64,000 nucleotides of DNA, taken from positions 9,443,001-9,507,000 of the forward strand of contig NC_065874.1 in assembly GCF_933775445.1 (NCBI RefSeq), in the 5' to 3' direction. Positions 1 to 64,000 of this stretch are shown here, piece by piece. Under the pieces are notes generated by a model. The model had not been told where the DNA came from. It saw nothing but the letters and a program-made list of their open reading frames with translations, and did no database searches. This DNA comes from Argentina anserina (Eukaryota > Streptophyta > Magnoliopsida > Rosales > Rosaceae). A program made the translations under genes and the position numbers. Every line of letters starts with the position of its first letter. Positions within the stretch are counted from its first letter, which is position 1.

Positions 1-180
1 TGTTCTATCCAAGGCGAATATTATTCCGTAAAGTAACTAGAAATCTAAAATTGTTACACTGCATCAAGTCATTTCTGGGTTTATGGTCACTCTCATTTGG
101 GATTCGTACGTTTTTCATTATATTAATGTTAATAGATATAGGGATATCTCTGTCAATTAATTTGCATCTCTTTCTTCCTC

Positions 181-400
181 AGAACTGGTCATTTATAGGA
201 AGATACAATCAGTATATAACGGAGATGGGACACAAAACCAAAGAAACATAGGACATGATTTACTATCTAGCTCTAAACTTTCAATTAATTGATTTCTCTC
301 TCTCCTCATAAGTGGTTATTTGTAGGAGGAAATTATCAGTCTAACGGAAATAGGGGATAAAATCAAGACATAGCCAGAAATGATAACCATTCCATGATTG
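181..400 (+). repeat. Degenerate direct repeat upstream of the polygalacturonase gene
   Basis: Two diverged blocks, starting near 186 and 313 (about 127 bp apart), share the order tggtcattta / tggttatttg, a following AGGA, an atcag, an ACGGAGAT / ACGGAAAT and a CAAGA-type segment. They lie 150-370 bp upstream of the polygalacturonase start codon. An old promoter duplication is likely. No known cis-element is claimed. Confidence 0.4.
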
Positions 401-465
401 ACTATCATCACTTAAGGGGAAACAAATTAATCTCTCTTCACCTTATCAAACCATGAATTATATGC

Positions 466-473
466 TATATAAG
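466..473 (+). promoter_or_regulatory. TATA box of the polygalacturonase gene
   Basis: TATATAAG lies 82 bp upstream of the ATG at 555, the usual distance for a plant core promoter with a short 5' leader. A transcription start near 500 is inferred. Confidence 0.6.
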
Positions 474-554
474 AAGGTAAAAGAGGCCTCATGTTCTGGA
501 ACAAGTAGAATCTAGCTAGCAAGATAAACAACTTGAAGAAAACAACGTACCATC

Positions 555-2316
555 ATGAGTTTGATATCTTCATATCTAGGGTTGAGGGTTTTCTTGTTAT
601 TGATCTTGTTGGTATGGGTAACAAAAGGCCAGAATCACAACCTCTTTCGTCAAACCGAACATCTTGGTTGGCGCAAGGTTTTCAATGTGATGGATTATGG
701 AGCTGTAGAAGGTGGAGTCACTGACAACAGTCAGGTAAATTATCTGCGTTAGCTGCATATAAATAAGCTTATGTAAATTTGGTTACACTGCGAAGTGATG
801 GGCGTATCAATGAACACATAACTGATTCTCTTTCTTAATGTATTTAGGCATTCTTGAAAGCATGGAAGGATGCATGTCAATGGAAAGGGAGGGCAATGGT
901 TATGATTCCCAAAGGAATTTTCAAGTTGTTCCCAGTGATATTTTCAGGTCCATGCAATGGTCCGATTGCCTTTGTGATTATGGGGACTTTAAAAGCCTCT
1001 ACTGATCCATCAACATTTAATTCTGAAAACTGGATAAACTTCCGATACTTGGAGCAGTTAACCGTGGCCGGAGGTGGTACCTTGGATGGTCAAGGGTCCT
1101 TAGTTTGGTCCCGTAACAACTGCAACAATCACCCATGCAGGACACTCCCCATCGTAAGTAAATATATATATATTGCTTCTTTCTTTTTGAACTGTTTTCA
1201 ATAATTCCCAACTGCTGCTTTGATTTAATCTAATTGAAATGAATGAGGCTTAGCCTGCTAGCTGTAAGAGTGGTAAATTGCTAACTTAACATCTTGTGTT
1301 AATTATCCCAGTCTTTGAGTTTTGACTTCGTCACAAATGCAAGCATCGCTCACTTGAGATCATACGACAGCAAAAATGCTCATATCAAAGTTTTTGGATG
1401 CAACAAAATGGACTTCACCAAACTTAGGTTGTCAGCTCCAGGTGATAGCCCGAACACTGATGGCATAAAAATCGGAAACTCCTACCGCATTCGAATCTCA
1501 GATGTGGTTATTGGCACCGGTGATGACTGCATTGCCATATTGTCAGGAAGTAGGGAAATTCACATTTCCAGACTTTTTTGCGGTCCTGGGCATGGAATTA
1601 GCATTGGAAGTCTTGGAGAATATGATCATGAATATGATGTGGAAGGAGTGTATGTGAGAAATAGCGGTTTAAAGGGGACTACTAATGGTTTAAGAATCAA
1701 AACATGGGCCAAGTCACATCCCTTGAAGGTTTCAAAGATTAGATACGAAAACATTGTGATGGCTGATGTCATGAATCCAATTATCATCGATCAGAACTAT
1801 TGCCCCAGCCCTCCCTGCAATCAACAGGTATGTATATCAATCTAATTGTTTTATGCTAGTCGATCTCTTGTGCATACGAGTATATCTAGCACTGGAATGA
1901 AAGTTAAATCAGTACTAATGTGGTATTGTGGTGGATTGAAAGTTTGACAGCATCAAGATGCTCTAGGTCTTAGCCGAACACATTAACTTTAAATGTGTTG
2001 ACAAACTATATATCAATCTGATTACTTTAGTGAACTTTGATTTAATTTAATTATCCAACCAAATGAAATATTATTTCTTCGGGTGCAGGTTACTTCGAAT
2101 GTGCAGATTAGTGATGTGACATATAACAACATATGGGGAACTTCATCTTCCAAAGAAGCAGTGGCTCTGAAATGCAGCAAAAGCAGCCCTTGCAAGAACA
2201 TAGTGATGAACACTATCAAGTTATCCCTCAACGGTCCTGGAGGCCCTGCGAGTTCTTACTGCGAAAATGCCATGGGCGTCTCTTATGGCACACAAAAGCC
2301 CCCTTCTTGCGTATGA
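555..2316 (+). CDS. Polygalacturonase (glycoside hydrolase family 28), four exons
   Basis: Exons are 555-734, 848-1153, 1312-1827 and 2089-2316, all with GT-AG junctions in phase 0, giving 409 residues, a normal length for plant GH28. The protein should hydrolyse alpha-1,4-galacturonosyl bonds of pectin in the cell wall. Residues 1 to about 25 form a signal peptide (hydrophobic core VFLLLILLVWV, probable cleavage before QN). All four family signatures are present: SPNTDGI (catalytic D212), GTGDDC (D233, D234), GPGHGISIGSLG (H256) and RIKTW (R290, K292). C-terminal cysteines (YCPSPPCNQQ, KCSKSSPCKN) match the plant clade. The ATG at 555 is chosen because it gives the signal peptide; a longer reading from 533 is in another frame. 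Nothing is broken, so an active enzyme is expected. The overall sequence resembles the exopolygalacturonase-like/pollen group, but exo versus endo action cannot be settled from sequence. Confidence 0.93.
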
Positions 2317-2410
2317 GTCTAGATTTGCATTGTTAAGCATTTGCTTTTGGCTTGAAGCAGTCTTTGGACCCAGCTTGCTACGTTGCTAGCTAGTTTTGTT
2401 TTTTCAAGGC

Positions 2411-2500
2411 TGAAACAGATTATAGCATTCGTATCTTGCTAGTTAGTCGATTAGTCGCCAGAAGGAAGCATGAGACAGTTTATAGCATTCGTATCTTGTT
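2411..2500 (+). repeat. 60-bp tandem duplication in the polygalacturonase 3' UTR
   Basis: tatagcattcgtatcttg occurs at 2421 and again exactly 60 bp later at 2481, each copy preceded by a near-identical ga(a/g)acag(a/t)t. The duplication starts about 95 bp after the stop codon, so it is probably transcribed in the 3' UTR. Confidence 0.7.
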
Positions 2501-2501
2501 T

Positions 2502-3494
2502 GATGTTTGGTTGATATGTAAGACATGAGTTGAAATCAGAGATGTAATTTCTACAATGTGACGAATGAGCATTTCAAAGTTTTGTTTCATCCACCTATTT
2601 GAATCTATGCATACTCACAAGCACGAGAAGGCTAGAAATTTCTTGACCTAATTCGGCAAAATAAATCTACAGTGATCACTAAAGATATGTGGAATGTAGA
2701 CGTGTATAAAGATCTATCTAAAGTATCTCCAGCAAACATGAAGACTATGCCGGGTATTTATATCAGCTAAAACATAGGAATCGTTCAGGTTTGAAGAAAC
2801 CTACAATCTAGTTGCCAAAATGATGGATATAGAACACTACGACGTTGTTGCACTGAATAGCATATAGAACACCCCGACATGGTGCAGTGAATTTTGAATA
2901 TGCAGAACAACTTGCCCTTAGATAGTGTAGCTGGCATTTGCAGAAGTATCAAGCTTTGGAACTCCCCTACTGGAAATAAATTACTCTAACTAGACCAATT
3001 TGACTAATTCACTACTGTTTTAGCGTTTAGGGTTCTGTTCGCATCAACAAGGACTTTACAAGAGTTCGACAAAAGCATCGGCACCGGCTACAAGGTCATA
3101 TGAGAAATCCGGAAGTCGCATTATTTCATGGATTGCTTTCATACTTTATACTATTTCAATCCAAAGAAAGCCCGAAGGGGAACTAGGAGGTCAGAGCATT
3201 ATTTTTGGTTCCAATTACGTCTCTTATTTTCATTCACGACAAGATAAGGGTTAAATTTGTCACCCAAGGTCAGCCAAAAACATAAATACATCAAAAGTTC
3301 TATCCCATAGCGGACTCAGAATGACCCCAAACCGGTCATTGAGGGATGGAATTGGTGAGGACAAAGGTGATTCTCTGGTCAAGGTCTACCCCTGGTTTTC
3401 CTCAAGCACCAGGCAGCATCCTATCCTTGTAATAGATCGCATAGGATTTCAACAAAAGTGTGCATTCATAAACTGCAACTTTGCACTTGCACCG
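2502..3494. other. Intergenic stretch between convergent genes
   Basis: I see no coding signature, TIR or LTR here. The interval holds the remaining 3' flank of the polygalacturonase gene and the terminator side of the minus-strand RNA-binding protein gene. The short open frame near 3321-3506 has no recognisable domain and was not called. Confidence 0.5.
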
Positions 3495-3500
3495 TTTATT
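3495..3500 (-). terminator. Probable poly(A) signal AATAAA of the RNA-binding protein gene
   Basis: Read on the minus strand this is AATAAA, about 345 bp beyond the stop codon at 3844. That is a plausible plant 3' UTR length, but the true cleavage site is not visible. Confidence 0.4.
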
Positions 3501-3843
3501 CGGTAAATACAAATTGGTATTTAAGCTTTCGAGTGCGTGCACAAGTCACAAGCAAGAGGATACTCGCAATCACAGCATAACATTACTGAACTAGATCTAG
3601 AACTAAAACTTTCAAATCATCAACAACGATGTTAAAAGCTAAGATATGTCAAAGAACTCAAGATCCAAACCATCTCTTGAAACTTCAACTGAAGCGGGGT
3701 CTGAATATTTAAAGAACCACTGCAACGGAAAAGATGGAAATACTGAAAGGAATATATAATAATCACCCCTTCAAACACAAGAAGGTTTCTGTGTTTGCCA
3801 ATCCCGCCTACCAAGCTTCATCCATGGATCTTTGCCGTGGTGG

Positions 3844-6800
3844 TTAATGCAATGTCGGACGAGTGACACGTGGGCGCACAGGAGTCTTTGATGGACTTAC
3901 CCTACAATATTGCAATGTACACAAGATATTATGATACTGACTGACTTTTGAGGAGTTCAGGAAAATGTCATTTGGTTTAGAGACCACACCTGATGGGTTG
4001 TGTTCCCAACACCATTCCGCTACAATTCAGTGCAAGTATGGCACTTTCTGCCTGTTCATCAAAGCAAAAGCGTAAGAGAGCTGAATATGTACAGAGAGCA
4101 TTTATCTTCAAAACCATACAGCAGAAGATTCAAAGTTCACCAACAGATCTGCTAAGAGTCTAAGACAATGTAATAAAGAAGGCAGCAATGATAATATGAA
4201 AATTGGTTACAAATACAAACACCTAATGGGAAATGTTCCTTTGTCAGATAATCTGGATATGTTGTTAGTAATTCTCACTCATTTTTATTTCTGAGGTCCA
4301 AGATTTTTGAAATCTAACTCAACCAGACAAAACCACATTGGTGTTGAGACCACCTCCTCCAATGGCCATGAAAACGAATACAGAAGTTCTAGCACACAAA
4401 CTCGCTCCACAAATACTTGGGGAGGTGGAAGTTATATTGTATATTACTCCCTGAGCTATGTTACACGAACAGTCTAACGTTTATGCCCATGTTTTTCTAG
4501 TGGGGTGGGGGAAAGTAAATACTTGAGGAGATGGGAGATTCTGTCTTCCAATTGAATAGGATCGACAAAGGAACCAATATCCCAAGAGTAACAAATATAT
4601 TGAAAATTTGAAAGCCTGTTCATTCCCAGAAATCAGATAGAGTCAAAATTGATGCACCCTGAATTATTCCGGAAGAAAATCTTCAACCCCTTTTACAGAG
4701 TAACCCCTTTCTGTGAATTATATTGAGACCTTTCAAAGGGAAACTACTCACTACAGTTGCATTATCTGAACGTTAATTTGGTAGGGACAGTGAATCCCAA
4801 ACTTCAAAGCTATTATCGAGGCGTGCACAGCAGAGCCTAACACAACACCTTTATTGGCTTTTCTTTTTCTTTTTTCAGGTGAAGGAGGTCAGATTATCCA
4901 AATGCAAAAGTAATTGTACAATATAATGAGTCTACACTGACACCAAACAAAAACAAATACTTGCAGTACTTTATAGAAACTGCAATAAAGAAATGACAAG
5001 TACTAAAAAGATTGTAATACCACCTAATTCATATATATTTGGGATATTTTTTTACCATAGAAAATCGGGAACATCTTCACATCAACCGGTAGCTAGATGC
5101 ATTTTCTGCAGAATTTTTATTGGCCTATCATTGTTACCGAAAGATTAAGCTCTTGGAATACGGGTCCAACAAGTTCTTAACATAAAGATAGTAGACCAAC
5201 AAGTTCTTAAAGAATGCAGAAAATACTTTAATCTTTTATGAGAAATTTATGTTGCTTAAATTAAATCATATCAAAGGTTAAATATTAATAGATTTTTTCA
5301 GTTACAGAAATATGATGTGTTTAATAAGTAAGAATTGCATTTTAGGGTTTAAGGTTTATAACATTTGCCAAAACACTTGGTATCTAAAATTTGGGATCAA
5401 TTTGGTGACCGAAGTATTTCCCAGCTGAGAAAGGGAATTAGATAGACAAGACTTTAAGATTAACAAACTCAGTTGTATATTTTAGCAATTTTTTTTTACT
5501 TTAATCTTCATCAACCTTAATGTTGTAAGCATAAACTTACCATTGCAAATTCAACAAAAGCTATACGAGTTGAATGAACATGATCTCCCAAAAGCCTCAA
5601 ACGAGTAACCTGAAATTAGAAAAAGAAAATTGTCAGATTACCTCGAGTAAAATATAATATTAAAAAATGATATGTTATAAACACTTTCCCCTACCTCACC
5701 ACAAGCTGTTTCAAAGAAACTTTTGACTTCAGCTTGAGAAACCTGCATAAGGAACCAGCAATATATTTCAGATATTCTACAGCGCAAATTTGCATGTGTA
5801 AGGCCCAATGGCCAATTCTTCAAATATCCGTAACAAATGGATTCGCAAAAAAGGTGTAAACCTTCTTATCGATATTTGTACAATATACAGTCCTGCTACA
5901 CATTTCCCGCTCATCTTCTGACTGCATATGAAATCAGGAAATCACTGAGTCAACCCTCATAAGCATGCATCAATAAGACACTAAAGACGAAATTTAATAA
6001 AAAAGAATTGATACCCTAGGGAGAAATGTAGGGTTCACAGGAAGGATGGCAGTTTTTGAGGGTAAGACCCTGACAGGATAATACCCTAACATTGTCCCAC
6101 CAAGGTTCAAAGCAGCTCTCGCACCATCTGTTTAAAAAGTCTTCAACTGTTACATGCAGTATATAAGTAAAGACTAAAATGTTGCCAAATGCTTGCAAAT
6201 CAGAAAAAAAAACTTACGCTCATCAGCAAACTCCACAAATGCAAAACGGAGTACTGAATGCGGATCACCACAAATTCGGCAGTCAACAACCTTGAAATAT
6301 AAAGAAAAAAAATTAGGTGTGTCATCTTAGACATTAACTTGATGTAGCAACCATTCATACTTATGCCTATTATCATTGCGGAGAAGTTGAATCTTTTGAT
6401 AATTTATTTAGCGAAAAAATTACATATTATAAACAGTGTTATGCACCAGTCCTACTTTTAACTATAAGCAGCAAGACAACAAATATACTTTTAACATGAT
6501 ATTGTAGTGCCTTCTCTGTTTAATAATTAGAGTCTATGTATTCAACCGCATTCATGATTGAGCTAGGTCTGAAAGGCGGGGTATTTGCCCATAACCTTTT
6601 ATAAAGTAGCATTAAGTAGCTTATGAGCATCGGCAAACCCGCAAAAGGCCAAGTTCACTAGTGAACAGCAGATATCCATCATAACCATGTACACAGAAAC
6701 ATTGTCAGCAATTTCGAACCTCTGTTAGCCCGATACCACAAATCCTCCCGGATGTCATATGAAAAAAAGAGACCCACTGGTCTTACCAAATATTTCATAT

Positions 6801-9774
6801 ATCAGTGTTTAATTTCTGTTTTCAGAGCAGTAATTATTTACCCTTTTTTACCCAAACAATGAAATCAGCAACTAATCTTGCCAAAATTTCCATTACTATC
6901 AAGTCTTGTCATGCAACTGCACAAGTGCACATCGTACACCAAATTGTCGACAATGTCACATGGTAATCTGACCACAGCAAAACCTAATGTCCTGTCCAAG
7001 TCAAGAAATTGAGTGCAACTTCATGCAGCCTTCAAAGTTCAAACCCATAATGATTGGGATCCACTATCGGCTAGTCAGGCCTAGCAGAAATATGTATACT
7101 GTTGACATCTTAACTAATCATGTCCTTTGTATACCCCTCTTATTCTAGACTGAAGCATTGACTTTGATGAGATTAGCCATCTCTAATGAAGGGTCCTTAC
7201 ATCTAAGATGCACAGGCCGAAAGCATGTGAAATGGCACTTCCCCACCTCTTCACTCTCTTGGTGCATTCCACCCTAGATACAGTAATCTTTATTTTTGAC
7301 CTTAACATCAGCATTTAATAACACTCATTTATCAGGATGTTTCTTCATCAAAACTCTACACCCACTTAATGAGTCGGTAACTCAATAGAACGTCAATATC
7401 CAATTTCAAGTCAACAATGAGAACAATGTTATCTTAAATTGTGTCTCATTTGTACCCTCCATCAAACTCATGTGACCTCAAGGCCACGTGAAAATTGGAA
7501 ACAATTTTCATGTCATGCTTACTAGGACAAAGCTTACGAGCTTTGTGTTATCAAGGCTAAAGCTTACGAGCAGTTAAATATCCCTATAATTTAGTCCTGA
7601 ATTTAAGGTCCAAAATTATTTTCCTATATTGTACATATCTTGAATCAATGAAGAAAATCAAGCAAATCTTCACTTAGAAAAAAAATTTCTTCCATACAAG
7701 GTTAATGAGGATTCAGGATAATTTGACCAAGGTCTGAATTATAAGTAAACAAACCTTAAACCTCTAAATCTTAATTCCAATTTTTTTTATTAATCACATG
7801 TACATAGAGAGCCAACTTAACTAGAAATAGGCACACATGATGCACATTAAATAACAGAGACAGCACATACTGTTGGCCAGAAGAGCACTTGGGCAGACCT
7901 CAATATTGAACCAATTTCCAGGCGGTGATCAAGCAAAATGTATCTTGCATACATCTTGCACACAAATCTTAATAACAAAAGATATCTATAACGCTCTTCA
8001 ACAAGATACCAGAGGATAATAACATGAGATATGGTAAAACTGCTGCCGCAAACTTCTCACGTGACATACAGGATTACACACCGTGTTCTTTATTATTCAA
8101 ATATTAGTCACAAGGGAATAAACGTAAGACTAGGGATTTCATCACGGGATATATGTATGCTTATTTGGGACAGGAAAAAGCAATGTATTGTTACTAATTA
8201 ATTTTCTTACGTAATTTGACCCAAGAATAATGACAAAGCACAGAAGGAAAATAAAGCACCAAGGTTTAAACTCAACAAATCACTAGCATAATCACTCTTT
8301 ACATACTTAAAGTGGAAGTCAGGGAAGTAATGCAACTTACTTGTCCACAATTACTGAAAATGGCAGCAAGACGCTCTTCAGTAACCTACATTAGAAAGAA
8401 CAGTAATAGCAGCTAATAAGTTCAACGTCCAAATATAATAACACAACTCCATAAAAACATTTTTCGATAACTTACTTGCTGATCTATATCAGAAACATAA
8501 ACTGTTCGTCTAATACTATTTTCGCGCTCAGCTCTGAAAGCTCTCCCACTTAATCTTCTCTTCCCCTGATTATAGTTATTGCTTCTCTGGAAAACACAAA
8601 CAACGCAAATTAATAACCAAGTATAATGATAAAATACAACTTTCGCAGAGAATGTAACCTAGTTACTTATTCATCGTGAACAACCAACAGTATAAATTAA
8701 TATAGCCGAATAGGCAAATATACTGAAAAATAAAAAAGACAACAGACAACAACTACTACATGTACAGACATCATTACACCAGGAAATTTTATTGAGAAAC
8801 AAGTATCTGTTTTTCAAACAACGCGGTCTCATAGGTTCTCCGCTGATTAGTTTCAACAATCAAATCAAGACAACACTTAAGAATAATAGTGATATCATAA
8901 AAATAAAGTCTATGACAATTAGACTGATTAGTACTGGATCATATCATGAGAATAATTCAAAACTGGGCAAAACAAAACCCTATGTTAAAAGTATATTGAT
9001 AAGCATATCCCAAAAATATTCTTGCTAGTTGCAGGAACAGATGACTTCCAACACAGACGCCAACACGAACAAATGAACACAACATAAACCAAAAATCAAA
9101 AGGGCAATCCTGTAAACTAACCGTACCAACAAGCATAAAATGGTCAAAATTATGAATTCAAACAATATCTAACCAAAGATATATAAATGGTCGCATTACT
9201 TTAATCCATAAACCCTTTTCATTTACATCACTATCCATAAATAGTAGCTCAACTTTCAATCACAAATAATCAGTAATACAAAAAGTGTTGTAGACTGAAC
9301 TGTACTCCTTACACCGACAAACACAAACAGCTGCCAATTCAACAAGAAACCCAATTCAGATCACAATCCATCAAAACTACAACAAACAAGAAAATTCACA
9401 CAGCTCACTCAACTATAACCAAACACAATTCCAACAAAACCAAAAAAAAAAAACAGAACTGCAAATAAAAAACCAAACACAAAACGAAAAAGGGGATCAA
9501 AAAGGAGAAAGATGGGTACCCTGCGATTGTCAGTGGGCAAGAGCTTACTGTTATTGACAGCAAAAGAGGTATCAAAATTGTGGTTTTGGAGAGGTGAGTA
9601 AGATGAAGGGAAGAACTCTTTGGCTAACGGGTTCAACTTGGTGAACATATCCACCAGCTTCTGAACATCGAAATCCGATTTGGGTTTCGATTCAGACACC
9701 GGTTTCGATATTGAATCCAGCTTCTGGTTGTTGGCAGAGGCTGCCTCCCCGGCAATCTCAGCAACCGCAGCCAT
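3844..9774 (-). CDS. PABP-interacting protein with PAM2 motif and two RRMs (CID8-13 group), ten exons
   Basis: Minus-strand exons are 9774-9520, 8586-8476, 8385-8341, 6290-6218, 6127-6015, 5921-5862, 5742-5695, 5609-5541, 4051-3990 and 3901-3844. All have GT-AG borders and the frame is kept throughout, giving 297 residues. Residues 1-85 hold a PAM2 motif (KLNPLAKEFFP), the peptide that docks on the MLLE domain of poly(A)-binding protein. A basic stretch (QGKRRLSGR) follows and looks like a nuclear-localisation signal. RRM1 begins at RTVYVSDID with RNP1-like RFAFVEF; RRM2 begins at RTVYCTNID with RIAFVEF. The C-terminus ends PSKTPVRPR...RPTLH, as in Arabidopsis CID proteins. The role is therefore RNA binding coupled to PABP, in mRNA translation or turnover. 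The start is the ATG at 9774; a reading from 9780 begins with TTG. Intron 3 is about 2.05 kb and intron 1 about 0.93 kb; several exons are under 75 bp. Confidence 0.93.
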
Positions 9775-10200
9775 AAGCAAATTGAAACAAGTGCAAAAAG
9801 ATCAAAACTTTATATGATAAATATGAAGAACAGAACTAAATTTGAGCTGTTTCTAGCTCTTGTTCTCTGTATCTATCCCTCAGCTAAAATGAGGGTTTTA
9901 TTAAAGCTTGAGAATTTGGAATGCAACCGAAAAAAGGAAGAAAATGTAAGTGAGGGAGAGAGAATAAAATAGGTGAAAGAGGAATATGGGTTTAGTGGAA
10001 AAATGATCAGAGCTGAGGTGTTGGGAGGAGCAAACAGTTGGCCTTTGGGTTTGGCTTTTATTGCTCTGAATGCTGAGTAACCCCTTGCTCTCTTTTTTTA
10101 ATTTTTTATTTTCTCTCTTTTTTTCTTCAAATGGGTTTTTGTGATTTTGGGTTTGGGTTTCAATCTCAATCTTTCAGAGAGGAAGAGTTTTTGCCAAGAC
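9775..10200 (-). promoter_or_regulatory. 5' leader and proximal promoter of the CID-type gene
   Basis: On the minus strand this interval is pyrimidine-rich close to the gene (CT-rich patches near 9940-9975 and 10090-10135), as in many plant housekeeping promoters. No convincing TATA box or upstream intron could be fixed. Confidence 0.35.
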
Positions 10201-10563
10201 ATGAAACATGAGAAAGGGGAAGGGGAAGGGGGCAGCTAACGTAGGATGCTTGAGCAATAACAAAGTCTAATTCCCTTCATATTTGTTTCTATCTTTTGCT
10301 TTCTGACCTCAAATCTGTGTATATTGTGCATGTAGTGACGGTGTTCCAGATAGAAAGATATATGTCAAGGCGTCAAGCATGACACAAGTAGTCTTCACTA
10401 ACACCAAGGTGCTTTTACAAAAAATTCAATACTACATCATTGTCTACAATATCGGATATGAACTGAACTCATATATTAGAATTCATACTAACTTAACATG
10501 TTAAGAAGTAGTCACTTTACCTTAAAAAAGAAATGGCGAACATAATATATACTGTATATTCAG

Positions 10564-10904
10564 TGGTGGAGCCAGAAATTTTAACTGAGGAAAGTCAATC
10601 TAAAAATGAAAAAAAAAAAAACAATAACGAAGCTCACTCAATATAATAAATTCTCAAAACTAAATTATACATTAAAAGGATACTCTTATATTTGTGGACG
10701 ACGTCTGGGATCACGTTCCAATGTAGCAATGTCAATTTCATTGTCATTGTGGGAATCAATTCTTGTTGATTTAGGTGGAGGGTTTTCACGAATTGCTGCT
10801 TCAGCATTAGAGTTAGGTAATGGTGAAGGTGTTGATGTAACGGTAGCTTCAGATTCATAACTTTTCCTTTTGAAAAACCCTAAAATTAAATGTTGTTTGC
10901 TCAT
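10564..10904 (-). pseudogene. hAT-type (TTF/ZMYM1-like) transposase N-terminal remnant with one element end
   Basis: The minus-strand frame 10904-10686 opens MSKQHLILGFFKRKSYESE, with an acidic/proline linker and an ATLERDPRRRPQI-type segment. This is the usual N-terminus of the plant hAT proteins annotated as zinc finger MYM-type 1-like or TTF-type. The coding sequence stops there. At 10564 cagtggtggagcc resembles the CAGTGGCGGA terminus of the related element at 45570. The 3' element end thus lies directly against the N-terminal piece, as in an internal-deletion derivative. I found no matching right terminus or TSD. Confidence 0.6.
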
Positions 10905-11975
10905 ATTTTTCTTTCATTCAGTTCCTAGGTATGTCTTCTATCCGACTGGCAGAGGTGTTTTTTTATAAAGTAAACCTAGGTCTAACGCAAGTAGAAGTCT
11001 AAATATATTAGGACTAGGAGTAGTAGTCCATTCAAAAATTTATACAGTATTTATATCTATAAATAATTTACTAAATTGTACGGCTATTGACACCTCATTA
11101 ACTCTTTTGTTCACCCTATAAATATTTCCATTACTGAAAAACTATATTATTCAAGTACAAAATGACTATTAAGTACGCTAATTTTTTAAATACATAATCA
11201 ATTAATTATAAGTATACAAAAAAATACTTAATTTGTCATGAAATATTAATCTTTTCCATCCAATCTAAAAACATTACTCTTTTATTCATTGAAAATGTTC
11301 ATCTTTTCTGTCGATATTCATATGATATTTGTTATTCAAATCATAAATCATTACTGTTAACTTAATAACATCTTTATAATACCTGGTGAACATCACAAAT
11401 AAAAATTTTAACGCCAAAATCAATCTTTTTTCATTGATCAAAGTTGATAATCTATGAGTTTTTTTACATTTATATTAGATAAACACTTAATTTTTTAGAA
11501 TAAATTTAAAAGAAATATATGACTAAGAAAAAATATATGAATCCGATTATGATTCTATTTGAAAACTGTATCATTCCTTTTATATTGCTGTAAATTAATT
11601 AAAGATTGTCTCTAAAAAATATTTTTTTAATTTGATATGTCATCTAATGACAGTTTTGGAAAAATAAGTGGGTGAAATAAACAAATTTAATATTAAATTT
11701 AAAATATGAGATGAAATAAGTAGAGGAGATAAACAAAGTAGATAGTGTGGTAGCAATAACCACACCATTTACAAAATTGTTTTCGGTTAAGTACTAAAAG
11801 CTTGTGGGGACATAGCTATTACCATACATGGATGATGGATGCAAAACATGGGAGAACTAGGGGGTCAGGCCATCAGGGGTGCCATCACGAGAGACATAGC
11901 CATAATTGGCTTTCAATCTTATAAAATATGAATGCATATGCATGTTAAGTCAAAAATTAAGGGGGTGTCATAGCA
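10905..11975. other. AT-rich intergenic DNA
   Basis: Very AT-rich, with no long open frames and no terminal repeats that I could pair. It separates the hAT remnant from the intact hAT element at 11984. Confidence 0.5.
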
Positions 11976-11983
11976 CCTTTAGG

Positions 11984-14443
11984 TAGGGCTCGTCAACGGG
12001 CCGGGTTCGGTCTGGCCCGGCCCATGAGTGACGGGTCCGGGTCCGGGTCCGGGTCGGATCGGGCCTTAATAAATTTAAATAAGTGGCGGGCCGGGTCGGG
12101 CTGGGTATTTTCAAAAATACGAATATCCAAGCCCGCCCACCTAAGGCGGGCCTTGCGGGCTTTTGCGGACTGGGCCGGGCCTTACGGGCTTGTATTAGAA
12201 AAATAATTTTAAGGGTTTGAAACAATAAAAAAATTGTTAGAAAACATTCCAAAACAAAAGTCACAAAAAAATTCTAGTTTCGAAATATTATCGATCGACA
12301 CCAATAGATGTGATCGATATATATATTTAGGGACCGTGTAAAAATCTCATCCAATTCGGACCTCGTTTAACCGTCGGAATTTTCGGTCAACAAAAAAAGA
12401 AGCGTTTTCACATAATAAAATCTCATTGACCGGGGCTTTGCCAAATAGATTTCTTCAGCTCGACCGCGCACGATAGGTAACAAAAATAAGGTGATTTCAA
12501 ATATGTAAACAAATTTCCACATTCGCATCTTGGTAATTGGTCCCCCCTTAGGGCATATTAGTGTTGTTTTTGGTTTACCGGAAATTCCGACGGTTAAACG
12601 AGGTCCGAATTGCATGAAATTTTAAAATTATCATTAAATATATATATTGATAACATCGGATAGTGTCGATCGATTCCAATAAGTTTCCTTCATATAGTCG
12701 CTTCATAATGTGATAGTTTTATTATACACCTAATATAAGGTTATAATACATTAGTGGACACTTCGGCGATCGACAACTCCAATTCAAAATATGGTCGATC
12801 GACACCAGTAGATGTGATCGGTATATATATTTAGGGAACCCGTAAAAATTTCGTCCGTTTTGGACATGGTTTGACTGTTCGTACCAACGGTCAACTAAAA
12901 AAGAGGCGTTTTGACATATTTAAACCTCATTGACCGGGGCTTTGCCAAATATATTTATTCAGTTCGACCGCGCACGATAGGTAACAAACATTAGGTGATT
13001 TCAAATATGTAAATAAATTTCCACATTCGCATCTTGGTAATTGGTCCCCCCTTAGGGCATATTAGTGTTGTTTTTGGTTTACCGGAAATTCCGACGGTTA
13101 AACGAGGTCCGAATTGCATGAAATTTTAAAATGATCATTAAATATATATATATATTGATCACATCGGATGGTGTCGATCGATTCCGAGAAGTTTCCTTCA
13201 TATAGTCGTTTCGTAATGTGATAGTTTTATTATAAACCTAATATAAGGTTATAATTCATTAGTGGACACTTCGGCGATCGACAACTCAAATTCAAAATAT
13301 GGTCGATCGACACCAGTAGATGTGATCGGTATATATATTTAGGGAACCCGTAAAAAATTCGTCCGTTTTGGACATGATTTGACCGTTCGTACCAACGGTC
13401 AACTAAAAAAGTGGTGTTTTGACATTTTTAAACCTCATTGACCGGGGCTTTGCCAAATAGATTTATTCAGTTCGACCACGCACGATAGGTAACAAAAATG
13501 AGGTGATTTCATATATGCAAATATCTTTCAGTATTCACATATTTGTAAGAGGTCCTTCCTTAGGGCATAATAGTGGTGTTTTCGATTTACCAAAAATTTC
13601 GACGGTAAAACGAAGTCCGAATTGGATGAAATTTTTACAGGGTCACTAAATATATATACCAATCACATTGGCTGGTGTCGATCGATCCCGACAAGTTTCT
13701 TTCATATAGTCGCTTCATAATGCGTTAGTTTTAATATAAACCTAATATAAAGGGTATGATACATTAGTTGACGTTTCGGCGATCAATAACTCTAGTTCAA
13801 AATATGGTCGATCGACACCAGTAGATGTGATCGGTATATATATTTAAGGAACCCGTAAAAATTTCGTCCGTTTTGGATATTGTTTGACCGTCCGTACCTA
13901 CGGTGAACAAAGAAAAAAACGTTTTGACATATTAAAATCCTCTTTGACCGGGGCTTTGCCAAATTGGTTTCCTTGGTGCGACCACACACAATCGGTGAAA
14001 AAAATTAGGTGATTTCAGATATACAAACGACTTTTGGTGTTCGCATTTTAGTAATGGGTCTTCTCTTATGAAATATTAGTGTTGTTTTCGGTTTACCGGA
14101 AATTCCGACGGTCAAACGAGTTCCGAATTGGATGAAATTTTTACAGGGTCACTAAATATATATACCGATCATATCTAATGGTGTCGATCGATCCCAAGAA
14201 GTTTCCTTATTATAGTTGCTTCATAATGCAATAGTTTTATTCTAAACCTAATAAAATATGTATGTATAATATTTTATTATTTGGCGGGTTTTTACGGGCC
14301 GGGCCGGGTTTCACACCTATAATTTAAGCCCGGCCCTCTACCCACGGAAGCGGGCTTTCTCGCGGGCCGGGCCGGGTAAAAGCCCGTCGGGCTTGCGAGC
14401 CTCCGCTGGCTTTTCGGGTCCGCGGGCTAAATGATGAGGCCTA
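11984..14443. mobile_element. Non-autonomous hAT element (2.46 kb) with 8-bp TSD and tandem internal repeats
   Basis: The left end reads TAGGGCTCGTCA; the right end, read inward on the other strand, is TAGGCCTCATCA. CCTTTAGG flanks the element on both sides (11976-11983 and 14444-14451), a perfect 8-bp target-site duplication diagnostic of hAT transposition. Both subterminal regions are GC-rich runs of GGGCC/GGGTCC, about 100-200 bp each. The centre is four tandem units of about 505 bp and contains no transposase. Long open frames over the GC-rich ends (around 11968-12264) are low-complexity and not genes. Confidence 0.85.
12291..14275. repeat. Four tandem units of about 505 bp inside the hAT element
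   Basis: tcgatcgacacca starts at 12291, 12795, 13303 and 13808, spacings of 504, 508 and 505 bp. Every unit repeats the same order: (TA)n stretch, ttgaccggggctttgcc, a gcgcacgata-type or diverged block, ccgacggt(t/c)aaacgag, a second (TA)n stretch and gtgtcgatcgattcc. The first three units are most alike; the fourth is more diverged. TCGATCGA palindromes mark both ends of each unit. Confidence 0.9.
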
Positions 14444-14451
14444 CCTTTAGG

Positions 14452-17219
14452 CACAAACGTGCCTTCACCCCTGTGTATATTGGATCGTAAATGGATTTTT
14501 TTTATTGTGAAAGCTTTATCGAATTAACACGTAATTTTGTAGAAGTTAGTTTTCATGTATTAGTTCACTAGTAGCATATATTCATCATTTGACCAAAAAA
14601 AAAAAGCATATATTCATTTAAGCTAGGTTTCCAGTTCCGAGAATAAAGTAATACACCGAGGACGAGAAAATATAATGTAGTATTGTTTATGTCTATGTTA
14701 ACCATTCTACTTTATTTATGCCTTCTGCTATTTCGTTTTGCCATAACGAATATGTTCTTGCTTTTAGGCAATGTGGTTCGTTTAGAGAGTTTTGACTTTT
14801 GGTTGTAGGGTTCAGTTTGGAACTAAAAGGGCATGGACCATGTAGAGGAATTGTATGTTCAACATGTTAATTCTGATTTTATTATTTTATTAAGTGTACT
14901 CCATGTCCTTACTAGCTCATAAGTTACGTTACATTAATTGACAGATTGTGAAATGTTTTCAGCAACACAATTCCTTATGGTTAGGCTGGTTTGTCCCCAG
15001 TGATCAATTTAAACCAGTTTTAATTTTTTAGACCAACAAATCGAATTCTATTGATCACTCAATGGTAGGTAACAATCAATAAGAATACATAGTTCCCTCA
15101 TGAGGCTACGTAAAAATTGAAATATGCTAAACGATTTGGTAAATCAAGTTGAGAAACGGTGAGAACCATAATATAAGATCATGATCAATAAACAAGGATT
15201 ATTAGACTACGGCAGACTTATTGAAGAAACTTAGACTCCCCTACACATGAAGGGAAGCCCCCAACTGAGGCACTCCACCGACAACCACAAATTTGTGTTC
15301 ATTAAGGTCATGACGAATAGTTTATCGGACTTTATCCTTAATTTATGGGGACAAAAGATATGTCTAGCGCTAATTGTACCATCTCTATTTTGTGTTTTAA
15401 CAACTTTGGTATGAAATTTTGTGTTTGTAGCAAGCCCCAACACCACCTGCACAGCCTCAAGCCCTCAACTCACGCGAATAGTGGTCAATAGTCCCCAAAT
15501 CTAATGCCAATGGTGGACATCTGTAGAGCGTTTGCACCGGTGGGGATATTGACTGACTAATTGACCAATTTGCACAAAAAATGTAATACAACAGTGTTTA
15601 TTTGGTACTACCAATCAACGGGGCCCACCAGCACTACCAATGTCAGGCTGAATTTTGTGGAACCCGCATGCTGGTGAGGTAAATAATAGGCAAAAATTAT
15701 ATTCTTTTGAAGGGCTATTTAATTACAACAATTAGAATTTCAACGGCGGCTGTTAAACATAAATAGTGGTTGGTCGTCAAATTAGTCTCTATTGGTGCAT
15801 TGTGTAAGCTAGAGGCAAATACAAAATTCAGATGAATAGTGAATTGGTAATACCAATTTAGTTAGTCAATTAGTCATTGGCCTTAGTTCATAGATGTATT
15901 TGTTCTAATACAATTTGAATTTGATTTCTGGACATTATCATTTTTCTTTACAGGTGCCCCCACTTTTAACCAACTTATTGGCTCACCTATAAATCTATGT
16001 CTTCAATATTGGTGAAAGGCTGAAAGCAATGCTAATGTCGTCCTCCCTATCCGTCAATTTTGTAGGGTTTGTTCAAGTAAATCAAGGACATGTTTTAAGC
16101 ATGTGCTTAAACAAATATTTCCAATCAAGTGGACGAAAAAATTTGTTGCGGGTTTATAACTTATTGATCGATATACATGTACATAAACACAAACGCTGGT
16201 TTGCCATTACTCTGTAGCTTAGAATCTTCCCATGAAGGAGTCTACACAGTAAACTCTAAACCCTTAACCTTCTTCTGTTCTATGCATCCACCATAAATTA
16301 TAATCTGTAGTTATGCTGTACAAGAAAATAGAGAGCACAGATTTAGGAACCCTACGTCTGTTCTTCCATTCACCTAGTGAACCTTCACTTATGTTCTATT
16401 AATGGCGGATGGAATACACGCGCTAACGGCAAATTCAATTCGGAGAAAGAAATCAAACACTGCAGTAACAATTGGTTTTACTAGCACGTGCATGACATGC
16501 GTGTCTTTGTTTCCGCGATACAACTAGAGTAGAAGAACAACTCCTGCAGGCCTCCACAACCTGAGCTGAAGAGCCTTCATCAGAGCATGACCCAAAAATT
16601 TAAAATGTCCCTGAGCATATCCAAAAAGCCTAGAGTTGAGAATTCCTCCAAGTCAAGGAATGTTCCACTCCTTCATTCTCGAAGGTGATCCCATTGCAAC
16701 TCATGTCATATATGTGGACTGCCGAAGAGATCAACACTCGCATCCCGAGGTAGAGACGGAAGTCGTCGTGGACTCGTGATCGTGGTTGTGGAAAAATTGG
16801 AGAATTAGGGGACGGGGATTTGGGTTTTGCAGAATGGAAAAGAAATGAGATAAACACAAATTATGAGCTCCCTTGCTTGGGTGTTCCCCTGCTTCTCAAC
16901 CTTATCCAACTCTCCTAGATATATCCACACAAATACGGTTTAGATCTAATGAGGGATTTAATAATCACTTTAATCAATACATCCATAGCCATTTAAAATA
17001 ATAATATCATAATTTTTTTGAAAAATATTTTGTGTAAATAATAAATCAAGTGAGAGAATAAGTTGCCGCCATAATGGTCAATTTAGGATTTATATTAATT
17101 TTTAGATTAGTTGATCTTTCAAAACCTTAAAAAAAATTTAAATATAAAAATGATTTACTAAGATTAACACGCTCTTAGAATAATACGATATATTCACTTA
17201 TATATAACTTCTGAAAAAT
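14452..17219. other. Intergenic stretch, no gene recognised
   Basis: No protein I can name is encoded here. Short minus-strand frames at 15231-15452 and 16630-16857 have no recognisable domain. An interval around 15550-15890 begins tgactgactaattgacc and ends with an inverted ttagttagtcaattagtca, suggesting a small MITE, but I could not fix its TSD. Confidence 0.4.
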
Positions 17220-17778
17220 TTATCACATAGGGAGATAGGTGGTCTTATGGAAGTATAATAATTCATTCATATCTATCTCATGATCAAGGCCCATAAATTG
17301 ATGAAAATAAATAAATTTCAAAACATATCCACATTTCACTATAACAATCATATCTAACAGTTAATTTTCAATTTATCAAATACTCAAGTTTAATTACATG
17401 AGTCCCATTGTACTTTATAAAATGACATAATATTTTCATATATTATTTGGGAAAGAATATGATTTCAAACCAACTCTATCCAAGAAATCAAATTTTGAAA
17501 AAAAATCAACATCAAGATATTATCATTGTAGGTTTGTAGTGAAACTGTGAAAGTAGTGCTACGATAGGAAATTCACCTAATTTCGTGAACGATTGGGTTT
17601 TCCCTCCTTGTTGTTAACCTTATATAACATACTACATCTTTAAGAGGTAGCTATATAACCATGTGAAAAATATGTCCAAAAGTTTGCATGAGTAGATACA
17701 GTGCATTATCGGGAATGTGTACAATTGTTTTGGAGATTTTTTTGAGTACCAGAGCTATTTCTATGATTTTCAAAAGAT
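17220..17778. repeat. Older dispersed repeat, copy A (interrupted)
   Basis: Shares ordered blocks with 19420-20130: atatttcactataa(c/t)aat, aaccttatataac(a/c)tac, (a)tccaaaagtt / (g)tctaaaagtt, cagtgcattatc / caatgcattatc, and an ending gag(t/c)acc(a/g)(g/a)agctatttctatgat. Its continuation is found on the far side of the copia-type element, from 19184, showing that the element split it. Confidence 0.65.
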
Positions 17779-18154
17779 TGATGCATGATAAAATAATTGT
17801 GTATTATTGAATGATATGAGGGCCTATATATAGGCATTACAAAACCACAATCTCGTAGAATTCAGAGTCCTAATCTATTACGGAGATGCTAATTTATCTC
17901 TTAACATGAAACCTATTAGGCTAAGACACACACACAAGGGTAGAATAATAATTTTCCCGGAACACAGCCCCTTGTGTCGCATGTCTAAGTTGCTTGGCGC
18001 ACAACGTTGCCTCGGTAAAAACCTTGTCAAACAAAACAAAAACCTCTTGGGTAAAGCAAAAACTTGATCGAAGGAAAAAAGAGCACAACGCACCAACTAT
18101 TTAAAGATCTTAACATGTGATGTAGACTCCCCTGAAGTCTACCAAACTCTAAAG

Positions 18155-18346
18155 TTATGATATACGACGCATGCCAATGCTCTTCACATGTTTCACAAAA
18201 GTAGATTTAGGCAAAAACTTGGTGAAAAAATCCGCAACATTGGATTCTGAACTCACTTGATTGATTTGAACATTCGAACTTCTATTGTTGAACGTTGTAG
18301 AAGAACTTGGGCAAAATATGCTTGGTGTTGTCTCTCTTGATGAAAC
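18155..18346 (-). pseudogene. Copia pol C-terminal (RNase H end) remnant
   Basis: On the minus strand one frame gives FIKRDNTKHILPKFFY. After a frame change another gives ADFFTKFLPKSTFVKHVKSI followed by GMRR and a stop at 18155-18157. This is the conserved end of Ty1/copia polyproteins. Everything upstream in pol has been lost, so the element cannot make its own enzymes. Confidence 0.8.
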
Positions 18347-18665
18347 CTAACAGCGGTGCATTCAGGCGACCACACGAAAATCGATTAACTTCCCTTTCAA
18401 AACAATCGTGACTCCTCCATGACCGTCACACAAAAACAATCGACCAAGAGGGGAAACCCATCCCTTTATAGTCTCATTGGCGTTATAAGAAAGGCCGGAA
18501 TAAAGACAAGAAGAAGACTAATAGCGCCCGATATAATATATCTATATGTTCAAAAGCGGGAACATTTATGAAAAATTTACCTTTGAAGGTTTGGAGAATG
18601 CGAGAGTAGCTTCTTTTGAGCGAATACTTTGTTTGTGAAGTTCGCGTTTCTTGCGTGATTTTGCG

Positions 18666-18870
18666 GCGGGGGGGGGGGGGGGAACAATTTTGAATGTTTG
18701 ATGCGGGGGCTTGCGGGGCAAAAAAATGTTTTTTGCGGAGGAGACCCTGTCGGGCTGCAGGGCTGCGTGCAGGGGCTGCAGTGAGGGTTGTAGGGGCTGC
18801 AGAGGGGGTCGCAGGGGCTGCGGGCAGGAGGTTACGGGGGCTGCGTGGGGTCTGCAATGACGGTGAACAT
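18666..18870. repeat. G15 run and G-rich GGGGCTGCAG-type minisatellite
   Basis: Fifteen consecutive G at 18668-18682 are followed by degenerate repeats of GGGGCTGC(A/G)G with GC content far above the surroundings, inside the copia-type element near its 5' LTR. Long open frames on both strands here (for example 18483-18893, minus) are compositional artefacts. Confidence 0.7.
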
Positions 18871-19183
18871 GAGTGGCGGGCAGGGGCTGTCACCGACGGG
18901 GAGATGCCGGAAGCCGGAGACTAAGGCGGCCGGCGGTGGAGAAAAAAATATTTGAGGGCTCTAAAAGTTCAGGATTTTAGGGCAAAGTGCGTGATAACGT
19001 GATGCAAGATGAAATAATTGTGTATTGTTGAATGATATGGGTACCTATATATAGATATTACAAAATCACAATCCCGTAGGATTCAAAGTCCTAATCTATT
19101 ACAAAGATGTCAATCTATCTCCTAACAGGAAACATATTAGGCTAAGACACACACAATGGTATAATAGTAATTCTCCCTGAACA

Positions 19184-20130
19184 AAAATTTTATTTTATAC
19201 TAATTTAATTTAAAGTCAAATTTTGGACACTTGGTGTGTTTTTCACCACGCATGTGTCCATCTAATTGAAGTTTTGACTTTGTAAAATTATTTCACAACT
19301 TCAAAAATTCTTTAAAAATAGTGCCGCCGCCCAAAAAGATTCCAAAAAAATATCACGATGATCCACTTTACCCATCCATATAAACATTTAAAAACATGCA
19401 TTCGTGACACAACTACCTTTATGGAGGAAGAATGACACTTAGAGTTGACTGAGTAGATCAACAAACGAGGTTGAATATAGGTGAATTTTTAATCGTGACC
19501 AGATTTTCATGTAATGACCACATCCGACGGTCTGTTTTCCCAAAATTCGATTCCTATATACAGTTGCCATTGGGGAGGTAAATGAGATTTTAGAGTTTAC
19601 CGAGTCGATCGAAACCCACACGTTATCGAAAATATATAAATTATCTAGTTTAGTCATATTTCACTATAATAATGATATCTTACGGTTGGTTTTTTCAAAT
19701 TTCTTTCATAAGTATAGTTGGTTTATAAAGATACTCATTTGCACAAGTTATACTATGTTACTAAGCATGTTGTGATTTGAAATATTATAACTCATTAAAA
19801 AAAATTTCGACCGCGAAATGTAATTACGAAACTGAAATATAAATGTGGTACAAAATTCTCCGATTTTGGTCGTTAATTAAGTTTCGATCCGTGTGGTCAA
19901 CCTTATATAACCTACTTCTTCCCTAAGGACAGCCGTATCACTCATGTACAAAATAAGTCTAAAAGTTACATACGTGGATTCAATGCATTATCTAGAGAGC
20001 GTAAAGTTTTTGGGAATTTTTTCGAGCACCGAAGCTATTTTCTATGATATTTTAAATGTTATAAAATATTAATATTTAATATAATGTCAAATTATAGACA
20101 CGTGGCGTGTTCCCAACCACATATTTTTTT
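19184..20130. repeat. Continuation of repeat copy A and second copy B
   Basis: 19184-19300 continues copy A (attttatactaatttaattt, then a block reading ttttggacacttggtgtgtt). Copy B covers roughly 19420-20130 and carries the uninterrupted version, where ctatgatattttaaatg runs straight on into tataatgtcaaattatagacacgtggcgtgtt. The family is not identified. Confidence 0.6.
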
Positions 20131-20353
20131 GTGATGTTTAAATATTGTAACTCTAAAACCAAAAAAAAAAAAACCAAAAAAAAACTAAACTAATATCGAC
20201 ATCTGCCTCTATTTCTCCATCTGTATCAACCTTTTGATTTGTTTATCTTCGATTTGTTGTTGTTCGTTGCCACCATCATCCATCACCCTTCTCCCTGCTT
20301 CAAGCCTCCAAACCTTAAAACCCTAAACCACTAAACCCCACCCCCATCAAAGA

Positions 20354-20476
20354 ATGGCCATCACCACTCTCCTCATCACCTTCCTCCTCATCTTTGCAAC
20401 CCTCCTCCGACGCCGTCGCCCTCCTCTCCTTCAAGTCCCACTCCAATTCCATATTCTCAACTTTCTATGATTAGAA
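20354..20476 (+). pseudogene. N-terminal fragment of an LRR receptor-kinase-like gene
   Basis: An ATG at 20354 opens a hydrophobic leader (MAITTLLITFLLIFA). The frame then shifts and a neighbouring frame reads PSSDAVALLSFKSHSNS, the classic start of an LRR N-terminal cap in plant LRR receptor kinases (type resembling Arabidopsis At5g67200), before a stop near 20476. No LRR or kinase sequence follows, so this is a decayed fragment or captured piece. Confidence 0.5.
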
Positions 20477-20479
20477 ATG

Positions 20480-22268
20480 CCCATCATTGGAGAACACACA
20501 GAGCCTCCAGCCATGATTGATGTAAAGGGAAGATCGTAGAAAAAGCTTTCCATGATTTGAATCAATAGTTCCACAAAAATGATTTCATGTCCAATTGCTA
20601 ATAATCGTAGCAAGCAAATGTTAATTAACACCATCTCTCCAACCAAACCCAGAAGATTTGACCAAAAAAAAAACTAAAAAGAATCAAACCCACCAGAAAC
20701 AATTCGCACTTCAAAAGAATCTTAGAGAAAGAATATAAAAGCTGAATATTCATTCGGGGTTGGGTGTCGATGAGAGAAAGAATTCAAATACAGTGTTCAA
20801 AGCTGAATTGGAGACGTCATTGATCAAAAACTTAAAGATTGATTATTTGGGTACTAATTTTGATGAAAATAATGATTAATATGAACATGAATACAAACTT
20901 CAAATCAGCTAATTTACAAGAGGAATTGGAAACGATAAGTTTTTGTTGATCTAGTTTCTACAATTTCAATATTGTTATTGAGATTTCTAATGTTGAAGTA
21001 AAAAAAAAGATTACATACATCTTCAAAAGTTCAGTGAGAGAGAGAGTTCTATAGTTTATGACTTTATGGGTTTCAATGAGAGAGTACATGTGTACAACAC
21101 ATTAACTTTTGATTGTTTTTACCCCCACCTGTTTTGAAGCAAACGGTAACGGACGGACCTAAATTGACTAACGTCAACACAAAAACTGACTGAAAGAATT
21201 TGTTAGTATGCCGCGTAAGAGAGGTGAGACTTCACCCAGTGGAGGAGGGAAGAATTTTCGTACGTCTGTTGGTTTTGTATTATTAGATACAGGAGAGAGC
21301 TCTGACTCCACTGAGTCTTTTCGGGGAGCTGCTAAAATCTATAGAGAGAGCTGAATCGCAGACTGCAGAGCATGAGAATTACCTTTCTGTCTTATTCAGT
21401 TATTCTATAGGCGCGTTGTTTCTAGTTTCTTACTGCTGATTATTCTAATACAATTGCAGGCTTTGCAGCTTGTGGCTTGTCTGTGTATGATTAGCATGGA
21501 CCAAGTGTGTGATCACTTTATCAATGGAGAGAAATTAAGCATTCTTTGATTGGACTTTGAACGCATAAAGCCAACTGATGAAACATATATACTACAGAAG
21601 TTAATTGAAACCACAACTGCCGTAGTTCATTGATAAAAATACATATCACTTAATGCCATTTGTGATCAAATTAAAATACATGGTAACGAAGCAGCGCATA
21701 AGAAGCAGCTGAGACTACAGAAATTATTAGGCCCTGGGTTTTCGTTGATGACAGTATGATCCGACATGATATTTATAATTAACCAGACTACAGTTTACAC
21801 TTTATATTGACATTCATATTGATCCATAGTGCATGTGATACCTTTCAATCTTTCATCAATGGTTTGAGGAGTTGATGATTGTGGAATACTGGAATTGAGG
21901 GAATTCATTTGCAATTCTAGCAGCAGTTTCTCTTTCAATATACAGTTGGCCCAAACCCGTTTTCGACCTGGTTTGATCGGTTTGATTGAAATTGACACCG
22001 ACAACTGCTTTAAAAAATCTTAGGCCGAAAAATTCGGGTCATAGAATTTTTGGATCGTGTTGATTCGGTTTCGGTTAATTAATGGGTTTTGAAAACTGAC
22101 GGACCCAATTATGATAATGTTCATAAACATCTTAATTTTTGAGATTCAAATCACACAGTCTTGCAAATTTAGTGAGATCAAATAATCAAACTAAGTTGTG
22201 GAGCCTTAGATTCAATAAGATTTAGAAACAAGAATCATAATATTCAATTCTTCATATTAGTACATTAC
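20480..22268. other. Intergenic DNA up to the gypsy element
   Basis: No gene recognised. Around 21945-22100 there are runs such as gttttcgacctggtttgatcgg and gattcggtttcggtta, of the kind found in hAT subterminal regions. They could be the severed end of another hAT element, but no TIR/TSD pair was found. Confidence 0.4.
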
Positions 22269-22273
22269 ATATA

Positions 22274-23105
22274 TGTTCGAGCTGGGAAAACGGATCATCC
22301 TCAGAGAACAATCAGCAAGCCCCGGTGTCGAACCCTAGACGGATCGACCCTTCGTTCTCTGTTGTTGCTGGCGTGCCAGTACCTTTGAGTTAGGTACAAC
22401 TCTTGCTTTGTTTGATGATGATTGTGCTCCACGTATCGTCTTCTTCTCAAACGATTGCTCCGCAGTTGCTGATAAACCGCTGAAGTTCGAATGACCTATA
22501 CATAACCGGAGTTGCTAGGTACCTTTCACTCCACCTCAAGTAGATGGCCGATCTTACTTTTGACCGCTTGGGGAAAAACAGAGCTTATACTGTGTCGTTA
22601 ATAGCAGGACTCTCTCGCGAATGAGATTTGCTGACTAGTGCAGACTTTATTTTTGCTAGAAGCTAGGCTAGCGACTCGATGGACTTGACTCGAATTGCCG
22701 AAGTTAACCGGACTTGTTGCTACATGCAACGCGAGGCGTGCATCTGGGTAGCTCCGCTCCGATGGGAGACTTGGTTGCCGAAGCGAATCAGACTTTTACT
22801 ATGTGGAGAGATTTTGACTATGCGGTTGCGTGATAGTTTGTTTGACGTTGCGTTTGTTATTCTGTGCATTCAACCCGTTTATATAGAGAACACAACTTGT
22901 TCTTTCTTGCGAATTAAGTCTTGAGAACCTCCTAGTTGATTTAGATTCACATTCCTTAATCAACTTCGATTCTATACCACGACAGTCCCCTAAATCTATT
23001 CCAATACGGCAGGTAATCTTGCTTTGTGATATACTTTCCCCAAATATCCGGTCCACGAGCCTAAGTAGTCTAGATAATACCGGAGTATTATTTTAGGCCC
23101 AAACA
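22274..23105 (-). repeat. 3' LTR of the Tat element
   Basis: 832 bp, starting TGTTCGAGC and ending CAAACA on the plus strand. I count about 32 mismatches against the LTR at 36865, many of them C/T or G/A, so roughly 96% identity by eye. A minus-strand TATATAAA at 22885-22878 matches the promoter position in the other LTR. Confidence 0.93.
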
Positions 23106-23374
23106 TTGCCCCCAGGCCTTGAAATTGAGGACCCCACGAAATTGAAAAGGGGTAGAAGAAAACCCCAAACGGTTATCTTTTTAAAATAATCCGAAACGCT
23201 TTACGTTCCCCCGTTACCAACTGACGCGCACCTTCACCTCAAACCACTACAACCTTTTTTACTGAAATACGCGAGAAACACTTACTGTTTCAGAAACTCA
23301 AACCAATTCCAATCGAGCAAACGTAACTCTTCCCCGAACCCGTCAGTTTCGATTTCAGAAACCCCTTCAGTTCC

Positions 23375-23383
23375 TATTTAAAT
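23375..23383 (+). promoter_or_regulatory. Candidate TATA box of the antisense PMD gene
   Basis: TATTTAAAT lies 104 bp upstream of the ATG at 23479 and 270 bp inside the LTR border. The antisense gene could therefore have its own promoter within the element rather than depend on the LTR. Confidence 0.45.
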
Positions 23384-23478
23384 CGCGCTCACGAACCCAA
23401 CAAATCCATCCAACTCGATTGCTCTATCATCAGAAAATCCAGAAAGCCCTCTTTTGAAATTCTTAATCTCTGACAACA

Positions 23479-26400
23479 ATGGCCCCAAAACCCAACCAAC
23501 GTGATGCCCAGACAGGTGCAAGACTTCTTCGCGATTATCCAAACAACGAACCCACCAATCGTACCACCATCGGAGTGATTGACGACAACACTGTGTTCTT
23601 GGGCCCTTCTCTTGCCGGAATCCCACAGTGCATCAACACTGACTACCACCACCGCTTGCGAACTCCTCCGCTTGCTTTTAGGAACACCCCGGCCACCTTC
23701 CGGAGATGGCAAGTGCACAGTCACCATGATACCCCTGTCGGAGCATGGCCCATTATTTCCGAAGCCATGCAATTATGGTATGCAAGTCGCCGCTTGATTG
23801 ATCGCGACATCTGGAAAAGCGGTAGGATTCTTGGAAAGTATCGACCTCTCCTTCAAACTGACTCAGGATGGAGGCAACAGATGTGCCATTATGACTGCTG
23901 CTTGCTTCTGGAATTCCGCAAGTAATACCTTCGACTTTCAATTTGGTCAAATGAGTATATCTTTGCTAGACATATATGCTATCATAGGTCTTCCAGTTGG
24001 TACCAGGCCCTATAGAGATCAGGATTATTTTGATGCTGAGTGCCCGGTCACCGCCACTCGCGACGTTGGTATCTACCAATCATATGGCTCCCGGGTTTCC
24101 AGTTTTGATCGCAACCATACTGCTAAAGCTGGAATCGCCTTCTTGGAATTCTGGCTAACTAAGTTCCTATTATGCTCCAACTCTAAGAAGATGACTGGGC
24201 ACCACCTGCAGCTCGCGACCCTTCTCTATAATGGCCACATTGTGGGTCTAGCACAAATAGTTCTGGCATAACTCTACCGTATGCTGCGTGCGCTCACCAT
24301 AGAACCCCTCAATTATCATAAGCTTTCAGGGCCTATGTGGATTCTAGACCTCTGGATCCAGGTTTACTTTGTACAACTGCGAAATGAAAACGCAAGGGAC
24401 TTCCGTCTAACAGAAGTATTGGGAAAAGCATTTGTTGGTTTGAAGCCCAACTTTTCTCTTCGCTACGCAACATGCTTCGAGTACTTCTACACCCTGGATG
24501 CCTCAGTTCTTGACTCCGCACAGCTGCTCCTAGACCGCACTCACCCTGATGCCATCCGAGGTGGCTTCTTAACCCTCCAACGCTATGATGGGGAGAGTCG
24601 GCATTTGTTTGAACAGGCTGTATCAATGGCGGACTTACCCCGACATCCCTGCAATGGAGTGGAACTCTATGCCCCCCATATATTCGTGAGGCAGTTGGGC
24701 ATGATTCAAATGGTTCCATTCCCTCCCATTGAGAGTCTGAACCTGTTTTCCTCATGGCGACGCCCCATGGTCCCCGTTGCTGACACTAATCCTGGGCACC
24801 AGCCCCCGTCTCAGTTGCAACCTACTGCCCTTCCTGTGATAGCAAGTGGGAGTATCCTTTGCTGCTTTCGCGTCGATAAAGCCTATCTTCAATGGTGGGC
24901 GAAGATCAACTCTGGCCAGTGGGAACAACGCTTGCGAGTCATCTTTCAATACATCTTCCAGACGGGGCTCAAAAGATACTTGCAAGAAGATCCTGAGGTT
25001 CCTGGTGATGAGGATTTGCTGCTGACAGTTATTCCAAATACTGTCAGAATCGTTCCTTCAAGGGTAAAATCCTAACGCCTCTTCGAACTCCTACAGTTCT
25101 TGTTTCAACACTGATTCAAAACCACTAACTAGTTCATGTTGTAGATTTTTGAGAATACAGCTGGTGCTTCCTCCTCCCAAGGCCATAAACGAGGGAGAAC
25201 AACCCCTAGCCCTAATCACGACGATGATGACCATGATGCCATAGACTTCAATCCTGTAAGTCCTCACCCATATTTGATTTTCTTAAAAGGTGTTAGTCGC
25301 TCGCCACTAACCGACATCTGTGACGTTCAACTGATTCAGCGGAGAAGAATAGCTGCCTCAGGCACCTCTGCCCCGCTTGCGATTGCGGCAATACCGCGTG
25401 CAGCAACCAACCAGGTCAACCCTGAACCAGTGACTGGGACCAGCAACCCAGAGACAACAATTGAGGTAAAAAGAACACCCTATTTGTTTCAACTGGTGAT
25501 ACCTTCATGAATCACTCTGGCTGATTCTTATCTGATTTGTAGGTTCGCGAGAACCCAACTTCACCACTTCCGTCTAACCCTCAAGCTGCAGCCATCGCGA
25601 TGGAAGACGTTGCCGTAAGTAGTCAAACACGTTGTTGCCCCCCAAAGCAACACTTTGTTGTTCGCTAAGATGTAGTTTCTTTAACCTATGTTGATCATTC
25701 GTGGATTGTTGATATCCTCCATGGTCTTTAACACAGGTTCATGTTGACGCTCAGTCGCCTACCACAGAAGTCGCGACCGCTATCCAACCAACTGTGGTTG
25801 TGTGCCAAGAACCCATTCAAGCCACTCCCCCTATCACAGTGGCAAGCACTCAGACCTTGGAGCCGCAAATATCAATCATCCCCATGGCAGTGCTCTCCTA
25901 CTCCTCTTCAACTCAAATTCTAGAGAATGAGGTAGGAGATGAAGAAGGTGTGACCAGCTCTCACCAAGAAGATGAAAATGTGGAGCGTCCCTTCGCGACT
26001 GCGGCCCCAGCGAGCCCTGATGTTGCACCGCAACCCCTTTTAGGAAACAATGCTCCCTCTTCTCATTCTGATGGGGTAAAACCCTTAACCACTTTCTGGT
26101 TTGTACGTTTCTACTCCTCGTTGTAAACACTTAACTGCTTTATTAATTGTTCTTTACTCTCTGTAGGTTGTGGCAATCGCGACTACTTCCAGCCTGTCAA
26201 TTGTGCCAACTGTTGGAGCCTCTGGTTCTACACCCGCTGTTAATCCATCTGGGAATTATCCTAGTCCCTCTCAGGAAGATCTTCTAGATGATATGTTGGG
26301 TCCGGCCAGCCCCTTAATGTCTCTAGAGTCTCAAGAACTTGTCCAGGCCCGGGCATAACTTGCGGAACTATCCTCTAAAGACCTAACTGATCCAGCTCGT

Positions 26401-26868
26401 CTGGGTAAGGTGAAAGACGCCCTTCGCTACCTTAAGCTACATTCACCTGATCCCAGCCTAGTCGCGAATGCTGAACAGGCACTGAATACCATTCTAGGCC
26501 TCATGGAAGAATGCCACACCTTGAAGAACCAATCTCAAAGTCTGTCGCAACACAACGCTGATGCTAGACAATTTATTACGCAAAGCCTTGCTCACCTTAA
26601 GACCAAGCTTCATCATGCCAAGACCAGCCGTTCGCAACAAATCAGTGCATTGCGGCAACAACTAGCGGAGCTTGAAGCTGAGCAAGCTAGAGAGCTCAAG
26701 GCTGTAGAGGAAGATATAAGAAGTATTGTACCCCAGATACAGGAGTGCAAAAGGCAACTGGCGGCTTCTGAGGCTGAAGAAAGGAGGCTCAACAACCTGA
26801 TATGCGACAAAGCTAACGATACTGGAAAGCTTCTCTTAGATATTCGCCTTGTTGGGCATAAGATGTAA
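23479..26868 (+). pseudogene. Antisense plant-mobile-domain (PMD) gene with six introns inside the Tat element
   Basis: A plus-strand gene opposite to gag-pol. The first exon runs from the ATG at 23479 to 25063. Further exons are 25145-25255, 25340-25465, 25543-25614, 25737-26075 and 26167-26868; with the first counted as one block this gives five visible introns, and the frame change near 23820 may hide one more. All five introns (81, 84, 77, 122 and 91 bp) are GT-AG and phase 0. The PMD (aminotransferase-like plant mobile domain, PF10536 type) is read at FLESIDLSFKL, ACFWNSASNTFDFQFGQMS and IYAIIGLPVGTRPY, then MWILDLWIQVYF and FPPIESLNLFSSWRRP. A low-complexity S/T/P-rich middle follows. 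The last exon (from about 26560) is a long charged coiled coil (QQLAELEAEQARELKAVEED). Breaks: a frameshift near 23820, an in-frame stop at 24269-24271 and one at 26356-26358. PMD proteins MAIN/MAIL1 act in silencing and genome stability in Arabidopsis; what the element copy does is unknown. Confidence 0.8.
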
Positions 26869-28213
26869 TTTGAATATCAATGTATTTTAGTAGTAAGACT
26901 TGCAACTTATCTCTGTCTGTTCCTCTTACTCGATTCTCCTTGACTCATCAAAAACCCAACTACAGGCCCATGACCCGAGCCCAACTCAACTCATCACCGT
27001 GTAAGTTTGCATGCAAACCCTCGTAAACAGGAGGAATCAATACTGGAAAACGCACAAACCATTTCAGGTTGACCATTATTGCTGCAATAAATCTCGGGTG
27101 TGATCTCCAAATCCGTATCTCTAATCTCAACCCTTGAATCCAAGTTCCTTCTGCTATAAAATGAAACCCTAAGGAAAGAACACACCAGGCTTTCTTCCGC
27201 AGCCTCCAACCATGTCAATCCTATTTCTTCCTTCAAAACCCCCTAGGTTTCTTAAATTTCATCCCCCAGATTTGCAAACTCAATAGCAATTTGTGAGAGC
27301 CTTATTCTACCCTCAAATGTGAGGTGGGAGTCTTATTTCACCCTCACATCCTCCCTTTTTTGTAGTTCAACACCGGGGATCTGCCCTGCATTAAGGGTTG
27401 TTCCTAGTGAAGGATTGCAAGTGAGAGAGGAAAATGCAGTCCTTCCTGCGGCCTATTCATCGATGTTTAGTCGCCGAGCATCGGGAAGCAGGCTGCCAAA
27501 TTCAGGACTAGAGCCAATAGGTACATCATGCTCGTCACGTACCTCTTTTGATACGCGACGCGAGCGGTTGTACCTCTCATATGTAATACCCTCCAATCTC
27601 CCTTCTTTGAAGGAACATCAGGAGAAGTTTACAAATCAAGGCTCTGGATCCCTCATGCTACCACCAGTTTTCCAATTAGAACCTATGTGTGGCACCAAGC
27701 TGGTTCCAGTCGGTCCTCAACTGGTGCAGTTTAATCTCAAGTTTATCGCGGTGGTAGGATGAACAAGAGGCATCGCGAAGACCTTTTCACCTAGCATAAA
27801 TGGTATCAGAGCTTGTTAAAGCTCACCTGTAATAGTATAGATCTTGTATGAAGTTTCTGGCCACAAAGCCATATGAATAAAACACAATTTGTTGCATAAA
27901 AACACTTGAACTGTTTTATTGCTGCGTAACCAAAGTTACAAGCAATTCTGGACCACAAATATTGGTCCAATGTGTTACAAAAAATGACGGAGCACGATTA
28001 AGAAACTCATAAAGTTTCAGAAACTCGATAGTTTCAAAAAAAAATTTCCGGGCTCGCGAACTCACCAATAGGAACGTTCGCGACCGTTAGTAATGTTTGC
28101 GAATCGAGAAAAGTTCCTGAGTTCGCGATCGCACTGAGTAGCCATGGTATTGCCCCCCCTGTTTACTTGGTTGAAAGAATGGAACCCAGGAACACACTAA
28201 GCCCGAACACCAA
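26869..28213. other. Spacer between the antisense gene and integrase
   Basis: Contains a TATA-like gctataaaatg near 27145 (+), a plus-strand open frame 27319-27762 without a recognisable domain, and TGGTATCAGAGC at 27801-27812. The last is identical to the initiator-tRNA-Met primer site of many plant retroelements but has no LTR next to it. The remainder shows nothing I can name. Confidence 0.4.
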
Positions 28214-29713
28214 CTATGCTGCTTGCACCGCAGCCGGTGGATCTTCATACTCCCAAACACTAGGAAAGTACTTAAGATGGCGGCCATTCATGAGATTTCT
28301 ATGAACATTCCCATTAGTGTCGTGAAGGTAATAGGCGCCTTTGCCCATTACTCGATTAATCACAAAAGGACCTTCCCATTTAGCAAACCATTTACCGCGA
28401 CCATCAACTCACTCACCATAAGGCAAACAGGCTTTCCAAACTAAGTCCCCAACTCCAAAGCTGCATCCTCTCATGCGTTTGTCATAAAGCCGTGCTATCT
28501 TTTTCTTCTCGGCAATAAGGCTGTCGAGAGCTTCCATCCGGCGAAAGTCTAAGTCCTCATGTTCTTGAAACATAGCTTGAACATAGTCCTCACCAATCAA
28601 CTGATGTTACTCGCGAACCCTCAGCGACTGAACATTAATTTCCATAGGAAGTACCGCATCATGTCCATACATCAACGCATAGGGTGTAGTACCAGTTAGA
28701 GTACGTTTGGAAGTTCTATAAGCCCATAATGTGTGATCCAACTCTGTGTGCCAAGATCGCGGATTTGCATCCAACATTCGTTTGAGTATAGACATAATGA
28801 CGCGGTTGCTAGCTTCTGCCTGGCCGTTCGCTTGGGCATAATAAGGACTAGAATGCATAAACTTTATCCCATAGCTAGCTAAGAACTTCTGGGTCTTCTC
28901 AGCCATGAAACCTACCCCCCTGTCTGCAACCAAACACTCTGGAATGCCATACCTGGTGATAATATATTTGAAGATAAAGTCTGTGATCACCTCTGAAGAT
29001 GTCGTTCTGACTGGTATGGCCTCGACCCACTTGGTGAAGAAATCTGTAGCCAGTAGAATGTGCTTGTGCTGTAAGGAAGAATTGGGATGAATCTCCCCAA
29101 TAAAGTCTAAAGCCCAACCGCGACCTGGCCAAGGTTTAATGATTGGTTGCAGAGGAACGTCAGGCATATGCTGGACTGGCCCATGCATTTGACACTCGAT
29201 AAAACCCTGCGCGAAGCTGATGCAGTCCTTAAGCATGGTAGGCCAATAAAAACCATATCGGCGAATGAGCCACCGCATCTTTGGACCAGCTTGGTGAGAA
29301 CCACAATTGCCACAATGAACCTCGCGTAAGCACCTCGTAGCCTCAGCTACATAGATGCATCGCAGGTACAAGCCATCTTCTACCTTGCGCAATAGCTCAC
29401 CACCTCTAAGGACATAGTTAGTAGCAAAATATCTAACTCTCTTATCTACCGGTGCAGAAGGATCAGTGAGGTACTGGATAATCGGTTGCCGCCAATCTAC
29501 ATCAATGGGATCAATAACCGCTACCAACCATTCATCGTTAACCTGTTTCCTTGCCATAAAGGAAGGTAATGTGCGTCTCTGAACCTTCAAAATCCTCTCG
29601 CGAACGCCATCTGCCAAGCGAATGCCCGTAGCCAGCTGTGCTAATTCATTGGCAGTGAAATTTCGTTCTCGAGGAATATAGTCAAGCACCACGTCTGCAA
29701 ATTGCTCTAACAA
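28214..29713 (-). pseudogene. Integrase of the Tat element
   Basis: Minus strand, entered just after the second RNase H. It holds the zinc-binding HHCC region (CGSHQAG ... FIECQ) and the DDE catalytic core: first D in ALDFIGEIH, second D in VADRGVGF (families usually have DNG at this place), E in NGQAEASN. The C-terminal GDLVWK and KWFAKWEGPFVI segments run to a stop at 28216-28214. In-frame stops at about 28607 and 28409 interrupt it. Established role: inserts element cDNA into chromosomal DNA. Confidence 0.88.
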
Positions 29714-29728
29714 TTCCGATGCTCGCTC

Positions 29729-30721
29729 TTAAAAAGGGAGTAATGTAAAATTGTTGCACTTATAGACACCCTTGAGCTGATTAATAACTAGGAGTGAATC
29801 ACCTAATATCTCTACCTCGGTGACCTCCAGATCAAGCAACAACTCCAGGCCAATGATGATGACCTCATATTTTGCCTGATTGTTAGTGCACTTCCATTCT
29901 AGCTGAAAAGAGTAACAATGTCTGACTCCGGAAGGATTAACCAAAGCAACACCCGCTCTGGACAAATGATCAGTGCTGTTACCATCGAAGTACAGAACCC
30001 AAGGCTGAGTGTGAACGAAGGAAACAACCACGTTCTGGTCTTCAATGTCCTCCATAATAGGATGATGCAACAAAAAGTCGGACACTGCCTGTCCTATGAG
30101 CGCCTTTAAGGGTGTATACTGTAAAGAAAACTCTGATAACGCCAAGATACACTTACCAATCCGACACCGAAGCATAGGTCTGGTAAGCATATACTTCACT
30201 AAATCGGTTTGCGCCACCACCACTGTAGTGAAGGACAACATGTAATGGCTGAGCTTAGTACCGGCGAAGTACAAAGCTAAACACAATCTCTCAATCGGCG
30301 AGTATCTAGTTTCAGCGTCTAATAAGGTTCGGCTCAAGTAATAAACTGCATGCTCAATCTTCTTGCCCCCCTCTCCATCACCATCTTGTGCTAAGAGTCC
30401 TGCGATTGAATAAGGGGACGCTGAGATGTAGAGCTTCAACGGAACTCCAGGCAGTGGGGGTCGAAGAACCGGTGGATGAGTAAGGTAGTCCTTGATTTTA
30501 TCAAAAGTTGCCTGTTGCGCAGGTCCCCATTGAAACTCTTGATATGCTTTAAGCTTCAGCAAAGGAGAGAAGACTGCGGTTTTGCCAGCGGAATTAGAAA
30601 TAAAGCGTCGAAGGAAGTTTATTTTCCCAAGCAAACTCTGAAGTTCCTTCTTGTTCCTTGGTGCCGGCGTGTCTAGAACCGCTTTAGCCTTATCTTCCGC
30701 GACCTCAAATACCTCTTTCAT
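29729..30721 (-). pseudogene. RT-linked RNase H plus additional RNase H of the Tat element
   Basis: The first half (about residues 10-220 of the frame) is RT connection plus RNase H (NKKELQSLLGKINFLRRFI, WGPAQQATFDKIK, LYISASPYSIAGLL, with S where a catalytic D is expected). From residue 241 (plus-strand 30001 to 29729) comes a second, separate RNase H: WVLYFDGNS, NNQAKYEV, EILGDSLLVINQLKG, with D, E and D at the catalytic positions. A degenerate first RNase H followed by an intact-looking second one is the Tat/Ogre hallmark. Confidence 0.88.
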
Positions 30722-31688
30722 GCACTATGAAACCCAGGAAGTCTTCTGCTCGGGTTCAACCTGAGCTTATGCTTTCTCATCCTGGTGAACACTGTCCGCA
30801 AATTCTCGATGTGATCTTCTTTCTTCTTAGACTTGACCACCACGTCATCAATATATACTTTGAGAATGCCCCCCAACACATCGTGAAAAATCAGGTTCAT
30901 TGCTCGCTGGTATGTAGCCCCCGCGTTGGTCAGAGAAAATGGCATATTGTTATATTCAAACACTCCAGTGAACCCTGGACACCGAAATGCTATTTTGTGT
31001 CTATCTGGTTCATAAACAGGAATCTGGTGGTAACCAGCTGTGCCGTCAATAAAAGATAGTAGTTCATGCCCTGCGACCGCATCGACCAACATATCTGCCA
31101 CGGGCATGGGGTAGACATCTTTTCATGTCGCGGTATTCAGATTCCTGTAGTCCACACACACGCGAATCTCGCCATTTTTCTTCCGTACCGGTACTATTTT
31201 GACAACCACTGAGAATATTTGGCTGGTCGGATAATACCGGCTTGGAACATGTTCTGAACCTCTTTCTTGACTCCTGCTGCTGTTTCTGCACTCATTCATC
31301 GTGGACTTTGTTGTACAGGCTTGTACCCTTCCATGATGGGCAAGCGATGGCAAACCAAGTCTGGTGACAAGCCCGGCATGTCCTCAAATTTCTCAGCAAA
31401 GCAATCGCGGAACTCGTGCAACAATTCCACCAAACGTTGTCTCAGTTCCTCATCCAAGTGTTTACTTATTCCAACCTCCATGGGCTCTTATGTAGTCCCC
31501 AGGTTGATCTTTTCCACTGGATCCTTCACTTTAGGTGGAGTATCATCCAAAGCTGCTGGTGCCGGTGGAACAAACTCCTCCTCTGCTTGAATTTCAGTCA
31601 AATCATTCTCAATGCACTCAACTAGTGCCACTGCCCCCCAAGCCTCCTGTTCCTCTCTATAAATAGGTAAACGTTGGAGAAAGGACAC
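30718..31688 (-). pseudogene. Reverse transcriptase of the Tat element
   Basis: Minus-strand pieces in order: EELRQRLVELLHEFRDCFA, RKKNGEIRVCVDYRNLN, SFIDGTAGYHQIPV, FEYNNMPFSLTNAGATYQRA and the catalytic VYIDDVVVKS (plus-strand about 30833-30862). Frame changes near 31490-31350 and around 30720 and an in-frame stop show decay. Established role: copies the element RNA into DNA in the cytoplasmic particle. Confidence 0.88.
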
Positions 31689-31989
31689 ATAGGCCTGCTC
31701 TTACTCCCTGGCCAGTTATGTACTCATGGATGATTACTTTTTACTTTCACGATGAAGCCATGTCTATTTATGTCTATTTTAACCTGTACTAGACCCCATC
31801 GTGTCAACTCTTTAGAAGTCACCCCAACTGGACGACCCTTAGTATCAATCCCGGCAACTCCTAAAAAGGCCTCATGTCACCATAATAATACTCTGCATCC
31901 AAAATACAAGAAGCGACTGAGTATGGTCGAACATCTGCTCTCACTAGTTTTGCCTTGTCAGTTGCGGGATCCCACATCAACATCTCTTG

Positions 31990-33150
31990 GTGTAGAGTAG
32001 AAGGGATGCAGTAGGCTCGATGTATCCAATCCCTACCCAGTATGATGCTGTATGGAGCGGTGCAATCTGTAACGAAGAATGTCTGAAATAGCTCAGAAGG
32101 TCATATTTTGACTTTGAGGATCAAAACCCCCAAGGTCTTAGTTAAGTTGCCAGCAAAACTCCTGACCTTGAGATTGCTACTGAGAACCTTTTCCTTCGTA
32201 ATGCCAAGTGCTTCGACTGTTTTCACTGTAATGATGCTAACTGCTGCACCACCGTCGACAAGGATTTTGTTCACTCTCTTACCCTCCATCTCAGCTGATA
32301 TGTACAAAGGTTTAATGTGCTGAGTCATGGTCGCTGTAGGCTTTGTGAACATCATAAAGAATCTTTGGAGCTCTGTCATCGTGTGAGATTTATCAGCTCC
32401 CTCTTTCCTCGAGTCCTTCCCAACAGTTGGCACCTCTATTGGTGACAACTCCGCGACTGTACCCACCTCTTGGGCCTGCGTCTCACCTCCAATGAATAGA
32501 TGAGATGGCATTGGCCGTGGAAGAGCATACTTCGAGGACAAAGTGAACACCATGTTGCAACTAGGAACACTGTCTAGCCTCGGTTTTCCTTCCTCAAAAC
32601 TATCTCCATGACAGAGGTTAAACATGTTGCAGTCTGGGGTAGCAGTCATCTCTTCATCATACCCCTGCTCTAGGTCGTCATCCGGATCAGACAACGCTAA
32701 CCCTTGCTCATTACCGCATGATTCCTCCATATCGTCATCCGACATGGACCCAGTTGGCGTTCGCGAGGGGAACTTGCTCCTGAGATACTCCGTTAGTGAT
32801 TGCTCCTGATGAGCCCTGGAAGGAATAACCACTGCCGCAGCCTCGACTTCCTCTGGAACCACGGATGTTGCCTTTTGCGCTGTTGGAACCACTAGGGCTG
32901 GTTCTTTGATCTTCAGTTTCCATTCAAACTGTGGCTTGGTTCTCTCCGGGACTGGTTCCTGATGGCCTGGCCTACTTACAGACCTTTTAGGCATCCATTT
33001 AGATTGCGCAGGTCGATCAACACTACTTCGCTGTTGTTTCTGTTGAATAGAAACACCCTGTGCGTGTTGTTTGTTTGTTGCTCTGTCATCATTAGACGCA
33101 TAAGATAACCTATCATGGATTGAAACTCTTTGTGTAGGAGCAGTTTCCAT
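31990..33150 (-). pseudogene. Aspartic protease region of the Tat element
   Basis: The active-site motif reads KILVDGGAAVSII, the Tat-type variant of D-S/T-G; a later ILGRDWIHRAYCIPS segment (about 32035-31990) is the conserved end of the fold. The region before it (33150 to about 32320) is an acidic linker. A frame change lies near 32100. The role is cleavage of the gag-pol polyprotein. Confidence 0.8.
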
Positions 33151-33162
33151 TGGTCGTTCAAT

Positions 33163-34374
33163 TCAATTATGAACGTTTTTCCTGGGGTATGGCTCCTTCC
33201 TGTGGCGATCATTCCGGCGAATGTGCACATACGGCCTGAAACTAAGCTCTTCAACAGTCTCTCGCAACAGCCAAGGTGGCTGCTCTAGCTGGTCGCGAGA
33301 GAGCTCTCCTCGGTTATATGCCTCTAGCATTCGCTTGGCCCTTCCCCACCTTTTCTGTATGTTCCTTTCTTGAGTTTTCGTAGCTTCCATAGCTATTTCG
33401 TGCTCTTGAACGTACCAGACATCGGGTTTTAGTGACCTCGGTGCATGCGGTATGTATGGCCGTTGTAGTGCCTCGCGCGAAGCCTGAGCTTCTGGCACAC
33501 TTGTCCCAATTCGCTGCCCTCCAAGAACGTTCGCACCCCGCCAAGACCTGAGTGTGGCCTTTTCAACACTTGAGCATAAGTGTCTGTCTGAACTCTAGCT
33601 TTCTTGGAGTCCTTCCTCTCGGAAAGATTTTTCGGTGAGCGAGGCCTTCGGTGCCTTCGTGACTCCTCACGTCTGTCAGCATTATCACAGTTTATGGAAC
33701 ACTCATTCTTGCATCGATTGCAAAAGACATAAGTTTTGGCCTTTGCGACATTTTGTTCCTTGTTCTGGACAACGCTCTTTTGTTTACCCGGGTCAGATTG
33801 CTTGGCTCTCACAACCTCTTTCGCCACGGGCACTCCTTTCGTTGTTGCCTCCACACCCAGATTAGACTCTGTAGCAAAGGACAACACTCCCTCATCTAAC
33901 CACTGCTATACCTGATCCTTAAGCTGTATGCAAATACCAGTATCATGAGTCCAAACGTTATGAAACTTACAATACTGTTTATCTTTAACTTCGTCCAGGG
34001 TCAGGAACTCAGTCCATGGCACAATGGTTTCACCCTCAGCAATAAGCTTGTCCAAGATCTCATGAGCCAATGACGCATCATAAGTGTACTCAGCAAACTT
34101 GGAAGGGCGATGAGTCTCCAACGGTGTTGCCAATTGGTGTAACTTCTACCACTGACACTATAAGGAAGGGATCAACATCGACCCAAGCTGCAGCTCTTTC
34201 GGTGTCTACCCCAAGCATTCCTTTGTTAATCCAGGTCTGCAACTGATCCTTGAGCTTAACACAATCAGCTGTATGGTGATTGAACAAGTTGTGAAACTTG
34301 TAGTACTTCTTCCCTTCAATCTGCGCCGCGGTAGGCATTGCAGTGTCATGCTTCACTCTTCCACTCGCGAACAA
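33163..34374 (-). pseudogene. Gag C-terminal part with duplicated Cys/His motif
   Basis: Two similar segments occur in tandem: KYYKFHNLFNHHTADCVKLK (about 34290-34235) and QYCKFHNVWTHDTGICIQLK (about 33980-33920). Each follows the gag zinc-binding spacing C/Y-x-x-H-x4-H-x4-C, but only the second has the first cysteine. A third cysteine cluster (FCNRCKNECSINC, about 33750-33710) follows. Frame changes near 34130 and 33500 break the region. Confidence 0.7.
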
Positions 34375-34412
34375 CTCATCCAGAATTTCTGGAGCTTTGT
34401 GAGTGTTGTAGG

Positions 34413-35133
34413 CAATGGTCTAAATATCAGTTATCGGCATCGTATCGGTTTTGGAAAATAAGGATATAACAGGGATATATCGAGATATATCGGATTATAT
34501 CGGATTTATCGTTTTTGTTAATTTTTAATTTAAATTTAATATATTTATAAACATATACTTCAAAATATTCAAAATATACCAAATAATATTAACTACTAAG
34601 TACTAATTGAACAAAAATAGGTGCACAAAAGATAGATTGAGATATTGATTATACATTCATGCATTATAAACTCTCTCATCATCAGAATCAAAGTCAAAAT
34701 CATCTTCTCCATTATCTTCATCCTCATCTTCTGAGATAAAATCATCTTCATAAATCACCTTCTGTCTATTTGCGTTGAAATTCCTCAAAACGATATCGTC
34801 TCCTTAAAAAAAATCACCGAAAAAAAGTCACCAAAGAAAAAAGTCAACGAAAAAAAATTATCGAAAAAAATCATCGAAAAAAAAGTCTCCGAAAAAAAAG
34901 TCAACGGAAAAAAAGTCCACCAAAAAAAAGTCCACCGAAAAAAAAGTCAAACGAAAAAAAATCCACCGATATATCCCGATATATCCCGATATATCACCGA
35001 TATATCGCATGTTGACCCGATATTTTGAGTTGACCGATATATTAAGGCGATATGATATTTATCCTATCGGTTTCTAAATATCACCGATATATCGCCGATA
35101 TATCCCCGATATATCCCGATATTTAGAACACTG
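34413..35133. mobile_element. hAT MITE (721 bp) nested in gag
   Basis: GTTGTAGG flanks both sides (34405-34412 and 35134-35141), a perfect 8-bp TSD. The ends match as CAATGGTCTAAATATC and, inverted, CAGTGTTCTAAATATC. Removing the insert rejoins the gag frame around it (NTHKAPEILDELF). Inside are many ccgatatatc repeats near both ends and an A-rich minisatellite at 34806-34975. Confidence 0.88.
34806..34975. repeat. A-rich minisatellite in the nested hAT MITE
   Basis: About eleven imperfect copies of a 14-16-bp unit, aaaaaaagtc(a/c)(a/c)cg, in tandem. Flanking it on both sides are gatatatc repeats, so the element consists almost wholly of simple repeats. Confidence 0.75.
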
Positions 35134-35235
35134 GTTGTAGGTATACGAGTCATACTCGGGTTTGGTGAATGCCGCTGTAGAAATCTTGACAGGGTCCCTA
35201 GACATCTTCAAAGCTCTAGACTTCAATGCCTGTCT

Positions 35236-36843
35236 TCAAGCTATCTCCACAGCAGCTACTTCATCATCTACTTGCTCGACCCACTGCTTTTCGTATGGAT
35301 ACGGTGTGTAGAAAGGATCTACATGCGAGTAGATAGTGGAAACCCTCTTAGTCCCCGATGGAACTGCATAGCATGGTTTCAAAGTTCCAGAGTGATAGGA
35401 CACATGTGGACCTTTTGGAACTGTAGCACTGTCCTCCATCTCCCTAAGGAACACTTGGTAAGAACCTACCTTGTTCATTAAACCTGCCATGCTAGAAAAG
35501 TAGGTATCATGATGTTTGGCTCACTGACGGGTCTCCAAACCCTTTATGGCGATGCGAATGGCATCATATTCCACAAGCGGTGTTCTGCACTTTGCTTGCT
35601 GCACCTTGAACCTCTTTAGGAACTCCACTGCCGACTCCATTGGCTGTTGATACATGGAAGTCAGAGATAACAAATCCACTTCAGGCTCAACACTTCCAAA
35701 AGTCGTTTTAAACATCGTCTCGAGCATAGACCAATCTGAAATAGACCCTGGTGCCAACTTAGAAAACCAAGACAGTGCCGGTCCTGACAATGATGAACCA
35801 AAAGCCCTCATCTTGAAGACTGGGTCAGATGCATATGGCCCACAATCACTGTGGAAATGCGATATATGCTCAGCAGCGTTCTCGAAACCCTCTCTTGAGA
35901 AAGTCTGGAACTTGATTGGACGATAACCCGAAGGCCAAGTACATGCTGACACCCACTCCGGGAATGGACTTGTATACGATATGTTCGTAGCAGCATGACC
36001 ATGAATGGTCCTCACACTTTCCTGGATCATCTTCTGAACTTGCTCCTTGGTAAGACTTTGACCTTCTCCTACTCCATGCTCAGACTCTTCTCGATGTTCC
36101 TCTCGCCGCTCGCGACGGAATTGATGCTGACGCTCTTGTCTTCCGCTTAGTTGAAGGAGTGTCAATGCCTTTTGTAAAGTTTCAACCTCGGGAGTGTTCG
36201 ACCGTCTGGAACCTCCAAGCGTGAACTTTCCCTTCTTAGCCTTCACCTTCTTCCTCCTTGCCCGTTTGACAAGCTCAGCATCTGAGTTGTCAACCTCATC
36301 ACCTCTAGCCTCGTCCCCTTCAGCGCCGTTGTTGATACCGGCTATATCTTTCTTGCTGGACCGAGCCTTTTTGGTGGCATTAGGCTTGTCATGGTTCTGG
36401 CTTTCGTAAAGCCCGGCGACAGTCCGTCGGATTCCCAACGCCTCTTCGATCTGCTTGAATCGCTCATCCTGGCCCGCGAACTCTAAGTGAGCATTCTTCG
36501 CGTGCTCATTAGCACCCAGAACCAACTTCTTCATCCTATCGTTGGTCTCAGCCAGACGCTGACCCTGTGTCGACTGTAATTGTGACACATTATCCAACGT
36601 TCTCTCAACTGCAATCATTCGATTTCCGAAAGACTCTTCCAACGACTTGACTACCGTCGTCAACTCTTTGAAAGCTAGTTGCATGTCTTCCGGTGTCGCC
36701 ATCACTCCAAACTTCAGTAATGCCTCGACCGCTGTTAAACCTCTGCAAGCCGCTGTGTTATGAGGAACACAATGCAAATGCTCTGGTTTCGAACAAGAGG
36801 GATATCCTCGCGAGTAAGGATTCCGGCTTGCTATCTTTGACAT
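35236..36843 (-). pseudogene. Gag N-terminal and capsid region of the Tat element
   Basis: Opens MSKIASRNPYSRG at 36843, directly after the primer-binding site; a second possible start, MATPEDMQLAF, lies near 36702. A coiled-coil and basic region (KRARRKKVKAKKGKF) is followed by the retrotransposon gag fold: FKMRAFGSSLSGPALSWFSK, WSMLETMFKTTFG, FLKRFKVQQAKC. An in-frame stop at 35523-35521 cuts it, and the same frame continues with SSMAGLMNKVGSYQVF to another stop at 35236. Role: structural protein of the cytoplasmic particle. Confidence 0.85.
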
Positions 36844-36864
36844 TGTCCCACTGGGCGTGCCAAA

Positions 36865-37696
36865 TGTTCGAGCTGGGAAAACGGATCCTCCTCAGAGAAC
36901 AATCAGCAAGCCCCGGTGTCGAACCCTAGACGGTTCGACCCTTCATTCTCTATTGTTGCTGGCGTGCCAGTACCTTTGAGTTAGGTACAACTCTTGCTTT
37001 GTTTGATGATGATTGTGCTCCACGTACTGTCTTCTTCTCAAACGATTGCTCCGCAGTTGCTGATAAACCGCTGAAGTTCGAATGACTTATACACAACCGG
37101 AGTTGCTAGGTACCTTTCACTCCACCTCAAGTAGATGGCCGATCTTACTTTTGACCGATTGGGGAAAAGCAGAGCTTATACTGTGTCGTTAATAGCAGGA
37201 CTCTCTCGCGAATGAGATTTGCTGACTAGTGCAGACTTTGTTTTTGCTAGAAGGTAGGCTAGCGACTCGATGGACTTGACTCGAATTGCCGAAGTTAACC
37301 GGACTTGTTGCTACATGCAGCGCGAGGCATGCATCTAGGTAGCTCCGCTCCGATGGGAGACTTGGTTGCCGAAGCGAATCGGACTTTTACTCCGTGGGGA
37401 GATTTTGACTATGCGGTTGCGCGATAGTTTGTTTAACGTTGTGTGTGTTATTCTGTGCATTCAACCCCTTTATATAGAGAACACAACTTGTTCTTTCTTG
37501 CGAATCAAGTCTTGAGAACCTCCTAGTTGATTTAGATTCACCTTCCTTAATCAACTCCGATTCTATACCGCGATAGTCCCCTAAATCTGTTCCGATACGG
37601 CAGGTAATCTTGCTTTGTGATATACTTTCCGCAAATATCCGGTCCACGAGCCTAAGTAGTCTAGATAATACCGGAGTATTATTTTAGGCCCAAACA
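36865..37696 (-). repeat. 5' LTR of the Tat element
   Basis: 832 bp, TGTTCGAGC to CAAACA on the plus strand. The minus-strand TATATAAA at 37476-37469 is the likely promoter of the gag-pol RNA. It is bordered by the primer-binding site at 36845-36864. Confidence 0.93.
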
Positions 37697-38081
37697 ATAT
37701 CATAACAAAAAAACAGAAAAATGAGATTTATGTATTCTACAACTCAATTGAAGTCGGCAATTCTTGGAGGCTTGTAAAGGGGAGAGTTCTTGCAGAGGTA
37801 TATGGTGTGCTGGTGCATTACTTGTATCCCATTTTTCCTTGGATGACAGGAAAACGATGTAGGGTAATAATTGCATTTTGCTCTTGGTTTTGAATCATCT
37901 TCATTGATCATCTTTGTAAAATGCTCCCAGATTTTTGACTAGAAAAAAAAAGTCATAAGCATAAATGGAGGCAAGATGTGAATATATAAACACAAGAAGA
38001 GGCAAGAAGCAAATGAAGACTAGTACTTACTGAATTTATGAGTGAAACCGTGAAGGCAAGAAGCTGGAAAAGTGAGAGGTA
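37697..38081. other. Short spacer between the Tat element and a solo LTR
   Basis: No gene or repeat recognised. On the far side of the solo LTR the sequence resumes at 41082 (gctaagtgaaaag), so 37697-38086 and 41082 onward were contiguous before the insertion. Confidence 0.5.
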
Positions 38082-38639
38082 GAGAGTGTAGCGACCTTAA
38101 ATTCTGAACATGAAAATTTAAAATTTTAGAATGCTAACACTCTATAATAATCTCAATGTAATTGAAATTACAATACAACTGTTGAATATCGATCCTGAGT
38201 TTAAATAACAAACTCAGTTACAACTTGAATCCAAACACGCTATTTACATTTACGTATATAATTACATTTGCAAGATTCACTCGAGTCTCACCAAAACTAA
38301 AGAACTAAATCAAATAGTACGTTGTTGATAGCTGCTCGACTCACCAACTGCAACTACATACAACCTGCGGTACTACCCCTTGCACCATTGATTGGTACAC
38401 CGGGATTCCAAACACAAACCCGGTCAGTTTCATAGCTGGTATGAGTAAACTGAATATAACTACTTAACATATAAACAACAACAATATCATGCAACAACGA
38501 CAAGAGATAATGGATCACATATCAATCAAAATTAAGTTCTCGACTTAACATCATCATCTCAACAACAATAACACCACGTCTATCACACATTATATAACAC
38601 TCACTCTACCTCTTACTCATGGTCCAACTCACACCACTA

Positions 38640-40330
38640 AAACAAGAAAATAATTAGTGAATCCTACAAGAACACGTATTTCAGGAATTCACGTATAACA
38701 AGAAGAAAAACATAGAAGAAGATAAGTGATTCCTTCATAATAGCATAGTTCAGAAATCACTTAAACATACAATAAAATACAACAGATAAGTAAACAAATA
38801 ACAATCACCACATGAACATATAAGCACCACTCAACACCACTAGCATCATCCTAGATGATACTCAACAGTCACTGAGTCATTCATGAGTTGTTCAGCTCAG
38901 GCCCCCACGAACAGTAAACATAGACACTAGAAAACTAATCATGAGTTATTCAGCTCAGGCCCCCAGAAAAAAATAGACACTGCCTATAGCCAGAATGCAT
39001 TCCCTTTGGCACAACAACAAACTACACAACACTACACAACACCACACAACACCACGCAACACATCACGCCACCACATCACTGTCACAACACCACTACACA
39101 ACCCCCAACACTCACTTACACTAGAAAAGAACATACAAGAAAACAAATAGTAAATCTTGCATGAAAACGTAGTTCAGGAATTCACGTCACAAGAATGAGG
39201 ACAAGAAAAGTGTAATCCCTGCATAATAACTTAGTTCAGGAGATTGCACTGTACACAAGAACAATTAGTGATTCCTGCAGAATAGCGTAGTTCAGGAAAT
39301 CACTTATCAAACAGATAAATCTAAGAAAATAAGAATCCTACATCACAATCATTTAACATAGTCCTTAACCATTAACCATTTAAAAAAACCATAACAATAA
39401 AATCATGTTTTACTTACCCATGGACCGTAGTCGATCAAGTCCATATATTTTCAAAATAAAACATATTTATCAAGATTTAGTAGGTTAATGACCCTGAAAC
39501 TATGTCTAGGGATAGCAAAAATACCCAGCGGGCAGGGTACCCACGAGTATTCGACCCTAATGGGGAAGTGTTTCGGGTATAATCGGTTAATGGGTACGGG
39601 GATCCTTGCAATTCAGATAGCGGAAATGGGTAAGGGGCGGGGATGGTATTTCGATCCACATCCCCATACCCACCCAATAATGTATTAAATATTTAATATT
39701 ATTAATTAATATATATTCACTAAAATAAAATTAATATAAAAATATTAAAAAATATTTTGTGATTATTTGCACGTATGAGTATGGGGATGCAAACAGACTT
39801 AGGTATGAGTATGGTTTTTCAATCCTTGACTCTACTCTCCCTATTGCCATCCCTAACTATGTCAATACTCTCACTACCATAAATAACAAATAATATAAAA
39901 CAACTCACCTTTAACATGATCCTCTTATCCAACAACCTTTCAAACATTTTACTAAAATTTCATTTTTACTTACCCATGGACCGTTGACGATCAAGTCCAT
40001 ATATTTTTAATGCAAATATATTTTTAGACTGATTTTAAGGTTGATGGATCAATGACCACGCTAACAGGATCAACATCAAAATCAAACACCTACAATCCAT
40101 TTCATTTTCGCCCATTGGGCCGCACTATCGCAAAACACACACTCATATATTTATTTTGCCAAAAGGCCGCCTCTTAAGGCAAAACACGTACACACATTCA
40201 CTTAGCTAAAAAGGTCGCCACTTAAGGCATATCACACACTTATACTTCTCATCTGCCAACACGGCCGCCACTAAGCAAACTCACACTCATATGCTACACC
40301 ACACATGCCACTTGGGCAACATCACACAAA
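38640..40330. repeat. Internal tandem repeats of the solo LTR
   Basis: Several repeat sets are visible: tag(c/t)(a/g)tagttcag(g)a(a)atcac-type units between 38640 and 39310; attcagctcaggcccccac near 38890 and 38945; acttacccatggaccgt(a/t)g with gatcaagtccatatatttt at 39412 and 39969; and gccg/gtcgcc(a/t)cttaaggc-type units about 60 bp apart from 40165 to 40310. Confidence 0.65.
39507..39855. mobile_element. hAT MITE (349 bp) nested in the solo LTR
   Basis: ACTATGTC lies on both sides (39499-39506 and 39856-39863), a perfect 8-bp TSD. The ends are TAGGGATAGCAA and, inverted, TAGGGATGGCAA. The interior is a GC-rich left half and an AT-rich right half without coding sequence. Confidence 0.88.
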
Positions 40331-41329
40331 TACATCAATATTGCCGAAAGGTTACCTTCCGGCCAATAACACTAACAACATTATCAATAATACCGGAATG
40401 TACCTTTTCTTCTTTTCTGATCAAACAAAACACAAAACACAAAACACTTCAACTATACAGTTATCCTCCACAAACCTCCAATTTACCGAAAGATACATTT
40501 TATTCCCTCTTGGTCTCATCCTCCACATTCATAATATAAACCAACGAAATATACACAATATCTCAAACATTAAAAAAATCATCACATTATAAATTATCAC
40601 AAATGTAATGTAACCGTAATATGTTCAATAAGATGTTTTGAAGAATGAGAAGAAAAACAACTCGGGAGGGAGAGAGAGAGAAAAACTTCTGCTGATAAGA
40701 AAAAGAAGAAGAAGAAGAAAAGTGAGAAAAATAGTCGGTTGGGGAAATAAGATATATCCCCAAATAGTTTCCGATTTTCACCCCTCCTTTTTAATTATAT
40801 AAACTCTCTCATATGACCTCTGATTAAATCGTGTTACGTGTCTACAAACTTATATTGACAAGCTCTATAACTTTCGTGAAGGAAGTTTTCTGGAAAGAGC
40901 TACGGATTTAAAAGTCAACTCTTGAGTCAATCGAATAACGACTTATTAGTTCTCAAACCAATTTCTACTTTGAATGAAAGCTATTTAAAGATGTAGAAGA
41001 AAATTATAACCACTTTATTCATTCCATTAAACTCTGAGAATTCCAAGAAATGGAAACGAATATTCGAGTTATTACAGAGAGGCTAAGTGAAAAGTGAAAA
41101 CGGTTGAGAGAAGTGAAGATTATATATAGGGATCAAGTAGGGTTTATGCCTTTGTGGTGATGTGATGATTGTGATCTACTGTGGTGAGATTGTAGTGTAA
41201 CAATTTTTTGATTTTCATGTCATTGCTTATAAATCAAATCTCCTTAGTTTCAATTTTCATACTTATGTAGTTTAGACTGTTTAGTAATCACTAATCAGTA
41301 GTTCTATTAATTTTATGACAATTCATATT

Positions 41330-43359
41330 CAACTAATTTAAGAGTTAAACAAACCAGCCCCTCAACCATCTTAAGAGTTAGAGAAGCCCTAAAAGGATCT
41401 ACAACCTTTGATCCAAGGCTAAAATCTTATTCATAAGCCATTGTGGAATCCGGAGCAACAAATATGTCTTTAGCAATCTTGGATAGAATGGGATATCTTG
41501 ATGCATTTTCCTTCCACCAATCCAACAACTTGAAAGCTTTGTTTGCAGGGTCTTCAGAAGCCTCATTCAAGTACTTATCCACCTTATCCTTTATCTCCAC
41601 CACATCTTTTTGCTTCCTCAACTTCAGAAATTGGCTCATGGATGCAGCATGTGAGTCCTCCTCTCCAACTTCAAAGTTAGCTCCCATATCAGGGTTTGCA
41701 AGTTCACTAGAAGCTTGTGCAGCCACTGGATCAGAGATACAATACTCTGAATATAGGTGTGCAACTTCATCTTCACTTCTTCAAGTGACTCTTTCACCAT
41801 GTTCTTTTCTTCCTCCACGGTTAACCTCACTCCACTCTTCACCTTATGCATCTTAGGGAAAAAGAACTCAAGGTACAACAATTTATATCTTGGATCAAGC
41901 ATAACAACAAGTAGGAGGGCTGAATTGATATCCTTATTCCAATACTTGTCAAATTTTAGTTTCATGGCAATCCCTACCCTCACTATAATTGGATCAGCAC
42001 TCTTGATGCAATTTTTCAGCTCATCACAAATAGTACAAATCCATTGAATATACGGGTTTGAAGTAACTACCTTAGTCTCACTGAAACTAAGTATTGCATC
42101 GTAAAAAAATTTCAGAAATTTCACCAAGGTAGTAGCTTGCTCCCAATACTCCCTTGTTGGAGAACCAACTCTTTTTTTTTTCCCCTAACTCTCTCATTAA
42201 AATATCCATCATATAGTTGATCCTCATCATCAAGCCTTGAAAAAGCTTTGTTATACTTCACACTAACATCTAACATGAAATAGGTGGAGTTCCATTGGCA
42301 CAACACCACCCTTGTGTTCAACCTTCTCCGTAATAGCACACTGCCTAAACTTCTCCAATCTAGCAAGAGAGCTTCTAATATACTTCACAACATTCCTAAT
42401 CACCTCAATTGAGTCACTCAAATCCTCCATCCCATCCCTCACTATCAAATTTAAAACATGGCATCAACACCTAACATATAGGAACTGCCCTCCAAGCACC
42501 AAAGTCCTCCAATTCCCAATCTTCTCCCTCATGTAATCAAGTGCAACTTGATTACTTGAGGCATTATCAACCACAATGCTAAAAACCGTCTCAATACCCA
42601 AATTTAGCAAACATGACTCTATGGTCTGGAATTACAGTAAAGTTAATAATTCTCTTATGCAAGGTCCAAGACTCATCTATGAAATAGGCAGTGAGCACTA
42701 GGTAATTGATATTTGGACTGAAGTCCATGTATCAATGGTAAGTGACACCCTAGTGTTGGTCCTAGCCAAATACTCCATGATTGTTTCCTTTTCAGCAAGA
42801 TATAAATTCCAAATGTCCTTACAAATTGCCCTATGGCTAGGCACAACAAATTGAGGCTGAACAGTTTTCATGAAATCTTTGAACACATCCCCATCAACAG
42901 AAGAAAATGCTAATTCATCCCTAACAATCATCTTAGCAAGTGCAATCTTATCTCTATCAGGATCATAGGATCTAGCTTTAAGGTTACCTCCGTCCTCAGT
43001 AGAGTCAAAGGAAAGGTGCTTATGTTTCTTTGATGTAATATATGCCAGACACTTCATGCATTGGTACTTGTTGTTCCATTGCTCCTTGAATCACAAGCAT
43101 AAGTTTGGGGACAATATTTGCACTTGGCTCTCGGTTTCTGCATCTTTGAACCATCTGGATTCCTCAGCTTCACAAAGTGCAGCCACACCTTTGAGGCGTT
43201 CTTCCTCTTCACAACTTCTTCTTCACTGCTTGGTGGATCGCTAAGTGGTGTTGCAGATAGAGAATGAGGTATGAGTAAACGTGGTTCACTACTAGGAGTA
43301 GTTGAGGTTCCCATGGTTGATTCACTCAGACTTGGTGAAGGATTAGGTGTCTCTGACAT
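41330..43359 (-). pseudogene. Decayed hAT transposase (RICESLEEPER/DAYSLEEPER type)
   Basis: Minus strand. A BED-type zinc-finger region comes first (SKVWLHFVKL ... AKCKYCPQTYACDSRSNGT, about 43190-43065). The transposase body follows (QFVVPSHRAICKDIWNLY, VSLTIDTWTS with a catalytic-type D, HLFHVRC, LCQWNSTYFML, VMLDPRYKLLYLEFFFPKM). Last is the hAT dimerisation region (KLLDWWKENASRYPILSKIA, a stop at 41427, then DPFRASLT and MVEGLVC). Frame changes near 43057, 42700 and 42120 and the stop in the dimerisation domain make it non-functional. A terminus-like gttcgcccaccctta ends at about 43922; the other end was not found. Confidence 0.82.
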
Positions 43360-43539
43360 AGCTTCATCTACCTATAAATAAGATCAAAGTCAACAAACAT
43401 TGAACATTCAAATCAAGAACAAAGAATTATATTTGTAGATCAAGATCTAAACCCGAATCCTAAACTAAAACAGAATCAATAAAAACACGAGAAAAGGGTG
43501 GAAGTACTTACATAATCCATCAAAACCCAACTTCAATTG

Positions 43540-43925
43540 GGTTTTTTTTTCAATGTGGAGGGTGGACGAGACGACTCAGACGAGAATGGAGGGATGCGGT
43601 TGTGAGAGTCTGAGAGAGAGAGAGAGAGAGTGAATTGGTTTTGTGTGATCCAGTGTGGTTATGCTCACATAGAGTCAGTCTAAACCAATAATATGCTGAC
43701 AACACATTAATATATCATAATCTAACAATACTCTAAAAATCGGTGTGGTCCGGGTCAAATCGGTCAGGTTGAAGGGTCAACTCGTTTTCGAACTGAATTT
43801 TGCGGTGACGGTTCGATTTTTATGGTGGCGGTTTTTGGCGGTCGTCAGTTCGGTGACCGCACAACTTTTTTCGGTGCGGTCCGATTAGTTTTGCTGATCA
43901 GATCGGTGTTCGCCCACCCTTAAAA
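43540..43925 (-). mobile_element. 5' subterminal region and end of the decayed hAT element
   Basis: Read inward on the minus strand the end is TAAGGGTGGGCGAACACCGA, typical of plant hAT termini (CAGGGGTGGGC type), followed by repeated cggt/ggtcgg runs. A (GA)n tract at 43612-43631 lies in the presumed leader. The absence of a partner end leaves the element size open. Confidence 0.5.
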
Positions 43926-44272
43926 ATAAGCGTGGCTAGTGCATGTATGCTGTACTATTTTATTGATATTATCCTCAACTTAACTAATTGTAAGGTGTTG
44001 AGTTTCAATCTCAAAATATTTCAACACAATTGAGTACACTCGATCATTACACGTTTATAAGTTATCATATTTTCATGTGAGATCTCTCTCAAATATTTTA
44101 CCTAGTAAGTAACTACTTTTGAACCATAAGAACCACAACCCCGATCCTACAAATCCTGATTAAAGCTGAAATTAAGATTCTTAAATACTAAACCAAATAT
44201 ATTATGGATCACAAAACCGATTTAAACCGAACAACTCGAAATAAGATCGATAAGCATATGCATCAAGTTCTT

Positions 44273-44277
<5 letters not shown>

Positions 44278-44326
<49 letters not shown>
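44278..44326. repeat. (TA)n microsatellite, about 22 units
   Basis: An uninterrupted TA run. Further TA runs at about 44526-44542, 44949-44975, 45350-45363 and 46184-46205 each border a fold-back element. Confidence 0.95.
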
Positions 44327-44327
<1 letters not shown>

Positions 44328-44944
44328 AATTTTGTTCATTAAGAGATTTAGTAATATTTCGATACTTTAACGATCATCAAATCGTATGAAACTTTGCAAG
44401 AGTGATCTATATATTATGTTCTAGATCCTATATGGTAGAGATATAGAAATGTGACCGAAAAGTGAGTGAAATAATGAAGTTAACTCTGTAACTTCAGAGT
44501 GAACCTTAACTCTAAATAGCGACTGATATATATATATATATGGCTTTTCTCATAAGGAGTTTCTTATCTTAGCTTAAGATACGGATTTTCATTTTTGACC
44601 AACTTTTTGATCGAAGTTTCACATCTCCACTGTCCAATATCTAGGTAATAACGTAAAGATCATCTCCATAAAATTTCAGATGATTCCATAACCGTTAAGG
44701 TACCGATAACTTCGATTTTCTACCCAAAATATGAACGGTTCAGGTTCGGCAAATTCAATACGTCCATTGGTTTTGATTAGTTCGATACCTTAACGATCAT
44801 GAAATTGGCCGAACCTTTGTGAAGATGATCTATACATTATCACTTAGATATTAGACGGTGGAGATATGAAAACGCGATCGAAAAGTTGGTCAAAAATGAA
44901 AATCCGTACCTTAAGCTAAGAGAAATACCTCCTTATGTGAAAAG

Positions 44945-44978
<34 letters not shown>

Positions 44979-45365
44979 CCTATCCAGAGTGAAGTTCCAA
45001 TTTTGGCATACTTTTCGGTCAGATTTTTTCACCATAAGCGATTCAATATTTAGTTATGCTATTCAAGATCATCTCTATAAAGTTTCATCCAATTTGACAG
45101 TGATTTGAGCTTTCAAAATTGAGATTTACACAAACGGTTCACGTTGAACAGTTTTAATTCATTCATTGATTTAATCTAATTTCAATACCTTAACGATGTC
45201 TGAATTAGATGAAATTTTGTAGAGATGATCTTGAATAGCATACCTAAATATTGAATCGCTTATGGTGAAAAAATTTGGCTGAAAAGTGTGCCAAAATTGG
45301 AACTTCACTCTGAAACTTCAGAGTGAACCTTCACTCTGGATATGAACTGTATATATATATATATG
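44327..45365. mobile_element. Cluster of fold-back MITEs bordered by (TA)n tracts
   Basis: A half element occupies 44327-44525. A full palindromic copy covers about 44543-44950, ending with the inverted pair ggcttttct / gaaaagcc and tcttagcttaagatacgg / ccgtaccttaagctaag. Another covers about 44974-45348 (ctatccagagtgaagttcc / cactctggatatgaactg). All share a central taccttaacgat motif, have no open frames and lie directly in TA microsatellites. That insertion preference is known for Micron-type MITEs; family assignment here is inference. Confidence 0.65.
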
Positions 45366-45772
45366 CTTCTACGCCTTTTGAGTATAGCTTTGCAAGGTTA
45401 GAAACGTTAAATTGACAATAGTGATGGAGGACTGAGGAATTTGAGGACATAATTTATGAGTCATAACTATTGCGAAGTCAAGTATCACTTGGAGCTCTGT
45501 AATCTGCATATATAATACGTACCCTATGCAACAAACATTTCGCAATAAGCTCCTCATGATGCTTGTGAGCAGTGGCGGATCTATGAATTCAAAGCTGTCT
45601 AGGTTAATTTATATGAGGACACCAATTTTTTTTTTTTGAGGTTTGGAACCCAGTGGGAGGCTCATCCTCACGTATTTATTAGTTTCAATCAAAACATAGA
45701 CCGAGGGGAACATAAAACCAAACCTCGTAAATTGAAAATTACAAGCATCAAAGCGTTATACGCAACAATAAG

Positions 45773-46180
45773 CTACCTAAAACGTACCCTACGAGACCCG
45801 CTCAATTTAAACTCTGCAATCACATAATCATTATCAGTGCTATCGGCAAGTTCTTTTTCAATGTAGAGAACCATTAAATCATCAAGAAATTCATCTTTAA
45901 TTCTGTTTCGAAGTTTGTTTTTTATGATGTTTATAGATGAAAATACTCTCTCCGTTGTGGCTGTAGAAACTGGCAGAGTCAAAACAAGACAAAACAATCT
46001 ATAAATTATAGGAAAGAATGTTGATTTTCTTGACTCAACTAACTACCGACATAAATCAGATACAGATGTTGTGTTGGTAAATCTTGGATCCATCTGAATA
46101 TTTGCTAGAAAATACCCGCACTCCATATCTAAAGCAAGCAACTCATATGAAGTAAAATGAGCTGGATAGAATCTCATATT
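45773..46180 (-). pseudogene. hAT dimerisation-domain remnant
   Basis: Minus-strand reading MRFYPAHFTSYELLALDMEC, then QMDPRFTNTTSVSDLCR and a stop. It continues in another stretch through STFFPIIYRLFCLVLTLPVS to TATTERVFSSINIIKNKLRN and LDDLMVLYIEKEL, the conserved C-terminal hAT dimerisation domain. The start is cut by the nested MITE and there is no catalytic core. Its N-terminal counterpart type is found at 10686-10904, but these are separate insertions. Confidence 0.8.
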
Positions 46181-46183
46181 GGG

Positions 46184-46615
46184 GAATATATATATATATA
46201 TATACAGTCCATATCCAGAGTGAAGCTTCACTCTGAAATTATAGAGTGAAGTTTCAATTTTGGCACACTTTCCGGTCAAATTTTTTCAGCATAAGCGATT
46301 CAATATTTAGGTATGTTATTCAAAATCATCTCTACAAAGTTTCATCCAATTTGACAATGGTTTGAGCTTTCCAAAATTGAGATTTACACGAACGGTTCAC
46401 GTTGAACAATTTTAATTCATTTATTGATTTCATCTATTTTCAATACCTTAACGATGTCCAAATTAGATGAAATTTTGTATATATGATATTGAATAATATA
46501 CCTAAATATTGAATCGCTTATGGTGAAAATATTTGACCGAAAAATGTGACAAAATTAGAACGTCACTCTGTAATTTCAGAATGAAGCTACACTTTAGATA
46601 GAAACTATATATATA
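46184..46615. mobile_element. Fold-back MITE in a TA tract, nested in the hAT derivative
   Basis: Closely related to the copy at 44974-45348: it opens with catatccagagtgaagc, shares gcgattcaatatttaggta and accttaacgatgtcc, and ends cactttagatagaaac followed by a TA run. It interrupts the hAT transposase remnant, so it is the younger insertion. Confidence 0.72.
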
Positions 46616-46754
46616 TTTGATAGAAATTCAAAAAGAGGTTTTGGGAGCAAATCTTTTCTAGGCTTAAGCACAACTTACATCCGCCGCTACTTGTGAGTCT
46701 GTTGCGCGAGATGTTTGCCAAATATATCATTTGGTGGTTGCCTATATATATATA

Positions 46755-47447
46755 AGGGTAAATTCCTCCTATGGTACCTGATGTTTGGCTACTTGGACAA
46801 TTTAGTACTTGATGTATGAAAGCGGACAATTTGGTACCCAAAGTTCTCAAATCTAGGTCATTTTGGTACTTATGTCAATTTTGACCATATTTTCAGGGTT
46901 ATTTCCGTCATCTTATCTCAACTTTACTTCATTTTTTTATAATACCTCCAAATTGCCTCTAAGTTATCACTAAAAATTTGATAACTCATCCACTTAGTAT
47001 CTGTGATGATTTACGTATATAAGTTTTCATAATGTAGCTATTAATATAAATTAATTTTAATTATAAGTAATTAAAAAAAATTTGAAAAAAATTACAATTG
47101 CATAAAGGCAATTTATTTCCTTTGCATAAAATAATTAGGATACAATGAGTATATTAAGAAAAAAAATTATTTTCGATATATGCGAAGTAGATGCTAAGTG
47201 GAGTAGATATATCAATTTAATTATCTCCAAAAAGAGGCAATTATAGGAAGAAATGAAGAAAAATGTGAATTTAATGAATTTAGGACTAGAATGACGGAAA
47301 TAACCCTGAAAATATGGTCAAAATTGATAGAGGTACCAAAATGGCCTAAATTTGAAAACTTTAGGTACCAAATTGTCCGCTTTCATACATCAGGTATCAA
47401 ATTGTCCAAGTAGCCAAACATCAGGTACCATAGTAGGAATTTACCCT
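46755..47447. mobile_element. Long-TIR non-autonomous element (693 bp)
   Basis: Inverted termini of about 160 bp begin AGGGTAAATTCCTCCTATGG on the left and, inverted, AGGGTAAATTCCTACTATGG on the right. Shared inner blocks include ggtacctgatgtttggctac, gacaatttggtac and ccgtcat. The interior is AT-rich without coding sequence. The length of the TIRs points to a Mutator-like origin. Flanks are tatatata-type on both sides, so the TSD cannot be measured. Confidence 0.75.
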
Positions 47448-50255
47448 ATATATAACTAGTATAATCTATCTTACTCTAATCGATTAATTATTACCCTGTA
47501 ACAGAGGGAGGGAACATAGGTTGACGACTTTTCAGTATTCTATAATTGAACCTTTACGCACTACGAAGAGGACACCAGTTCATCCAAGAAGTCCAAATGT
47601 GCCATTAAGGGGGGCTCAATGTCATTCATTCCTAGAACGTATACTCCATTCTCGAAAACCCAATTTGTATCACTTTCCATTCAAACCTATTTCCCGAAGA
47701 TCTTTCTTTTTAGTTCATTGTGACGACTCGTCTGACTGGATTGCTTGATCTTGAAGGTACTTTGCCTTTGATATATGGAATAAGCCACAGCAACCTTGTC
47801 AACATTTTGACACACTTTGTTTGTGTGGCCATGCCATTACTCTTCCCTGTTCTTGTTCCCTTCACACATTCTCTCTACAATTTCCCGTATGTTCAAATTT
47901 GGGTTTGTGATCAATTTTGGGTTTCTTTGAACTTCGATTGACGCTTTTTTTGTTTTTAATGTCTGCTTGGATAAGAAAGCAGGTTATCTGGCTGTTTTGC
48001 TCGGTGTCCTCTATTGGCCGGCGCGGGTTCTTACAATTTACAAATAGTCTAGGGTTTTCCATGTCATGGAAGGTTATGCTGGGTGATCAGTCTTTCGGCC
48101 GGACTTGACATTCCATAGGCCGTGGGAAGTTGGAGAAAAGAGCACCATCTCTGACGGACAACTCTGTTCAAGCCCTTCCGATGGACCTTCTTTGTTCTGC
48201 TAATTAGGTCTCCGATCAGCTTTTGGCTTCATGTAAGTTTAAAACCGAAGACTGAAACTGATATCAAAGAGTTGAAGGTTAATTAAGAACAAAAATAAAA
48301 TTGTATTACTTAGCTTTAGACAAACACGCAACTGCATGTGAAATGTTAACTGGGTCAACTGGCAAGACCATATGTTGCATTTACACAAAACTGAGCGGTG
48401 AAGAAAGACATCAATCAATCATTGACAAATATTTACATGGACATGAGATTAATATAGTGGAACCGAAAAATGGATATTTTTTCAATTCAAAGAACTGCTA
48501 CATTCGTCTCATTAAAAGACACTAATTAGTGGAGGAAGATCGAACTACGTGTATGAATGAAATCTCTTAAGAATTTTTTTATTGATTCATTGAAGAATTA
48601 GGGTGGTGTAAATAACATTTATAAAGAACTAAAAAGTATATTGCAGGTCTATCAATCCGGGTAGTCGAAATATTATTTTGAAGGATTAAATAGAAACTTT
48701 AATTAGTGAAACCGATACATGAAGCAACTGTTCCCGAGAGTCAGAGACGGACTGACAATGAAGTCTGGAAACTAATTGTAGAAACCCTAAACATAGCCCA
48801 AACTCAAAAGTTTTTTAATCTAGACCCACGCCTCTTTTTCTAGGATGGAAATAATTTTATTCAAACAAGAGCCAATGAAGCCAAATAGTCTACGCATCCA
48901 ATTGCTACCACATTACGGTAAACAAGTATTTATGGTCCGAACTGCTACCCCATCACGGTAGTCATATATGGTACTCAAAAAATCAAGGGGACATGCAATA
49001 AGCACCATATTTTAGCAATGAAGCATGACGGCTTCCACATCCATGATCAAACATGGGAAGCTAAAATTCCCAATACAGGCCAAAAGAAAAACAAAACTAG
49101 AGTTTACAAACAAAATGGAGCAAAACGAAAAAAATAAAAGAGAGCTTGGGTATAAGGGTATAGGCCCAAGCCCAAGCCCAACCACCAAAAGCTTCACTCA
49201 TCTTGAGCCTAGACCCAGGTCCAAAAGTCTAGTCCAAACCCGACCATGAGAAGCTTCCAGAACCAACAAGTTGTAGCCAGCCTCCACCGCCCTTCAGTGT
49301 CACACATCCACCAGTAGCAGGTGCCTTTCAACAAGAACTCTAGTTCCCACCGCACCTGCCTTCTAGCCACACCAAGGTCAAAAGAATCCTTGAACGCAGG
49401 CGATCCCCTCGTCACCAATGTATTTCCTTCATCGAACAAGATCCGATCAGATCTAGGTTGAGCCAAAAAAGGCATGATTGAGATTTCCACCATCACCGCT
49501 GTCCAAACTTCGACAGCCATGCCATACCCCAGCCGACATAAGCCCATCCAAAAGATGGATGGTGCCAAGACACGGACAAAGGGACTTCACCCAACTGTTG
49601 CACACCATTGCAGAAAAATACCCTTGCCGCAAAACCACAATCAGCACATAGAAGCCTCCATGTCGCCGCCAAAGTCGATCTAGCACGATCCTCGCCCTTG
49701 GAGAGTGACGCCACCAACAAACAAACCTAGCCCTCAGAGCCTGGCTTCCTCTCCCCATTCTCCAGTTCCTCCCAGTTAGAAATTGCAATGACTTGGGGCG
49801 TGAGGCCATTACAACTTAGGAGGCCCAGGCCCATATCGAAAGTAATTGCTAATATAAGGTTTGATTTGTATGCATCGACCACTTGAGGAGGAGATCTTAA
49901 TTAATTGACAAGTTACTCTCTGCAACTGCATGCAACTTTCCCGTAATACTCAAGTCTTAATCCAAGTCTTAATCAGTTTATTACAAATCCATCTCCTGTT
50001 TGAAACAAGCACTAGAAATAAACAAACAAAAATTTCTTTGCGATCTAACCAATAGCACTAGAAATTAAACAAACAAAAACTCCATGCCACCTACAGATTG
50101 ATCATAAAACAACACTATTCCTGCTTGTTTAAAGCGAGACTTGGGCAACTAGCTGATGCTGATCACTTCTTCCAAGTAGGTGTTTGATATCTTAACTGGT
50201 CCAGTTGTCCTCCTTAGTCCTTTACAGAAGAAATGAAGTCAATCAAGTCGCCCAG
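47448..50255. other. Intergenic stretch, no gene recognised
   Basis: Open frames at 47521-47748, 48301-48525 and several overlapping minus-strand frames at 49012-49809 have no domain I recognise. The part 49120-49820 is clearly more GC-rich and cleaner in open frames than its surroundings, suggesting decayed coding or retroelement leader sequence, but I could not identify it. Confidence 0.4.
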
Positions 50256-50257
50256 AT

Positions 50258-50860
50258 CATCATCTTTATATCAAGAGGAGACTATTCCTTTCATAACATG
50301 TGGATATAGCCGATCAATTTGTCATAATCATCAATTCATCATATGGCTTTGGATCCGAGGGCAGAACGCTCTTCTTCGATATCAATTTCATGCAATGCAA
50401 CGGCCTGCGTGAGATTCGATCTTAGCTAGTTAGGATTGACTGACTTTGTGATCGTAATGTTTCCTCTTGCGAGTTGCTAATTCGTATAAAAGCTAATACA
50501 TGCAACTTGCATAATAGATCCTTTTGTGCATTATTATCTGATGCATGCATATCCAACAGATCGAATTGGTCCCATTGCAGGTCGCTGGTCAAAAGAATGC
50601 AATTCACACAATGAATCTTAATGACTCTTTCAATTCTTGAATGAAGACAAGAACAGAGTTCAATTTTTTTTTTTGGTGAAAACAGAGTTCAATTCTACTA
50701 CCTATTTATATACCAGTGGCTATAAACAAACTGACAGCCACACTAATTAAAGGGTATTGACCAAAAAAAAAAATACTAATTAAAGGGCTTGTCCACTTGT
50801 GAAACGACTTGGATTTTTCATTTCTATCTAGTTGCGCCATGCATGAAACTTCGAACTGTG
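50258..50860. repeat. Duplicate of the 3' flank of the NLR gene, followed by a local repeat copy
   Basis: atcaagaggagactattcc at 50269 matches atcaagaggagaccattcc at 61477. The match resumes with gtcataatcatcaatt, ctcttcttcga(t/a)atcaatttc, gcaatgcaacggcct and gcatgcatatccaacagatc at 63624-63900, the two parts being separated only by the solo LTR at 61517-63580. The second part (50460-50860) has another diverged copy at 51020-51350. Confidence 0.75.
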
Positions 50861-51019
50861 CTGTCGATTACTAAAGCGCTTTCTATATATCTATCAAGAA
50901 CCAGAGACTTTTATGTTCAAGGGCATATGTCAATTAGTCGTAATCAGATTGCAACTAGCGAAGATTCATTTATTGCTGAATATTCGGTCTCTGGGAGACT
51001 GACTCAGTTGGTAATCTGG

Positions 51020-51350
51020 TTATTTCCTTGCGAGTTGCTATAGATATTGAATTAATGATGCAACTTGTCCATTGCCAAAATATTGTTTTGCATCGACACG
51101 ATCAGATTTACATGCATGTATTGGCGGATAGTTCGTCACAAAATGAATCCTAATGAGTAATGACTATTTCAATTCTTGAATGAAGACAAGAACAGAGTTG
51201 AAACTAATTTTACTACCTACTTTTATATACCAGTGGCCATCAACAAACTGACAACCAGGGACTAATTAAAGGGCTTGTCCACTTGTGAAACGACTTGGAC
51301 CATTTCTATCTAGTTGCGCCATGCACGAAACTTCGAACTGTACGTGCTAG
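51020..51350. repeat. Second local copy of the 50.46-50.86 kb repeat
   Basis: Shares cttgcgagttgcta, aattcttgaatgaagacaag, atataccagtggc, caacaaactgaca and taattaaagggcttgtccac with 50460-50860, in the same order and orientation. The first copy contains an extra A-rich insertion (ttgaccaaaaaaaaaaa). Confidence 0.75.
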
Positions 51351-52225
51351 CTAAGAATTATAGAAGCGCCTACTCTTCCAGAGCCTAGGTCTTTTTTTAG
51401 ACGGCGTCCGGTGTCTTTAACTTGACAGTGGCAAAGGTAAAAAATTTGGTCACGTGTGGTGTTGTTCTCGTGGATCAGTTCTCCATTACCAGAAATCGAT
51501 GACCGACTGGAAATCACCCCAATTCAAAATTCACTCAATTTCAAATGGATTTCGAATTCAAGCATATAAAGTTGATGAGGTAAATGAACCAGAGAATGAG
51601 GAGACGCCATTAGGCTCCAATCTAAGAAATTGAGGGTAGAATCAAGCTGGGGGTCAAGATTATAAGTTGTGCTCACCGATTGGAGGCTAGAGAAGCTCCT
51701 CAGAGCTCTAGAATTCTTGTCGGTCGATTCAACATGCAGCTATTTTTCAATTAAATCGAAATTGGGGCAGAGATGTGTAATTGTAGAACTCCGGCGACCT
51801 ATTCTCATACTGGTAAGACTAGCTATATAGCTTCATGCCAGCCCAATTCTACCACTAACTCAACAACTTACAAATTCGACCTCACTACTATGCTGCCGGA
51901 ATCAAGTGAAAATGATTATGATTTGTGATTCCGATCTAAGAATCGGCAAGTGGTGGAATCGCCGACACCATTATAATGGAATTAAGTATACAAAACAAAC
52001 AAGAATGTCAAAAAAGAGTTAATTCGAAGATTTCTTGTCTTCAAATATGGCCTCATCATCTTGCAGAAGAAGCTCTTCAACCTCTGCTTTGAGATTTCCC
52101 AAAAAGTGGGTTCCTCACAGAGTCCTCTTACCCACTTCAGTCTCAAATTTGACGACTTCAGACGTGTGATCAAGAGAGTAAAGTCCAAATCAGACTTACC
52201 CTCCTCAACTTCCACAACCTATGTG
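51351..52225. other. Intergenic stretch
   Basis: No recognised gene. A minus-strand frame at 51982-52215 has no known domain. Its end borders the first subterminal repeats of the next element. Confidence 0.4.
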
Positions 52226-53864
52226 TGATCAAGGTTGACAATGGTTTTTGTCCATTGTTTGATATAAGCGTGTACCATTGTCTATTGAACAATTGTCTGA
52301 AACATGTTTCAGACAATGCACGAAAAGCATTGTCTGTGACCATTCTAGACAATGGACATGGTTTAAATAGTCATTGTCTAAATCCTAATAGAGACAATGT
52401 TTTTTTTTACAAATATGTATTGAATAAGTATATCACAGACAATGGTGCTCTTGAACTTTGGCATTGTTAGAGTAAAATAAGACGATGGTTTTTTTTTTCC
52501 AGCGCTCATTGACTAAAATTCTCCCGTCCAATGATTTTTCTCACTTTCACTATTATTAATACTTTCATCAGAAAATAGTTATATTTTCATTTGCATTATC
52601 AATTGGTTTCTAAATCAAACCAATTAAAACTCAATTGAATTATCATAATCAATTAATTCATTACATCATCTCCATTGCATTAAATGCACTATAATGAGCT
52701 AATTGGCTTGAATATCCCAACTATTGATATTGTCCAATAGAAAGAGAAAAAAAAACGTATGAGTAATAAGCAAATAACACTAGTAAACTGCCCAAATATT
52801 CGTCATACGCTCTACCTATCTTCAGTTACATGTTGTGTTTTTCTTCAACAACTCAGTTATATTCCATGGATCTCAAATAATTGTCATAATAAAGAGAAAG
52901 TGATTAGCCATGGCTACTAGGAAGAAAAAATTTACCATTATTTTACACATATAACCAAGGCCTACCTTGTCAATTAAATTGAATTAGTATTAATCCTCAA
53001 GAGCATCATATTGGCATTGCATATGTAATGTTTGGGTAGACCTCCTCCAAGTATAATCATTCCAGCTTTCCAGGCTTTACCATATATGATCGTAATATTT
53101 GTTCAAAGAGCAAACCATTTTGTGAGTACATTTGACAAGCTGCTAACTACTAGCTAAAAAGACAAGGTGACAAGCAACATACCTTACACTACGTCAACAA
53201 CCAATCCTGGTCTATGGAAAGAATGAAAGTAAAACATGTCTCCCAGCTTCACCATGACTGAAATACGTAGCCTTGATAGATTGTATCATTCCTGCACAAT
53301 GTAAATGTAAACACCCTTACTGGAGTATTTTCTTCACTTTCTAAAATCCATCCTTAAGTTATACATACCAACTTTCAGAAACACACATTTAAGCATTTCT
53401 TTAATATATTATAATCAAAATCAGATATTAAGGGGCACTGTGGTAAAAGTAATAACAAACCAGATATACATTAACTTTAGAGCATGAAGACCTATGCACC
53501 ATGCGATAGTAAAAGGTCAGACTTTAAACACAAATAAGTAGATTGTGCTTCACATACCTTAAGACTCCGAAGAGGATGCATTTATCAAAACCATATTTAT
53601 AACGTTCTTCTTATCTATTGAAAGCTATCATCAAAAAGGCTGATAGCTAGACTTATACTAGTTATAACATTTAACTTATTCAAGAAAGTAAAGATCCCAC
53701 ATATTGGTATCCATAATCAAGAAATGAAGGTATCAAATAATAATTAAATTACATTAAGTTCCTCTTGCCAAAGTAACCTCAACATATAGTAATAGTTCAT
53801 TACCTTTGCATAAGCATCAACTAAGACATCATAATGATCATATCATAGTCAATACCACATCATT

Positions 53865-54314
53865 TTAGGGATCTAATGTGGCCGAGACATGACCTTGGTT
53901 TCTAAATAAATAGATGTATGAGTAAGAATAAAATTGTACTTATAAAGAGGAAATGTACCTAAAAGAGCTAATAAATGCAGGAAATACTTGAGAGAGATTA
54001 AAATCTACCTAAAAGATGTCTTTTGAGGTATGTGAGGGTAGTCACAACTCTAGATTCCTTACTAGTATGGTAACGGTGCAACTGCAGCTGTGAGCTGACC
54101 ATGTCTAGAAAAAAAAAACTGAACAACAACAGATTAAGAACAACGTTATGATGATACTGTTGAGAAATTTTCATGTGACTCTAAACAGATGAATACAAAC
54201 ATATCTAGCAGTAAACAAATCCTAATATTTACTTGTCACCGCCTCAGTATCAGCAGCAGTTCCTGCCCCACAACAATATATGTTTGGTGCCTTGTAATGA
54301 ATCTTCTCACAGTT
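53865..54314 (-). pseudogene. Captured exons of a proteasome subunit beta type-7 (PBB, beta-2) gene
   Basis: Three minus-strand exon pieces in the correct order. 54314-54233 reads [20 protein letters not shown] then ADTEAVT. 54104-54009 reads MVSSQLQLHRYHTSKESRVV then TTLTYLKRHLL. About 53901-53865 reads NQGHVSATLDP and a stop. These match consecutive parts of the plant 20S proteasome beta-2 subunit (trypsin-like site). Introns with GT-AG borders separate them, so genomic DNA and not mRNA was captured. The N-terminus, catalytic threonine and C-terminal half are missing; the last piece decays into a stop. It cannot make a working subunit. Confidence 0.8.
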
Positions 54315-54315
54315 A

Positions 54316-55920
54316 CTATGTTCCATAATGCCTGACAATTCCACCATAGAGAATGCAAGAACCAGTGCATATATAAGGAAAAAAATGAAATTCTTAGCTC
54401 AAAGGCTGCGAGTGAACACAAATGAGGCATGGATTGTCATGACAAAGTGATTATAACTAGATACAATGCATCAAGTTAAATGAAATACAAAGGTCCTACT
54501 ACATAACCCAATCATATTAGTTATACATAAAAAGAGGAGCAATTATATTCATGAAACATGTGTTATGAAACAAATATGTAAGGATAATATAACATTATAA
54601 CATAACAAAAAAATAAAACAAAATTAACATAACAAATATACATGAACATAAAGTAGTGTCTATTTATAAATGTAAAGACCTTGTAGCTTTAACCTAGCTA
54701 TCAAATAGGCCTAGGTACATATACATGCAGCCTAAGTATATATTTTTTTTGTTCCCATGTTCCCTTATCAGATATACTTACATCACAAGCATTACCAATT
54801 GGTACCCTTATATTTGTGAACCTCCATTTCCAATTGCACATAACTTACACACTCTTCCTCTAAAAAATTAATCATCTGCATCACAAATTCCCAATCCAAA
54901 AACATGTCAAAAACGATCCCAACAATTACTATACATAATTCATTGCACCATTAGTAGTCTGAATTAGCTATTTCTGATGCAATTTTTGCTTCAAATTTCA
55001 AGTCGAATCTTAAAATCATGAGCAATACACACTTAATTCCATGAAAGAAGAAAGAATAAGCTATTTTAATAAAAAAAAAACCAAGAAAAACAAGCATAAT
55101 CCATTATAAATTTGAAAACGAAGAAGGATCGAAGCAGTTTTGCGATCATCAAGAAATCGAATAGAAGTACGGAATAAACACAATCTAAAATTGAAGAATG
55201 TAAAGGGAAATTGGACTGACATGAAGGTTCGTAAAGCTTATGCACATCGATGGCTTCGAAGAGGTCGTCTTCAATCATTCTTCTTAAATCCTTGCTCTCC
55301 AATATGATCTCCTCTCCATTCTGATGTTAATACCTACACATTTAGATCAATTCGTTCGATTAGATTGGAGTTAGGGTTTTGAAATGTATCAAAAGAATGC
55401 TTACGATATCGACGAGATCATATCGCTATCCTACTTGTCACCGTCACTAACCGAAAAGATTAGGAGGTTGACGGAAACAAAAACAAACTAATGCAAACAA
55501 CATTTGCTACAAAACTTACATCAAAACCCACAATTAAAGTCAAAGCTTTCTAATCCCTAAATACACAAAAATAAAAAATAAATGAAAGGAAAAAAAGATT
55601 TAGGGTTCTAGGGTTGGGCTCTTACATCTTGGAGAGTCTATAAAGTGCTCCACCAATGACGTTGACGACACGGTGGAGGGCGTGCTGAGCCTTGAGATCC
55701 TTGTCGATTCAGGTTGGGTATTGTTGGAATTGGTTCCTGGGTTAGAAGATGACGAGATGATTGACGGTAGTGGCCGGAGATCATGAAGAACATATATGGG
55801 TTGCAAAAGATATTGTGAAGAGAAATCGAGAGAGAGAGAGAGAGAGAGAGGCGTGACTATTTGTGAATTTTAGGTTAGGGTTCTCACAACTTCAATCTAT
55901 ACTAATGGACAAAGACGGGA
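54316..55920 (-). other. Interior of the CACTA-like element upstream of the captured exons
   Basis: On the minus strand, a (GA)n tract at 55828-55850 precedes an open frame at 55806-55600, and another frame at 55302-55200 reads ESKDLRRMIEDDLFEAIDVH. I do not recognise either. They may be further captured exons that could form a chimeric transcript with the proteasome pieces. Confidence 0.35.
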
Positions 55921-56300
55921 ATGCCCTCATGATTAAAAAAAACATTGTTAATCATTCTCTGAGACAATGCATCTAAACCTCTCAATCAACACCATTGTAA
56001 AACAAATATTGTTTGAAGAAATTCAGACAATGCTTTGGAAAAGATAAAAAACCATTGTCCTCGATATGGGTATAGACAATATCTGGTTACAATACCATTG
56101 TCTTTAGCCAAAACATGGACAATGTATTTTGTGGCAAGATATAAAACATTGTCATACATGAGATCTGGCAATAATACTTACAAAACCATTGTCCCTGCTT
56201 GAATGTGAGACAATGCTTATTTTGAAACGATTGTCTGAATTTTCAGACAATAGTTTTTTTGCCGTGCATTGTCTACCAACTATTGTCTATTTGACATTTT

Positions 56301-57050
56301 AACCTATTTTTTGGTCATGTTAATAACATAAGTTATTATGTTTATGAAATACAATCATCTCACAAATCTACTATGCAATGCTATATTTAATTAACCAAAA
56401 TCATTCTTGTGGGTATTTAAATAACCAATTCTAGATTTCTAAAACAAAAATCTAATTTTTCACCTTCAATTAATGCTTAAAATTAATTCATGTTTATTTT
56501 CTCGCAAACGATTCAAAATGAAGAATGCCAATGTGATAGAAATTAGTCTTGAACCTATAAAATTCTATTTTTGTTTTTATTTTGATAAATAATATGTAGA
56601 TGTCATTTTTACCCTCTATATTTAACAAAGAAGTCAACATAAGTACCAAAGTGTCACATAAAATCTAATTTCATGTACCAATGTGTCCTCCTTGAAACAA
56701 TATGTACTAACCAGAGGTGGAGCTGCATAGAATTTTTCTAATAATCAACTCACAACTGAAAATGTTGTAAAGAGTCTTTTGTGAATTGAAGTGATGAGGT
56801 CGCAACCTTCCACTTAATAAGGAAAATTATGTCACCAAATCAATCGGTATACCGTACAAGGTAAAACTATAGGTTTTGTTCTACATAATAATAGCATATT
56901 ATAGTGTGTATAAAATCTAATGGCCAAAAATTAGAATACATTCTGGGAAAATAAAACTTCCATTGAAGAGAAGCAAATGAAAGGCTTTTCAAAAAATATA
57001 TATTTTGTAGAGTTGAAGAGAAATATCCAAATAAATGTCTTATTATTTTT
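56301..57050. other. AT-rich spacer
   Basis: No gene, TIR or repeat recognised between the CACTA-like element and the long-TIR element at 57053. Confidence 0.5.
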
Positions 57051-57052
57051 TG

Positions 57053-57918
57053 AATTAATTTCAGTTTACTCCCGGAACTTTGGGGTCAAAATCAGTTCAC
57101 CCCTTAAACTTCAAATTTAATCAGTTCACCACCCTGTACTTTTAAATGTCATCAGTTAAGCACAAAATTTTGAATTTTCATCATAATCTGACGTCACCAT
57201 ACCCCAACTCTTACCCTTCATAAAAGGGCATAATGGATATTTTACCTGTTTTCCACCCTAAAGTAAAGGTGAAACCCAGAAAATTCACCCTTATTTCTCG
57301 GATTCATTTCCGACCAACAAATTCATCTATGATCAGTCTCACATTGACATATAAAGCTAAAACGAGATTCACCACAACCCAACAAGTATAAAAATACAAG
57401 AATAGAAGCAATTAAGTCAGGATCACTACCTTGTCGAAGCTAAAATGAAGGCACGGCGGCGCTGCTCTCTTCCCCACTCTGATCTGTGCTGCTACTGCTT
57501 CCCCAGAGTTAATCTGGCATCCCTAGTGCTACTCTAGGGTTTTGGAATCCACAACAAGCTCGACTTGTCACCAAAATTGGATAGGATGGCCCGTCGGAGG
57601 CTTCAAGCTAGCCAGAAAAGAGAAAGACGATGGTGGTGTGCGGCGGTGGAATAACAGGGAAGGAGGTAGCTCAAATTAGCAACAAATCCAAGGAATCATG
57701 GGTAGAACCGAGTTGGTATAACAATAAGAGGCTAGACTTACCAAATGAGGATCAAAGAGCTTGCTGGAGTTCAAGGTTTCGATGGAACTTCAAATCGGTG
57801 TCGGCTGCCTTGATCTCCTAACAAAAGGGCTTGCACGTTGAAATTGGAAGATGGGTTTTGGAGTGGGAAGAAAGTGGAGTCGAAAGGATGGTCCAGTGGC
57901 CTAGGTCAGCCGGAATGT

Positions 57919-57967
<49 letters not shown>

Positions 57968-58188
57968 CAATAAATTCAATACATTCAATAAAAGTCAGAG
58001 TAAAAATTGAGTTATGGGCCCCATTTTTTGTTTTAATTGCTATGTTGACGTCAGATTATAACAAAAATTCAAAATTTGTGCTTAACTGATGACATTTAAA
58101 AGTACATGGGGTGAACTGACTAAATTTAAAATTTAAGGAGTGAACTGATTTTGACTCCAAAATTCGAGAGGGTAAACTGAAATTAATT
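57053..58188. mobile_element. Long-TIR element (1.14 kb), possibly Mutator-like, upstream of the NLR gene
   Basis: Inverted ends of about 155 bp start AATTAATTTCAGTTTAC on both sides and share ggggtcaaaatcagttcac / gtgaactgattttgactcc, aaatgtcatcagttaagcac and ctgacgtca. The interior (57430-57960) is less AT-rich, with an open frame 57630-57821 of unknown nature and a (GA)n tract at 57918-57961. Long TIRs around gene-like DNA suggest a Pack-MULE-type structure, but no parent gene was recognised and the TSD is obscured by T-rich flanks. Confidence 0.65.
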
Positions 58189-58324
58189 TTTTTTTCTAGG
58201 CGAGTGATCATAAAATTTTGGCCAAGTCAACTGTTTTCTTCTTGGCCACGCTGTGTTGTTGATTGTTTCTTCAATTATACGTATGAACTTGGTAATACAC
58301 AGTACACACTCATCGTCTTCTCCC

Positions 58325-58333
58325 TATATAAAT
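58325..58333 (+). promoter_or_regulatory. TATA box of the NLR gene
   Basis: TATATAAAT lies about 320 bp before the ATG, implying a 5' leader of nearly 300 nt. The leader could contain an intron ending near tctcgcag at 58529-58536. Confidence 0.45.
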
Positions 58334-58652
58334 ATATAGGTCCTCACACAACTACTTTCATCATTCCCATGAAACAATTCCAAATTCATTTTCCTAAATT
58401 ACACATCCCCCCAAATTTTTGAACCCTTCATGTCCAATTCATTTCTTCTGGCATATCTAATAAGGGTGTGTATTCTTATTGATTATTTGAGTCTTTGAGC
58501 TATTCATTTCTGCTGCTACATTTCAGTCTCGCAGCTAATCAGCTGTGAGCTCACCATTCATTAATCACCAGTACTCCAGTCTTAGGAAAGTGCAGCATTT
58601 CCACTAATCGAGAAGCAATTTACTAGAGGCTACAAATTTGTTTGTCTAAAAA

Positions 58653-61328
58653 ATGGCGGAACTTGCAATTCCTTTATCATTGATGGTGGCCGAGAGGGCG
58701 ATTAGCTTGGTTGCAAAATTCAACGTCAACGACGGAGGGGATAATATCCAAGATGATGTTGAAATAGCCTGCAAATGTCTGAGAAAGATACAAGCCTATC
58801 TAGGGGACTCGGAAGAAGTTGATGATGAACGGAGTCTAATGCGTCAAAATCGTGTCGAAGAGGTCCAAAATTTGGCTTATGAAATTGAAGATGCTCTTGA
58901 CAAATTCATGGCACAAGTTCCACATCACTTCCACAACAACATTTTCTCTCAAAAGCTGCACGAGATTGCACATTATCGCACAGAAAGGAACGCAAGAGCT
59001 GAGTTCTCCACCAAGATTAAAAATATTGAAGTGAAAATTAATTCCTTCTCAGGACTAGAATCACTTCTCCAGCCACCTTGTTCCACAACGAGACAAAGAG
59101 GTAGTTTGATCCACCAATTTCTTGAAGATGAAGAAATCGTGGGCTTTGAGGAGCCTAGAGAAAGAATTTCCAAACAGTTGAAGGAAGTAGATCTGAGGCT
59201 GTTGCTGATCTTGATTGTTGGTCCTGGAGGATCCGGAAAATCCACTGTCGTAAAGAATGTTTATGAGAGTGATAATATTCAAAAAAATTTTGATGGCTGT
59301 GCTTGGATAGATGTGTCGCGCCCTTCTAAATCAGAAGAAGATCAAAAAGCAGAACTCAGTCACCTGAAGGGAAAGAGATTTGTGGTTGTTCTGGATAATG
59401 TATGGACAACAGATGATGTGGAACGTATTACAAATGTTTTGCCAGAAGGATTGCTTGGGAGTAAAGTAATCATAACTACTCGAATCTCGGATATAGCTTC
59501 CCATCGTGTAAGGTCCTCCGAGTATATCCATGATTTGAGTAGTGGATTATTATGGAAAGATGCCTGGTCTCTATTTTGCAACAAGGCGTTCAAACATACA
59601 GCAGGATATTGTCCACCTGAGCTCGAAGAGTGGGTGAAAAAATTCTTGAAGAAGTGTGAAGGTCTGCCCTTTGCAATTTCAGCTATTGCTACTTTGCTTT
59701 CAAAGAAGCCACAAACTCCATTTGAGTGGAAGAAGTTACATGAAAGCCTTGGGTCTGCAATTAGACCTCATTTTGGTCTTTCGATCATTAGCCGTGTCTT
59801 ACAGCCGAGTTACACGCATCTCCCGAGCCATCTTAAGATGTGTTTCTTGTACTTTGGCATGTTTCCAGAAGATTATTCCATCAGCTGTCACAGGCTGATT
59901 CGGTTGTGGTTAGCTGAGGGATTCATAACACCTGGAAAAGGACAAACAACGGAGGAAGCTGGGGAAACTTATCTCAGTGAACTCATTGGAAGAAATCTGG
60001 TTCAGGCAACCACAAGAGAGATGGATGGTCGTGTAAGGAGTTGTCGTGTTTCGAACCTTGTTCGAGAGTTCATTATATCAAAAGCAGGCAACTTTATCAC
60101 TGTATTGGAACCAAACTGCAGTATTGCTACTCTTTCAGGTCAGAAAATTCGGCGCCTTTCAGTTCAAGATGTCAATATCAATCTGTTAAAGGCTAAAGAG
60201 TGGAGTCATCTTCGTACCTTGCTAGTGTTTGGGCAGGCAAGTCCCCCATCTGAGCTGGAAAAGGTACTTCAGACCTCTACATACTTGAGGGTGTTAGATA
60301 TGCAAGGTGTATCTTTAAAGACCTTCCCTGACGGTGTTATAGGTCTCCCTCTCTTAAGGTACTTAAATCTGAGCCAAACTGAAATCAAATCAGTTCCGAA
60401 GTTCATCAGAAATCTTGTATTTTTGCAAACCTTAGATCTGAAGCACACACAGGTGTCCAATTTACCAAAACAAGTTTATGAACTTCAAAATATGCGCCAT
60501 CTTTTACTTTATAGCTGTGATAGTACTTCTGGTGTGGCACAAGGAGTTGAGGTCCCTGCTGGCAACATTGGAGCTTTGTGTTCCATACAGAAGTTGTTTC
60601 TTATCAAGGTGAAAAAACAAAGAAAAGTATTCTTTACAGCCTTGGGAGAGTTAATTGATCTTCGGAAGTTGGGGTTGGTAGACCTTGAAAGAGAACATGG
60701 AATAGTACTGTGTTGTTCCATTCAAAAGATGCAAGGGCTTTCAACACTTGATCTACGATCAACATGGGAGGACGAGTATCTTGATTTAGATCATATGAGC
60801 TCCCCTGATGGGCCTCCTCGTTATCTCCAACGTCTCTCTTTGACAGGGCGCCTGGAGAGTTTGCCGCAGTGGATTTCCCAGCTTCACAGTCTAGCTAGGA
60901 TTTCTTTAAAGGGATCAAAGTTGGATGCTGACCTCAATTCACTTGAAGCCCTTCAAGAGTTGCCTAACCTTGTGGAGCTCGAGTTTGTTAACTCTCATAC
61001 TGGGGATTTGTTGAAGTTTAGAGCTAAAAAGTTCAAGAAACTAAGGGCATTACGTATTGAGCAACTTGATCAGCTAGATATGGTGGTAGTGGAGAATGGA
61101 TCAATGCCCGAGCTTAAAAAGTTAACATTTTCTAGATGTCAGAATCTGAAGTTACTTCCGTATGGCATTGATAGGCTTATGTTGCTTGAAGAATTTCTAC
61201 TGTACGATATGCCCAGAGAATTCATTGCTAGGCTTCAGAAGGATAGTGAAGATCATTACATGGTTGAAAATGTTCGAGTCATCCAATTTTTCTATTCTGG
61301 GAGCACTGGATGCCAAAATCTTTCTTGA
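58653..61328 (+). CDS. CC-NBS-LRR disease-resistance protein (RPM1-like), single exon
   Basis: 891 residues, uninterrupted. The N-terminal coiled-coil domain (1 to about 150) has an EDVID-like EIEDALDKF at 77-85. NB-ARC: P-loop GPGGSGKST (190-198), RNBS-A FDGCAWIDVSR (213-223), Walker B VVVLDNVW (244-251), GSKVIITTR (269-277), GLPFAI (337-342), RNBS-D CFLYFGMFPED (397-407). The MHD place reads CRVSNLV (464-470), so His-Asp is replaced by Ser-Asn. From about 500 to the end run leucine-rich repeats (LRVLDMQGV, LRYLNLSQT, LQTLDLKHT). The stretch between RNBS-A and Walker B is about 20 residues, clearly shorter than usual for this family. Such receptors sense pathogen effectors in the cytosol or at the plasma membrane. 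Two unusual motifs leave room for altered activation or loss of function. ATG at 58653 is the first in frame and gives the usual MAE start. Confidence 0.93.
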   Translation: MAELAIPLSLMVAERAISLVAKFNVNDGGDNIQDDVEIACKCLRKIQAYLGDSEEVDDERSLMRQNRVEEVQNLAYEIEDALDKFMAQVPHHFHNNIFSQKLHEIAHYRTERNARAEFSTKIKNIEVKINSFSGLESLLQPPCSTTRQRGSLIHQFLEDEEIVGFEEPRERISKQLKEVDLRLLLILIVGPGGSGKSTVVKNVYESDNIQKNFDGCAWIDVSRPSKSEEDQKAELSHLKGKRFVVVLDNVWTTDDVERITNVLPEGLLGSKVIITTRISDIASHRVRSSEYIHDLSSGLLWKDAWSLFCNKAFKHTAGYCPPELEEWVKKFLKKCEGLPFAISAIATLLSKKPQTPFEWKKLHESLGSAIRPHFGLSIISRVLQPSYTHLPSHLKMCFLYFGMFPEDYSISCHRLIRLWLAEGFITPGKGQTTEEAGETYLSELIGRNLVQATTREMDGRVRSCRVSNLVREFIISKAGNFITVLEPNCSIATLSGQKIRRLSVQDVNINLLKAKEWSHLRTLLVFGQASPPSELEKVLQTSTYLRVLDMQGVSLKTFPDGVIGLPLLRYLNLSQTEIKSVPKFIRNLVFLQTLDLKHTQVSNLPKQVYELQNMRHLLLYSCDSTSGVAQGVEVPAGNIGALCSIQKLFLIKVKKQRKVFFTALGELIDLRKLGLVDLEREHGIVLCCSIQKMQGLSTLDLRSTWEDEYLDLDHMSSPDGPPRYLQRLSLTGRLESLPQWISQLHSLARISLKGSKLDADLNSLEALQELPNLVELEFVNSHTGDLLKFRAKKFKKLRALRIEQLDQLDMVVVENGSMPELKKLTFSRCQNLKLLPYGIDRLMLLEEFLLYDMPREFIARLQKDSEDHYMVENVRVIQFFYSGSTGCQNLS

Positions 61329-61436
61329 TTGTATTGGCATATGGAAACTGATGGAAACTTATGTGGACTCTCTAAGAGTTTAAGTAGAAAGAATAGTAAG
61401 ATTTCACTGAGGCTTTTCTTTCTTCTGGTATTAGTT

Positions 61437-61456
61437 GTAATTGTAATAAGAAAAAA
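61437..61456 (+). terminator. Probable 3' end region of the NLR transcript
   Basis: A T-rich then AATAAG-containing stretch about 120 bp after the stop resembles a plant poly(A) region. The exact site is not visible. Confidence 0.3.
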
Positions 61457-61516
61457 CAAATCTCCACATCTTTCTATCAAGAGGAGACCATTCCTTTCAT
61501 AAAATGTGGATACAAC

Positions 61517-63580
61517 TGTAATACCCGAATTTTCAGGTTTAAATTCGTACAATTTCTTATCAATTAATAAGTTTGGTAATTCGAGTAAAATCGCTTTTTA
61601 CGCCTTCTCGTCGATGTCATTGCGAAATGAAACTAATATTAGAAATTTAAGTTAAACAACGTTACGTTTTCTGTAACTCGAGAATTCACTTTTATTTCGT
61701 CACTCATCTTTAAAAATTTCCTTCATGAAAGTTGCAGAGCTCGTCGATACGAGTTCGTGGACACGTGGCACACCTTAATCGGATGTCGTATGTGAAAGTT
61801 GTTAGCAACAAAATTTTGGTTTCCGAGTTTGGAAGGCTATAAAAGGACATTTTTGGAAACTTTCCAAAACCAGAAATTTTTCCGGCAGTTTCTCTCTCCT
61901 CTCCCTCAACCCCGATGCTCCTTCACCGATTACTCCACCGGTGATCTCTCTCGTCCGGCCGCCGTGCTCGACACCGCCGATGTCGTTGGAATCGCACGAC
62001 TGAGCCGCGTTGACCCACCTTGCGCCATGTCTCAGCCACCACCGAGGGAGCACTGCTGCAGCACTGGCGGTCTCGATGTCTCCAGTGACGCTGGAGCTCA
62101 ATGATGCGACGGCGAGTCCTCTATCCTCCTCCTAGGCATGAATCCACCGGCGGTGAAGCCCGAATCGAGCTGGGTAACCTCTGATCTTCAATCCCCGATC
62201 CAGGATCTTGCTGTAGCAATTTTGGCGGTTTCCGGCCGACTTAGAGCGAACTGAAGGTATGGTTACGATCTCCAGCTTGTGATCTATGTTTTTGTTGTTG
62301 GAAGTTAGTTGATTTGATGATGTTTGGGCGGAGGTGGTGGTGGGGCGCGTACCGCCGTCTAAGGAGGCGCATGGGAGCAAGTTAGGGCGGCGGGGACTAA
62401 GTAATAGGCTTAGGACAGTGTAGGAAGGAAATCGCTGGGTTTTGGGGCTGCAAGTGAGGTCACGCGCGGATGTCGACTGCGGTGTGTGAACAGTGTATTC
62501 GTGAACAGTGTTTTTACTGTAATTAATAATCACATGTTGGTTTACGGATCTTTTCTAAGCACTTTGTTATGCTATTAGATGATCGACGAAACGAGTGAGA
62601 GAATCGCTCTCGGTGTCGTAGAAGTTGCACGCATGAAATACGGTGAGTAAATCTTACTATGACAAGTCTACTATTGGCGGTGACTCATATTTATGTGTAC
62701 GAAAATGGTAAATACGATACATATATATGAGTTACTATATTATATAATATTACAGTGTTTATTTAAATTATGAGATTGTATTGTGTTCGATTAATTGTGG
62801 CGGATGGGACCGGAAGGGAGATAATGTACCTTCCGTTATTACGGATTATTGGAGTGACTATATTTATATTGTTGTGCAAGAGTCGCTTGGTTGTAGTACA
62901 TAAACATGTGTGGATTGTTATATTGTACGTGGTTTTAACATTGAGTCTTATTAAAACGTTTTCTAGTCTTCGGACATTGTTGGCATTAAATCAGAACCAA
63001 GCCTTGGCCGGGTGTCGGTTACGATCAGTTAGAGCTCTAGTCTGTCTGCTAGTATATTGCATGAGCGGTGACAAATGGGTTCCCGAGTGTCTCATGAGTA
63101 CACATATTTTAAATAATATTGGGTAACCAGATGAGCTGTCCAGTGTCCTATAAGTACAGATGTCTTAAAATGTTATGTGTTATATTTCCTTTGTATGTGA
63201 TGTATATTATAATATTGGTTTACTCATACAGGCTGCAAAGCTTACCGGGTTTGTGTTTACAATCCTGGTGCACTAAATTAATGGTGTAGGGGATAGTCGT
63301 GCAGGTGTGAATTAACAGATTCGGAGAGGTCACTCGGAGGATTACTGAGGGTTTCCTTCTTCTATTTGTGGTGAGGATTGAGTGAATATTACATTTCCAA
63401 TTGTTTTAACACTTGAGTGTATAAACTGATAATGTATTATTCAAGTCAACTGAGTCGTACTATGAACTCAGTTTCGATACACTGTTGTTGTAAGATGATT
63501 TCATTATATTTGAGATTTTTTTTAGAATTATAATGACTTCGAATTTGAATTTTTATCATTCGAATTTCGGGATTGTGACA
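61517..63580 (+). mobile_element. Solo LTR (plus orientation) with 5-bp TSD
   Basis: ACAAC flanks both ends (61512-61516 and 63581-63585). It begins TGTAATACCCGAATTTTCAG and ends CGGGATTGTGACA. TATAAAA at 61838-61844 is the likely promoter, and acaggctgcaaagcttaccg with gggtttgtgtttacaatcc near its end is shared with the minus-strand solo LTR at 38087-41076. There is no second LTR or internal region. Open frames inside (61799-62104, 62132-62533, 62770-63126) have no domains. It starts 189 bp after the NLR stop codon. Confidence 0.88.
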
Positions 63581-63585
63581 ACAAC

Positions 63586-64000
63586 CGATTAACCTGTCTT
63601 TTATTTTGGTCGAACGATAAACTTGTCATAATCATCAATTTATCATAGGGATCCGAGCGCAGAGCGCTCTTCTTCGAAATCAATTTCATGCAATGCAACG
63701 GCCTTGGGGAGATTTGATCTTTGCTAGGATTGACCTGACTCTGATCTTAATGTTTGCTCTTTCGAGTTGCTAATTCGTATAAACACAGAAGATTCTTGGG
63801 TTTTTGTGCATTATTATCCGATGCATGCATATCCAACAGATCGAATCGGCCTCATTGCAAGTCGCTGTGCAAAAGATTAATGCAATTCACACAAAATAAT
63901 CTTGTGGGATTTGTTTACGAGGTCTTAATTTCGAAATCGAAGCTGATGACGTTATACGCAACTTTTCTTCTGACATCACATCTTGATGATAATTATTCGA
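63586..64000. repeat. Continuation of the NLR 3' flank, repeated at 50.3-50.6 kb
   Basis: See the duplicate at 50258-50860. Matching blocks run in the same order from cttgtcataatcatc (63622) to atgcaattcacacaaa (63880). No gene is visible before the window ends. Confidence 0.7.

Follow-up and report, generated by a model that had tools for sequence, protein, structure and literature searches.

A putatively selected, intron-bearing antisense gene for a plant mobile domain protein in a Tat-lineage LTR retrotransposon of Argentina anserina

We analysed a 64,000-nucleotide stretch of Argentina anserina contig NC_065874.1 (the window), whose minus strand, judging from its repeats and coding domains, carries a Tat-lineage Ty3/gypsy LTR retrotransposon. 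The 3' LTR of this element (22274..23105, minus strand, TG...CA) pairs with its 5' LTR (36865..37696, minus strand, delimited by the LTR pair alignment) over 832 aligned sites with 32 differences, 23 of them transitions and 9 transversions (K2P 0.0397). At a substitution rate of 1.3e-8 per site per year this corresponds to an age of about 1.5 million years, a value that applies to the window copy only. A polypurine tract adjoining the 3' LTR could be read directly on the minus strand (23106..23120), and a probable primer binding site starting with TGG is found beside the 5' LTR, two bases inside the LTR end (36844..36862, minus strand). In the window copy gag-pol, in which an Ogre element would have an intron region between the gag-protease and reverse transcriptase ORFs, survives as separate fragments, all on the minus strand: gag (35521..36891; PF03732, E 2.2e-11), a protease region (32101..33162; PF13975, E 0.00097, below its cut-off), reverse transcriptase (30718..31122; PF00078), an ORF with two RNase H domains upstream of integrase (29729..30724; PF17919/PF17917 at residues 66-199, PF13456 at residues 246-322) and an integrase ORF (28607..29728; PF17921, PF00665).

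The resulting domain order, reverse transcriptase, RNase H, second RNase H and integrase, bears the mark of the Tat lineage, a second RNase H besides the one that follows the reverse transcriptase, here with PF17917 and PF13456 in one ORF. Since this second domain sits between RNase H and integrase, which is the distinguishing character given for the Ogre/Retand group (PMC6317226), we assigned the host element to that group. Within it, Ogre is somewhat likelier than Retand, because the TRP28 domain (PF04195) did not appear in the pieces searched and because the plant mobile domain (PMD) is on record for Ogre. TRP28 was absent from the families listed for six pieces of the antisense gene described below (E up to 10, with the best 25 of 41 families listed in the case of the sixth) and from those listed for 27256-27762 (E up to 0.01).

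Opposite in sense to gag-pol, a plus-strand gene (23479-26868) of six exons and five introns lies in the interval that separates integrase from the 3' LTR, a placement given in the preliminary description of this locus and borne out by the domain matches and the LTR pair. Its ATG, at 23479, lies 373 bases inward of the 3' LTR and its stop codon occupies 26866-26868. The TATA-like box that had been proposed 104 bp before the ATG was read in the window as TATTTAAA (23375..23382, plus strand). Exon 1 (23479..25063, plus strand, as are all parts of the gene) encodes the PMD; it is followed by intron 1 (25064..25144, 81 bp), exon 2 with a basic patch and an acidic stretch (25145..25255), intron 2 (25256..25339, 84 bp in the window copy), the linker exon 3 (25340..25465), intron 3 (25466..25542, 77 bp), the linker exon 4 (25543..25614), intron 4 (25615..25736, 122 bp), the linker exon 5 (25737..26075), intron 5 (26076..26166, 91 bp) and exon 6 (26167..26868), which encodes a helical, coiled-coil-like end. 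All five introns are GT-AG, phase 0 and 77-122 bp long, with an AT content of 0.57-0.65 versus 0.42-0.52 in the exons. Five phase-0 introns had been called unusual, but we judged them not rare enough to be remarkable. The accompanying claim that every exon keeps frame failed for exons 1 and 6 of the window copy, which carries a 1-bp insertion in exon 1 (at about 23.80-23.93 kb) and in-frame stops at 24269-24271 (exon 1) and 26356-26358 (exon 6). The window copy is thus decayed and yields no full protein. Taken alone, this copy would allow intron 2 to be read through, as the intron is open and its length divisible by three; many other copies have an intron 2 whose length three does not divide.

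The presence of PMD motifs was confirmed by a profile match above the gathering score, obtained with a single piece of the disrupted frame: PF10536 matched 23798-24271 with E 6.4e-10 and 39.2 bits against a cut-off of 34.9 (profile positions 19-155). The adjacent piece, 24272-25075, scored below that cut-off (23.9 bits, E 2.7e-5, profile positions 157-346), and the two exon 1 pieces together cover PF10536 as one continuous profile run. Given its place in a gypsy element, the domain would belong to the gypsy PMD-A clade. The predicted protein would have the order PMD, disordered linker, long helix.

Relatives of this protein were found in databases. A protein search with a read-through piece returned five proteins, including P0001, a 1001-aa protein on a 3306-base contig that spans all parts, from PMD through linker to helix. 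In its predicted structure (mean pLDDT 47.2) the PMD is mostly poorly modelled, the linker (residues 517-788) is unstructured and residues 859-1000 form a single helix. A profile search gave 15 proteins, of which the named ones come from Rosa, Rubus, Fragaria and, as the weakest, Arachis. The helical ends of P0001 and of the Rosa chinensis gene model P0008 resemble that of the window gene, though at just 24-25% identity across 110-143 residues (single-comparison E values of 0.004 and 0.010), so that the helical end, whose fusion had been thought unusual, is not confined to this element. The best NLR relatives come from Rosa sericea (77%, full length) and Fragaria x ananassa (79% over 52%), which fits a plant that is probably of the Rosoideae. 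A sequence search of the PDB with a 15-row profile returned three matches, the best with E 1.4, which we took as chance; among viral contigs, 78 stretches fitted a pattern and none was confirmed. In five relatives (P0002, P0006, P0010, P0011 and P0013) the ORF is 458-579 aa long and stops just beyond the PMD; in P0006 and P0011 this happens shortly past a Q-V step that both share where the PMD part closes. P0007, an ORF of a contig, is 77% identical to P0008 and has, soon after the PMD, 25 extra residues running from V to Q between parts that are joined in P0008; it stops a few residues beyond an acidic stretch resembling that of window exon 2. This insert looks like a 75-bp open intron in phase 0, close to where window intron 1 lies, the intron readings for P0007, P0006 and P0011 being drawn from proteins, not from DNA.

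To place the gene in its family, we searched the DNA of the same genome (236.8 Mb, 146 contigs) and obtained 44 matches, 40 of 103 first-look candidates being scored. By coordinates the matches correspond to 40 places, the window included, all of which were fetched and aligned; as copies were retrieved via the antisense gene itself, elements without the gene are outside this count. The 3' LTR adjoins the gene in 36 of the 40 copies. Among 12 copies fetched for that check, integrase lies on the opposite strand in nine, and the remaining three gave no integrase match within the fetched stretch. The ATG is kept in 35 of the 37 copies covering it, and the TATA-like box reads TATATAAA in 32 of 37 covering copies, TATTTAAA in three, and is different or deleted in two. 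Of the splice sites scored in the 40 aligned copies, 173 of 184 donors and 163 of 180 acceptors retain their dinucleotide, as follows for introns 1 to 5: GT in 35/37, 36/38, 36/37, 31/37 and 35/35 copies, AG in 33/37, 34/36, 35/36, 29/37 and 32/34. The most frequent changes were thus in intron 4 (6/37 donors, 8/37 acceptors). For these counts, and for the codon-position and pN/pS counts over the full alignment, we required at least 20 ungapped copies. Shared variants occurred in 2 of 20 splice-site columns versus 108 of 395 columns in intron interiors, a difference that was not significant (P 0.06). The coordinates of the five small introns were confirmed, and the family-wide alignment upheld the conservation of antisense frame, intron positions and TATA-like box.

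No working copy of the gene was found among the 40 copies (40 of 103 first-look candidates scored). Each of the 40 has at least one in-frame stop, and of the 33 copies that span the gene, 24 carry a frameshifting indel and nine carry none. Over all copies we counted 149 stops; 105 of these were simple, arising by C-to-T (80) or G-to-A (25) changes in CAG, CAA, CGA and TGG codons, a pattern that matches what is expected of methylated silent copies. An in-frame 21-bp deletion in exon 3 is common to 11 copies. A 1-bp exon deletion common to five copies and the recurrent stops fall in scattered copies on a tree of 31 of the 40 gene copies, and we read both as repeat hits at mutable sites, not as inherited damage.

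Counting indels of at most 60 bp that two or more copies have in common, we found 6 in 2934 exon bp versus 12 in 455 intron bp, a density about thirteen times higher in introns. Multiples of three made up three of the six in exons and three of the 12 in introns, so half of the exon ones shift the frame. Intron lengths vary among copies out of step with three. In the 38 copies reaching the introns we found no clean intron loss; whole introns were absent in three copies, only inside larger deletions, and a few others had partial intron deletions. The lack of clean loss is what antisense carriage predicts, as expected, and is not a strong test of it.

The substitutions among copies bear the imprint of the proposed frame. 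Single-copy variants hit codon positions 1, 2 and 3 about evenly (372, 345 and 361 of 977 sites; introns, 166 of 435), an intron-like pattern that fits decay after insertion. Shared variants were concentrated at third positions (166, 143 and 351 of 977; introns, 113 of 435), and we infer that they are mostly older than the insertions. We then compared pN/pS between variants shared by at least four copies and single-copy variants, using only variants one base from the commonest codon and treating variants as independent. The ratio was 0.142 for shared versus 0.691 for single-copy variants in exon 1, 0.543 versus 1.134 in exons 2-5, 0.170 versus 0.863 in exon 6, and 0.212 versus 0.813 over all 977 codons. 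Taken exon by exon from 1 to 6, the shared-variant ratios were 0.14, 0.24, 0.71, 0.77, 0.60 and 0.17, exons 3-5 being weakly constrained. Within exon 6, internal windows ranged from 0.04 to 0.35, the lowest values falling in the last 65 codons (0.06, 0.04). When the codon grid of exon 1 was slid by +1 or +2, the ratio for shared variants rose to 1.366 and 1.391, and that for single-copy variants was 0.948 and 1.070. The PMD exons had been suggested as a place to look for selection, and the ratios for exons 1 and 6 indicate purifying rather than neutral evolution.

These ratios are to be read with some care. Transition bias also depresses pN/pS; judged in this way, single-copy variants depart somewhat from neutrality, and the two variant classes overlap in part. 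Some decay enters the shared class through repeated mutation of methylated sites, an effect expected to push the shared ratios up rather than down. For comparison with a gene of the element itself, we used 10 of the 40 copies, again with variants one base from the commonest codon, and defined shared as at least three copies. In these same copies the shared ratio was 0.018 for integrase, 0.143 for exon 1, 0.447 for exons 2-5 and 0.186 for exon 6, and the corresponding single-copy ratios were 0.413, 0.438, 0.607 and 0.520. The accessory protein is thus constrained, though less than integrase.

Because splice dinucleotides are kept and old substitutions follow the proposed frame across the 40 copies, the observed gene structure exceeds what chance would give. 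The best evidence for a spliced protein is the constraint on exon 6, since this exon joins the PMD in frame only across all five introns. A protein read across the five introns was thus probably under selection while the element amplified. On these grounds of sequence comparison we consider it very likely that the locus represents a split, selected antisense accessory gene of a Tat-lineage LTR retrotransposon of the Ogre/Retand group.

If only the PMD exon were translated, the product would end in or near intron 1 and the downstream "exons" would be chance or relics. The five relatives of 458-579 aa that stop just after the PMD would suit such a product, as would the weak constraint on exons 3-5 (0.60-0.77). 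We nevertheless regard it as very unlikely, given that constraint on exon 6 comes close to that on the PMD exon (0.170 versus 0.142) and is strongest in its last 65 codons (0.06 and 0.04), that exon 2 is constrained as well (0.24), and that P0001 and P0008 continue beyond this point. A role of the antisense transcript rather than of a protein, in making double-stranded RNA or regulating gag-pol, is known as a way in which retrotransposon antisense RNAs can act and has been raised for such genes (PMC7264820). It could operate in addition to a protein, but as the sole explanation it appears extremely improbable, for the old substitutions track codon positions and amino acids while the introns vary more freely.

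The origin of the gene bears on how it should be understood. The preliminary description saw in it a complete PMD gene acquired by the element, and a host PMD gene captured recently with its introns and carried as cargo would account for the host-like split structure and for the gene having its own TATA-like box. What makes recent capture very unlikely is the wide and apparently old association of PMD with such elements: PMD is recorded for 57% of Ogre elements (PMC6317226) and for gypsy elements of 10 angiosperm species, or 40 without a filter (PMC9289625), while gypsy PMDs make up clades of their own, A1 and A2, which are described as exclusively gypsy-encoded, host PMDs falling mainly in B and C, in an account that leaves the direction of ancestry open (PMC5418596). 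The named relatives among our 15 proteins, from Rosa, Rubus and Fragaria with Arachis as the weakest, would weigh against it as well if they sit in elements.

With the split, selected accessory gene as the favored reading, its maintenance could be explained as follows. The sense RNA of the element, when copied into DNA, would carry the antisense gene as its complement. Present there only in complementary form, the introns would show no splice signals and would survive every round of retrotransposition. Once inserted, the gene would be expressed from a promoter of its own close to the 3' LTR, as predicted from the conserved TATA-like box, and the host would splice the antisense transcript to yield a protein of about 977 residues. 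Tentatively, with more doubt than confidence, and by analogy where the nucleus and silencing are concerned, we suggest that this protein may be nuclear, may self-associate via its helical end, and may aid expression or integration of the element, possibly by meddling with the host PMD (MAIN/MAIL1-PP7L) silencing module. More speculative still is a broader scenario, in which an old lineage keeps a multi-intron nuclear gene in antisense, whereby the genomic RNA would never have the introns spliced out, its spliced PMD protein interferes with or redirects host PMD silencing, and MAIN/MAIL1 may descend from such split genes.

Part of this picture is already known: Ogre elements carry PMD, and antisense accessory genes that have a promoter of their own have been described. 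The extra ORFs of Ogre (Tat) elements reported by Steinbauerova in 2011 are said to bear PMD, and they are alike in representing a retrotransposon-encoded PMD in a Tat element outside gag-pol. In the passages of PMC6317226 and PMC5418596 consulted, however, the Ogre PMD ORFs and PMD-A1/A2 are described only as ORFs, domains or clades, without five introns, a spliced in-frame product or selection. Grande gene23 and the Retand TRP28 ORFs occupy the same slot as the window gene, antisense between pol and the 3' LTR (PMC7264820, PMC11963269), but their protein domain differs from its PMD. Gene23 is described as an antisense gene with a nuclear product and a reported promoter of its own (PMC7264820); neither source uses the word "intron" in its main text, and PMC7264820 urges looking at antisense and spliced transcripts. 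MAIN and MAIL1 are host PMD-C proteins needed for silencing (PMC5418596, PMC7156037); these are host genes whose likeness to the window gene lies in the PMD domain.

A counterpart outside plants is HBZ of the retrovirus HTLV-1, likewise an accessory gene that sits at the 3' end, runs antisense and is spliced; the protein it encodes is unrelated to the product of the window gene. The HTLV antisense promoter lies inside the 3' LTR (PMC7264820), whereas the TATA-like box of the window gene is outside the LTR. In searches of open-licence PubMed Central papers we recognised no description of a split antisense PMD gene. As far as these searches reach, an antisense accessory gene with several introns, whose spliced product bears marks of selection, is new.

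PMD has so far been counted as an Ogre-type extra ORF or a domain without known function. If the gene is truly split, ORF-based surveys may catch exon 1 only, missing the linker and the constrained helical end, and several database entries suggest just such an exon-1-only view of split PMD genes. The family further suggests that a gene lying antisense can pass on its introns through retrotransposition, and a selected PMD protein provides test material for whether transposon PMDs preceded host silencing PMDs or derived from them. As a side observation, basic patches after the PMD, which would be compatible with a nuclear protein and prove nothing, were seen by eye in window exons 2-3; several of the nine relatives scanned end too early to have them, and four (P0001, P0008, P0009 and P0011) carry them as well.

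Five database relatives of the antisense PMD gene (P0002, P0006, P0010, P0011 and P0013) stop shortly beyond the PMD, and these proteins may represent first exons alone. Truncated gene models may therefore be frequent among PMD database entries.

Within the host element, short tandem repeats occupy positions 34806-35122, between the gag and protease pieces. Elsewhere in the window, we observed a head-to-tail array of about four copies of a ∼504-bp unit (12279-14264), which are mutually 80 to 87% alike and are accompanied by short inverted pieces within the array. A ∼375-bp sequence is present at 44985-46616 in both direct (89%) and inverted (79%) copies.

The window further contains a single-ORF NLR gene on the plus strand (58650-61328), with Rx_N, NB-ARC, winged helix and LRR domains. 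Its best relatives are an RPM1-like protein from Rosa sericea (77%) and a protein from Fragaria x ananassa (79% over 52%). A hAT-like transposase fragment (PF14372) lies on the minus strand at 41636-42184, and a plus-strand ORF at 1303-1845 looks, as judged by eye, like a piece of a polygalacturonase.
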